In this document: piece by piece, positions 1-64,000 of the stretch | Position numbering within the stretch: position 1 is the stretch's first letter | Layout of the letters: the number at the start of each line of letters is the position of its first letter | Assembly (NCBI RefSeq): GCF_019649055.1 | Contig: NW_026570262.1 | Span: forward strand, 434,001 to 498,000 | Direction of reading: 5' to 3' | Length of the DNA: 64,000 bases | From: Paramacrobiotus metropolitanus | Lineage: Eukaryota; Tardigrada; Eutardigrada; Parachela; Macrobiotidae | Made by a program: the position numbers and the translations under genes | Notes under the pieces: generated by a model | Seen by the model: only the letters and a program-made list of their open reading frames with translations | Told to the model about the DNA's origin: nothing | The model's database searches: none

Positions 1-627
1 TTATTAAAATGATATTAAGGCGGGTAGTGCCATTTCTTAAACTTCCACACTATGTTTTCGAATTTTCTGGGGACGTTTAATGGTCCGAAATTCTTGAATA
101 TTATTCTTATTTTGCTTTCCAAAAATTTGTATGACCTTAAAATCGGAAAAGAAGTAGCGCCAGATCAGAAACAGATAAAAAATAACAAGTTATTAAAAAG
201 TTATTCTAGCAAACTGGTTGTGCAATATCTTAGTTTTAATTAACGGTGGAATTGCTGTCTTGCGGTGGGGTTGCACTAGAAGCCGCAGTTCTACATTGTT
301 GGGCGAATTATCGGAGTTTTTTACGACATGAATGTTTTACGTAATGCGTTTATGGAGTACCCTGTATACGGGAAAATGATATTTTTCAGTTTCTTATACA
401 CTTGTAAAAAATGCAGTGATTCGTCTGGCAAAAGTTCACTGTAAAAATAAAGTAGATAATTTCTGTAACAGCTAGAAACGGTTTTTTAATAATTTATAAT
501 ACTATTTTAAATTCGGTGGCGGCTGGAGCAGCCGACTCCGACTGAGCGAGAAGCGGCGACTGCGGTGAAAGTATTGATCCTTTAATCGGATTTTACTTAA
601 TGCGAAGTCGGGATTTTTCTGCTGCAG
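1..627. other. No confident gene; possible small DDAH exon
   Basis: AT-rich sequence with no open frame that I can assign. A 33-nt stretch at 532-564 is bounded by AG and GT, ends in phase 0, and would encode PTPTEREAATA directly ahead of the DDAH exon at 628. It is too short to be sure of. Confidence 0.35.
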
Positions 628-2498
628 GTGAAAGTGGTCAAATCCATCCTGATGAAAGAATTCCCCGACATTGAGCTGGTGGAGATGAAGAATGAACGGG
701 CGCGGTTGGACGGCGGCGATGTGCTATTCACCGGTAACGAACATTTACCAACAAACACCGTTTTCATGATATTTATTTTTCCATAAATTGTAATATCTTG
801 TGTGACGCGCTGACAATGGCAGTATGTGTGTTGGCTGCTTTCCGGTCGGCATTGGTGGTCGGTGTTGCGTGGCTGGTTCTTCGCGGCCGCGGCTTAATGG
901 GTGTTTAGTGTAAGCAATTGTAAAGTCTTGTATGAACAAATATGGCGCTGGATATTCCACTCCGCTGGTTCCGCTCTCGCGCGCGCGGCGCAACAGATTA
1001 GCGCGCTGCTTTGTTGACACAGCAGTGTTGAGGAGAGATAGCGGCGATGAATGTACCGTGGAAAATGAATACCGTTTTGTCATCTGCAGCGCAACACTGG
1101 CTTCTATAGAAAATGATGTTTCACCAGTCGGTTGATTTTTGTAATGTGTGGGTAATTGCCTGAACTAACTTATCCATTATTGCTGGATGATTTTTTTACG
1201 ATATGTAGTTTTTTTTTTATTATCTCACTCAATTTGTGATGATGGACTTGTACGGCAAATTGTTAAAAGTTTTAATTTTTTACAGAATGGACTATTATTT
1301 ACAGTATTAATTAGTTTTAATTAGATTTAATTAACTACTCTGTACACGCTTTTTTTGGCATGGCTTTTTTCGATGGTTTTGAATTTGGCAGAACCTAATG
1401 CAAGAGCAACTGCATTCCCTTTCTAGGAAACTTGTAAATTACCGGCTAAATCAACGGATATTTCGAGGCTTCATTGTTTATCGTGATGCAGTATTGCTGT
1501 TTCCCTGTTGTTGTTGTTTTATTTTACCATTTTTCACTGTTTTATTTATAAATTGGTGGTGCTCTAGGTCGGGAGATCTTTGTGGGCATTTCCAAGCGGA
1601 CAAACGAACTGGGCGCCCAGGAAGTGGCCCGCGCCTTCCCGGATTATCCCTGTTTGGGGGTGCGCGTGGAGAATGCGCTGCACCTGAAGACGCTGGTCAC
1701 CCTGGCCGGGCCGCGCACCCTGGTCGCCGGCGACAGTCCCAGTGCACGCAAAATGGTCCAGGTACACATTTTACATGCGTCCATTTTTCTTTGTTGATAG
1801 GTGTTAATTTTTGGAACGTTTCCGATAGAAAATTGAGAGCGATGCGATCTACCGCTACGACATCATCCATGTGACGGACGATCTGGCCAACACGGTGTAC
1901 GCCAACGGCACACTGGTGCACAAAGCCGGATATCCCAATGCCGCTAAGGTAAAAAAATGTTCTTTCTTCCGTAAATTGTTTTACAGTTGACTACCATAAA
2001 CCAAAAACATTAAAAAAATTACATAAACATTTAAACAAATTGAAAGATGATTGTCATAAAATTCCAGCAAGATGTAGTTATTTGTACTACTCGTACCTTC
2101 AGAAAACTTTAAAAATGATCAAAAAATTATCGTAGTACAACGAGCTAAAAATTAATTTTAAAAAATTGGAAATATTGATAACGTAGTTCTTGTGTGGCAC
2201 GGTTATTTACTCTGTCTTTGGAAAACTTTGGAAATGCTCACAGTAATTTATTTAAAACCAGACATTAAAAATTATATACAGAATAATATAAAAAATGTAA
2301 AGAGAAACGAAATAAATAGAACAAAAATAAAAAAAACTTGGCTTATCCCGCTAGATTCTGACGGAGAAGTTGCGATGCCCGAAAGTCAGCGTGGATTTGA
2401 GTGAGTTCGCCAAGCTGGAAGGCCACCTGACCTGCTGCAGTCTGCTGTTGTCGCGCACCGCATCCCTTGGCGGCAAAGCGCGGACCTTCCAGCGCTAA
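628..2498 (+). CDS. Dimethylarginine dimethylaminohydrolase (DDAH), 3' part
   Basis: Enzyme that hydrolyses asymmetric dimethylarginine to citrulline and dimethylamine, relieving inhibition of nitric-oxide synthase; cytosolic. Four exons are visible: 628-733, 1568-1761, 1829-1948 and 2355-2498 (stop TAA 2496-2498). They join in frame to 187 codons. Family blocks seen in order: VEMKNERARLDGGDVLFTG, GREIFVGISKRTN, NALHLKTLV with the catalytic-region His, and GHLTCCSLLL, where the first Cys of the CC pair lies at the position of the catalytic nucleophile. Vertebrate DDAH is about 285 aa, so roughly the first 100 residues, including the substrate-binding N-terminal blocks, lie left of the window or in an exon I could not find. 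The last residues (GGKARTFQR) are not the family's usual tail. Base composition of the exons is GC-richer than the introns. Function is secure; the 5' limit is not. Confidence 0.9.
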
Positions 2499-4159
2499 GA
2501 GTATTTTTGTATCCAGTTTACACGGGAAAACCTTTCCAGCCATCCTACCTAATCAAGTTCCAGTCGGGTGTGTGGATAGTGAAGTGTGGCAGCCGGGAAT
2601 TGATGGGTCTCGAATAAGCGCCTTTGGTGTGTGTTCAGCCTTTTTATGAAGTGCTTTTATTCTTTTATTTTCTTTTTAACTTTGTATAACGAAAAATCCG
2701 CCCAACGATGGTGCCTTATGTTTGTAATGCGGCCTTCGGTGTCAGTTCGGGTGTATAAGCATTCCCTTCTCGCACTTCCATAAGTATGGATCAAAGGATT
2801 TGTTGTTGTCTCTTCCTGTACAATTTATAAGCGTGTGTTTTTGTGGAATTTGTAGTCATTTTGTGGATTGGCAACACTTGTTGAATTTGTTTCACGGCAA
2901 ACATATTTTTGAGGGAATAATAAAAGCCGGTAAATAATCATAAATCTAATACTGAAACCGTGATTAGGATTTTATTAAATTAAATTAGGACCAAGTCAAA
3001 TGTGATTGTAACGGCCTGTGCTTAGAGCGAGTAGAGTTCTTCAAGAACCTGTAGGACTTTCTCGATCCACTTTCTCGATGTAAATATAAACGAATAAACG
3101 TAAACGTGGCAGAAGCGGCTACGGTACAACCATTAGCATTGCATGGCTTTCGTAGAACAGTGGCGGTGACCAGTACCCCGGCGGTTGCTCTGTTATTTCG
3201 GCGGGCCGTTATACAAGATCAAATAACCTAAAAAATTAAATTATTTACACTTTTTTAATTTTAAAAACAACAGTATCGTACTTACCGCTCACATGAAAAT
3301 TTTTAACGCGCTAATACACCTGTATACTTTAAGTATCTAGGAAAAAACTGAAGCGTTTTGCAAAATTTGTGTATACAAACTGCAAAACTTAACACATAAG
3401 TTGTATGTATGTATAACACATAAGTTTGTTTGTATTTTGTCATCCTGATTACAGCAAGTCGAAAATAAACCTTATTGTGATGTGGTTTAAAAATAAAATC
3501 CCGTCGACCCTGTCCGTCCGTGACGCAACGCCCGGCACACGTAAAACAATAGAACATCGTATTGTTCACTGCTAATAAGTAATCCAATAATATTACATTG
3601 GTCTTTTTACAAAATCCTAATTCCTTTTCCCTTTTCCATCCTAATTATTTTCTTTGACGATATTGACATGTTATCCCCCTTTTTTGCCACCACTGCAGGT
3701 TATCGTAGCTGTCACCAGTGTTTTTACATTATTTTATTTCGGTAGTGTCTTCGTTAGGTTGGTTGAGATCTCGCAGCGGTCGACCTCTGCACGTTTGTAT
3801 TGCCGTAACCTTTGTGTACTGCTTACCTGGCGCCAGGGCTGTGCATCTCCTACGCAGCCGCACTTTATCATTTCATAGTATCGTCCAGGTCAAGGTTAGT
3901 GTTGAAATAATTTAATCGGTAACCGGAGAGACAACAGTATGCTCAAAGGAATTCCTGTATGGAAGCGGATACATGCGATAGCGTTATCGGAAATTACGAC
4001 ACTGCACCAGGTAGCCGCTATTATATAAGACGTGCATCTCTGCGTCAGATATGACGCCCCATAGGAAACGTTTTGCAAACTGCAGTTGACGGCCCTCTGG
4101 ATCAAACTGGTTTTGGTGTATGTATATTGAACGACGCCGAGTGTAGCAGCAAGTAGAAA
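2499..4159. other. Intergenic, no supported gene
   Basis: Contains the probable 3' UTR of the DDAH gene (AATAAA-like motifs near 2920-3100). No open frame here shows a recognisable family or consistent splice sites. Confidence 0.4.
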
Positions 4160-6184
4160 ATGTTGACTGTGCTCTGCTTTATAACTTTCGCGGTGTTGGT
4201 TGTATCGGGACAGGAGCATTCCGGAGTTTTGCGAAGTTAGTGAGCACGAGTTTTCCGCCATCATCATATCGGTTTACTATTCACAGTAACTGTAACGTTA
4301 GACTTTTTACAGGAGCACTGCATGATGCTGCACTGCAGAAGCTAAACCAATCGGCGATCCGCAACACAAAGTACGACGTTCTTCAGTTATTGGCGTATTG
4401 AACAAATTTCAGAATGTTAACTTTGTTGTTGTAGTTGGGTAACACTGGGCAGCTGCGATATGGGTACGGTTGTTCAGCCAGCTGATGAATCTGGGCATGG
4501 CTTGGCCATCACAGCGTGCTCAAATCCATCAACTATCGGCTACTGGTACCGCGCTGACCCGTATTACAAGTACCTGTTCGATATCGTACAGTCACCGTTT
4601 GATACCGGTAGGCTTGACACTTTGACTACTGCAGAGTATGTGCACTAATTGAAGATCATGTTGTTTTACGTAAGTACTTTGTCCGATAGACGGCATCGCT
4701 GCGGTTTCTCAGTGTACCCAAAACCAAATTTCCACTGTACTGCTCCCGGTATCAGTAACACCCTTAAACAGCTTCACCGTGTGGCCCAAAGCCTGCTCGG
4801 TTTATCGACTAACGTTCCGGTACACGATGGCTGATCATCCCACATTTTCCAGCACTCCCCACGACGAGTTTAACCTTAAAGTTTTCATTGAAGATTTCCC
4901 ACTGGACAAGTAAGTTAGCGATGTTCGCTTCTTAACGCGCATTTAATGATGCAACTGCATTTAAAGGGCACCGCCGCCGCGTCCCACCGGCCCAGGTGGA
5001 CAGGGTAACGGAGGCAATGGTGTAGGAGTTCCGGTGGCTCCGGGATCGTTGAAGTTAATTTGGGGAACACAAGCCGATTATAGCAGTTTCACACCGGGAA
5101 GTTGGAAGTCAGTTGAGGTCGTTTTTGGACGCAGTTTCCAGCCGTTTAACGTTGGGTTGCACGCTTTCCACGACAATGAGTGTCAGGCGCCCGTTAGAGC
5201 GATTGCTGTGGATGACATCAAAATCGAGCAGAGTAAGTGATGCTGTAGAGAACTCTACTTAAATAAATTTCCCTCGTCTCGTCTGCTCGAAAGCAGCCTT
5301 CTTGCCGGTTGTGCGCTTTGTACGCAATCCCATACTATTAAGCTTATGGAACTAAATTTGAAAACGATGGTACTACTCTGTATTTAGGACAATATTCTCA
5401 TTCCTCCACAAATTATTGCTTAAAGTGCAAATATGTATAAAAACGAGCGAGAGCAGTGCGACATACTCGTATAAGGTGAAAAACTGGTTTTCTGAAATTC
5501 TGAGTGAAGGTTGAAAAAATGGTTTTATCGTGTAACAAAGTGGGCGTCCGCTTTACCGCCGAAACTTTGGCTAACGGTCTTGTCTTCTGTTCTGACGGTT
5601 TGACAGAGAAACAGTACTGAATGTCGCAGCTGTTTTCTGGCTTTGAATTATGGTGTGGCGCGTATGCAGTACTGTGTACTCGTTCTTCGTAATCCAGCTT
5701 CTACGAAATAGCAGCTAATGCCGACTACATCTACAAAATTATTATTTACTAGAATTACATGGAATAAGATTATTATCTGCGTTTTTTAGCTACCATGATC
5801 AACGAAGCCACAGGATTTGGATGGGCACTGACGATGGTTATCAATACATTGTCCGTGTCGCAGCAGTTTCAGAACCTTCTGTTTCACGATCCAGTCGTGC
5901 AATGTCTCGGCGATAATCCCGGCGTGGAAACCATGGTCTGCTTAATGCAGACTGACACTGCGCTGGAGTTTTACGAATCGCAGTCAGTGCAGCAGTGTGT
6001 GGACGCTCAGGGCGGAATGCAGCACTACATCCAAACTGCAGCTTGGATTGGACATGCGCTGAATACGGCCGCAGCGCTGGGCGCTACTACCGCTATCGAA
6101 CAAGCGATCCTCGATGAAATGGGGCAGGTTGTGGGGCAGCAAATCGTTTTGTGGCTGCATGGCCGTCCGGAATTCGGGACATAA
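4160..6184 (+). CDS. Secreted MAM-domain protein (soluble paralog of the 22.5 kb adhesion GPCR)
   Basis: Six exons: 4160-4235, 4313-4370, 4435-4607, 4690-4909, 4967-5232, 5790-6184; phases 1,2,1,2,1 close exactly to 395 aa. ATG 4160 begins a clear signal peptide (MLTVLCFITFAVLVVSG). Residues about 45-260 form one MAM module: CDMGTVVQP, YWYRADPYYKYLFDI, SQCT, KACSVYRLTF, DEFNLKVFIED, then LIWGTQADY, VEVVFGRSFQPFNVGLHAFH and AVDDIKIEQ. Each block aligns with the ectodomain of the adhesion GPCR at 22.5-26.7 kb, and the intron at the T|D / Q|R position has the same phase. A Gly/Pro-rich insert (APPPRPTGPGGQGNGGNG) interrupts the module. The last exon encodes about 130 residues (Gln/Ala-rich, four Cys) that I do not recognise. 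There is no transmembrane segment, so it should be extracellular. MAM modules mediate adhesion or homophilic contacts; the ligand is unknown. Confidence 0.8.
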
Positions 6185-6887
6185 AACGACAGAAGTCGTG
6201 CAACGAATGCAGATGACTGGGAAATGTTTTGATCATAGCAAACGAGATGTTAAAGTTTGTGCTCTTTGGTTTGTGCTTTTCTACCTTCGTGCATATGAAA
6301 TGAATTTCTCCGCATGACAACATTTCGGCTATTACTAACAAAAAGCGAACTTTCTGTAGAAATGTAGAGTTTACAGACAGGATCAGAAACCGTTTCTATA
6401 AACAGGATCGATGCATATTAAAGGCAGCAGTGAATGCCAAAGCAAAATTAAAGCCGGCATTCGGTAATAACAAACTCGCCCCGTGGGCTTGTGCTCCGTG
6501 CAAGACAGAAAAAAATAACGATAGAACCTTTTAGCTAGATAGTCTAAAATTCAGGTCACGACATGAAATTACTCGGTCCTGAAAAAAACTGCTCAGTTGC
6601 TTAACAGCCAGCAATCATATATAGCGGCAGACCGGCAACCGGTTGTGAGATCTTAGGATATGTGTACTGTAGGTATGATATGGAATTGGATTCGTATCGT
6701 AGGACTGTAATGTGTATCGCAACTGAGCAGAGAACCGACTGAATGTATTGGCAAGAACCGTAACCAGAGAACAGAAGAAGCACAGGAAGTTGCTAGGACG
6801 AAGGACAGCGAACAGAAATACAGAAAGTACAGGAAGGTCAAGAAACACACGAATCCACATACATCGCACCGCTCATGTTGCTCCAAT
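6185..6887. other. Intergenic between convergent genes
   Basis: About 700 nt between the ends of the convergent MAM and FAAH genes. Probably two 3' UTRs. I see no further gene. Confidence 0.4.
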
Positions 6888-8836
6888 TTAAGTCGGCTCT
6901 CGCCAGCCGCCGAACGTCTTCTCCAGCTCACAGGCCACCGCCAGCGTGAGATGATCGTTGTAGTGACTGCTGATGATCTGAATGCCGTACGGCAGTCCCA
7001 ACCCGTCCCGGCCCATCGGCACATGGGTCACCGGCAGACCCAGGGCATTGAAGAGGGCTGCACAGCAAACAATTTCAATAATTGTTTCAGAGTAGTGAAA
7101 ATTTTAATTAAGTATCCAAACAGCACTATAAGAATTTTGTTTTGGTAGTCGGTTCTGTGTATCGACAGTGCCTTATACACGTAGCTAGTAAATACTTCGA
7201 ACACACTTACTTGTGTAGATAGTGTTGAGGTGCATCGCTTTAGGCTGGTTCTGGTAGGGCGCCGTGCGAGGATGCGTGGGCATAATAAGAATGCCGTCGT
7301 TGCCTAGAATGTCCACGATCTCCTTTTCCAAGTCATCGCGCACTTTGCTCCAGTGCTTCCTACAATCATTTCCGGCTTAAACGCTCACAATCGCTAAGTG
7401 CTTCTTAGTAGTGTGCGTCGCACTTAATTGTGCACGCTAATAGATAAAGTATACATCAATTCCGATAAATACCGGTTCTGGTCAGTGGGTGTGGCTTGTT
7501 CCATAGCGGCCAGAAGGATAGCTGGCAGCGTGTGTTCCGAGCGGCCGCGGATCCATCGGAAAAATTCCGCACGCGGCTGCAACTTCCCGACTCCATTCAG
7601 CATGTCCGCCGAGAAGGAATGGTTGGGATCATGAATAACTTCGGCCGTCCAAAATTCGGCGGTGTAGCAAAAGGCTTCCAATCGGTCCTTAATCTGCGAT
7701 TCCGGGATGATTTTGGCGCGGTGCTTGGTTGCCAAGTGGTTGACGGCCTTCCGCACCGCTCCCTTAATGTAACTACGCACCGGCGTGACGAAGGGGTGCT
7801 CGATCTGCAGGATGTAGTGCAGGCGCAATTTTGACAGATCCACCATAGTGTCCAAGGATAACGTCTTGGCTTCCGGTCCCAATACAACCTGGAATTCGTA
7901 CCGTTTATTCATTACTGCAGGTTGGCTATGAACAATACAACGTACTTTATAGAACGGTTGAAGGTCCTCCGCGTACCGACACAACGGGCCGACGGTGTTG
8001 AATCGCGCCGTGTTCTCACTGCTTTCCGGAAACATCCCCGTCAGCGGCGTCAACGCCCGCGTGGGTTTGTGGCCGAAGACCCCACAGAAGAAGGATGGAA
8101 TGCGGATACTCCCGCCAATATCCGACCCGATCCCGCACGGTGACCCCGCGGCGGCGATAATGGCGCCCTCTCCACCGGACGACCCGCCCACCGAACGGTT
8201 AACGCCATACGGGTTTCGGGTCCGTCCGTACACTTTGTTGTCTGTCTCCCACCACATGCAGATCTCGCAGATATTTGTCAATGCGAGAACGATGGCCCCG
8301 GCACTGCGCAACCGGTGCACCGCCTCCGCATCAGCCTCCGCCACCACGTGTTTTCGGGCCACCGCCCCCGCGGTCTGCGGCATACCCTGTACCTGCAGGC
8401 ACTCTTTGACAGTGATAGGGACGCCAAGAAGGGGTTTGCGAGCCTCCGAGAACTCCCCGTCGTCCAAGTTCTCGAAGCCGGTGTCGCGCAGACGTCGGTC
8501 CAGCTCCCGGGCGTCCGCACGCGCCGCCTCGAAGCGCTCGGCGACGACTGCGTTGATGGCGGGGTTGACATCCCGGATGCGCTGGATGTAGGCTTCCACC
8601 ACGTCGGCGCTGGTTAGCTCGCCGGCACGGATACGCCGCACCAGGGCGGTGGCGCTCTGGCGGAGGAGATCAGAGCGGATGGGTGGCAGGCGTTGTGTCG
8701 AGCCGAAAATACGGTTATAAACGCCGAACAGGAAGTCGGAGACTATGTCCATGTATAGCCGCAGCAGGCACACTAACCAGTCCTTCCAGGACCAGATTTT
8801 CCCTCCCATTCTTGTGGAGTTCCTTGGAAGTTGCAA
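6888..8836 (-). CDS. Fatty-acid amide hydrolase 2-like, amidase-signature enzyme
   Basis: Serine hydrolase of the amidase-signature family, which hydrolyses fatty-acid primary amides and N-acylethanolamines. Four exons on the minus strand: 8836-7946, 7888-7455, 7359-7211, 7057-6888. Their lengths (891+434+149+170) close to 547 aa; human FAAH2 is 532 aa. The catalytic triad is visible: Lys144 in GVPITVKEC, cis-Ser219 in VGGSSGGEG and nucleophile Ser243 in GSDIGGSIRIP. The spacings of 75 and 24 residues are the family's. A hydrophobic N-terminal segment (residues about 19-40, DWLVCLLRLYMDIVSDFLFGVY) would anchor it in a membrane, as in FAAH2. The last exon carries the conserved LGLPVTHVP and NDHLTLAVACELE blocks. 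The first intron is 57 nt. A start at the second Met (MGGKIW) is also possible. No lesion was seen. Confidence 0.93.
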
Positions 8837-10737
8837 CTATGTTGTATCGTAAAGAAGAATGTGTTGAATGTGACAAACACTGGCTGTGCAGTAAAAAGGC
8901 AAAAGTTGTTGACAAGGTTGCAGTTTTTATCAGTTGCGGAAACAGCCGAATGGAAGATGCGCCGTACGAGTGCACAGCTGAACGGCAGAGATAAACCGGT
9001 TTAACGTTCAGTCCACTGAACGATAACACCGAAAAACTGTACATAGTACATACGCCTTGTGCATGCATTTTTGTTTAATTGACTACTATGCCGAACAAAT
9101 TATCACTTTTAATTTTAGCACTCAAAATTAATACACATTAGCTGTACGCGAGCGGTATTGATAACGGCTGATTAACACCACATGTATAACCTTGATACGA
9201 ACACTTTAATAACACCATTAAACCCAGACTTTAGGTATTGTACGTGCGCTTCTCAATCGTAGCCGCTTGCCACGAGACCGTACAGTTTATGACCAAACGT
9301 ACCTCACTACCGTAATCCGCCCCAAAACGAGCGACTCTATCGAAATCGGTTGAGAAACCTGCATCGTGTACACGAATCGTGCAAAGATTCTAACGGGTAT
9401 GCAAAATAATATTGGCCTCTCTAACTCGGCGCGGTCTGGAGAGGTGTGAGCTTTCGGAGCAGAGACACAAGGTGCACCCACGCAGGCAACGTGCTTGACC
9501 TGCCCATGCGTTCGCGGTGACCCATCCGTCCTGCTGGTGCACCCTTACTCCTTGCCCTTTATTTCGAAATGCAGTCGAGAACAACAAGCAAACCAGTGCT
9601 GCAGTGGTGGGGCGAGAGAGAAAAAAATGGAAACACGCAAAGCTAAAGTTAAAAATGAACAGCTCAACGTGGCTGGCGACGTTTTAGTACGTATATTAGG
9701 CCCAGTCCGGCCATCAAGAAGTAGGCGAAATCGTATTTCAGATAGAAATAAATCGAAATCAAAAGGTTGTTTCAGCTTACGTACATAATTTGATACCAAA
9801 GTGATGCTCTGATTGGTTTGCTAACAAGCAAGACTAGGATGTCACTCAATGTTATTTTTGTATCTGATTCTGATGTACGATTTAGGTAATCATGTGCTGT
9901 ACATGACATGTGTAATTCAGGAATGCAGCGTATTAGGGTAGTATGTACCGTATAAAGTACCCATTGTCCTCGAGGCAAATCGCGAAATTCTTTCAATATT
10001 GTACCAACGGTTGAACGCATGCAGTTTAATTTTCCCTCCGGGAAAGCGTCTCCGATCACGCGAACTCCAAGCTAAACAAATCAAATCAGACCTATTTGTT
10101 TCTGAAACGGTTCATATCTGTCCAGGCCGAATTCACACTCGCCTTCCGTCGATCATTATCCAAATTTATATATTTTTAAGTTGGAATTCTCCGTCCGAGC
10201 CCTTGTCAAATTGCTGCTGTGTAAAATTTAATACTGGCGCATTTGTGCGAAAGACCATTGGTTATCTAATGATTTACGGACCATGTCGCGCCTCATAATT
10301 CTTATACCGCTTTTTTTGTGGCAAATCGGAGGTATGGTGAATATTGATAAAAAAATTCTAACTCAACGACTCGCAAGTTCTGATCTTCTGCTGACAAACC
10401 CCTAACTGATTAAGTGATTTCCTTTAATTTCCGATAATCGATTATTACACCACCACCCAAGTAATAAAAATTCCACAACCTTGTTTTGTTTAACGTCCAG
10501 TTTAAAAATAGTGCGGGATAGTGCGATAAAAACTGCACAGTTTTTTCACATGCTCATCTGTTGCTATCTGGTCTACTGGTCTGCATATGTGATACATATA
10601 CAATGTATTACAAATACAACCCTTTAGCTGTTAATATATGTGGATGTACACATAATTATGTATGTATCCTGCCGCGAACGCTTTGTTACATTTATAAGTG
10701 CGTACGACTGAAATATTTTCCCTTCTTTTAAGCAACT
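8837..10737. other. Intergenic, no supported gene
   Basis: A short Lys/Arg-rich open frame starts with ATG near 9629 and meets a GTACGT donor-like site at about 9690. I could not find a following exon, so it is not called. The rest is AT-rich with nothing recognisable. Confidence 0.35.
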
Positions 10738-11708
10738 TTCGGATTGGATCCACAGACCTTTAATTTCACCCTGAATTTCGACTTAACTCCGATGACGTTG
10801 CGCGAGTGCAATGCCCGGCCCACGAATTACTGCGGACCAAAGTCGCTAGCTTTATCCGACTGCCGTCACCTGCAGAAGCGTTCGCCAGGGACCTAAAAGG
10901 CAGAGTGCAGCGATAACTGCCTGGAAGTCGTACCTTGTCAAAATGGGATTAAGCATAAATGACAGCTCGACAGTTATTAATTCTCATATTACACTTTCCT
11001 GCTGGAGTTCAAAGGCGACAAAGCAGGTACGTAAAACGAGTGGCAAATGATTCCTGCAGTTTTGTGACGAAACCGTTTCTATGTATTCCAACGAATGATG
11101 CTGCAGGATTTCGTAAAACAAGCCTTAGCCATAAAAAAGCGCAGTCCCTTTCGTGCTGTACTGGCCTTCATTGAGGACGACGACTTCATCGCACCAGACG
11201 CGATTGGTTTAATTGGACAACAAATCGTAGTTTTAAAGTTAATAAGCAAGTCGCCAAACATCACATCCCGAATTGCAGAAATTGATTTGGTTAACCTTTT
11301 GGATTGACCTTCTTGCATTGTGAAAGCTTATTGATTCTGAAAAAGATCGATTGTGCTGAATTACGGAATGTGCGGATAATTACTTTTCGACACAGCGCAG
11401 TTGCTTCTGTCGAGCGCGATACATTTATTGATCTGCCCAATCTACAGTTGCTGGATATGGAGAGCGACAATCGGTATTTTAGCAACACCGAGAGCTACAA
11501 CGCAATGATCAAGTTACATTGCGATATAAAGAACCGTTGGTTATGGCTATGGCTGGATCGAAATCCCCTTCTACGCCAGGAGTATGGTTTAGGGGAATTG
11601 TATAAAGTGGGCAGTCTATTTAACTACGCAGTGGACAACCCATCCGACGACCGGTACAATTGCTCCACACAGCCACAGACAAGTACTACTGGACCCGGAA
11701 ACGAGTAG
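10738..11708 (+). pseudogene. Leucine-rich-repeat protein fragment, apparently decayed
   Basis: Several stretches look like protein but do not join into one frame. At 11304-11708 the frame contains LRR-like text (SVERDTFIDLPNLQLLDME) followed by a Cys- and Thr-rich tail. The frame before it (11095-11307, FIAPDAIGLIGQQIVVLKL) is also LRR-like but ends in TGA at 11305-11307, one base out of register with the next. Further upstream, 10738-10960 reads through a Cys-containing segment (RECNARPTNYCGPKS) with an in-frame TAA and then ECSDNCLEVVPCQNG. I read this as a secreted or membrane LRR protein relic. Unrecognised introns could instead explain some breaks. Confidence 0.4.
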
Positions 11709-14443
11709 CTGAATGTAACGGTTTTCCACATAAATTTTTACTTTTCGCAAATAAGTTCTCTCTGACGCTCTGTTTATCCTTGGCTAACATAGAGGCTCAA
11801 GCTGAGGAGAATGCCATTCCTTATCATTCAGAACAATCCACATAATCAATGCCAGTAAATGGACCTTTTGGTCTTGCTTCTACATAGTTCTGATTAATTT
11901 TAGACATCTTTTGTGTCGTTCTTCCTTTGTTCAAATCGAGTATTATTGGCTGCGGTTTGCTTATGCATTAAAATTGCTGTGAAGTCTGTATCGGCGTGTA
12001 TAATTGGAAATAAAAATAATTAACGACGATAAACAAGTGAGGTCTAACCTGACCTTTATTCCGCAGTTAGTATTTCAGTGTCCATTAGATACTTATTTGA
12101 AGCTGCGGTGAAGTTACCAAGGAAAGATTGATACCTTACCAGTGCGGAGGAAGGAAGCTTATTCCATGCTGGGGGAAGGATTTTCTGGCGTGAGGAGTTG
12201 GCTGATATTAACGTGGAAAAATTAATTGATAATTTACGCTACACAATATCATATAAAAAACCGGGAAAGATATGCTTCTTCATGTCCAGATTGGCAGCCG
12301 GTAAATCAGTACCAGTTCTGAGCGTCCATGGTGGCATGGTGGACTGATGTCGCTAATTAACAAGGGTGTTCAAGTTCGGAAGATGGAAATACGGCAGTTT
12401 TCTGAAGTAAAAACGCCAGTTAACCCTCCAACGCTCACTACCCGAATTGGGTGGGAGATTTCTCGTGAAAACTGGGATTTCCCGATGAAAAAATTCAATT
12501 TAGAAAGGGATTTTTTTGTGTGCCTGTACTGACCATAGGTCACCGGCGGTGACATGGGTGTTTAGCAACACCATTGGGCGCAGACGGTCCTAGTCATGAA
12601 AACGTTTAATTCTATAATAATTCGGCGAACAACAGCTGACCGAAACAAAAACGTTTATCCTATAGTCCATAAAGAGGCTTAGGCTTCAAAACACGGGTAT
12701 TGCAGTGGTCAGTAAACTGACCGCTGGTCAGCAAAAACTGTAAAACAAAAGAAACGGTTTTTGCATGATGTAGTGAATGGTGGACAACTAGACACAACAA
12801 TTACAGCGATTTTCAACAATCCTGTTCTCAAAATAGCCATTACATGTCGTATACCATATCACGTAACAGTCTTTATGCCACGCCGAGCTGCCTTTACACT
12901 GCATGCCTGGTGGATGCTTGCACTTTTCATGGATGTTGCCCCTGCGTTTGAATCGGACATCGGACAGTCCAGTAGCACGTGCGGTAGTGGTGCGCGAAAG
13001 CTCACATCAGCAGTTCTGGGAGCAGCAGCCGCCATCATGAACGCATCATCAGCGGGAAGTTATTAATACACGTGGCGCAAAGGTCACTACTAACTACCGG
13101 CTGTTTGTTTATCGGAGTTGTTATCATCCACGGTTACAGGACACTGACGTATTTTGTTTCCTGCACGTCTACACAGCTGTAAGGTCCGGTTGGTGTAAAC
13201 TGCAGATCGCAAGAGCAAATGGCCTACTGCAGAGTTGTCATGCCGATTAGTGGCAATGCACTATTGCAAATTACGAAACAAGGTTACCACGCTCGGTTAT
13301 CTTGAAGGTTTGATTGTCCAGAAACGACCACCGATTCGTTTGTTTGAGGGAGATAGCCGACCGCCCAGGGTGCCGCCCAACTAAATTGTTTTTGAAAAAG
13401 TTCTGGCAAGCAGAACCATGTGCAGCTTGTTAGAAGACCGAACAAACAAGACCTTATCCGATTTACATAATTATAAAAGTGTCGAAATTGCGCACGCCCG
13501 TACTTCAGGACCATACATGCCCAATGGTGTCTGCACGCAACACGAGTTTTCGATGGACTGTGGCCATCCACTGTTTAACTTTCAGAACCGATAATTGTTA
13601 TTTTTTAATAAAGCATCACTGATAGTACATTACTGAATTATCTCAAATTAATTGACTTAATGACTAATTAGTTAATTATCAGGACTTTCGGGAGGTCAGA
13701 AAGTTCGAAATTAGCGACTTTCGCGACCTCGTGGTTCTTGAGGGACTTTGGATTCCAGTTTGGTTTGTTTTTTTATTGCTGCTGTAAGGTCTCGTAACGC
13801 TAATTACGCTATCAGATAGTGGTTAATTGCTCTTGTTCATTAAGAAAAACATTTTGAAGACCCTGTTGCGCCCCAACACCAATGGGCGTCAGTGGGTTAA
13901 ATTCGAAAACCGCTACGGGGGGGGATTACCTGGCCAGCTCAAGCAGCGATCGGAAGTGAGCAGCAATCGAGATTCGATCGTTAGTTTCCATTCTGTCATT
14001 TCATGCTTTTCCTTTTACTGCACTTTGCTATACATGTCACCTTACTTAGTGCTACGGAGATGTCCTCTGGCCCGCAATTATTTTGCTCTGCATGGTATTT
14101 ACGCAACACGTAAAGAAATACAGACAACCCGCAATTAAATACTCTCCATTTCAGAAATATTTTCATTTTCCCCCACAAAACCAAGAACATTTACCACAAA
14201 AAAGTTAGCTCGAACTCCGCAAATCGCAACCTTGTGCAATCCCAAACAAAAGTCATCCAGTCAGTATAACAAGAATTTTTTACGACCAGGACAGAAAGCA
14301 ATGCATCACCGCACGTACAGTATACCATTCCCACCCGACCGTTCCCGACGTAACGTGAACCAATCCGCCTCTCATCATCCCATCCATCAAAGGTTAGGAG
14401 TTAAGTGCACATTACGCTTTTAACTGGCGCGCCGATGGCCTCT
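11709..14443. other. Long intergenic stretch; possible small secreted ORF
   Basis: No recognisable gene family. At 12877-13066 an ATG opens a 62-codon frame whose start is signal-peptide-like (HAWWMLALFMDVAPAFESD) and which ends AAAIMNASSAGSY. It has no partner exon and no homology that I recognise, so it is noted but not called. Confidence 0.3.
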
Positions 14444-16732
14444 TTATTCGCGCTTCAGCTTCATCACCACGCAGCCAAAATGGGACTTGGCCTGCGGCAG
14501 CCGGCATTCATGCAGCGCCCAGCTGTCCGTCTCTCGTCGTACACCTCGATGCTGTCCTGGTACACCCCTTCGGCAAAGAACCCGCCGATGACGTACAGCC
14601 TCCCACCCACGCTGACACACTCGTGACTCGAACGCTCCTCCACCAGATTGCCTGTGGTCAGAAATGACGATGTAGCCCGGTAGATTTAAGATACTTGTCG
14701 CCTGTCGGTGTTCCGACAACAGATGTCAGGATACACACGTACCTTTCTTCTGCCACTGATTGGTAACACGGTCGTACGCTTCCACGTGCACACGGAGTGC
14801 ATTATCCCACGTTTCTCCACCTAAACCATAATTACCAGTTTCACATGGCGACAATACCATAGAACAGTGAACTATGATGGTTTATCTTAATTCCTCACTT
14901 TATTGGTCAAATCATACTTCAAGCACAGAATAATGAAAAGAAGACACAAAGAACTACAACACGAAAATCTCATTTGGTTATCCAGCCCTTCCATGGTACC
15001 CAGTACTGACGCCGCACTGCCTTGTTGTACCTACCGGTGACGTAAATCAGTCCACTGGGAGCCACACACGCTCGGCAACCGATGCGTGCGGTCGGCATAT
15101 CGGCCAGTCGCCTCCAGGCGTCGGCTGCGGGATCGTAGGAGAACGCAGCATTGGAAATGCTCTCCGGGCCGCCTCCACCGAAGACATACAACCGCCCCTC
15201 ACACGCCACCATCGCTAAACCGATCAGCCCGACGGGCAGCGCGGCCACGGCGCTCCAGGAATCGCTCTTGTGATCGTACGCCTCCACGGAAGACAATGGT
15301 ACCATCCCGTGGCCATACGGACTAAAACCGCCGGCTGCGTAGATGCGGCCGTCCAGGGCGGCCAGCGCGCCCGCTTGGCGCAGTGTGGATACTCGGCCCG
15401 TCTCGTGCCATTCGCGGCGCAGGCCGGTGTAGTGGCTGTTGCGGCGTACGGTCCCGACGCAGTGCATGCTGTTGATCAGCAGCCAGCCGGGATCCAGCAT
15501 CGCCGCCGAGCAGCACTCGACGAGCTCGGGCAGATCCCGCAAGCGCCACACGGCCGGGATCGACGGGCAGAAGACGTCCACGGAGGCTTCCTCGCTGCCC
15601 ACCGGATCCTGGCAGGTTCCGCCCAGGCACAGAATCACTTCCCGTGCTCCTGACGCCAAACACATCAATTGCACAAGGAATTCCCATGGTACACCGCAAA
15701 TCACTGCGACAAGACGGTCGATCCTTACCGTATGAAGGCCGTGGATTGGCGCTCGGCGTCGTCTCATCGGCTGTTTGACTCGGGCACTGTGGCGTAACCC
15801 TAAGTGCGCTGGTGAGGATTATCGAGTGCTCCAGTTGACACTGCTCGCTCAGAAAGGCCACACGGACCATCTGCAGAACGGCGGCGGCGTGCTCCAGTCG
15901 TCCGGGACGGTCGTGATCCAGCCAGCACAGCGCCGCCTGCAACACCTGATCCTCGCTGAAGACTTCCACGTTATCCGATGCCAGCAGTGCAATCAGCTGC
16001 AAACAAGTTTAATTGAGAACGCTACCAACTGGATAGTTCAGAACAGTCTTTCCGTCATATTTTATTCCTATGTCACCTGTTGCGCGTCCAGCTCCAGAAA
16101 GTCCTGACTTTGCGCCACCTGCAGGAAGTTGAGATGGATCAATTCCAGCGCTGCCGCGGCCAGACGGGGATGGTGGTGGTTGGAGGCCAGTGCATAGACG
16201 GCAAGATAGTTGGAGACACATATGTGCTGCTCCACGTACTCCCAGCAGAGCAACTCCAGCGAACCCATCTGCAGGAACTGCGCGGCAATCACGACGCGTT
16301 CCACGTTGTCGTCGTTCAGGTCCACCTCCAACGTGTAGGCGTATTTGACCAAACTAGTCAGTCGACCAAAAATTATCGCAATTTCTAATTTACAATTTCG
16401 AATATTTAATAAGATAACAGTACAGTAATGACTGAACATCTTCAGAAATTACATTGTACTCACTCGTTCAAGGTGTGACTGTCAATGTTGCGAAGCTGAA
16501 ATACTGGTTGCGATGAGTCCTTCCAGTCCTGCGTCAAGACGGCCCGAAAGTAGGAGCTGTGCACGCTGAGGACGTTGCGATGGCAGGGAATGCCCACCGC
16601 GGACTCTTCGCATCCCTGCACGACGATATCGCACAGGGTCCCTGTCGACTGCTGCTCACGCAGTCCGCGCAGGAACTCAGCCAGACAACGGTGAGGAGGA
16701 TGATCTCCAGAACTGCTGGAACTGGACATCAT
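14444..16732 (-). CDS. BTB-BACK-Kelch protein, copy 1 (frameshift in last exon)
   Basis: Predicted substrate adaptor for a Cullin-3 ubiquitin ligase. Six exons on the minus strand: 16732-16464, 16353-16077, 15996-15729, 15649-15035, 14820-14743, 14651-14444. Exon 1 gives the BTB domain (TLCDIVVQGCEESAVGIPCH, HRNVLSVHSSYFRAVL); exons 2-3 the BACK domain (AAQFLQMGSLELLCWEYVE, EDQVLQAALCWLDHD); exons 4-6 Kelch repeats (RIYAAGGFSPYG, RLYVFGGGGPES, RLYVIGGFFAEG). All phases agree with the head-to-head paralog. The total is 1715 nt, one base short of a whole frame: near 14531-14537 VYDE is followed by an out-of-frame run, and the expected ending TDSWALHECRLPQAK...KLKRE lies in the next frame. Without correction the protein ends in about 20 aberrant residues. 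This may be a real lesion or an assembly indel. Confidence 0.85.
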
Positions 16733-17213
16733 TCAGTATGGCACTGCAAACAGTCAAGGAGGAGCAGTAGGGGCCCTACTAGGGGGTAGAACAGTTATTG
16801 ATGGACAAGTATGACTTGCATAATTTAAACCGGATTGTAGATGCAACTTCGATATCAAAACTGGAAAAGCAAAAACGGCACCTGTAGCTTTTTTACACTT
16901 GCAACTTCAGCTGCTCGAATAAAACCGTACTAGTAACTGCCGGTTTGAGGAGGTTGCCTGTGTTTTTGCGTCATCGCATGTGTTTTTGGCTTTTTGCTCT
17001 CACATTTCACAATTCCCAGTGACAAATTACAATAAGTAAAAAGATTAAAATGCGTTCAGCAAATGTTTTAAATTTTAATTGTTCATTATTAACTAGTTAC
17101 TTACGATTATTAACTAGTTACTTAACTAGTTCATTATACTAGTGCACTTACTAGTTACTATTACAAGCAAATCCTTCATTGACTACATTCCGTGTCATTT
17201 TGATTTCTGAAGG
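16733..17213. promoter_or_regulatory. Shared spacer between head-to-head Kelch genes
   Basis: 481 nt separate the two divergent start codons, so both promoters must lie here or overlap. The only notable structure is a set of near-repeats of ACTAGTTACTTA and related forms at about 17091-17161. I did not identify TATA or initiator elements with confidence. Confidence 0.45.
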
Positions 17214-20200
17214 ATGTGGGAGCCAGGCCCTGCCGAGCGACCTCTGCATGATTGTCGGGCTGAAGGATTCCTGCGCGGTCTGCGTGAACTGCAGTCGACA
17301 GGGACGCTATGCGATGTCATACTGAAAGGCTGCGAAGAATCCGCAGTGGGCATTCCTTGCCATCGCAACGTCCTCAGCGTGCATAGCGCCTACTTTCGGA
17401 CCGTTTTCACCCAGGACTGGAAAGACTCGTCGCAACCAATATTCCAGCTGCGCAACATCGACAGTCGCACCTTGAACGAGTGAGTGGCAGCGTGACACAG
17501 TTCTTTACTTTTGTTGTCACTGTTTACCTGTTAATTTTGGTTCGCGGGTAGGTTAGTAAAGTACGCCTACACGCTGGATCTTAGCCTCAACGCTGACAAC
17601 GCGGCGTCCATCTTGATTGCCGCGCAGTTTCTGCAAATGGAACCGGTGGTCCGGCTCTGCTGGAACTACGTGGAGCAGCACATGCGCCTGTGCAACTGCC
17701 TGACCGTGTATGCACTAGCTTCTAATCACCACAACCCTCCACTGGCTGCCACCGCCGTGAGCTTAATACGCCGACACTTCGTGCGCTTGTCGCAGGACAA
17801 ACAGTTTCTGGAGATGGACTCCCAACAGGTGGCGTGTCTGCTCGGTTATAAACTTGGCGATAAGCAGTCCAGAAAGTTAGGCACGAACACAGAACCATGT
17901 AGTGAAGCTTTCTTCAGTGAAAACATGCAGCGGAAACGGAATTTCGCTTAGGTAAACTGTGCCGTTTCTGCATTTATAGCTGACTGCAGTGATCGTGTCG
18001 GACGACGTGGACGTGGGCAGCGAGGATCAGGTGTTGCACACTGTGCTGCGCTGGCTGGATCACGACCGTCCCGGACGACTGGCGCACGTGCTCGCCGTCT
18101 TGAAGGGTGTTCGCGCTGCCTTGCTCAGCGCCCAGTGTCGGTTCGCCTACTCGCAGGTCCTCGGAAGTGTAGCGACGCTGATGCCGTCCTGTCTAGTCGA
18201 CGAAATGCCGACCCGTGACATGCAGAACAGTACACCGCGACATTCGATCGGTAACCATCAGCCGCATGGTGCAGCATTGATGTGGTTTCATAATGCGTTC
18301 TACTTCTTTAATAGGTTATAGTTCTTTAATAGGCAATAGCCAGAAAAATAAAAAGTGCAAGGCAGCGGGGACACCGTATTACTTTCTACAATTGAAATTT
18401 AATCGTTAAAAAACAGTCGAAGTCGCTGTCTTCCCGTCAGCTAAAAGGTTAACAAGGTCAGCTAAACGGTCAGCTAAAAGGTTAGTTAACTGGATAGTGG
18501 ATACATCTGTAACGCTCCTTTCATGACAGCCAAACTACAACTTTGTTTAAGACTTTTCAGGCGTTTTCAGCATACTGTACATACATTTCGGCATGCTAAT
18601 GCGTCGCAAAAAATATTTTTTGGTTTGCATTTTAATGAAATCATTTCCAACGTTTTTTTTTAAATCTGTAGTGTCTCTAGCTTTCTTACGGGTTTTACAT
18701 TTCTTTGAGTTCCTAAAATGTTCACGTACTTCTATACGCATTTCTTCGATATTTCAAATCTTGATTTTATGCCGAAATGTCCTTATGCTGAAATGTTGCT
18801 CAAGGAAAGAAGTAGCAGTCATGCAGCGCTTCTCCAGTAAGTTAGCAAATTTTCCTCCCCATGAATCGCAACAGTTCGCTTACAGTCGGACCGAAGATAC
18901 CCACAACATTCCAGTATCACTAAAGATGAAAAAGTGTTCAGTTAGTGATGTTATTCTTGGTGTCAGGTGCGCAGGAAGTGATCCTCTGCGTGGGCGGTGA
19001 CGGTGTGGATGGGAAGGTAGTGGCGACGGTAGACGTTTTCTGCCCATCGACAGCGACCGTGTGGCGCCTGCAGGATTTGCCAACCAGGGTGGAGCTGTGC
19101 ACGGCAGTGCTGGCGGATCCAGGTTGGATGATAATCTCCACCCGTCGCGGCCTCAAAACCATTCAACGCGACGTCCGCTACACCGACCTGTCCGGAACAT
19201 GGCACAGCATCGCCCCGATGCAAACACTACGCCATGCCGAAGGCCTGGCCGCCTTGGATGGTCGTGTTTATGCCGTCGGTGGGTACGGTCTGTATTCGGC
19301 TGAAATGCTGGCGTCCGTGGAGGTGTACGATCCCAGTGTGGATTCCTGGAGCGCCGCCGCCCCTCTTCCCGTTGGTCTGGCTTATCCGGCCTTGGTGGCG
19401 TGTGGCGGGCGGTTGTATGCGTTTGGCGGAGATAGCACGGAGAACTATGGCCATCACGGTGGTCGTGCTGCAATAGCAAGGGCGACATCGTCGGCGTTTG
19501 CCTACGAACCCGCAGTCGATACGTGGAGCAGACTAGCCGACATGCCGACCGCACGCAGCGTGTGCGTTGCCTCTGTGGCTGCCAGCGGGCTAATCTACGT
19601 TTTGGGTACGCTTTGTATTTTTTTATTAGGTTATACAAAAATAAACATTGGTTAAACTTAATCACGCAGTACATTCCTTAAGCACATAATATACCTGCTA
19701 CCAATACAGTCATTATACAGAACGTTTCTGAACGCAAGGAGCATTATCCCGCATTACGGCCATACTGATTCTCTGTGTGCTGTTGTTTGATAGGCGGCAA
19801 AATATTTAACAAAATATTTAACAAAACAAAAACTGTCGTGTTACTGTTGCTGTCCCAGCTTCCTACATGTTACTGTTATACTTTTTGTTCTCCTCACCAC
19901 CTCGCTACGGTGTAGACCGACGTATCTTGTACTAGTATGCTTTTGTATTACCACATACTTCACAGCAACGCGGCAGCACTACGTCATTAAATAGAAGAAA
20001 TTTTACCTTTGAAGAAAAGTGAAATCGTTGTCGTCCCGCGTGGTCTGAAGAACTACATAATACGGGAAGGCTGAGCTGGACTAGGGTTGAAATTACACGT
20101 TTTATGTTTAGTAATTTCCTGCGGAAAATGTTTTAGGTGGACATCTGCATTCTCACGGTCGTGCGGACGTGGATGCGTACAACTGCGTGACCAATCAGTG

Positions 20201-20502
20201 GGTGAGGAAAAGGTGAGCGTTTTCCGTCTGCCGATTGTGCACGTTCACGGACATCGCATTGCCAACCGTGTTTGATCACTTTGATGGTGGCAGGCGATTT
20301 GCTGAAGCCGCGAAAATACCCCGCCTGCGTCTGCCTGGACGGGAAGTTGTACGTTCTCGGTGGACGCGGGAGTGAGGAGGACGGGCATGACACCATTGAA
20401 GTATATGACGAAGAAACTGACCGCTGGATGCTGCATGCATGCCGATTGCCTGAGGCCAAGTTCGGCTGTGGCTGTGTGGTCATGAAGCTGAAGCGCCGTT
20501 GA
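17214..20502 (+). CDS. BTB-BACK-Kelch protein, copy 2 (frame problem at last intron)
   Basis: Paralog of the minus-strand neighbour with the same six-exon layout: 17214-17479, 17552-17828, 17980-18250, 18967-19605, 20137-20212, 20294-20502. BTB: TLCDVILKGCEESAVGIPCH. BACK: AAQFLQMEPVVRLCWNYVE, SEDQVLHTVLRWLDHD. Kelch: RVYAVGGYGLYS, RLYAFGGDST, KLYVLGGRGSEE, ending EAKFGCGCVVMKLKRR. Predicted Cullin-3 adaptor. Introns 3 (716 nt) and 4 (531 nt) are much longer than in copy 1. Exon 5 ends AGGAAAAG before GTGAGC in phase 2, while exon 6 needs phase 1, so the frame is off by one. Either the A-run has gained a base, or splicing uses the GTGAGG site at 20201 with an acceptor inside exon 6 (AAG before CCGCGA), losing about nine residues. 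Confidence 0.85.
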
Positions 20503-21057
20503 CTGCCAGCTGGGCCATATGTATGTACCCGCAAATTCAGTCTGAAAACGATTTGTTTGGCTGTGGTTCTGATAAGACTTACCAGCCCTTAGCGAAATCT
20601 CAAACTTTCCTGTAATGTTTTAATTGGTTCTGTTACTTGCTGTACCAGACTATAAGCACTATTTTGACCAGACTTGTGAGTCCCAGGCGGGATCGTCTGC
20701 TCAACGAATCACCCACAGCAAACTATAGTTTGTTTCACAGATCATCCTAAACATGATTCCCTTAGAACATGGTACCCGCTACGCTTCGAAGCGTGGTTCC
20801 TGGTGCTTTCCGCAATCTGTTAATCCGCTCTAACGTCACCAACGAACTTTGGTCTTGTTGAATGTTTTTTGCCGCTGATTTTGAGAAAATTGGTAATTAG
20901 AATGTGCGTGCGAACTGCTAACTATGCTTAGTTTAGGTATGTGTTAGGTACCCGCCTGGTACCGTTTCTTCCCGTGTTAATTGGAAATGACTTTTTATTT
21001 CGATACTTTCTTATCAGGCGCAGCCATTCTGAAATTTAATGAATATTGTCGCTCAAT

Positions 21058-21285
21058 ATTAAAACGATGCTCATAAAGCATCTCAACTGGAACTACTTAT
21101 ACAGCGCTTCCAGGGAGCAGTCGACTGTTCAGGTTGGAAAAGGATGCGAGGTCACGAAGCAGCTATGATTACGATTACCAGGATCGAGAAACACCAATTC
21201 ACTCTGCCGCCACATCGCAGGCCTTACTTTATTAATACGTCCCGTACGAACGGAAGAAGAAACAAAACTAAAATCAAGTTTAGAA
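21058..21285 (+). repeat. Dispersed coding repeat, copy 1
   Basis: About 225 nt that align over their length with the reverse complement of 42352-42572. Both start with AAAACGATGCT and end near AACTAAAATCA. One frame reads SQLELLIQRFQGAVDCSG followed by WKRMRGHEAA; the 42 kb copy reads SQLELLVQRFQVANDCSG in its forward sense. The conserved frame suggests a fragment of a multicopy gene or transposon. I cannot name the family. Confidence 0.6.
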
Positions 21286-21448
21286 ATAGAATGGGCAGCC
21301 TCCGATAAAAGTGTCTAGTCATGCTATCCGCTTGGTGAGCTCGTCAGAACAGGTAGCCACACATGGTGAACCGTTTAGACAACATTCATTCGCTTTCATA
21401 TTTACGACCAGCAACAGAAATGCACTGACTTCTTCACTACGGCATGTA

Positions 21449-21943
21449 CCGTAATTATCGAATTCGTGGCCCTGGGGTGCAAATAGTTCGAAGGTTATGG
21501 CGGAGGGGGCTTATTTCGGGGAGGGGGCTTAATTTCGGGGGATGGCATTACTTTTCAAACGGCATATTTTGGAAGGGGGCATTATATTTCAAATAACTGC
21601 GCATTCTGTTCTAGTGAAACTGAACGCAATAGTTACCGGTTTATACAACTACACGACCTTACGAACACACATTCTGGAGCATATTCTTACCTAAGCAACT
21701 GTTTCTCAACAAACACCACATTATGTTGATGTCCGTTTACTGTTTACCCATCAGATTTCAATAATAGTTAGGAAGAAATTTGCGGTGTACTTATCATTTC
21801 GCAGCGCTTGACATTTAATAACGGCCCCCTGGGGCGTAATTTCGGGGGGGGGGGTGGCATTATTTTTCAAACAGGATCGGGGAGGGGGGCTTATTTCAGG
21901 GGGGCTTTTATTGCGGGGGGAGCCACAAATTCGATAATTACGG
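21449..21943. mobile_element. TA-flanked MITE with G-rich subterminal repeats
   Basis: 495-nt element. Terminal inverted repeats CCGTAATTATCGAATTCGTG (21449-21468) and its complement at 21924-21943 differ at one base, and both ends abut TA, the Tc1/mariner-type target duplication. The interior holds repeated G-rich modules of the form GGGGGCTTATTTCGGGG near 21489-21600 and 21835-21920, all with G on the plus strand. There is no coding capacity, so it is non-autonomous. Confidence 0.75.
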
Positions 21944-22548
21944 TATCCCATTCCATGTAAGTATCCCATTCCAGACATTTGTACCTCGGCAGCTGTTTAC
22001 GCAACAACTTATTTTTTTGCTCAACCAAATAGTTCATTTGGCATCCAAATTAAAGTTCCGCATCACTCGATGAGCCGCAATAGGCTAGTACGTAAACAGT
22101 ATAATTACAGAGAAAACAATTAGATAACGCAGACACGCATATGAAGTGTATGACAATCTTATCTGTTGATGTTATGCAAACGGAAAAGCCGCCGCGCGTG
22201 TTTATCTATGATATTAGTTTGTTAAACTAACTGACGAGAAGAATGAGTTAGTTCAAGAAATTAGCTAAAATCGCCAAATAATCTTAATCAAAGCATGAAA
22301 GTTTTGGCAGCAACTTGCAGCATCCAAGGTTTTCAGCGCTGACTGTGACGAAGAGACGCGAAACTTATCGCAGCAAAAACGTGTATCTTCATTTCTAAAG
22401 CTGCTTATTAAAAAGATTTTTCGAAAAGTTCTGGAGAGCGAAAGATGGAAGTCAAACTTTTGTGAACTTATCTTGAGTTTGTCTTGTTAACCGATTCTGA
22501 TTGTGTTAAGTTGCATCTGCTACATCACCGCTCTAGCAGCCATCAGCC

Positions 22549-25500
22549 ATGGAATACGGGAATTATTGTCGGCAACAGATGTTCTCTTCTCTTCTGACTG
22601 CCATAGCAGTTACTTGCGGTATGTCCTACTTGAAACTCCTACATGTTGTTTGAGACGTTATTTATTTACTTTACCACGTCGGAGCTGAAATTTTAATACG
22701 ATGCGGTCTTTGCAGCTGGCATCATCATTTATGTCTGCATATGGTTTGCAGTGGCTTCAACGGAATCAGTGACTTCAGATACACAACGTAAAGCAGACAC
22801 CCTAACTAATTTCTAAAATACTGTGATTATCGCGCTATACTTTGCACTAACTAAAAGTGGCATCAACAAACGCTTTCCAGACGATCTAGTATCATTCAAA
22901 AAAATCTTTCTTATAATCGTACAAGTGCAATAACTGTTGTGAACTTGCGATTTAATTCGTGGCAGATGTGGTAAATTTATGGTTGGTTTTTTCTTCTATA
23001 AATGCAGATGCAGTTTCGAGCAGTCGTGACCAGAATAAAGGATTTACTAAGGATCTGTCGGCGGGGTGCACGCTTCCATATCCCTGCTACAACTGGATGA
23101 CAGAGACATCGTGCACTATGGGAACAGCGGCCCAACCCGACAATGACGGCTCAGTGTTAAACGCGTGCAGCGATGTGCCAGCAGGACGGGTCTGGTTTCG
23201 AGGAATGCCGTATTATAAGTATCAGTTCGATATTAAGACGGCTTCCGTTGACAACATCACAATGCAACGTACGTCTCTGCAGACTGTAGAGTTTTGAACT
23301 GACACAATTACTATTTTACCACAGAGCATTTTGGCCTAAAATCCAATGTACAGGCTCCAAATAGATCCCGTTTTGCAGGTGATATCGTTGCTATATCCCA
23401 GTGCACTACAACGAATTATTTCATGCCAGCACTATACAACGATTCCATGGCCGTACTTCGCAGTGTCGCACTGAATCCCGCTTCCTGCTCGGTGTTCCGG
23501 CTAAGATTTTGGTACTGCCTGTACAGTGTTCCGTACTTCGCAGCCTCCAGTCCATCCGTAGACGAGTATAACCTCAAAGTGTTCATAGAGCAGGATGGTA
23601 GTCTAGTATCTCAAGAGTTTCCCACACAACTGCTATGGGGAAGTGCCGCCGATTACACACACTTTAGTGGAGTCCGAGAGTGGCATCTGGTTGAGGTTGT
23701 TTTTGGGCGGCAAGCAGGCCAACGGTTCACCGTTAATTTTTTTGCCTTCCATAAAGATGGATGCCGGAGCGACACAATAGCTAACCAGATTTATGTGGAT
23801 GACGTGGAGATCGAACGTGGTGAGTTCTTCGTTGTAGCTGATACTTTTCTGCTTGAAAGAACCGAGCTGAGACGTTTACTTATATAATTATGTAGCTCAC
23901 CAATAAGGAGCGATCACGTAAATTTTAAAATAAAATTTTTTACAGCGGTGCATAGCTCTCCAGAAAACGGCACATGTTGGACAACAACAGCGGCAACAAC
24001 AACTTCGACACCATCATCGACCGCAACAACAGCAAGCCCAGACGAAATAACGGTTACCGTTTTTCTCTTGGAAGAGCTGAGAAACGCTACAAATCGGACA
24101 TTGTACGACAGTGATTATGGGTATTACGTTCAGTCTCCACAAAATGTACTGAATGCGACACAAAATCTGCTAATCGGCTCGCACACTGAGGTCAACTTTT
24201 CCAATATCCAGATAATATCCGAATTTTTCTTGCACTTTGCTGAAATGCCAATTCCCAATGGTCTGCCCAATAGTGCTCAGGAAGCCACAGTCAATATGAT
24301 GCTCGAAATCGTTGACGTTATCATTATTGCGGAAGAGAATAAAAAGGTCATTCCACCGGATTCAAGAGAAGATGGACCTCATGCTGCCGCCGCTGTTTAC
24401 CAGGCTTTGGAAATTCTTTACAATAATCTCCCGCCAAAGGAGCAACCTTATATCTTCAATACTACGCGAGTGGTAACGTTCGCAAACGCCCTCGCAGTGA
24501 ACTCCACTGCACAATTCGCTAACCTGAATATATACACTGAAATGAATGTACAGCGTTTTGAGAATGGATTGCTTTCGGTCGATGTCAGTGGTGAAAAAGC
24601 TGCGGTAGCCAGGATTGCGTTGAATAAGGATGTTCTCCGGGAAGCATACGAAAAATTTCGTCAGTAAAGATACTTCATCCAGAAATTAACCGTTCGCCTT
24701 CGCAGTTCCTGTACTTGTACTTTAATTTTCAGAACGAAATCCCAATGGAACATTCACATTCTCCTTCTCCCTTTCCGCGATGCCGGTATTCAGATTTGGA
24801 AAACACCCGACGCAAAACTCACGACAAGAATTTGCAAGTCCTCTGGTTTTACTGGCAGCCGTTAATCGGCAGCTGACACTGAAAGGAACCAATGTCATTC
24901 AGATTGAACACAACATCGATAAGTTATTCAAAGTATGTGAGAGTGACTGAACTTAGCGAAGTCATCCAATAATCAGCTATGAATTCGATTTACTAGGAAG
25001 CCCATGGAGCTCGAAGACGGCATGGTTGTACGTTTCTCGGCTACACTTCCAAGAAATGGTCAACTAATGGCTGCAGAATGTCATCAAAACTGCCCTCATG
25101 GAAGGGAACCATTGTACAGTGCACATGTGACCATCTTACACCGTTTTCACTGCTGTTAACCTTGTGCAGCAGCATATCACAGATTCCGACGACGCAAACG
25201 TTCTCGTTGGATCTCGCAGTAGTCACCACGAGCACAGCAGTTGTTGCGGCGTTGTGCTGTTTCTTTGCTCTGGTTGTTATTGCGTAAGAGAAACTATTGT
25301 ACATGTTTATCCTGGTTAAAAAGAAGCTATACGAACCGTTTCAGATTCCGAATTTGTCGACGCCAGATTGTTTTCGACGAGGATACCTTTGCGCGTACTA
25401 GCCTATGGATAGTGCTGTTTGCGATGTACCTCTTTGTGACCTTCTCCCAGCTGATGCTGTTTGCTCCGGACCTTTGTGGACCGACGTCGTGTTTCGCCAC

Positions 25501-26662
25501 CGCCGTTCTAGTGCACTGGTTCTCCCTGATGAGTGCGGCCTGGACCGGTGTGGAAACATTCCGTCTGCTGCAGATGATACGCTATCCCGAACGGTATGCA
25601 CGCAAAACGTTCAGCATTCCCGGGGATACGTACAACGGATTTAGGATGAAAGCGTGGCTAGGCGCAACTTGTGAGTGACCTTTAAACAGTTCGATTAGGA
25701 ACTGTTGGAACTTGGAATCCTTATTTCAGTCATTCCACTGCTGTTTCCCTTTATTGCTTCTGCCAGTCATCATTCAGTGGAGGCCAGCAGAATCCTTGGT
25801 GGATATGGGTACGCAAGCCATGAAAAATGGTAAGCGGCAGTAGGGTCTGCAAAGCGCTTGACTCCGCAGTATAGCGTGACTTACAGCTTAAAATTTACAT
25901 GGTTTATGTAGATTACTTATCGACACCGTACTAATAGAAGAACCTTTGAAACAAAATTTAAATGCTTTCTGGATGAGTAAAAATATTTTGGAATAGTAGA
26001 TTTGTTAAAGTATTTTGTGGTGCAACGTCCGTGCAACGTGGTTTCTTGGAGTGTGTTATGTCATTTTGCAGGTGTTGGTTAGATGGCGATCATCCATGGA
26101 TTACCTGGGTGACGTTTATCGCTCCAGTCTCCGCTGTTGCTCTGCTAAATATCTGCGCAGTGCTCTATTATCTATGCAGTAAGTAGTCAGTTTTTGGGTT
26201 TCTTGTCTAACTGATCCCGACTCCATTACGAGATATCAGGACCATATAATAAAGATCGCAATTTCATTGATTTAATTAGGGAAAAGAGCATTGATTAACG
26301 GAATAGCAAAAGCGGATGGACATGGTTCAATCAAACCTGAGCGACTTATTGAATTGCGGAGTAATCTCTCCGGTCATACATTTGCACGAAACCATTTTCA
26401 CGGAGTAATCGTAACCACCGCGTTAATGGGACTGATCTGGTTGAGCGTGTGGCTAGCGTTGTTTTCCTGCTTTATTGACGAAACAGTACAGCACGCTTTC
26501 GTCCTGCTGTTGACATTAACGTGTGGATCTCAAGCAGTTTACATTATCTCGTTTCAAGCCATCGCTCCTCGGAAGCGGTTAACCGGACGAAAGCCTTCGA
26601 GAGTCGGGGGAATCGCTCATATCCTGGAAGCTCCGACACATGCGGGGCAACCAGTGCCTTAA
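22549..26662 (+). CDS. Adhesion GPCR with N-terminal MAM domain
   Basis: Ten exons: 22549-22618, 23008-23268, 23379-23819, 23946-24663, 24794-24932, 24997-25283, 25324-25670, 25730-25829, 26072-26178, 26280-26662. They total 2853 nt with consistent phases (950 aa). Order: signal region (MFSSLLTAIAVTC); MAM module (CYNWMTETSCTMGT to VDDVEIER); Thr/Ser linker (TTTAATTTSTPSSTATT); GAIN domain, ending in a GPS with GCTFLGYTSKKWSTNGC and IVQCTCDHLTPFS (autocleavage expected between Leu and Thr of HLT); then seven hydrophobic helices, among them LWIVLFAMYLFVTFSQLMLF, the TM3 Cys (CFATAVLVHWF), the EKWCWLD loop 2 block and TM7 GSQAVYIISF. This is a class B2 receptor. No lesion was seen. A downstream Met (MFSS) is the more likely signal-peptide start. 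The MAM module pairs with the secreted protein at 4.2-6.2 kb. Confidence 0.92.
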
Positions 26663-27176
26663 GTTAACAGCAATCGCAGCTTGCGTCACCAAATACTGCA
26701 GTTAACCTTCACTTGGTTAAGTACTGCTAGAAGTATTACTAGAAGAGTGTGTCCAGTGATTGCAACTGTGAGATGTATGACTAGTCGTAAGCTAAGTCAG
26801 CTTGTGCACTTCAGCCAATTATTTCACGATAAACTTATTCAAGTTTAATCTTTTGACCGGTGAAAATGCGTTGTTAGTCATCGGTCAGTTTGGAATGCCG
26901 CACAATCATGAGGTATGTTTGGGATTGTCGATGTTTGGGATTGTAATGTTTGGGATTCGTCGATGTTTGGGATTGTAATAGTCATAAATTTGTATGCTTT
27001 GGTTCTTCCAATTTTCCACTTTGTATGTCTGATACATCGTCAAATTAAAGCAGACGGCAGCAGATGTCATCTACGAAAACAGGACAGTATCAGATCATCT
27101 TGCTCTTCGACATTCTACCTTGACTGAGTACCCACAGGGTCACATTCAACCGCAAAAAAACCTTCTTTGCACTAAC
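26663..27176. other. Intergenic with short tandem repeat
   Basis: 3' flank of the adhesion GPCR. No gene seen apart from the tandem repeat at 26912-26981 and the end of an alpha-2-macroglobulin relic. Confidence 0.4.
26912..26981. repeat. Short tandem repeat (GATGTTTGGGATTGTA-like, 4 units)
   Basis: Four imperfect copies of ATGTTTGGGATTGT with variable TCG or AA linkers in about 70 nt. No coding or regulatory meaning is evident. Confidence 0.7.
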
Positions 27177-27460
27177 CTTGTCAAAATACAAATTCAGCTG
27201 GCTGCCTTTGTTGTCCAACTCGCTTTTCTGCAGTGACCTAACTGCCGGCGGAAGCTTTTTGATATCTTCTACGTCAAACTGGTAATCGGACAGCGCGGTA
27301 ACCTCTAGAATCATCATGCTGCTTGCAACGTCCTTCTGGTACCCGGCTAGATAGTCACATTCCTTTGTTGTTTGCTATTCGTGATATCGATCTGAATCGA
27401 TGGGACACGGCTGAAGAACTGAGTAAATTTGCCTAACGCGGTCAGCACGATTGCCGTATC
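27177..27460 (-). pseudogene. Alpha-2-macroglobulin/TEP relic (end of thioester domain plus receptor-binding start)
   Basis: On the minus strand, an AG acceptor at 27461-27462 precedes DTAIVLTALGKFTQFFSRVP, matching the exon DTVVALQALAEFAV of the 46-64 kb array. This is cut by a stop and joined, with about 85 residues missing, to a piece matching the next exon: QKDVASSMMILEVTALSDYQ, then FDVEDIKKLP and NLYFDK with a GTTAGT donor at 27176-27171. The opposite orientation and the 19-kb distance from the array make it an isolated, deleted copy. The sequence is clearly diverged from all three array members. Confidence 0.75.
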
Positions 27461-29692
27461 CTAAAATTAAAGAAGATGCTTGAACTTGCGCTACTGACGC
27501 AGCTTTCAGAACCATGACGAGCAGAAAAATCCGTCGTTCTTTTACGCCCTTTCTTCTAATGAAAACTACTAAACTTAACGAAGTTTAAGACTCAACGTAT
27601 TCACGGTTACAAACCAAAACGCTTTGTCGAAGTATCGGAGTTTTAAACGTCGGCATATTTAGTGAACCATAGTGATAGGTTATCTAGAAACGTGAACTTA
27701 GAAGTGAATTGTACAGACCATTGTGGTAAAGTATCCGCCTTCAGCATTTTGTTTCGAAATCAGCAAGAAAGCGATTTTCAGCGACATGTTCCGGTTCTGC
27801 GGCTAGAGGTTGGATATGTTCTTGTACTCTCGGACCGTTTTTTTATTGGCGGTAGAAAGTAACCATATTCCGATTTCTAAAATATTTTTGAAACCAATAT
27901 TCGACCGAAGCGAGACGAAGGTATGTTCAAGAAAACAGGAATTTTGTCGGTCACGTCGGTCATGTCGGTCACGCACTAATAATTTAAACAAAATATGGAA
28001 GAACGCACGTACACAAAAGTATTAAATAAAACATAATGTTGAATAATATAAATAAATTTAAATGTATTAATTAAATGTATTAGCGCATTAATTAATGTTA
28101 TAACTTAATATATTTTTAGGCAGTTTTAAAACAAACTTAGCAAACAGTTCATTAAGCTTGGTTTCCCGCTTCGCTTCGGTCTTTTAGTGCAAGCCAACAG
28201 CGGTGCACTTTCCTAGTTAAAATAAGTACATAGTACATACAATAATAAATTTAAATTCAAACGATTAATTTTAAATACAACAATAACTTTCAATGATATA
28301 ATTATTTTTTAATATTTTTATTTCACATTTCATTTCATTTCTCGTCATTTCACGTTTTCATTTCCTTTCAAAACTGGGTTTTAACGTAGTCAAGCTGAAC
28401 AGGCAGAGCGATAGAGTACAGAGAGAGTTATCAAGGTCCGGCCGCACTATGATCTGCCTATGCTCAAGCATTCGCCGATGCGATGACTGTGCAAACAAAC
28501 CATTCTATTGTCTTCGGGACCCGGTGGCCATAAAATACCGGGTCCGGTGAAATAGGCAATTCACATTGGTCTTCGCTTGGCCAATAGCTGTCATAAAAAC
28601 GAGCATGTCTGACCAATGGCTATCGTGAATACCGGTATCACACTGGAAATGCCAGTGCCGATGCAAGTCAATGGTTATGGAACTATTTTTCTGCTAAACT
28701 ACCAGGGCATGATGGGCATCCATTCCCGATATTATTATTTTTATTTTGTGATTACAGATGTTTTCTCGCTTTATGATTATGATTGTAAATAAAGCCCTTA
28801 TTATAATGGTGGTGTTTATTACAGAATTATGGCTTAGTAAACGGCCGCCATAGAATCTGCTATCTGCTATTAGTTACAAATAAGTTCATATCATAAGTAC
28901 AAATACAAATAGCATTATATTACGTCACATTAATTTCATGGTTATTGTGCCTATATACCTATATCCACATAGAATTTAAATTTTGTACACTTTAATAAGC
29001 AATAGCCACCAAAATAACAATGATGGCAAGCGTTGGCAGTTGATAGTTAAATTTCAAACATTAACATATTTGTATTATATTTGTTGATTTGTGGTTGATT
29101 ATTACCATGAACAGGGATGTCTTAAATTCACGAGCGCTGTGTGTAGCTGCAGTCTAGTTGTAAATGGAATGAGTAAGCTGGAATACGTGACATTTGGAAG
29201 GCTAGAAGCCCTCCCTCTGCCTGGTTCTGAGGTGGGGCTTGTGCTCTTACATCGCATCGGCGAAAAGTTTCTACGCTCTGTCCGGACCTCTTATAAAAGT
29301 AGCTCTGTCTGTTGTAGTAGCAGATAGTAGCTCTATAAAAGTAGCTTGACTACGGTTTTAACCTCTTGAATTTCGACCCTGGGCGTGGATGCGGTCACCG
29401 CCTACGAAGCGGGCTCCGTACGTAATCACCTACCCGTCAGGCGGTCACCTGTTGCTTTCATAAGCATTGCGAAATGCGAATTTCCTTTCCCCATAATCTG
29501 GAATTTTTGTTTTGTTTGCTTTGCAGATTCCCATCGTTACTGTACAGTTGTACTTATCTTATCTACAATAGTTCAATAAAATATGTCTTTTGGCGTTCTA
29601 GAACACTTAAGCGTTTTTTTTTATAGAAGAGTGCCTGCACGGATGCCAAAGTAACCGTCGTCAGCTGTAGAGATAACACAGCAAAATCTACA
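27461..29692. other. AT-rich intergenic region
   Basis: 28020-28350 is very AT-rich low-complexity DNA. 29285-29345 contains two copies of TATAAAAGTAGCT about 40 nt apart, the first of which could be a TATA element for the gene starting at 29693. No coding region is supported. Confidence 0.45.
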
Positions 29693-32600
29693 ATGAAGCG
29701 CCTATACTTTCGCCTGCCTCGACAGCCAGTACCCCCCGTCCGCCGCACGCGCTCCACGACAACCACCGCCCCGCGTCTCACATTCCAGGAGCTGGCCGAC
29801 CTCATGGAGCCCCAACTCGAACCCTCCTCTGTCTGGCGCAAGGCCGTGGACCGGGAAGCCTGCGTGGCGCTGTTCTTCCAGCTGAATCTGCGCAGCGACG
29901 AACCCCGCCTGGCCAAGTGCGTCTGCCTCCGTCTGCAGGAGTTCCGAGTGGGCGCCCACGCCGATCTCCGTCTCGTTCCTTCAGTCTTCCTCGACGAGCC
30001 CCTAGTCGTCCCGGAGACAGAGCCCTGTGTGCCCCTACCCCCCACCATCACCTCCGCCACGGATGTCGTTAAACTGCTGCAGAATTTCGAGCTGTATCCA
30101 CACCTGCCCGATGATGAGGAGAACGGTGTGCCGCGCACATTGCAGGAGTCTTGCGCTGAGGAATGTGGGGTGGAGGGTGTGTTGGTCATGGGGGATTCCG
30201 ATGGGGAGATGGAGTTTGTGGATGATAATGATGCTGGGGATTATTCTCCAGCTGAAGGCCTTGTAGAAGAAGGTGAGCTTGTAAGATTTAAGAATTCAGA
30301 TACAGAAACTTATTAATATTTCGATAATGTTAGGTATATTATTAATATTTTTATATTTTATTAATTAATATTTTAATATTAGTATAAGCCTGAATCTACA
30401 AAACTATTAAAAATTAATAAATAGGTAGACCAGCTAGTAAGTGAATTATTTAATAAAATATAACAAATTGCATTATTACTGTTGCAAATATTTGGGTATA
30501 AATCATTTATATCCAGATTACTCTGACTTGATGACTTGATGATTAAATTACTCTGGTATAAATTAATTAGAATGATTCCAAAATTTCAAGGTGTATCTGT
30601 TCACTGGCAGGAGCTACGCTCCGGTCTGCCAGTGAACCAATCGGTGTATCTTCCTAGTTATTTGAAATTTATAACCATAAAATTTTATAACCATATAATT
30701 TATCATGAAATTTTCATTCAGATTAGTAGCAACTAGCAGATTACACTCGTACTTATACATTGTTCTTGTCAAAAGCACTTGTTTTCACATGCAGGACCGT
30801 GATACGTTGCATTTTTTGGAGAACAATTTTTGTCTGCCTGTCGGGGAGTAATCAGCATTGGCAGTTTTGTTGCATTATCGATTTGTTTTTGCAGCTGACA
30901 CGGTGACGAAGTTGAAAGGGGAGAAGTGCAAGCCAAAAAAATTCTCTAAACGACCTAAAGCAACATCTACCCCGGGTAAGATATTTTTCAGTATTTTGTT
31001 AAAGGCTAAAAAAATTTCTGCCGAAAAATTAAAATTGTATTTAATTTCAGAATTTTTCTAAAAAATATAACACTTTTTGCCCATTGCTTTTTCGAAATAC
31101 TGCATGTGGACTTCACTTTTTAAAATCGATTGCTTGACTGCAGGTTTAAACGAGCATCTCCTGGCCTCCATGCAGCTCATCAAAGTATATCTCCATCAGG
31201 CGGGGCCAGATAAAAAAGAATTATATCCGGAAGCCGGAATGTTTGCCTGCTCGAAACTCGTGAAGAAATTCCATGAGAAACACTTTCGGCCCTTGCGCTA
31301 CAATAAAATCCACCCCCAGATGCATCGGTTAAAAGCGATGGGCGCGAGTATAGCGCTGGATCTCATCGATTCACTGGGGAAAGTCTCCGACCAACTGCCG
31401 TCACAGCAATGTGCGCTGCTGGAATTGATTGATAAAGAGTTTTTGCAGACCGTTGCAAGTGAGTTAGCGGACGCACATCTCCTTTAACTAAGAATACCAC
31501 ATTCGAATTTTATTTTTATTCTGAGTTAATAGGATTACACGGCTCAATTATTTTGGAAATTAGTAATTTTAATAAGACCTTAATAATAAACATTAATAAC
31601 TTTAGTAAGCCAGAATATTTTGTTATGTTATTACTCTTAATGGTGCAATGCTGACGGTAGTCATATGAATAACGGTTGTTATGTCGCGATATGAACATCA
31701 ATAATTGAATCATCATCTGGTATCTACAAATTTCATTTTTTCATACTCGTGTTTTTTTGTATATTTTAATATATGTTTATTTTAAATTTTATGCCGTATA
31801 ATAACCTTAGTAATTATATGTCTTGTAAATTTTAAAAATTTTATTTTTATTCCTTGTGTGTTTAATTTATGCGATTTTTTAGATCACTGCTGTTGCTTCT
31901 TGTCTGCATGTTGTTGGTTTTTATGTAGATTTTGTGAATTTGAACGATCCGCGCGTTGTGAAAGAGGATCTACCGCCGTTATCCACGGATCAGCTGCTAC
32001 GAGGAATGCGGAATAGGATCAAATATCTGAAGGTCTTACCTGAAATGCGTAAGTTGATGAGTTCTTATTTGCAGATAACAGTTTTTCGGATGTGAACGCA
32101 GCAGGCCGAATTTGTATGCATTTGCGTAATTACTGTAGTACAGAATGTATCATTGCTATTTGTTAGAATTTATATTAGGAGATTATTATAGTCACGGGAA
32201 CAGAAACCGGAAGCGTCGCACACACTGGTGTTGTTCTGTTATGTTCTGTTCATCAACGTTATACAAGCAGGTTTCTTATATAGCACTAGGTACATTCACG
32301 ATATTAGTAAGTTACTGCACCTAAACATCTGATAAACAAGGGGATTGGTGACCTGGGTGCACCGTACACTCATAGATCAGCTAGTAAGACAATGATCATA
32401 GTTCACAAGTAGATGACACATTATGAGTGTATATTATATTGGTAATATAATTTCTAACACCCCTTCACCCAGCGCGCCATATCCACTGAAATGCACACTG
32501 GTTCCAAAGGTTCTTGATTCGGATCCTTGATATCTTTACATTGATTCTCTCACGCGTTCACGTCGGCAATATTGGGCTTTATGTCCAACGATTCCACAGT

Positions 32601-35600
32601 TGGCACAAGCAGGACAGGTTGGGCACTGTCTGGTCGTATGTCCTTCCATTCCGCAGTAGTTACACTGGAACTGGTCGGTTTGATCGGTTTGATTGGTTAG
32701 ATCGGTCGGTCGGTCAGATCGGTCAGATCGGTTCATATGGTCAGATCGGTTAAAATGGTCGGATCGGTTAGATCGGTCGGATCGGTTAGATCGGTCGGAT
32801 CGGTTTGATCGGTTCGGATTCTCTCTTTCTCTCTGGTTATAGCTGGAATAGGCTGATCCAAAAGGTCCTTTAAGATATCCACGATTTTCTTCCTGGGTCT
32901 TGATCATCTGTTCTGTTAACATCAGCTTTTCACGGAAGACGCTCATCTTTGGGTCGGGGCCGGCCATCATGTTCCATGATGCCACAAAGGGTCCGTATTC
33001 AACTGGCAGGCTGGACAGTGTTTTCGAAATCAGCCACTCATCGCTGGTTTTCACGGCTTTCCCACAGGCGTCGATCTTCGATGCCAATACGTGCAGCGTT
33101 GACATGAAGGTGTTAACGTCGTCGTTATCCTTCCACTTCAGTCCGAAAAACTCAGTCATCGCGGTCATTAAGTCGCATCCAGTTTTCGGCTCCCTTAACT
33201 CTTTAATCCGATCCAAAATTTCTGCTGACGTTGCACAGTCGCGTACCTGATTGAAGGTAACCTCGTCGAGCGTTGCGCGCAGAATACTTCTTGCTTTTCC
33301 GTCTCCGGATATCCATTTATTATAAGCGGCATGCTTCTTTTCGTCTGCTGGATCATCTCTTGGTATCTTGTTGCTTCCATCCACAATGCTCCACACGCCT
33401 TCTCCAGTTAAGACGTCCTCCACTTCGACTCTCCATCGAGCGTAGTTCGAGCCATTGAGTACCGTGACCTTTATCTCCTTCAACGTTGCCATCTTGGCGT
33501 CCGTAACAGTAACAGTAGCAAACCACTATACTAGTAAGACACGGCAGATACAACTTCCTGCTTAGAGACAAGCAGGTCTCATAATCTGTTAGAATTTATA
33601 TTAGGAGATTATTATAGTCACGGGAACAGAAACCGGAAGCGTCGCACACACTGGTGTTGTTCTGTTATGTTCTGTTCATCAACGTTATACAAGCAGGTTT
33701 CTTATATAGCACTAGGTACATTCACGATATTAGTAAGTTACTGCCCCTAAACATCTGATAAACAAGGGGATTGGTGACCTGGGTGCACCGTACACTCATA
33801 GATCAGCTAGTAAGACAATGATCATAGTTCACAAGTAGATGACACATTATGAGTGTATATTATATTGGTAATATAATTTCTAACACTATTTATTGACTGT
33901 AATTTTCAGTTGTTGCTCAAAGACGATTAAAGCAACGTAAAAAGGAAGAAAGGAAACGCATAAGGACAGGCGAGACACTGCCGCCTCCAGTACTCGGACC
34001 GTCGGCACCGTCGCTGATCTCCCCATTGGACAATGGTCCATGGAATCCCGATCTCCCTTACAATCATCCCGGTAAGCACTAAGCATTCCTCTTCGTTCTC
34101 AGAACTCGTTTCCAAATATTATTTTATTGTTATGTTGTCGTTTTGCATGGTTACACACTGGAAAGTGTTTTTCTCATTTCTCAGTACACGTGGGACTGTA
34201 AAAGTGGAGTTAACCACTGACCACACTGTTTCCTTTCACTCGATTCACACCTTCCGCACTACCTTTCACTACATGTGATATTTTTTCGCAGTACCGCTCA
34301 TTCCGTCCACAACCTTTTCCCGAGTGCCTCTAAATCCGGTTCGCACGGGTTTATTCTTACTTGTTTGTTTGTTTAATCAGCTTGACGTTTACCACAGTCG
34401 GGTCAACCATGCGACGTGTTAGAGGCTAGGCTACCACGGCAGAATGTGTTATCAAACTAATGAACGCGTTACGTGAAAAACTACTAGCAGTGCCACAGTA
34501 TTCTACAGTAAAGAATACTCATCAGCATTTACAAAACGCGTAGTCCATTAAACACGATCCGGACTGGAGCCGAAAAAGGCGATGTTAACGTATCGCTGCT
34601 CCCTGGGTATCAACACAATGAGAAACGGCAGCGATTTTTTTCCCGAAACTTGAAAAAATTTTCGCCGTACGGGGAAGGCTCTTTTTGTACATTAAAGGCT
34701 AAGACCAATAGCTGGTCATTTGCATTGTTTCAGGATATTCGACTCCAAACGAATGGTTTTCGAAAAAAAATGGGGACAGCCGGGAATTGAACCCGGGACC
34801 ACCCGCACCCTAAGCGGATATCATACCCCTAGACTACTGTCCCGTAATACAATGAAGAATAATGGTCAGCATTAACGAAAAGTCTGGTCCACTTTAGGTA
34901 CTCGTACTTAAATAATATCAAGCCACTTTCCGCCACAGCTGTTGTTTAAAATTTCAATCCAAGTTTTGTAAGTGTTTCGTAAAATGATGGTGTTACTTCC
35001 AGTAAATAGCGCACGCAATTCCATTAATGTTGTCTCTAACCAGTTCATGCACGTAGAATCAGGAATTGAAATACGTATACAATAATATTGTGTATGTGAC
35101 ATTTTTTAACTTTGCAAGAATTATAATGCGGAAAATAAGTCGCGAAGTTTACTCCCCATTTTACTCATGGGAGAACGTGAAAATCGAAAGTAACGAAGTG
35201 TAGTGTGCGGTTGAATTTTTGCACAAGACCTGTACAGTGCGCGCAAACGTCAGTGTACGGAATGAAAGGAAGTGCAGAAGGTTGTGAAGCGAGAGAAAAG
35301 GTGGGAAAGGTAATTACGGGGTGGTCACTATAAGTGGATACTTTATTTTAACGCATGTTGTGGAAACAAACGCTTCTCTGTTTGCATCCAGTGCTGGCAT
35401 TTTGAAGGATCAGGGTGTGTTCTTGTTGCACACTGTTTTTAACCTTCAAGTTTCTGAACCGTGAGCCGAGTGGGAAATTGTAGTCCTACTATGTGTAATT
35501 TGTAAAGCTTTGTTATTTCAGGTATGAAATATTGGATCATTTCTTAACATGCGCTGACTTCATTATAAACAAAAAAGCGCTAGCAGTGTTTCTCTTAGAA

Positions 35601-36283
35601 GTCTTGTGATAAAAAAGCTATAAATATAAGCAGTTTTCTCCTTGTAATAATTTTTCGTTTTAATGGTTGCAGATTTTCGCGTATCCTACCTGGTTGACCG
35701 GCCGGACTACGTGTCGCTATGGCCCGGCGGCGACAATCCACAGGTTTACATCAAGCAGGAATGGTACGACTACTTCACCAGAGAGCAGTCGCATGTCGAT
35801 TATCCCCGCGATCAGAACTGGATCCGCGCGCTGCTCTTCAAGATCATCGACGAGCACGCGCTGCTCCACATGTGCCTGCAGCATCGCCAGCGCGAACGGC
35901 AGGGAGTGCGGGTCGCACAGCATACCTTGCTCAGCACCGGCTTTCTCAAAATACTCGAAGGTAATGTACTTCGTACCGTTTTTTCGAAAATGCGTAAAGC
36001 TGCTGTTATCTTAAATATCTTGGATCTCACGTCAGTGAAAACATTTGTTCGATCTTGCAAGTTTTGTGAAGATTATTTGGAATTTCACGTAGAATTCATA
36101 CGGTGTCGCGGTTCGATTTGCTTCGATACGGAGTCGTTATTGTACACCTTCGCTGATTGGTTTAAAGACTACAAGCGCAACATCAACCGGAAAGGCATCC
36201 TCGACCAGGATCCGGCCACGCTCAAACCCAACCGTCTACGAACGGCCAGACGGAAGGGATATGGTCGCAGTACCATGCAGTAG
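29693..36283 (+). CDS. Unrecognised protein, seven exons, all introns phase 1
   Basis: I do not recognise the family. Exons: 29693-30272, 30895-30975, 31144-31458, 31929-32048, 33910-34071, 35673-35960, 36072-36283, giving 1758 nt (585 aa). All six junctions are phase 1 with GT-AG ends. Seen in order: a basic Thr/Arg-rich start; a compact Cys-containing segment (residues about 29-130); an acidic stretch (DSDGEMEFVDDNDAGD); a Lys-rich exon 2 (KCKPKKFSKRPK); an all-helical exon 3 (LASMQLIKVYLHQ, CSKLVKKFHEKHF, CALLELIDKEFL); a highly basic exon 5 (RRLKQRKKEERKRIR) running into a Pro-rich segment; a helical exon 6 (WIRALLFKIIDEHALLHMC); and a basic C-terminus. The composition suggests a nuclear or nucleic-acid-associated protein (inference). 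The last intron (111 nt) stays open in frame and could be retained. Intron 4 holds a copia-type element; intron 5 holds an antisense tRNA. Confidence 0.7.
32161..32459 (-). repeat. 3' LTR of the copia-type element
   Basis: 299 nt, bounded by TGTTAGAA and TTCTAACA-type inverted ends. Matches 33587-33885 except at 32319. Confidence 0.95.
32536..33492 (-). CDS. Gag polyprotein of copia-type element
   Basis: 318-aa structural protein that would form the virus-like particle. The N-terminus (GSNYARWRVEVEDVLTGEGVW) is the typical start of Ty1/copia Gag (UBN2/DUF4219-type), followed by the helical Gag core (FFGLKWKDNDDVNTFMSTLH, LSSLPVEYGPFVASWN). Residues about 227-265 are an expanded run of NRSD/SDRS units encoded by a TCGGATCGG-type minisatellite. 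Two CCHC zinc knuckles follow at residues 277-290 (CNYCGMEGHTTRQC) and 296-309 (CANCGIVGHKAQYC). The frame is fully open and ends in its own stop just before the polypurine tract, with no pol frame after it. It is therefore a complete stand-alone Gag, not a truncated polyprotein read into nonsense. Confidence 0.93.
   Translation of the reverse strand: MATLKEIKVTVLNGSNYARWRVEVEDVLTGEGVWSIVDGSNKIPRDDPADEKKHAAYNKWISGDGKARSILRATLDEVTFNQVRDCATSAEILDRIKELREPKTGCDLMTAMTEFFGLKWKDNDDVNTFMSTLHVLASKIDACGKAVKTSDEWLISKTLSSLPVEYGPFVASWNMMAGPDPKMSVFREKLMLTEQMIKTQEENRGYLKGPFGSAYSSYNQRERENPNRSNRSDRSNRSDRSNRSDHFNRSDHMNRSDRSDRPTDLTNQTDQTDQFQCNYCGMEGHTTRQCPTCPACANCGIVGHKAQYCRRERVRESM
33576..33586 (-). promoter_or_regulatory. 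Primer-binding site matching the anticodon arm of elongator tRNA-Met
   Basis: Directly inside the 5' LTR the plus strand reads GTCTCATAATC, continuing TG into the LTR. This equals the anticodon arm (CAU loop) of eukaryotic elongator tRNA-Met as I know it. The element RNA would therefore pair with an internal tRNA segment, as in half-tRNA priming known from Drosophila copia. Confidence 0.65.
33587..33885 (-). repeat. 5' LTR of the copia-type element
   Basis: 299 nt and the upstream LTR in element orientation. It must hold the element's promoter and polyadenylation signals, which I could not pinpoint. Confidence 0.95.
34761..34770 (-). terminator. RNA polymerase III terminator of tRNA-Pro
   Basis: An A8 run on the plus strand gives T8 on the transcribed sense strand a few bases after the tRNA 3' end. 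Confidence 0.75.
34772..34843 (-). tRNA. tRNA-Pro (AGG)
   Basis: 72-nt cloverleaf on the minus strand: acceptor stem GGGACAG paired with CTGTCCC; D-arm region TAGTCTAGGGGTATGAT; anticodon stem-loop CCGC-TTAGGGT-GCGG with anticodon AGG; T-arm CCGGG-TTCAATT-CCCGG; and discriminator C, as usual for tRNA-Pro. There is no intron and CCA is not encoded. It lies antisense within intron 5 of the unrecognised gene. Confidence 0.95.
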
Positions 36284-37020
36284 TGATCGACGTATTGTTT
36301 CAAATACGATTACTCTTTCCCTAGTTTTTTTTTAAGTTTTTAACGAGCAATGGCAGCTGATGGAATGGACATTGCATCAGCGTTTGTTTTCCTGTGGTTT
36401 GCATTGCGACCTATGCTAATCAGCTATGCCTTGTACAGGTCTGCAGATAAACTGTTAACCAGCGATGGCGTATAGTGTCCAAGTCAGGCTGGTACAAAGA
36501 ACATTGCTTGGTTTATGGTGCCAATTTTTGAACTTTCCATCAGTTATACAGCAGCTGCCGGCAGCGCAGTGGGCAGTATTTGGTACAAGACTGTTTTATT
36601 GCTTGTTAGCTCGTTTTTTTAGTTTAGTTTATTCATTAAGCGGACAAACCCTTGAGGCACTTACAAGTCTGGTCAATACACTGCTTGAACAAAAACAGAA
36701 ATACAAAAACTACCAGAAATGTTTAGATTTCAACGATGAATGCTAAGTCTTAACAGAACCGTATCCAAACAACTCGTTTCTGCTTCGCAGTTCGCACTAC
36801 TTTGTTAAGAAACCCTTCAGCCTCTTCGCTCCTCTTGATTGTCTTTCCAGTTCGTAGTTTTGACGCAGGTACATCCAGACGTTCTTTCCAGCGGAAATCG
36901 TACCTCATGCCAATGTCCTGGAATGAAACAAGATTGCACATGTATACTGGCACATCAAAACCGTCTTGGTTGCGAATCTTGTACAGCTACATGCCTATTG
37001 TCTGAAGTCGCATAATCTTT
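36284..37020. other. Intergenic; possible minus-strand coding fragment
   Basis: On the minus strand, about 36990-36750 stays open and looks protein-like (KIRNQDGFDVPVYMCNLVSF, then RYDFRWKERLDVPASKLRTG and Lys-rich text). There is no recognisable family and no certain exon ends. An AG and a GTACG site inside it make its exon limits ambiguous. Confidence 0.25.
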
Positions 37021-38495
37021 TTAATAATCATGTGTTGCAAAGAACGCTTTTAGTTGGGTCCGGATGTTTCTCAAACTAAGAATAAGGAAAAGCGGATCAA
37101 GCGCGGCTTGCAGCATAAATATGGTGGCTGTGACTTCGTAGATGGTCCCATCCCAATATCCCGCTAGTAAATTCAACTTGAAGAAGACAAGATTGGGTGT
37201 CCAGCAGACAAGAGCCGTGATGGTTAAGGCCGTGTATATGATATAGCCAATGGATCGCTTCCGGTGGGAAACCGGGGCCTTACTACCGACAGCGCCACTC
37301 GGTCGCGCAGGGTCTTTGGTCCGCATTCCACTGATGAGTGCGATGCTTCTATCAGCGGTTTCCTCATTTGCAAGGACGCGCTTATGTCGTTTATAGATCA
37401 CATAAGGAAAAGCGCCAAAAATGACGGTCGCCGGCAGAACATAACACCAGAACTCGGTGAATACGATGAGCGGATATTGTGCGCCAACGGTCAATAGGCA
37501 CGATGATGATGATTGCTGATGCCGGTACCTGAAAAGACTGTATTATTAAGGAATTCCGGTATCTGCGTTATTTTGGTACTTACTGTAGCGTTGTACAATA
37601 CGTACTACATGGTACTGTACATTTGTCTTTCGTTGGTGTTTTGAATCGCATGAATTGTGTTCCAAGAGAATAAATTACGATGCATTGCTTAGAAACAATC
37701 GAAGTATGCATATTGCTGTTCAAGTACCACAGATCTATGTTTACTGTGCTGATACGTTGCTGCCGGAGCTTCTCCACTCGAACTGCTTGTTCAGCGCTTC
37801 GAGGAAGCTTCGAGCAGACTAGGTCTGCAACAACCAGTCATAACACAGTAAACCCATTAGAGTGATTAGACCGCCTTATTTTCACTTTATTATGTGGACA
37901 GATCGTTATGTAAACTCGTGCTGATATGAACTATGAAAGGAAGAAAACTTATTGAAAGGAAGTACTTATTGATTCTCTCTCTCTAATATGTACAGTACCA
38001 TAGCGCATCGCGAATAATCTCAGGAAGTTGGAGAGTATGAATGTACACCCAACTACCCAAACATATGCACACAGCTGTGGCTCTCGTATGCCGAAACTTG
38101 TAGCTCATGGGAAAGGTTACCGCCCAGACGCGATTAACGGTGATCAGCGCGTGCGCATGGTACATTCCGGGGTTGATGATGTACAGAACGTACAAATAGT
38201 AGGAACACGTGAAATACGACAGATTCCAGCCGCCCGCCACCGTGGAGATTACGTCGAAGGGTTTAATCAGTAAAACGTGGAGGAGGTTGGCCGACATTAG
38301 ATTCAATAAATAAATGTTAAACGGTGTTGGTGAGGCGTTCGCTCGGAAAAACGTTAAGAGTACCAGTAGATTCAAGATGGCGGTAACGGCGGCGATGATC
38401 AGCGTAACGATCGCAAATGTATTCCACTGTACCGGCGGCTCCGAAGACGCGCACGTCTCAAAAGCGGAGACGTTGCTACTTCCGTTCGTGTTCAT
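37021..38495 (-). CDS. Rhodopsin-type GPCR, copy A
   Basis: Orphan-like seven-helix receptor in two minus-strand exons, 38495-37999 and 37528-37021, joining in phase 2 (W|YRHQQ) to 334 aa. An extracellular N-terminus with sequons (NGSS, NVS) precedes TM1 (FAIVTLIIAAVTAILNLLVL). TM3 ends in NRVWAVTFP where class A receptors usually have DRY. The TM3 Cys (FTCSYYLYVLY), TM6 CWTPN and TM7 DPLFLIL (in place of NPxxY) are visible. The second intracellular-to-TM6 loop is Ser/Lys-rich. The ligand cannot be inferred; the shape fits peptide-receptor-like invertebrate orphans. No lesion was seen. It is a tandem paralog of copy B with an identical intron position. Confidence 0.9.
37757..37835 (+). repeat. 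Dispersed coding repeat, partial copy 2
   Basis: One frame reads PLELLVQRFEEASSRLGLQQ, resembling the LELL(V/I)QRF block of the copies at 21.1 and 42.4 kb. Only about 80 nt are alignable. Confidence 0.45.
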
Positions 38496-38870
38496 GGGAG
38501 AAATTGTTGCAGCTGTGGATCAAAGTTGCGGGAAGCGGAAACCTTTTTGTACTAATTCAAGCTGGAAGAAGTTATTAATTTGCCTTGTAGTTTTTTCACG
38601 CCCAATGCTTCTGTATCGGTGATGTGGCTTTGCTGTAGCATGCAAAATGCTTGGTAAGAGAAGCGCACTGCGATGATGATGTGCAGTTGTGTACATAGCC
38701 TCCCTTTGCGAACGAACCGGTATCATGTTCGGTACGTCATCTACGGTGGGTTTTGTTGCAGATATTGTTCATACTATGTTGTTATCCGTATTGACACAAG
38801 TTTTTCGCTCACCGTGAAATGATTGGATGGAGATTGCGTAGTTTGCCAACACTGGCTTTAACAAAATATA

Positions 38871-39984
38871 CAGCCCTGCTACGCCAAGTTCGGACACTTG
38901 CATAAAATAAATTAAAAAATAATTTTCTTCGTTATAATGTTTTTCTTTTAACACTTTTCTAGTGTAACTTTTCATTGCGGATCTAACGATACCAAAACTG
39001 GAATCTTTCGACATATTACTGAGCAGGTAGGCGGTGATTAAGTGGCGGGGCTGTGCTGGTTTTTTGGGTGCTTATAACTGTCCCTCTAGAAACTTCACGA
39101 ACCTGAATTTTTAAGTGAAATATTTTGGAAACTGTATAACTACCCGAATGGTGTTCGTTGCAGTTCAATAACTCAGCCCTGTGCAATCGATCCTCGAGGT
39201 GACCTGAAACCAAAGTTGGTCTCCCATAGACTTGTATGTTATAACACACCCGCTGAAGAACGTGGTTGCCTAGCGTACAAATGTGGATGATTTGAAGTTG
39301 ACCGCTTCCATAGGTGAAACATGGGTCAGGTTACACGATTTTAATGAGTCGACAGCTATTTACCACACAGGCGGGAAAATGCGTGCACCGGACAGCTGGA
39401 AGAAAAACCTAACAAAGCAGTGTCTAGAAAATGTTATCATTGATATCATAATTCGTTGGGACGATACGTATCCGTTTTTTTGTGGGAATGAAAAACCTGA
39501 AGTAGACGCACAGTCATCTATAAACAAGATTTTATCAAGATTAGACACTTGTGACTGCTCACGGCTGTACGGCTAGCGCCCGAAAAAGGTCATCCTATAT
39601 TTTGACGGTGCCCGCACGAAAGCTGGAAAGGTCACGTAGTCTTGGTAGAAATGGGGATGTGTTAAGCACCATCCGCAAGTGAATTGATCGGCAAACTCCA
39701 TAAATTTAACTAATCTAGACTAGAGAAGGTGTGGAATTTTTTAACGAATTGTGAAAAGGGAGATGCATCCCTGAACAGATGGGTCGAGCGGTATTTGGAA
39801 GCTGGTCCGTTCTAGTTTAGACCTCACTGTAATTCGGGGCATGCTTTCAGCATAAAAACTCTTAATGAAAAAGTTGCTGGATACATACGCTGATCATACA
39901 AAAATGAGAGGCAGTTTTAATTCTTAATGGGTGACTTTTGATAATTTTTCGATGAAAGTGTCCGAACTTGGCGTAGCAGGGCTG
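38871..39984. mobile_element. Tc1/mariner-type transposon relic, rearranged
   Basis: 1114-nt element with perfect 29-nt terminal inverted repeats (38871-38899 and 39956-39984, beginning CAGCCCTGCTACGCC), each abutting TA. On the minus strand, 39249-39016 encodes a transposase-like helix-turn-helix piece (GRPTLVSGHLEDRLHRAEL, then VSRGTVIST). On the plus strand, 39283-39576 encodes a stretch like the transposase core (GETWVRLHDFNES, GGKMRAPDSWKKNLTKQC). The two halves face opposite ways and later sequence is broken by stops, so it cannot make a transposase. Confidence 0.75.
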
Positions 39985-40219
39985 TAATTTAAAATCTGGG
40001 AATTTTCTGAGCTTCTTGGAAGTGTGCTGTAAAAAGGTGCAAAAACGCCACAAAAGTTATTTTAGTGCAAATTCGTTTTCGATGTTGTAGTTATGGTTTT
40101 TGCACCGTCCGGTGCGGCTGTGTTTGATTGGATACCCTCCGCTTCGGTTGCAGTCAAAGTCAGTAAGTCAGTGACATCAGGATTTTTTGGTCGAATATAC
40201 AGTATGACAACTTAAACAA

Positions 40220-43200
40220 TCATTTGCAACACCAAAACGCCTTCAGCTGGATGCGAATGTCTTTCAAACTAAAAATGAAGAAAAGAGGATCAAGCGCAGC
40301 TTGCAGCATAAACATGGTGGCAGTGATCTCGTAGACGGTCTCATCCCAGTATCCCACTAATAAGTTCATTTTCAAGAAGACCAGATTGGGAGTCCAACAA
40401 AAAAGAGCTGCCATGGTTAAGGTCGTATATATGATATGTCCACTGGATCGTTTTTGACGGGAAACGGAAACCCTGCTGCCGATACCACCGCTAGGTCGTG
40501 CGGAATCCTTACGGAGAATTCTACCGGCTGTAGCGTTGTAACCAGTGGTTTCGTCATTGGCAACCATCCGCTTGTGTCGCCTATACATTACATATGGGAA
40601 AGCACCAAAAATGATGCCTGCTGGTAGAACAAAACACCAGAACTCGGTGAAAACGATGAGCGGGTTCTGTGCGCCTGCACTAACGGTCAGTATGCAGGAC
40701 GACGTCGATTGCTGATGCCGATACCTGCAATCCAGAGAAACTGGTTCCATAATTTTCATTTGGTACTTAATTCAATAATCGCGCTACTCAGCGGAACCAA
40801 TGGGCAATGAGATTTGAAAAACCTATGAGTTGTAGCCTTTCATTTGTGCTTGCATGTATCTGAAAAATTAGTTTTTCGAGAAATTTTAAAAAATCTTGTA
40901 AGATTTTGGGCTCAACATTAAATCTAACTTTCTAATTTAATTTTCGTTTTGATTTCGTACTGTAACAGGCAAGCGCGAGGAGATCACGAGTGCACTTTAT
41001 TGACAAATAAAGGGGGAACAATGCTGCGTAATAGCAGAAAGCAAGAACAAAGCACTGATGGCTAAGCAAGCAAGTGAATGCTAGAAAGGTTCTTGAGCGT
41101 CCGTCAAGACGTGAAAGAAGCAACTGGCGGCAAGCACGTGCTGTGTGCCGTCAGCTGTGTGTTGAAGCGCAGACTGGACTCTATCCAACGCGAGCGTATG
41201 AACGCTGAGTCATACTGCGAGAGAGGAACGAGAGAGCAAGTGTGGCTCAGTGTATGCGCTGCGTATATCCGCTTCAGCGGATGAGTGCAGTGCAGCAGCA
41301 CACGTACGTACAGCGAGAGAGGCGATAACGGCAAGCAATGGTGCAAGTACGTCCAGTGTGGACCGTACGCACCAGGCGCAGTCGTACGCCTCTGACAGTA
41401 CTTACATGTACAGTGTACTTCGCAGAGGGCCTCTAGTTTTCCCGTCTGTACGTTAAGGGAAATCTTGTTTCCCCCGCACAGCTATTAAAGCGGATGGATA
41501 TTGTCTAGGGTGACACTATAGGCACCCCAAAAACCGCCGTTTACTATAGGCACCCCTTTTCCGCACCCCGTTAATTAAAGGCACCCTTATCTTATTAATT
41601 GATTCTTTCGTGCACCCTGTTTTTTATAGGCACCCCTATGAAATTTTAGCATATTATACTGTAATTGTAGTGTTAGAACCTAGATACGGTAATGTTGAAA
41701 ACTACTGCTTGTACGCTGTTGTTGTGCAAGATCGCCACGGGAAAGGTCGTCCAGTTGCACTTTGTTTTATGTCATATGAAAGGAACCACTATATCGACGC
41801 GTTTTTCACCGCCTTTAAAAACTACCACAAAGACACAGTGGAAAAACTTTGGTGTCCGAAAAGAACCCAAGGAGGCCACCCGGTGTTCGAAAAGAACCGA
41901 CAGAAAACCGGCATCCGAAATTACATACAATTTCGAAACGAAACATCAAAATTACCGCCGACGATGCCATCCTCATTAGATCTAAGTTAGCAGATCAGCC
42001 TCACCGCCCGATCATCGGATGGAAAGCCTGATTCTGTCTGTATGCGAGTATCTGTATGAGACTGACGCTCGTACAGTACATGAAATCATCTTCGAATTCT
42101 GTATCCGAAATATGCTATTAAAGGGTGCCTATAAAATACATTGACAGAGTGTTTCTATTTAATAAACAGAAAAGGGTGTCTATAAATTACGGGGTGCGAG
42201 AAGGGATGCCTATAATAAACGAGGGTGTAAGGGGTGCCTATAGTGATTTCCTATTGTCTAACCGATTCACGATGTTGAGGCTATCTGTCCGGACCAGCTT
42301 ACCATTAGCGCAGGATGACTGCCAAAATGACTGCGCACATTATCGGAAACTGTTTTTAATCCTGATTTTAGTTTTCGTTCTTCTTCGTACGACACGTTCT
42401 AACAAGTTAGGCCTGCGATCAGGCCGCACAGTGTTCCGTTGTTTCTCGATCTCGAGCTGCTTCGAGATCTCGCATTCTTTTCAAACCTGAACAGTCATTT
42501 GCTACCTGGAAGCGCTGCACAAGCAGTTCCAGTTGAGATCGATGCTTTAAAAGCATCGTTTTACTACGATCTAAGCATGTAATACAGTAAACCGAATCTG
42601 ATATTTGGTGTACCGGTAATCTATGAATTGTGAGAAGCCGCCTCTACGCGGTAGCGCATAAGGAATTCGAGCTGACTGAATGTTTTAACGTTATCGCTAC
42701 AGTACATACAGCCTGTACAGGTACAGTTGATACAGTACCATAGTGCATCGCAAGTAATCTCGGGAAGCATGAGAATATGGATGTACACCCAGTTGCCCAA
42801 ACACAGGCACACAGCGGCGGCTCTTGTATGTCGATACTTGTAGCTCATGGGAAAGGTCACCGCCCAGATGCGATTAATGGTGATTAAGGCATGCGCATGA
42901 TACATCCCGGGGTTGACGATGTACAAGACGTACAAGTAATACGTGCACATGGAGTAGGACAACTTCCACCCACCCGTCACCGTGGAGATCACGTCGAAAG
43001 GCTTAATCAGTAAAACATGCAGAAGATTTGCTGACAGCAGATTCACTAAATAAATGTTAAACGGGACATGGAACGCGTTCGCTCGGAAGAATGTTAAAAG
43101 CACCACTGTGTTTAAGATGGCGGTAATGGCAACGATGATAAGCATGACAATTGCAAAAGGATTCCATTGCTGCGGTAGTTCAAAAGAGGGGATCGTTCCG

Positions 43201-43235
43201 ATATCGGAGAAGTTGCTTGTTTCGTTCGTCTTCAT
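40220..43235 (-). CDS. Rhodopsin-type GPCR, copy B
   Basis: Tandem paralog of copy A: minus-strand exons 43235-42739 and 40724-40220, phase 2 junction at the same W|YRHQQ, 333 aa. The start MKTNETSNFS corresponds to copy A's MNTNGSSNVS. The frame stays open a further 94 codons upstream to 43517, but that part has no counterpart in A and is probably leader. Landmarks: TM1 FAIVMLIIVAITAILNTVVL, NRIWAVTFP in place of DRY, TM3 Cys MCTYYLYVLY, CWTPNLVFLK, and DPLFFIFSL in place of NPxxY. The intron is 2014 nt, against 470 nt in copy A, because it has taken in a Mutator-like element and a dispersed repeat copy. The ligand is unknown. Confidence 0.9.
41508..42251. mobile_element. Deleted Mutator-like element (MULE) in GPCR intron
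   Basis: 744-nt element flanked by exact 9-base duplications TATTGTCTA (41499-41507 and 42252-42260), the Mutator signature length. Ends are inverted: GG-CACTATAGGCACCCC at the left and its complement at the right, continuing imperfectly for over 100 nt as repeated CTATAGGCACCCC-type modules. The interior retains a transposase piece. Confidence 0.85.
41610..41990 (+). pseudogene. MULE transposase fragment
   Basis: The open stretch contains YCLYAVVVQDRHGKGRPVAL followed by CFMSYERNHYIDAFFTAF. This resembles the start of the MULE transposase catalytic domain, where a hydrophobic strand ends in an Asp and is followed by GxGxPVA. Only about 60 residues of a domain normally several hundred long remain, so it is not functional alone. 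Confidence 0.6.
42352..42572 (-). repeat. Dispersed coding repeat, copy 3
   Basis: Reverse-complement match of 21058-21285. The sense frame reads SQLELLVQRFQVANDCSG, then KRMRDLEAARDRETTEHC. It lies in the GPCR copy B intron, 100 nt from the MULE. Confidence 0.6.
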
Positions 43236-44324
43236 GAGAGTAAGATCCATAAACTGCGAGATCGTGAAGATGCTAGAAGCGGAAAACTTTCCGCATTTGG
43301 TGCTGGATGGAATTCGACATACCAGTAGACTTTTCACGCGCAAGTCACGGCGCTTCCTACTGAGTACAATGTATCTCGGAAATTCGTTCTGCTGTTTATA
43401 GCAACTGGGAAGAGAAATGCACGCAATGGTGGTCTCCCTAGGGAGCGGTATCGGTATCCCATCGTACTCTTTATCCTGGTTCTGCGGCAGATTAGTCAAA
43501 CAATTGTTATAGTCCATGCTGACATGTTTTTTGGTTACTTTAGAGTGTAGACTGAGTGGATAGCACTTTTACCTATTGCAAGCGGACGAGGAATTACAGT
43601 AAATTGTTAGGGAGAAATAGCAGATAATGATTTTACATAATAACCCTTTATTTTCAGTTGGTGCATGCATGTTTGTGCGAGACAACAGGAAAGGTTAAAT
43701 AAATCGATCAAAGCTGCTTTTTGATATTACTGTACACTGTTTAGTTTTTCGTTAAAAAGGTGTCATTTGCTCTGCAAATTGCATTGGCATTACGGGTGCT
43801 GTAACACCATCACCCCAACAAGAAGAGTTTTCATTTTTTATGCACGCTCATTCTCATGTATTGATTGTCATCGATAGTAACATTGTTATTTCCAAAAAAT
43901 TCATTGTAAAAACACCGGAAAAGTGTAATTCATAACTGCGGCCAGACTAGCCGATCCCCGATCAAGATAGCATAGAGGAAGTGTTTCTGTTATAAATGCT
44001 GTTTCGTTTTGGTACATAGTTTGTACTCGTATCATGATACTTATTAGAAAGCAATCTGCTGACCACGAATACGGACCCCAATACCGATCCAAATTAAAAT
44101 CGTGTTTGTATTGGTATTCGGCCTGCTTTTGAGTATTCGGCCGCTAGCGGCGGAAGTACGAAAAGCGAGCAACGTAACTGCCCTTGAAGCAGTTTTACCA
44201 CTTGCCACAAATGTCAAAATCACCACAACTATCTGTCGCATTTCAGTTCCAAAAAAAGTTTGACATTGTGAATTTAAATATTTATGATTCAGATTCGCTT
44301 TAGTTTATTTAAAAATGAAACTGG
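43236..44324. other. Intergenic / upstream of GPCR B
   Basis: 43236-43517 is an open leader extension of GPCR B. The remainder shows no supported gene. Confidence 0.4.
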
Positions 44325-45336
44325 CTACGTTAATGAAGTTGTATCTCCGGAAAAATATCTCTCGACGGCTGTTTTTAATTCTGCGACGTAAGATTTGAAT
44401 TTCCTCTCTTCTGACATTTGTGGGACAGTGGCTGCTTTTTCTGCCCGTCGGAGACGAACTTCCTCTTGCCAATCTTGAATGTCGCCGCCGTTGGCGCTGA
44501 GCCAGTCGTTCATGGCATCTTCATCATCTAGAATTCGAAAGCCCCGGTAATAGTTTGAAATGTTGTGCATAAAGACGAGCATCTAAATGTCCAAAAAGTA
44601 ATAAAATTTCTATGAAATTACGTAATCCAGCAATCAAATTTGACGTGACGTACTTACGGGAACTGTCGGAAAAAATAAAAAATTTAAAACTGAAAATCTT
44701 CAAAATCTAACACGAACCAAATCAGCGATATTTTCTCAAGAAATCAGAAATACTAGATATCTACAAGTAGAACTTAAACGTGCATTTGTATATACCGTAC
44801 ATCAACATACCGTACATCAACATCCATTTACGTAATTTTTTTAGATTATTTTGGTTGTTAAGCTTCTTACCGGATAAAACGGAGACATCGTCAGGAGCTT
44901 CCTGCTCGCCCTTCTTTCGCCCGTGCTCTCCTGCAGAAACCATGAAGGCCGCTGTCCGCTTGCGCATCGCCATTTGCTCAGCATGGGTCTTAGATTTCTG
45001 CTGACGCGTTTCATCGGCGCTCTTTACAAGAGTCAAAATTTCCTGGAGTAGCTGCTCCATCTTGTTGTAGTCCTCCTCCGTTCCACTTCGGAACTTCTTT
45101 TGCAGGTCGTTCGCCTGGAATGCCGTGATGAGCACGCTGAGTCTTTCTTTCACAGCTCGGACGTCCAGAGACTTTGAAAACAGAGCAGCATCGTTCAGAC
45201 TTTTCACCACATCCATCCACGCTTTCTCCTTGTTTTCAGCCGCATAGGGATTAAAATGTTGGACTTCACCCAACAAAGCCAAATCAGCTTTCGCGTAGAA
45301 TCGATTATAAGTTTTTTTAACTAGAGTTTTTTCCAT
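44325..45336 (-). CDS. Myb/SANT-like protein with coiled-coil tail, gene structure uncertain
   Basis: Exon 45336-44871 (minus) encodes an N-terminal region shaped like a Myb/SANT- or trihelix-type DNA-binding domain: LALLGEVQHFNPYAAENKEK, KAWMDVVKSLND, VRAVKERLSVLITAFQ. A helical segment (EEDYNKMEQLLQEILTLV) and an RKKG basic patch follow, ending VSVLSG at a GTAAGA donor. A second open stretch, 44582-44325, encodes a charged helical tail (DWQEEVRLRRAEKAATVP to VERYFSGDTTSLT). Its acceptor-proximal frame does not match the donor phase, so an intermediate exon is missing or there are two units. Proteins of this kind often come from DNA transposons, which would fit the surrounding mobile elements. 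That is inference. Confidence 0.5.
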
Positions 45337-46486
45337 TATGAACGTTTGTGAAACAACAAGTTAAAAATTAAAATAAAATACTACGTATAATTTGAAAATA
45401 ACGCACGACTGACACGAGCCAGTGCACACAAGGCAACCTATGTGTATTACTGCAATATACCGCGGCCAAATTAGATTTTACAGCCTGTTTCGGTGCTCTC
45501 CTGGGATTCATATTTTCATTGTTTATTTCGGCTTTTATCGCCCGACAAAACATATCAGAAGATAGGAAATGTTTTTTTCTATCATTCTGCAAAAACAAAA
45601 CGGAAATTGGTCCACTACATGTTCCACAGCAGCATTTCGCAACAGACACACGATTCAAAGCATAAATTCCGTATTTTACGGAATCGTACGAAACGAATGG
45701 GGCTATGACTCACGCAAAAGAGGCGGAGATTAGTATTAGGGTCCGTATTCGTAGTGCGCAGATTACTTTCTATTAAAGGTTATTCAGCCTTATAACCGTA
45801 TGAAAGTTGACTTTGTCGATGGCTTTTTCTCGTTGGCATCCGTTTCACTTATTGAACGTATTGACAGCAGTTCACAAATGTCGGAAACGAGAAAAATGTT
45901 ACGTTTTACCCGTATGCGGATCATGCGGTGATTGATGGTTCCGGTACAGCGTGCTAAATAACAGATCCGTATCCCCCGGCATTCTCATGAGTTCGATGCC
46001 GCTGACAAGATATTATTTCTATCGCAGCGACAGCCATCAATGAGGGAGAAGATGCCGCTTTCACCGGTATTGATATTGGTTGGTTGTCCGTTTATTAACC
46101 TTAACTGGTTTTTCTGGCAGATCCTGTAGCTGTTCACCAAGTTAAGCACTAGAAGTACTCCACCAAGAAGAACCGTGATGAGCAGTTCATAAATACAGCA
46201 ATGTATTAAATACCTGACACCAAAAATACAGTATTAACTTACAAATCTGCACGTTCAGTCGGCAGTCGTTGTGGCTGCTCAAACTTTGGGTATGATCGGT
46301 ATGATATTGCGCAGCCCACGCAGTCATATTATGCCACAAACTGTTAAAATTATTAGCAGTTTGTAGTGACTACACTTTCAAAACACTTTGCTGCATGCCG
46401 TGCGTAGTGACTACACCACAGAGATTTAACCAGAATCGTAACCGGTAAACCGTTATTTTTTGTTGGTCTGTTCCATGATTGCGGTC
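45337..46486. other. Intergenic upstream of the macroglobulin array
   Basis: No supported coding region. It includes the 5' flank of copy A. Confidence 0.4.
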
Positions 46487-49400
46487 ATGCAGTTTTTGCG
46501 GATATTTTTCCCGACGCTAATGCTGATTGCAACGGTCAGCAGGGTAAAAGGGCTTCAATATGTGATGTTTGGACCGAACAGTGTGCGGCCTAACAGCCCA
46601 TTTCCCGTATCAATCCTGGTGCTCAACGCCACATCGGATGTGCGCATCGATATGGCGCTGATAGGAGGGCCGCGCTCTAACACATCGTACTCTGGCAGTA
46701 TGAATTACGCAGCTTACAATATGATGCCTTTTGCGCCGGCTTTTTTGAAAGGCGACGTCAAATTATTTATGTGCAATGCATCGGCCGTCATTCAAGCCAA
46801 TAAACTGGCTCATCTGGAGATTGCTGTACGTTACGTACTTCGAAAACTTTAATTATTTTAATATTTACGCATAAATTAAATGGAGTTCCCCGGAATTAAT
46901 AATTGTTAAGCTGGGCGTGATTGACAGGTGGACGACCTTTCCAACGTGGACGGAATGGTGTTTGCTCTTAACGGATCTGACTCGTCAGACTCTTTTTCGA
47001 CAATGTTTATTGGACCGATTGGTGTGGATAAGAGCAATGCCACTAAAGCAAAGGAGGAACCGAAAACCAAGAGCGAACCGAATATTTTCATTCAGATCGA
47101 CCAGCCGTTCTACAAAGCAAAAGATACTGTCCACTTCCGAGTCGTGTCGGTGGAATTGGTGAATGGCCAACTGCGTCCGCTTTTCGTGCCCTTTGATGTG
47201 CAGATTCTGGTAAAATTGATTCGTTTTTTTTGCAAATTTAGATTTATTTCTGAAGTATTTCCTAATTCTTCATATCTGTGCAGGATCCACAACGCAACAT
47301 CGTCCAACAGAGCAGTAACGCTAACGATACGCAAGGTTCGAAAATTAGTACTTCGCGAATAAAAGACCACAATCAGCTATCATAATGTTATGTAGCTGTT
47401 AGTTAGCGCTGCTGATTCATTTTAGTTGTCGGATACTTTTCTGGAGAAATGCCATTATCGTCGGATCCGCTGTTAGGCAGTTGGACATTGCGGGTGGTTC
47501 GCTCAAGCGATAAGAACACAACCGTACGAAATACAACTGACTTCAAAATGTGATTAACGAAACATTAATATTGTCATACATATCCTTTTTGTAGGTCGGA
47601 GCTTCTTGCCCGACCTCCTCCTCTAATTATGGGAGTAGCAGCTCCAGTGGTTATAGTGGTGGCAGTTATGGAAGCAGCAGCTACGGTGGTGGCAGTTACG
47701 GAAGTAGCGGTAACGGCGGTTACGGTGAAGGCGGTTACAGCAGTTGCGGTTACGGCGGTTGTAGCGGTGGTTATGGCAGAAAGAAAAGATATATCGGTTT
47801 CGGCTTTGGTATCAACGGTGGTGGTTTCGTTGGTCGTAACAGTCCTTATGAAAGCCGCAGTTATAATGATTCAGAAGCCTCCAACAATGCCGACGAAGAA
47901 AGTGACACCGACTGCAACCCTGCCGATAGCCATGATTTGGTGTTGGCCAGTAAACACTTCTCTGTTGATGAGTTTGGTAAATTCGCTCCTAGCTTTTTAT
48001 CCATAGATATGCAGATATGCCAGAGTGTCAACTGACAAACCTTGAATAATTCAAACTTACTACAGTTGTGCCGCGATTTGATGTCAGAATTGTAACATCG
48101 AAGAGCTACATCGTCCCACGGATGCAGGAAGATTACCGTTTCCAGGTCGCAGCGAAGTACGAAAACCGATAATTTCACATGTGCTTCGATACATTTGTAA
48201 GCGTTTCTTTTCATGAATATTTGTAGTTACACATCTGGAGAACCGGTCACGGGCACTTTTGACATAGCGGTACTTCGGCCACGCCCTCCGCATTGTTATG
48301 GGTGCTCCGAAGAGAAGGATCTGTATGATCCGGTGTGGAACTTGACCATTTCTGCGGTATGGCCAGGTTTTCCGCTAAAGAAAATCCCGCTAAGTCCCAT
48401 ATTTTGCAGGACAAAAGTGGAGCAGCATCTGTTACCGTCCCAGCAGAAACCCTTTCCTCTCTCACGGATACATCAAAAATAACCATTCGAGTAAATTTCA
48501 CGGAAACTGCCACCGGTCAGAAACGGAACGCTACTCCCGCTGTTGTATCGATCAAAACCGAAGCATATAAAATTCGCATCCAAGCGGACCCAAAGACGTT
48601 CATGCCTGGATTCCCGTACTCTTTCAGGGCCACTATTTCCGACTGGGATGACCGCCCACCACCTCCCAGTCCGAAGACAGCCCTGATAGGAATATTTGGC
48701 TATTCCTACACCGAAGGTCGCGCCAAGTTCGTATCACTGTCCGGCGATGTGAGCTGCCAGATGTATCCATCGCAGTACGGTGGCAGTTATGGAAGTCTTT
48801 ACGGACCAGGCGGCTAAGGTGGCGGTGGCTACGACAGCGGCCATCGGGGTGGCAGCTATCCTTTTGGTTTTGGGATAACCGGCGGAGGTGCTAGTAACCT
48901 CGGGGGCGGAGGCGGTTACGGTGGGGGCGGCAGTGGTTATAGAAGAAAGAGGAGCAGCGGTTTCGGTATCAACGGACTTTCACTTCGTTTGAACGGATAT
49001 TCCCAGAGCCCCAGTTTTTACGGGTCAGGTTGTCTCCCAGTCGCCGATCATCAATCTGTGGAAGTGCGTCCTGATGGAACCATTACCACCAGTTTCCCGA
49101 CTTCGAAGAACGCAACATCAATAACCGTAGTCGTATCCTATCAGGGCATAACGGAAAATAAATTTATCTACGCCAAACAATCGCCGAGTGGCAGTTTCCT
49201 TGAGATCACCCAGCTCACAAACGGTCTATGGGCTGGCAACGTGGCCGAGTTTGCTATTAATACCACGACAAGGACTGATGAAATTATTAACATCTTAGTA
49301 AGCTTAAACCTCTATAGATAAACCAATTGGTTCGTGGTTCACTCTGCACGTTATAATACTTTATGATTTCTTCAGGCCTTGTCAAGTTCCAATGCCAGTT

Positions 49401-52400
49401 TCCTATGGAGTGATTCGATTTCAAAATCGGGCAGATATGTTCAAGTATCTGTACCAATTGCCGCAGCGATGGGCGCATCGGGACGACTCATTGCGTATTA
49501 TGTGGGAAGTGACGGTGAACTCGTGGGGAATATTAAAGGGCTTACGGTTGTCAACGACACAGCAGAAAACATTGTAAGGGCAACTGGAGATTTGCATAGA
49601 AAACTGATATTATTCACGATTTACCAGTAGCTCATATTGATTCAGGCAAAGGTCACGCTGTCAACACAAGCACGAAGTGGTTTATCGTATACGGAACCGG
49701 GAGCCGAGGTCTCCGTGCAAGCTCACAGTAGCCCTTCGGCGTTTGTGGCATTCTTGCTATGGATGAAAGCCTTTTCCTGCAGATACCCGGCAACGACATT
49801 ACCCAAAATGTCGTATGTATCCGCTAAAATGATTGCATCAAACTCTTCGATGCCCCTAATGTGACGACTTTTTCAGCTGGACAAAATGCCGAAACCTAAG
49901 CAAAAAGTGCAACCGAGTGATATGCAGTCCGTCGAAGACTATTTTACGGTACTCTATAACTTGCTGAAGCTTGCTTAATCACCAGAAGGTTTGTGTTTCG
50001 CCTGTAGCGAAATATACAGCGGAATATACAGATATACAGCGAAATACACAGATTGATGACATTAAAATACAGCTGAAACATTCAGTAAAAAGCGTCGTTT
50101 AAACTCGGGCAGCATGATAGCAGAGGATGACCATTACAGCATTTGTTTTGAAAATTGCAGAAAGCAACCGATTCCGGTCCGGTGCAACAATTCCTTTTGA
50201 CAAACACTAAACTTTCCACAACATCACCTCCACGCATTCAAGATTACATCGGCTATGAATCGTCCGCTTCGGTATCTCCGTCTGATTTCGGACCGCAGCA
50301 GCCGGCTCAGGCACGCAGAGACTTCCGTCCAAGCTTCCTCTTTGAGACCGCTTGGACAAAGTAAGATATGCAATCGTAATGTCGGTCTGCTGTTGCGGTG
50401 TTGTAACGAGTGTTGTTTTTGGTAGCATCAACGGCGATGTCACCTTGACGCGTAAAGTGCCAGATGACACCACGGCATGGCGAATCTCGGCGTTCAGTCT
50501 GAGCAATACTAGCGGACTAACCGTGTCTTCGGCGCCGGTCAAGGTCTGTTTATTGTTACCCAATGAAGACCATAAGCCCAGGAATCAGCAGGCTTCTTTT
50601 ATCGTAGCTGAAAGTTTTCCAGCCATTTTTCCTAACGCTCAACCTACCGTTCAGTGTAGTCCGCCTGGAGAACCTTACAGCCGAAGTACTTGTCTTTAAC
50701 TACATGTCAACATAGCAAAACGTTACGGTCAATTTAAAGCTGCAAAATCCGGACAATACTACGGCGACATACTCGAAGAAAGTGCTGTCTATGCCGAATG
50801 AAACCACAATGGCAACATTTGTCATCATACCCGAACAGATTGGAGATCTAAATATCAAAATCACAGCGCAGTCCGAACTAGCTGCTGATCAACTGGAGAA
50901 GAATTTGAAAGTAAAGCCGAAAGGGATCAAACAGTTCTTCACTCAACCAATCCTCATCGATCTACGCAACTCTAGCGAGTTCGATATGGTCGTACCACTG
51001 CCGATAGATCCCAATGGAAAGGTCGCCGGCTCTGATAAAGTGGAAATTCGCCTCGTTGGTGATCTTTTTGGCGCTTCGCTGAATAATTTGGACAAACTTA
51101 TCCGACTTCCGTATGGGTGTGGTGAGCACAATATGGCAGTACTAAAACCCAGTGTAGCAGTGTGGAAATATCTAGAAAAGATGAATAAATTATCGGCTGC
51201 GCAGCGCAAGCAGCTGTTGAGAAATATCCAAATGGGGTAACAGAGGGAGTTAACGTACCGACGCGATGATAATTCGTTCAGCGCATGGGGACAATCCGAC
51301 TTCTACGGCTCCACATGGCTAACTGCGTACGTCGCACGAGTCTCTGCTGAAGCTGCTGAATTTTTTCCCATCATTGACGACACGGTCATTCGGAGAGCGT
51401 TGCGTTTCCTAATCGATCAGTAGCTGGAAAACGGATCGTTCGAAGAAAGCGGAAAAGTCATCGACAAGCACAACCAAGGCGGCGCGTCAAAAGGCGTCTC
51501 ATTGGCTGCTTTCACACTTCTGTCGTTCCTGCAGTACAACAGTACGGGAAAGCCTGACGTCGTTAAAATGAATATATCGCTACCAAAAGCGGTGGCGTAT
51601 CTGGAATCGCAATTGGACAACGTGAAGAACGATTCGTACGCATTGGCAATTACAGCGTACGCACTGACCAAAGCGAACAGTTCAAAGGCAATTGACGCGA
51701 TTGGTTTTCTCAACGATCGAATGGTAACCGACGTTACCACAATCCACTGGACAACTGTCCCATCGAATAATGATGAAGGTCAAGATTCCGGGCATTCGTA
51801 TTCACTCAATGCGAAAGATGTAGAAGCCACCGCTTATGCTTTGTTGGCGTACATGGCCAGCGGAAAATCAAACACATCAATATCGTTGCAAATCGTTAAC
51901 TGGTTGATATCCAAGCAGAATGCGGAAGGTGGCTTCTATTCGACAGCGGTACGTATACAATTGTGCCAAAACTGGCTTTTCGGATACTGCAGGTCTGTTT
52001 GTTTTAGGATACGGCGGTGGCGCTGCAAGCGTTAGCTGAATTTGCAGTAGCGTTTAGCAGTCCATCATCGCTGCAAATCGATGTTACTGATGAAATTCAA
52101 AAAAGCGGTTTAAGCATTACTCCCGAAACGTCTTTAGTAACACAGTCGGTTGAGTTTTCGACCAAGCCAGAAGATATCGTGATTCACGCCCGAGGCAGCG
52201 GAGTCGCCATAGCCTACTTGAGTTGGACGTACCACGTGGTAGAAACCAAAGAAGACATGGCGTTTGACCTTAATGTCACATACGCTACTGCATCGACCAA
52301 GGAGAACCGCTTAAACATCTGTACAGCGTGAGTACAACATTCTTTTTTTTCAAATTACACGTTTTCGTTTATGCGGAGGTGTTACCAATGGAGATCTTGC

Positions 52401-52799
52401 AGGTATTTGAAAGATGGCGCCAGCAGCATGGCGGTTGTCGAGATCAGCGCTCTTTCAGGTTATCAATTCGATGAAGAAGAGGTCAAACATCTTCCGCGAA
52501 CACTTGAGGCGCTGCGAAAAAGCGAAGTGGACAGCAAGGACACTAAGCTCAGTTTGTATTTTGACGAGGTGATTCTTCCGACATATCATCAGCTTTCTGA
52601 TCTGTCTCAAGAGCACATCCACGATAATTATCTTTTTTTGCAGATTACACCGACGGCCAAATGCTTCACTGTGACCATGTACCGAATCTACAAAGTGGAC
52701 AACATTAAGAAACAGAGTGTTGTCGTTTATGATTACTACAACCCCAAAGAACGACGGACCGTCTTGTACGCCCCACTGTTTTACGGTGCTTCCGTTTGA
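46487..52799 (+). pseudogene. Alpha-2-macroglobulin/TEP family, copy A (degenerate)
   Basis: Seventeen exons with the same layout as copy B: 46487-46825, 46928-47209, 47284-47335, 47426-47523, 47595-47976, 48066-48156, 48227-48356, 48410-49297, 49376-49573, 49646-49809, 49877-49948, 50161-50360, 50426-50543, 50608-51948, 52008-52327, 52403-52568, 52644-52799. It starts with a signal peptide (FLRIFFPTLMLIATVSRVKG) and has macroglobulin domains, the bait-like TDSGPVQQFLLTNTK exon, a thioester-domain region with GCGEH in place of GCGEQ, and the receptor-binding domain. Splice sites and phases are preserved, but in-frame stops occur at 48815-48817, 50713-50715, 51238-51240 and 51421-51423, and one base is missing near 49755. 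Two Gly/Tyr-rich segments with dibasic sites (GYGRKKRY in exon 5, GYRRKRSS in exon 8) are present. ATG 46475 is an alternative start. Confidence 0.9.
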
Positions 52800-53799
52800 T
52801 TCTGAACCGCCTTGTTTTGTTGGATTTTGTGCCAGCGATTTCTGTTATGCTGTTTAAGCCCGTCTTAATCAAACGAATGATATATCTGGGACAACCATTG
52901 TCGGCCAAGCTTTCGTATGTTAATAGTATATGTAGATGTACATGGCCATTAAACAAATCGTTATACCAATGTGTACAGTGCAAAAAAGTTTCAAAACCGT
53001 CATTCATCCCATCGCGGAAACGACGAAAACATTCGCAGTCAAACACTGAAATGATATAAATAAATTTTAGTTTATTTACTTAGTTTTATTAAATCAACAA
53101 CAAGCAGGCCACTTAATCGTCAAGCCCTTGGATATCGTACCAACACAGCTCGCAGTTTTTGGAATGACAACATCCGCTTGTTTGTTTAGCGTGTGTTTGT
53201 TTGCGAACTTCTTGAGCTTAGTCAAATTTTGCCGAAAGGGAAAGCTGTTTGCATTAATTCTGTCGTTATGGCTCATGATGGTGATTATGGCGCATGTGAC
53301 AGTGTGATCCGTATCCTCAGGCATATCCTGCTCGGTTAAATACCATGGTGCACAAATTAAACCGGCTGCAACACTTCACTGCGGTTACTCGTAAGTTCGT
53401 AACAGAAAACGAGTGCCGGCTGTGCACAGCGTTACGATTCAACACTATGATGGTGGTTGACCGATAACTTGTTTCAGAAATGAATCTGGCGATTTTCCAC
53501 CTGACTACCTATTACTAATCTTAGTAGAGATTCTCATAAACATAAAGAGATCCAGTTATGTTCAGCTGTCAGTACCGGCGCTGGGTAGTCACGGATGTTG
53601 CCTGCAGCTCTCCAAGAACAGAACGGCAACTCATCGTTGCTTGTATCACATTATTTAATACCGCTAGAGCGCATCATACTTTACACTATTAAAAAACGCG
53701 TGTTGAAGTTCTCAAGCTAATAGCTTATTTCGAAAGCATTTTCTTGCGTAGTGATGCATAATAAAGTGCTGCTGTAAAGTGTCAACACAGTCGACAACA
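52800..53799. other. Spacer between macroglobulin copies A and B
   Basis: 1 kb without a supported gene. It probably holds the 3' UTR of A (AAATAAA near 53056) and the promoter of B. Confidence 0.45.
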
Positions 53800-56700
53800 A
53801 TGCATCTTTGGCCGAAATGCGTCTTGACATCTGCGCTTCTATTGGCCGTTAGTGTTAGCGGGCTTGAGTATGTGATTCTCGCACCGAACATTATTCGGTC
53901 CGACAGTAAATTTCCGGTATCGGTTCTTGTGCATAACGCCACATCAGATGTGCATATCGATGTGGCGCTGGTTGGAAAACCGACAGCCAACGATGGTGAC
54001 ACCTTGGTGTTCAAAAATTCGGCCGTTGTGCAAACGGACAAATTGGCTGTTATGGAAATCGATGTACGTATTCCCTATTACGGCTATTACAATGGACATT
54101 ACTATTAGGTGTCAGAGTGTGATGCAGTAGTGACAGTGCCACTGTCACTACTGCATCACAGTAATTAAACAATTTGTTCTAATCAAATGAAACGTTACTG
54201 TTGCGAAAAAAGTAAGTTGTTTGATTTACGTATAATGTTAATAACAGTATTTTTAATTCACGCATATTTAATAAGGTTGGTGACCTTTCGAGTCTTGTGA
54301 GCGGATCAATGGCGTGCATCGTTAATGGATCCGACTCATCAGATTCCTTTCGTACCAGTTATGGACCCCTGACAATAAGCACGACTACGACAGCGGAAAA
54401 CCCGAAAAACAGCGGCGAACCCCTTGTCTTCATACAAACCGATAAGCCGGTATACAGTCCCAACGACACAGTACGCTTCCGTGTCGTGTCGGTAAAAAGA
54501 GTGGGCAACAAACTGATGCCTGTGTTCGTGCCATTCTATGTCCAGATTTTGGTAAGCCATAATTTTCTTGATAACCAGTTTCGCGCATCAAACATCACCA
54601 TTTTCGGTATCACATCTGTCTAATTTCAACAGGACTGGAAGTGCAATGTTGTGCAACAATTTAGCAACGCTAACGACACACGAGGTTCGAACACCGTGCA
54701 TTTCAAATAGCTTGCCCGCAGAATTTAACAGTAAAGCAATTTTTGCAGTCGCCGGGTATTTTGCGGGAGAAGTGCCGTTATCCGCATATTTGCAAAACGC
54801 AGGTTGGTCAATTCGCGCGGTGGTCCGCGCCCCGGATGACACCAATAACAGCCTTGGAAATCCAGTACGTTCTCTGATTTTACAAAGAACTTAAGCACTT
54901 CGGTGTTGTATACTTGCAGAAAAAACGCAGCTATAGGAATTTTGGCACAATTAAGCACTACTGTAATACAAAGTAATTTAAAATTTACCCGTGAGACGTT
55001 TGCTTCGCACACTCTATTATTTTAGTCCAGAGATTTTGACCTCGATCCACGCTGCGACCCCAGCAAAGAGCCTACAAGCGTAGAGGAGGAACTGATCCGC
55101 CGTCACACGCCCCGTGATCCTTCCGATCCTGTACTGGCTAGTAAAATCTTCCTCATCGAAAGCTATCGTAAGTGAAATGACTTATTCAACACCATAAAAT
55201 GCTTGATCGTTACTTTTTGTCTCATTCAACACCTCGCAGCTAAGTCGAGATTCGAAGTTCGAATAGTAACCCCGAAGACCTACTATGTTCCATCAATAGA
55301 TGGAGAATTCCGCTTCGAAGTCATCGCTGAGTAAGTACTGTTTACCAATACCGGCAATACGCCCCCCTCGCTATTTTTGCTGCATATACGCTGTATCTGG
55401 TTTGTTTTAATAGCTACACACCCGGAGAAAGCGTCATAGGAAAATTTGACGTCAGAGTTAGCCGACCGCGTTATGAGGATGGCGTTTATGTTGCTGTATG
55501 GAATCAGTCCATTTCTCCGGTAAAAATCTGCTGATTCAAAAGCGATGCTCTCTACATTTGGAAGCGAACTATAAGACCAAGATTACAACGTTGCAGGGAC
55601 AATTCCGGTCTATTTCCGTGCCGGCACAAACGGTGATGACCGACTCCGACGAGTTCGATACCAAAGTTATCATCGAAGTTGACTTTACCGAAGTCGCTAC
55701 CGGGCATCAAGAGCAGGCTAAAGCTATCGTTGTGCTGCGAACGGAAGCGTATATTATCAAGATTAACGCGGGCAAGAAGACCTTCTTACCTGGATATCCG
55801 TTTTGGCTGACGGCTACGATCTCTGACTGGGACGGTCGCCCGCCACCTCCCAGCACCAAAAAAGTGCAAGTGGATGTGTTCTATTACGTTTACGATTCAC
55901 TTGGCCAGTCGAAGAGGGTTTCGCTGAGCGGCGGTGTGAGCTGCGCTGGACAGAGATTTCCGCCTTCGTACGGCGGCGGCTATGGCAGTGGTGGCTATGG
56001 TGGTAATGGTTACGGTGGTGATGGGTACGGTAGTGGTCGCGGTTACGGAAGAAAAAAGCGCAGCCTGGGTTTTGGTTCGTCGTGGTACGGTAGTAACGAC
56101 GGCTGTAACGCGCTCCCTGATACGCAGTTTGCGGAAATTCACGCCGACGGAACAGTTTACTTCGACATAGCTCCTCCAAAGAATGCTGGTGAAGTCGCAA
56201 TCACCGTTGCGTACGAGGGAAAGGTGGACGCTGTCAGTCTCCTGGCGAAACAATCTCCCAGCGGGAGTTTCTTGGAGATCCTGCAGGAAAGCGAATTGAT
56301 CGCCGGGGAAGTGGCAGAATCACGGCCATAAAGCGGACCAATGAACCGCTTCACGTTGTGGTATGTTTTCAAATACCTCGGGGCTTATGGTACTGAACAT
56401 TCGAACTACAATCCACAACGTCTTTCAGGTGCTGTCCAGCTCGAATTCCAGTTTCCTGTGGAGCGATTCGATTGTTAGAGCCGGTCATTTTGTAATGGCA
56501 TTCGTACCGATTGCGGAAGCGATGGGTCTAGCAGGACGACTGATCGTGTATTACGTTGCGAGCGATGGCGAACTGGTTGGAAACATTATGGCGCTGTCGG
56601 TTGTCGATGATAGAGTATGTTTAATGCATACTCCTGCAGTGAAGTACTCATACAAGTTGTGGAGTCCATGAAACTGAATGACTTTGTTTTATGAATCTAT

Positions 56701-59700
56701 AGGTCGGGCTATCGGTACATACGGAGCTTGGTCAGCCGCATGCTATGCCGGGTGAAGAGATTTCCTTGCACGCTTACACGACTCCGTCGGCGTTTGTGGC
56801 GTTTCTTGCCCTGGATGAGAATCTAGCGCGTCTAAGAATGGTTCATGATATAACCTTTAATATTGTACGTAAGATGTGGCCCAGCCTCAAACTGAATGCA
56901 TTACGGAGATAATAAATTTTCAGCTTGAAGCCAGAAAAGCACCGCCACAACCGAAACTGCCTGAATACTATGCCGCGTTCATGCTGTCCGTTGAGGACTA
57001 CTTTACGGTATAATCATTACGATATACTATATTTATTAACAATCATTTCTGAAACAGATATTCTATGCATCTTGCTACCTGTATGCAGAAACCAACCGAT
57101 TCCGGCCCGGTGCAGCAGTTCCTTCTGACCAATACCAAACTTCCAGCAACGGTGCCTCGATGGGGGCATTTTCTTGGTTATTCAACGTCGCGATCGGGAT
57201 ACAGCGGTGCCGACGTGGATGGGTCATCCAAGAGATACACACCAGCATCGTACGCAGATGACGGTTACTTTGGTGATGACCCTGAGCGCATCTTTGGGTC
57301 AAACTACGATGTGGGATTTCAGAAAGCTCGTCCCATCAACTACAATTTCCAGCAAAGCTTCCTGTTTGCAACTGCAACCGCTGAGTAAGCTTTTCAGAAC
57401 CGCAAAGGTTCGCAGAGTTATTTACGGTTAATTTGTTCGAAAATTTCCGGCGTTTACAGCGACCAAGGCGTTGCTGTAATCAAGCGTAAAGTTCCAGACG
57501 CCATGGCATCGTGGTATATCTTTGCGTTCAGCCTGAGCAATACCAGCGGACTGACAGTGCTCCCGGAACCAAGAAGAGTTGGTTTAATTATACTGAACTG
57601 TCAAAGTACTTCTTCCGCTAATACGCTTTTTTTCTAATGCAGTTAAAGACGTTCCGATCATTTTTCGTGAGCTTGAACCTGCCGTTCAGTGTTGTCCGCT
57701 TGGAAAATCTTACCGCGGAAGCGGTAGTTTTTAACTACATTACGCAGCGCTGAATGTAACAGTCCTTCTGAAGATTCGACTACCCGACAACACTACTGTG
57801 GCCTACACGAAAAAAGTTCTGTCGAAGCCGAAGGAACCGGTGATCGCAGCGTTCAGCATTGTCCCTGAACAAGCTGGTGAGCTGAATCTCCAGGTCACCG
57901 CTAGAGCCGATTTTGAATTCGATCAGGTGGAGAAACGTCTGGTTGTGAAACAGGAGGGCGTCACACAGTATTATTCTAAACCGATCCTGATCGATCTGCG
58001 CAACTCGACTAAGTTTGATGCGGTTTTGACGCTCCCAGTCAGCCCACCTGGAAAATTTGTCGGATCCGATAAAGTAGCGGTTAACGTTGTCGGCGATATT
58101 CTTGGCATTTCGACGCGCAATCTGGACAAGCTCATCCGGCTGCCGCTCGGGTGTGGTGAAAACAGTTTAGCGCTTATGGCACCCAGTGTCACAGTGTGGA
58201 AATACCTGGAAAAGACCGGTAAACTGTCCGCTGCCAAACGCCAAGAGCTTGAGAAAAGCATTCAAATCGGATACCAAAGGTCACTCATGTACCAGCATCA
58301 GGATTTCTCGTTCGGAGCTTGGGCCAGCACGCAACCCAACGGTTCCTTTTTTGCCTGGTCAGCTTCCGATGAGAACGGCTCCACTTGGCTGACCGCACGA
58401 ATCGCCAAAGTTTTTGCCGAAGCCTCCCAGTTGGTTTCCGATGTTGACGAAACCGTAGTTCAGAAAATGTTTGCTTTCCTTATCGATAAGCAGCGAGAAG
58501 ATGGCCACTTTGAGGAGAGCGGGCAAATCTTGGATAAAGGCGTCCAGAGTGGAGACTCCAAAGATGTCTCTTTGACCGGATTATGTGTTCTTGCGTTTGT
58601 CCAGTACATAGACACTGGAAAAGCTAATGTGGAGAACCTGGGTGACTCGATGCAAAAAGCGGTCATGTATCTGGAATCGCAGCTGGAGGGATTAGGAAAT
58701 GACTCGTTCGCTTTAGCGGTTGCGTCGTATGCACTGGCTAAAGCAAACAGTCAAAGAAAGCTGGATGCCCTGACTCTGCTGAGCGAACGAATGGTGGCCA
58801 ATTATTCCACTATCCACTGGACAACTGGAAGCACTGGTCAGGAAGTTAACATGGACGCGGAAATGTACTCCACTGATGCAAAAGACGTGGAAGCGACATC
58901 TTACGCACTGTTGGCATACATCGCCAATGGAAAACTCAGTACCGCAACGAAGATTGCTTCATGGTTGATATCCAAACAAAATGCAAACGGCGGTTTCTTC
59001 TCAACAGCGGTGAGTTTGGCTCGGCCGTTCCTTATCAAATTATTGAATCGCGGTTAATTTCACTGACTTTCAGGATACGGTGGTGGCGCTGCAAGCGCTA
59101 GCGGAGTTTGCGGTAACACTAGGTGCCCCTTCATCGGTACAAATCGATATTATCGGTGGAGCTAAGAAAAGCAGCTTCGCCATCACTCCGAAAACATCGC
59201 TGGACGTGCAATCGACCGAGTTTCCGACAAAGCCAGAGAATGTTGTGATCCACGCTAAAGGAACCGGAGTCGGTGTTGTTTCTCTCAGCTGGATTTACAA
59301 TATTAATCAACCCAAAGAGACCGCTGCCTTTGACCTGACTGCCACCTACGATATTCATGCAAAACAAATCGGCGTGAACCTTTGCGCAACGTAAGCAAAT
59401 ATCGATCGTAATGTCGCACCGATATACTCGAATTTAAACCCGTGCATTATTCTGGACTATAGGTACTTGCGGGATGGTGCGAGCAGTATGGCGGTTATGG
59501 AAATCGAGGCCCTTTCGGGCTACCAGTTCGATGAACGGGAAATTGACAAACTTCCGAAAGAAATACAACCCATGAGAAAGGCTGAGCTGAGCAATAAGGA
59601 TAGCAAGCTGAATCTGTATTTCGACGAGGTAATTGCAAAGTGTACCACAGCGTTCATGGCAGTGTCATTATCACCTTACTAAAGATTAGTTGTTTTTACT

Positions 59701-59856
59701 TATAAGGTAACAACGTCTGGCATGTGCTTCCGTGTGACGATGTACCGCCTCTACAAAGTGGAAAATCTCCAGAATCAGACAATTGTGATCTACGATTATT
59801 TTAATCCCAAAGATCGACGTATGGTTTCTTATGATGGTCCGTCTCACGCTTTTTGA
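53800..59856 (+). CDS. Alpha-2-macroglobulin/TEP family, copy B (thioester-less)
   Basis: Secreted complement-like or protease-trapping protein. Seventeen exons: 53800-54063, 54276-54551, 54633-54684, 54749-54864, 55026-55167, 55240-55330, 55414-55519, 55597-56360, 56429-56614, 56703-56864, 56924-57007, 57089-57384, 57460-57577, 57643-59009, 59074-59390, 59463-59628, 59707-59856. They total about 1552 aa if two one-base gaps are allowed (near 56318, GAATC; near 57748, CAGCG). Signal peptide: CVLTSALLLAVSVSG. Macroglobulin domains follow; exon 8 has SDWDGRPPPPS and then a Gly/Tyr-rich run ending GRKKRS, a furin-type site. The bait-like region is TDSGPVQQFLLTNTK. The thioester-domain core is LPLGCGENSLALM: the Gln needed for the thioester is Asn. 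The receptor-binding domain ends YDYFNPKDRR. The two gaps may be assembly errors, since no stops are present. Confidence 0.9.
54118..54160. repeat. Perfect 21-bp inverted repeat, 1-nt loop
   Basis: Arms 54118-54138 and 54140-54160 (TGTGATGCAGTAGTGACAGTG and its complement) are exact. It lies in intron 1 of copy B. It could extrude as a cruciform or form an RNA hairpin. Confidence 0.9.
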
Positions 59857-61005
59857 AGTCCTTGGATTGAAGCTGACATCTTTCCATTTTAACTTCTTTT
59901 TCCAAAATCCGAATTTGCACGCATACAGTAATTTGGATTACTTATCTATCTCGTCATTGACATTAATAATTTCGATGGTTTGTATTTCTGCCAGTATCGC
60001 ATTGGAGTAGATATTTAGTGTACGGGTTGGTTACGGTAACTCATAAATTATTCAAAAACGTCTTGAAGGGTGTGACCTATAATCCTATAATTCAATAGCA
60101 GACTACAGCAGGCAAATTGCATTTTGTAAACACATCAGTTTACTAAGCAACTACAAAATCTTTTGGCAACGTTAAAAAATGTGCCTTTTTGCTGACATCA
60201 AATTTATGGACAGAGAACATTAATTACGTGTACAGAAGCAATTTAAGCAGGCCGGTAGACATATTTGCCATATCTGAAGTCGTGTAAGACAGTCTCAAAC
60301 CCAACTTTTCAGATTAGAGCGGAAAATGTAGATATATCGCACTGCGCATGGATTTGCTATACATGTCCAGAATCAGCTGACAGACGTTATTTCATAAATA
60401 TATTCATTATACGAGAAACGGGTCATATGTTGACCGTTCGGTTTTTTGTGACTGCGTGCGCTTAAATTTCTACAGTCACTGTCCGCGTAGAACTATTGCC
60501 AGTCAAATACGACTATACGAGTATATGTATCATACAGCTAGAGTAGGTTATGAACTGATGCGGCACTTTTACGAACGTATATTATTATTACGAGAACAAA
60601 CGGCATACAATAATTTATACCAGTTTCTCCCGCTGCACTGCTGCCCACAAAAGTTTGTACTGTAAATGCAATGCTACTTTTCACACACAGACCATCTTTT
60701 GACCAGTTCGGGCAGATTTTATCTGCATTTACCGGGTTGATAAACACCCTAAAAACCGGTTAATCCACCAGTTTTGCTGTTAGTTTATCTTGAATGAGAA
60801 GATGTGCCACCTGAATACTCACAGCAGTGAGCTCGGAAGAAGGGAGTCTCTCATTTACCAGCAACGCAGTTTCATCGACTGTGATCGGTATTCGGTGCAT
60901 GACCAATCTTACTTTAGAGTGGATAATTTAAACTCACGAAACGTTTTTTTCAAGATGGTGATTAACAGCTTAACGGCTTAATACCAGAAAACGAAAGCCG
61001 CAAAC
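59857..61005. other. Spacer between macroglobulin copies B and C
   Basis: No supported coding region in 1.15 kb. Confidence 0.45.
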
Positions 61006-64000
61006 ATGGAGTTTGTATATCATACACAAATTCTCATCCTGTTGATTAACCTCGTAAATGGGCTTGATTATGTCGTTATTGCGGGAGACAGTGTTCGGCC
61101 GAACAGCGTATTTCCGGTGTCTGTTTTGGTTTTTCATGCCGCATCGGAGGTGCACATTAACATGGAGCTTACTGCAAACCGGTAAACAGCTTTGTGTTTT
61201 TGTTATGTTTCGATAAATAACTATATTCGTATCGAAATAAAGGTCTTCCAGTGGACGTGACAACGGCTTGTTGACGTTCGCAAATTCGGTTGTTATCTGG
61301 CCGGATAAACTGAATCGCCTCGAGATCCAAGTACGTATCATGTAGCCAGTGTAAATTAAAAGTACTCCAGATTAGACGCAGATGCGTCGTGCAATAAGCA
61401 GTGGTACTCGCGTAGCGCCACTTGAGGTTTGTTCGGTTTAATAAACGAATTGGCAAGTGACTGGTCACCGAGTGATGTTTTGCAATCAAAATAAATGTGC
61501 TCGACTTAAAGGGGCGCAAAATCCTTTGTCAAGGGCAATATTATTACCGGGTATTCAATTTGATCCGGTAAAAATTTTACAACGAAGGAGATCGCAGAAG
61601 TGGTCAATCCGCTTCTCCCGTGAGATTACACATAACACACTCCTACTCGTAGTGTTGGGCAGCACCAAGAATCTGACAGATACAGTCACAATGCAAAGCA
61701 AAACCGGTTAACCATGTCTCCGTAGACGAGAGCGCCGGGCTTTCAGCGTATACTTGCAGCGCATTCTTGCATTTTGATCTCCCATAAATCAACTCGCGAC
61801 TGAGTTTTAAAAAATGCAATCAAATTAAGGAAGGGGCTGTGTACTGAAACGAGCGGAAGTGCCACAAAACTTGTGCTGCAGCCTGAATGTGCTATACCAA
61901 ACCGAATTAACCATTACTGTTATTGGGGTTTTACGTAAGGTCGGTGACCTTACAGCAGACGAGGATATTACCCTTCGCGTTAAGGGCACCGATTCCTTGA
62001 ACTTCTTTTACGCTGAATATCCACAAATCAGCGTGTACAACAAAGAGTCAGAACGACGGAGCCACAAATATCCCAGAATCATCGTCCAAACCGACCAGCC
62101 GCTGTACACCTCCAGCGATATAGTGCGCTTCCGAATTGTGTCGGTGGACTTTGTTTTCGATCAGCTTATACCAACGTTTATGCCATTCAATGTCCAGATT
62201 GTGGTATGTCTTCTGTCAAAGTTGCAATACTTGCTGCCTCTGCCAAACTGCGAAGGGTAACGAGGTATACTGTTTTACTGTTACAGGATGCACTGGGGCA
62301 CGTTGTACGGCAATACAGTAATGCCAACAGTTCACCTGGTAAACAGACCACAATAATTATTTGCCTTTCTGCAGTATATTCTGCTTACATAATTGCTTTT
62401 TCTGCAGTCAGCGGATACTTTGCGGCGGAGATGCCGTTGTCTTCGGATCCGCTGCTGGGCACCTGGACAATTCGCGTGATCAACGCGTCGGTTGAATATC
62501 CCGAGAAGCCGGTAAATAAAAGGGTTGCGTTTGCTGCAGCCGTCGGTAGATGTTCTCCATGAACAATGTACTATTTTAAAGTACGTAGACAGGCATATTA
62601 ATAAGAACCGTAATCGTAACGGTTGCATTAGTCATGTGGTATCTTCGCTGTAGTGACCCGTTTCCCAAATCTGCACTAATACAATTTCGGTTTCCCAGTC
62701 TGGGCGTTTCTCTTACAGAATTGTGGACAGTCATTGTACAAACAACAATTTGCTTTACAGACAACACCGGTTCCATGGAGTCGTCGATGTTTTTTCGGTT
62801 GCGCAGTCCCACTCGATCCCGTTCTAGCCAGCAAAGAATTTACCGTCGGCAAAATCGGTTCGTTAATCAGCCAACAACAATTCCTCTACACAAATCAAGT
62901 GATTATAAGGCGAAAAATGTTTCCAGTTTCACAAAGATTTGATGTACACATCTCTACCAACATGACCAGCCTTGTTCCTTCAGTGGACGATGAAATCCAT
63001 TTCAAACTTGCAGTAAAGTATGTAATTCGGACTTTGTTTTAACAGTGTTGTTAAACTCCCAGGTAACAGTTGTATCTCAAGATTCATACTGTTGTCATAA
63101 AATGCTAGCCAAGTACGGTAATCGACACCAGGCACCGCCAGTAACATTCATTTTTGGGGTTATGATAACTGATAGGTACACATCCGGGAGACCTGTGCAA
63201 GGGGTATTCGACATTGCGATACTGCAACAGTCAGCGTTTCGTGCAGGGGAGAAAGCCCGGTACACGGCAATATGGAACACGTCAACATCCGCGGTAATAA
63301 TTTGCATCCTTTTTAGTAGCTTTGTACACAAGCCCATCGATAACTGTTAACTTTTTTCCAGGACGACGAAGGCGAAGCATATATTACTGCTCCCATGTTA
63401 GAGGAGTTACGAGCAAAACTACCGCTAATGCAATATGGAAACAAATACGAAGCTGTTATTCTGGCCAATTTCACAGAAGCCGCCACCGGCCAGATGCGGA
63501 ACGCTTCAATTGCCTTGCCGCTGCAACACGAGCAGTGGGACATTAAGTTAAGTACGGAGATGCCGACCTTCAAGCCAGGATATCCCTACACACTACAAGC
63601 CCGCATCGTCGACTGGGAGGGGCGCCCACTACCACCCAGCGCCACGAAATTAAAAGTCACCGCTAACTTTTACGGTTACGATGGCGTGAACAGCACCTGG
63701 AAGGCAGTTTCGGCCCATGAGGAAATAAGCTGCATAGGACCGTGGTTTCGCCAGCCTACTAACAGTACCGGCAACAGAGAGAAGCGACGCGTTAAACTTC
63801 CACGTTATGGATTTCCTCATACCGCCGAAATTGAGCAGTTCAACCAAAATTTCTTCCTCAACGACGGCAACTGCCACGCTTCGCCTACCATTCTCACAGT
63901 GGAGGTAGCGCCAGACGGAGCAGTTAGTGTCAGTATGCCCACTCTGCGTAATGCGGATGCCATGGTTGTCAGTATCGCCTATTTGAATCAGTCACGGATC
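61006..64000 (+). CDS. Alpha-2-macroglobulin/TEP family, copy C, 3'-truncated by window end
   Basis: N-terminal half of a third array member: exons 61006-61181, 61243-61330, 61940-62203, 62287-62338, 62408-62511, 62761-62857, 62927-63017, 63176-63293 and 63362 to beyond 64000, all phases consistent and with no stop or frameshift. Signal peptide: QILILLINLVNG. Macroglobulin landmarks parallel copy B: NSVFPVSVLVFHAASEVHIN, IIVQTDQPLYTSSDIVRFR, GYFAAEMPLSSDPLLGTW, DPVLASKEF and VDWEGRPLPPSATK. It differs in having an extra intron in the first domain (after 61181) and no Gly-rich insert: the corresponding place has NSTGNREKRRVKLPR, still with a dibasic REKRR motif. The thioester region lies outside the window, so its state is unknown. 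It is the best candidate for a working gene in the array. Confidence 0.9.

Follow-up and report, generated by a model that had tools for sequence, protein, structure and literature searches.

How does a retrotransposon come to consist of two LTRs and gag, with pol missing? This question is raised by an element in the 64-kb stretch of DNA analysed here (the window), for which the original prediction proposed an origin by reverse transcription of a spliced gag RNA. The element is very probably a young, non-autonomous, gag-only copia-type LTR retrotransposon insertion, structurally like the TR-GAG elements of plants. This kind of element is already known, and the one described here is a further, otherwise ordinary member. 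Among the matches listed for TR-GAG, descriptions of gag-only LTR elements come largely from plants: 28 of 30 entries, some of them overlapping, have plant titles. The other two concern the TIP_finder software and the brown alga Ectocarpus, and in the latter the term is found only in the reference list. The host of the present element is probably an animal, and a young animal case with an intact Gag, a likely primer site (PBS) and a polypurine tract (PPT) would be well suited for asking if such parasites can be seeded by spliced gag RNAs.

Structure of the element and its insertion site

The LTR element occupies 1,725 bp on the minus strand. Its coordinates, 32161-33885, are exactly those originally given, and the strand is added here. 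The features are as follows (coordinates in the window, strand, feature, and basis in brackets).

32049-33909, plus: inferred host intron with GTAAG donor and TTTTCAG acceptor, the element lying antisense inside (splice words, frame)
32156-32160, no strand: left copy of the TSD, CTATT (sequence)
32161-32459, minus: 3' LTR, 299 bp, TGTTAG...CTAACA (sequence)
32457-32549, minus: stop-free frame of 31 codons, +1 to gag, ending TGT TAG over the LTR edge (frame reading)
32460-32466, minus: PPT, GAAGGGG, short, abutting the 3' LTR (read from sequence)
32536-33492, minus: gag ORF, 318 codons plus stop, intact (ORF, Pfam)
32566-32607, minus: zinc knuckle 2, CX2CX4HX4C, residues 296-309 (motif)
32623-32664, minus: zinc knuckle 1, CX2CX4HX4C, residues 277-290 (motif)
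32675-32819, minus: NRSD-rich linker from capsid to nucleocapsid, made by a 9/18-bp tandem repeat in gag (repeat analysis)
32893-33414, minus: capsid region, PF14223, residues 27-200 (Pfam, E 3.7e-20)
33576-33586, minus: putative PBS, 11 nt, immediately after the 5' LTR (complementarity to vertebrate tRNA)
33587-33885, minus: 5' LTR, 299 bp (sequence)
33886-33890, no strand: right copy of the TSD, CTATT (sequence)

Near-identical LTRs, TG..CA ends and a short exact TSD, which are hallmarks of an LTR retrotransposon, are present. Both LTRs (32161-32459 and 33587-33885, 299 bp each) start with TGTTAG and finish with CTAACA, and comparing them confirms the predicted divergence of 1/299, the single mismatch being at 33745 versus 32319 (G/T as read on the element strand). 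The TSD, predicted to be exact, is CTATT on both sides. A TATATAA word is found at position 178 of the LTR. Neither AATAAA nor ATTAAA is found in a word search of the LTR, so that any poly(A) signal in it would be non-canonical.

The internal region between the LTRs is 1,127 bp long and begins with a leader of 94 bp between the 5' LTR and gag. The putative PBS pairs over 11 nt with the anticodon region of elongator tRNA-Met and over only 3 nt with initiator tRNA-Met, both tRNAs being vertebrate sequences rather than those of the host. This site beside the 5' LTR is likely the primer site for a fragment of Met-tRNA. At the other end the PPT is a purine run of only 7 bases. By coordinates, the gag stop codon is separated from the 3' LTR by 76 bp, and Gag ends before the PPT as had been stated.

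The gag frame has zero internal stops. From stop to stop it is open for 329 codons, while shuffling the single bases of the internal region (1,127 bp) 500 times gives an open frame of 179 codons at most. Gag matches the Pfam family PF14223, "gag-polypeptide of LTR copia-type" (E 3.7e-20). Among solved structures its best relative is the Copia VLP protein of Drosophila (8vvw), a weak match with a whole-sequence E of 2.5e-4, in which the best single stretch (residues 11-212) reaches an i-E of only 0.026. These two matches bear out the copia-type assignment and agree with a Gag of the Ty1/copia superfamily; the description of Gag as intact holds as well, given 318 stop-free codons and the PF14223 match. 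The model from a single AlphaFold run without alignment is unusable (mean pLDDT 37.5), and the capsid fold is therefore assigned from sequence alone.

The element appears to lie antisense within a host intron, the gene being on the plus strand. Joining both flanking exons (donor 32049, acceptor ending at 33909) gives an open frame, and the intron minus the insertion would be about 131 bp by arithmetic. Pfam was run on 10 ORFs of the window. Six matched (one rhodopsin-type receptor, one kelch, two thioester-domain, one amidase and one ZSWIM-type) and four did not, these four including the two ORFs tested on the upstream side of the element and the nearest one tested downstream. At Rfam gathering scores, the sole match in the window is a tRNA at 34772-34843.

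Absence of pol and age of the insertion

In a six-frame regex scan of the whole window, protease and RNase H signatures gave 0 matches each; such a scan is crude and diverged remnants would escape it. Eleven loose matches were obtained over the other four pol patterns: one RT-type word at 23792, one QPPG-type word at 3187, two HHCC-type matches (at 43764 and in the linker and first knuckle of this Gag itself) and seven matches to an integrase word that is very loose. One of these seven is within the element on the opposite strand (32632). All 11 were rejected as chance, judged on their position and looseness. The D[ST]G word is absent from Gag. Consistent with the predicted absence of pol, a simple motif scan, which may miss diverged remnants, thus finds no convincing pol.

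No accepted pol signature is found in the element, and neither is the PR-IN-RT-RH order of a Ty1/copia pol. Judged by its sequence, the element is a copia-derived non-autonomous one and not an autonomous copia. It has the composition by which TR-GAG elements are recognized in an excerpt of PMC6022998, namely two LTRs and, for protein domains, nothing but Gag with or without protease. It may be guessed that the 31-codon frame over the LTR edge is a remnant of the pol C-terminus. This frame has no Pfam match, and the chance of 31 codons staying open is about 23% by hand arithmetic.

The insertion is recent, judging from its LTRs. With three assumed rates between 1.1e-8 and 3.5e-8 per site per year, the 1/299 difference gives an age of about 0.05-0.15 million years; the upper bounds are 0.27-0.85 million years. 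This agrees with the original term "very young". Note that LTR identity dates the insertion and not the loss of pol, since a fresh copy of an old gag-only source would look identical.

Only one copy of the element is seen in the 64-kb window. A blastn search of the window with the whole element returned only the element itself, its own LTRs and its own internal repeat, and tblastn with Gag found no further copy, giving only short matches outside the element (E 0.48 or worse). Pattern searches for relatives of Gag gave 2 matches in viral contigs and 16 in bacterial and archaeal genome contigs, of which 0 were confirmed in either set; phages and plasmids gave no tblastn match at E 0.01. DNA patterns of the leader, the 3' tail, the LTR and the second zinc knuckle had 0 matches each in viral contigs. 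The collections searched are viral, prokaryotic or plasmid, and these misses therefore say little about a eukaryotic parent. Neither a helper nor a parent nor a further copy was encountered in the window and these collections, so that mobility in trans is only inferred. The original suggestion that the element mobilises as a unit is unsupported, a single copy being visible in the window.

If the element does move, the LTR promoter would produce an RNA encoding Gag, and this RNA would be packaged into particles. An autonomous relative would supply protease, reverse transcriptase and integrase to these particles, a tRNA fragment would prime cDNA synthesis, and integration would leave the 5-bp duplication. 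The default explanation for the missing pol is an internal deletion, which mostly comes from a template switch in reverse transcription; alternatively, a spliced gag RNA may have served as the template. Loss of pol may date from this very copy or from an older source element.

Origin of the gag-only structure

The account that we favour, by a modest measure of confidence, is an internal deletion between short matching sequences during reverse transcription or repair, in this copy or in a recent source. LTR elements commonly give deletion derivatives. In an excerpt of PMC6022998, the consensus sequences of TR-GAG and other non-autonomous elements of pineapple are said to be probably built from such derivatives. 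For a random deletion, however, it is a favourable outcome that gag, PBS and PPT were all spared.

Somewhat short of an even chance is given to an established gag-only family that has long spread by itself, in which the loss of pol is old and the LTRs date this insertion only. This reading answers a different question from deletion and from copying of a spliced RNA, and it overlaps both. It fits a young copy with an intact Gag frame. Gag-only elements are present in many plant species (excerpt of PMC8704663), and pineapple has 353 gag-only consensus sequences (excerpt of PMC6022998). On the other hand, the window holds a single copy, and a loss of pol in this copy itself would predict an intact gag just as well.

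Origin from a spliced RNA, the route first proposed, is rather unlikely. Here the RNA of a parent copia element would have most of pol spliced out, and the short RNA, keeping both ends, would be packaged, reverse transcribed and inserted. The premise that copia-type elements make a spliced gag mRNA is real: in Drosophila copia, splicing takes out 2,950 nt and with them almost the whole of pol (excerpt of PMC3735527), and the spliced gag isoform is confirmed with long reads (excerpt of PMC12522962). Spliced RNA can also return to DNA, as intron-marked retroelement reporters show, LINE-1 being named in the portion of PMC12786077 that deals with them. In the element, the missing sequence would run from just past the second zinc knuckle to near the 3' LTR, and one AG/G word is found 10 bp past the gag stop (32526/32525).

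Such a word is, however, expected by chance. In the 100 bp that precede the 3' LTR there are two [A/C]AG/G words, at 32526/32525 and, within the purine tract, at 32463/32462, against about 0.8 expected by hand arithmetic, which is not decisive. A further objection comes from Drosophila, where the spliced copia RNA keeps protease and encodes it together with Gag (excerpt of PMC11835246). That pattern is not seen here, as Gag has no D[ST]G word and the six frames of the window have no protease match. To say that reverse transcription of the spliced RNA would give "exactly this structure" was therefore too strong.

Other elements speak against this route as well. According to an excerpt of PMC3735527, no spliced copies of BARE were amplified from barley genomic DNA. 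The spliced BARE RNA also lacks the R repeat, and the BARE transcripts that are packaged are of the unspliced kind; because of the missing R repeat, the BARE result need not apply to other elements (same excerpt). In Arabidopsis, the short spliced GAG RNA of EVD is prematurely terminated (excerpt of PMC8892269) and would, by our reasoning, lack the 3' signals. Among the literature matches listed, neither the titles nor the openings of the abstracts mention a spliced copia gag RNA that was copied into a genome. The fuller proposal, that an animal copia element gave rise to a gag-only form by reverse transcription of the gag RNA that it splices, and that this form now spreads as a unit with the enzymes of the parent, is more doubtful still. 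If it were true, each splicing event would provide the family with a parasite ready to move, or else with a spare supply of Gag.

An assembly artefact, in which a full-length element lost its repetitive pol in assembly, is highly improbable. Young LTR elements are difficult to assemble, but the two LTRs and the two copies of the TSD are there, and the junction from gag to the LTR is continuous. Least probable of all is a Gag retained as a restriction factor for host or element, as known from the Gag-derived p22 of Ty1, which blocks particle function in yeast (excerpt of PMC7055915), because Gag is full and has its two knuckles, the retrotransposon ends are complete, the insertion is young, intronic and antisense, and the sequence features seen here give no sign of host use.

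Comparison with known gag-only and spliced elements

Drosophila copia is primed by a half-tRNA, an internal fragment of initiator tRNA-Met. The putative priming by an internal Met-tRNA fragment in the element resembles this, and the weak match of its Gag to the Copia VLP protein is a further likeness. The two differ in that the putative PBS fits elongator tRNA-Met whereas copia uses the initiator, and in that Gag has two zinc knuckles against one in the aligned part of the Copia chain. They also differ in protease, which is in the spliced RNA of copia (excerpt of PMC11835246) and was not found here.

Barley BARE1 and BARE2 offer another parallel in the copia superfamily, with a spliced RNA encoding only Gag and one partner living on the proteins of the other (excerpt of PMC3735527). 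BARE2 is the reverse case, as it makes no Gag and keeps pol, and the BARE1 splice takes out 104 nt only (same excerpt). In animals, CM-gag of Culex pipiens is by its title (Genetica 1997, cited in a portion of PMC3286476) a transposable-like element with only a gag gene, and it is likened to the present element by that title alone.

In plants, six TR-GAG transcripts are reported from sunflower (excerpt of PMC9784723). A close parallel is Arabidopsis AT5TE33540 (ATCOPIA63), a gag-only copia element with new insertions in ddm1 plants (excerpt of PMC8704663). Its host is a plant, its Gag has 562 aa rather than 318 aa, and, unlike the present element, it has a known full-length relative, AT3TE48480, which is proposed as its helper (same excerpt). 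In both elements, as far as that excerpt describes AT5TE33540, two LTRs surround a single Gag ORF and no other enzyme.

Tandem repeat in Gag

The single open reading frame of the gag-only copia-type element contains a short-period repeat:

32675-32819, 9/18-bp tandem repeat, inside gag

A run of N-R-S-D residues in the linker between the capsid and nucleocapsid of Gag is the product of this repeat, and the repeat length may vary among copies of the element.

A neighboring tRNA gene

34772-34843 (-), tRNA-Pro (AGG) gene, 887 bp from the gag-only element

The element is positioned downstream of this gene, an observation of location that carries no claim of targeting.

Other reading frames in the window

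14970-19655 (both strands), kelch-type reading frames (translations read; one ORF tested in Pfam)
46442-63042 (+), several consecutive reading frames resembling parts of thioester-domain (alpha-2-macroglobulin type) genes (translations read; two ORFs tested in Pfam)
41550-41987 (+), open reading frame encoding a ZSWIM1/3 RNase H-like domain (E = 2e-6 in Pfam)

Judged from their translations, the kelch-type frames look like paralogues, and the consecutive frames look like pieces of thioester-domain genes. Both of the two ORFs from the latter series that were tested in Pfam matched the TED domain. The ZSWIM1/3 RNase H-like domain family is kin to MULE transposases.
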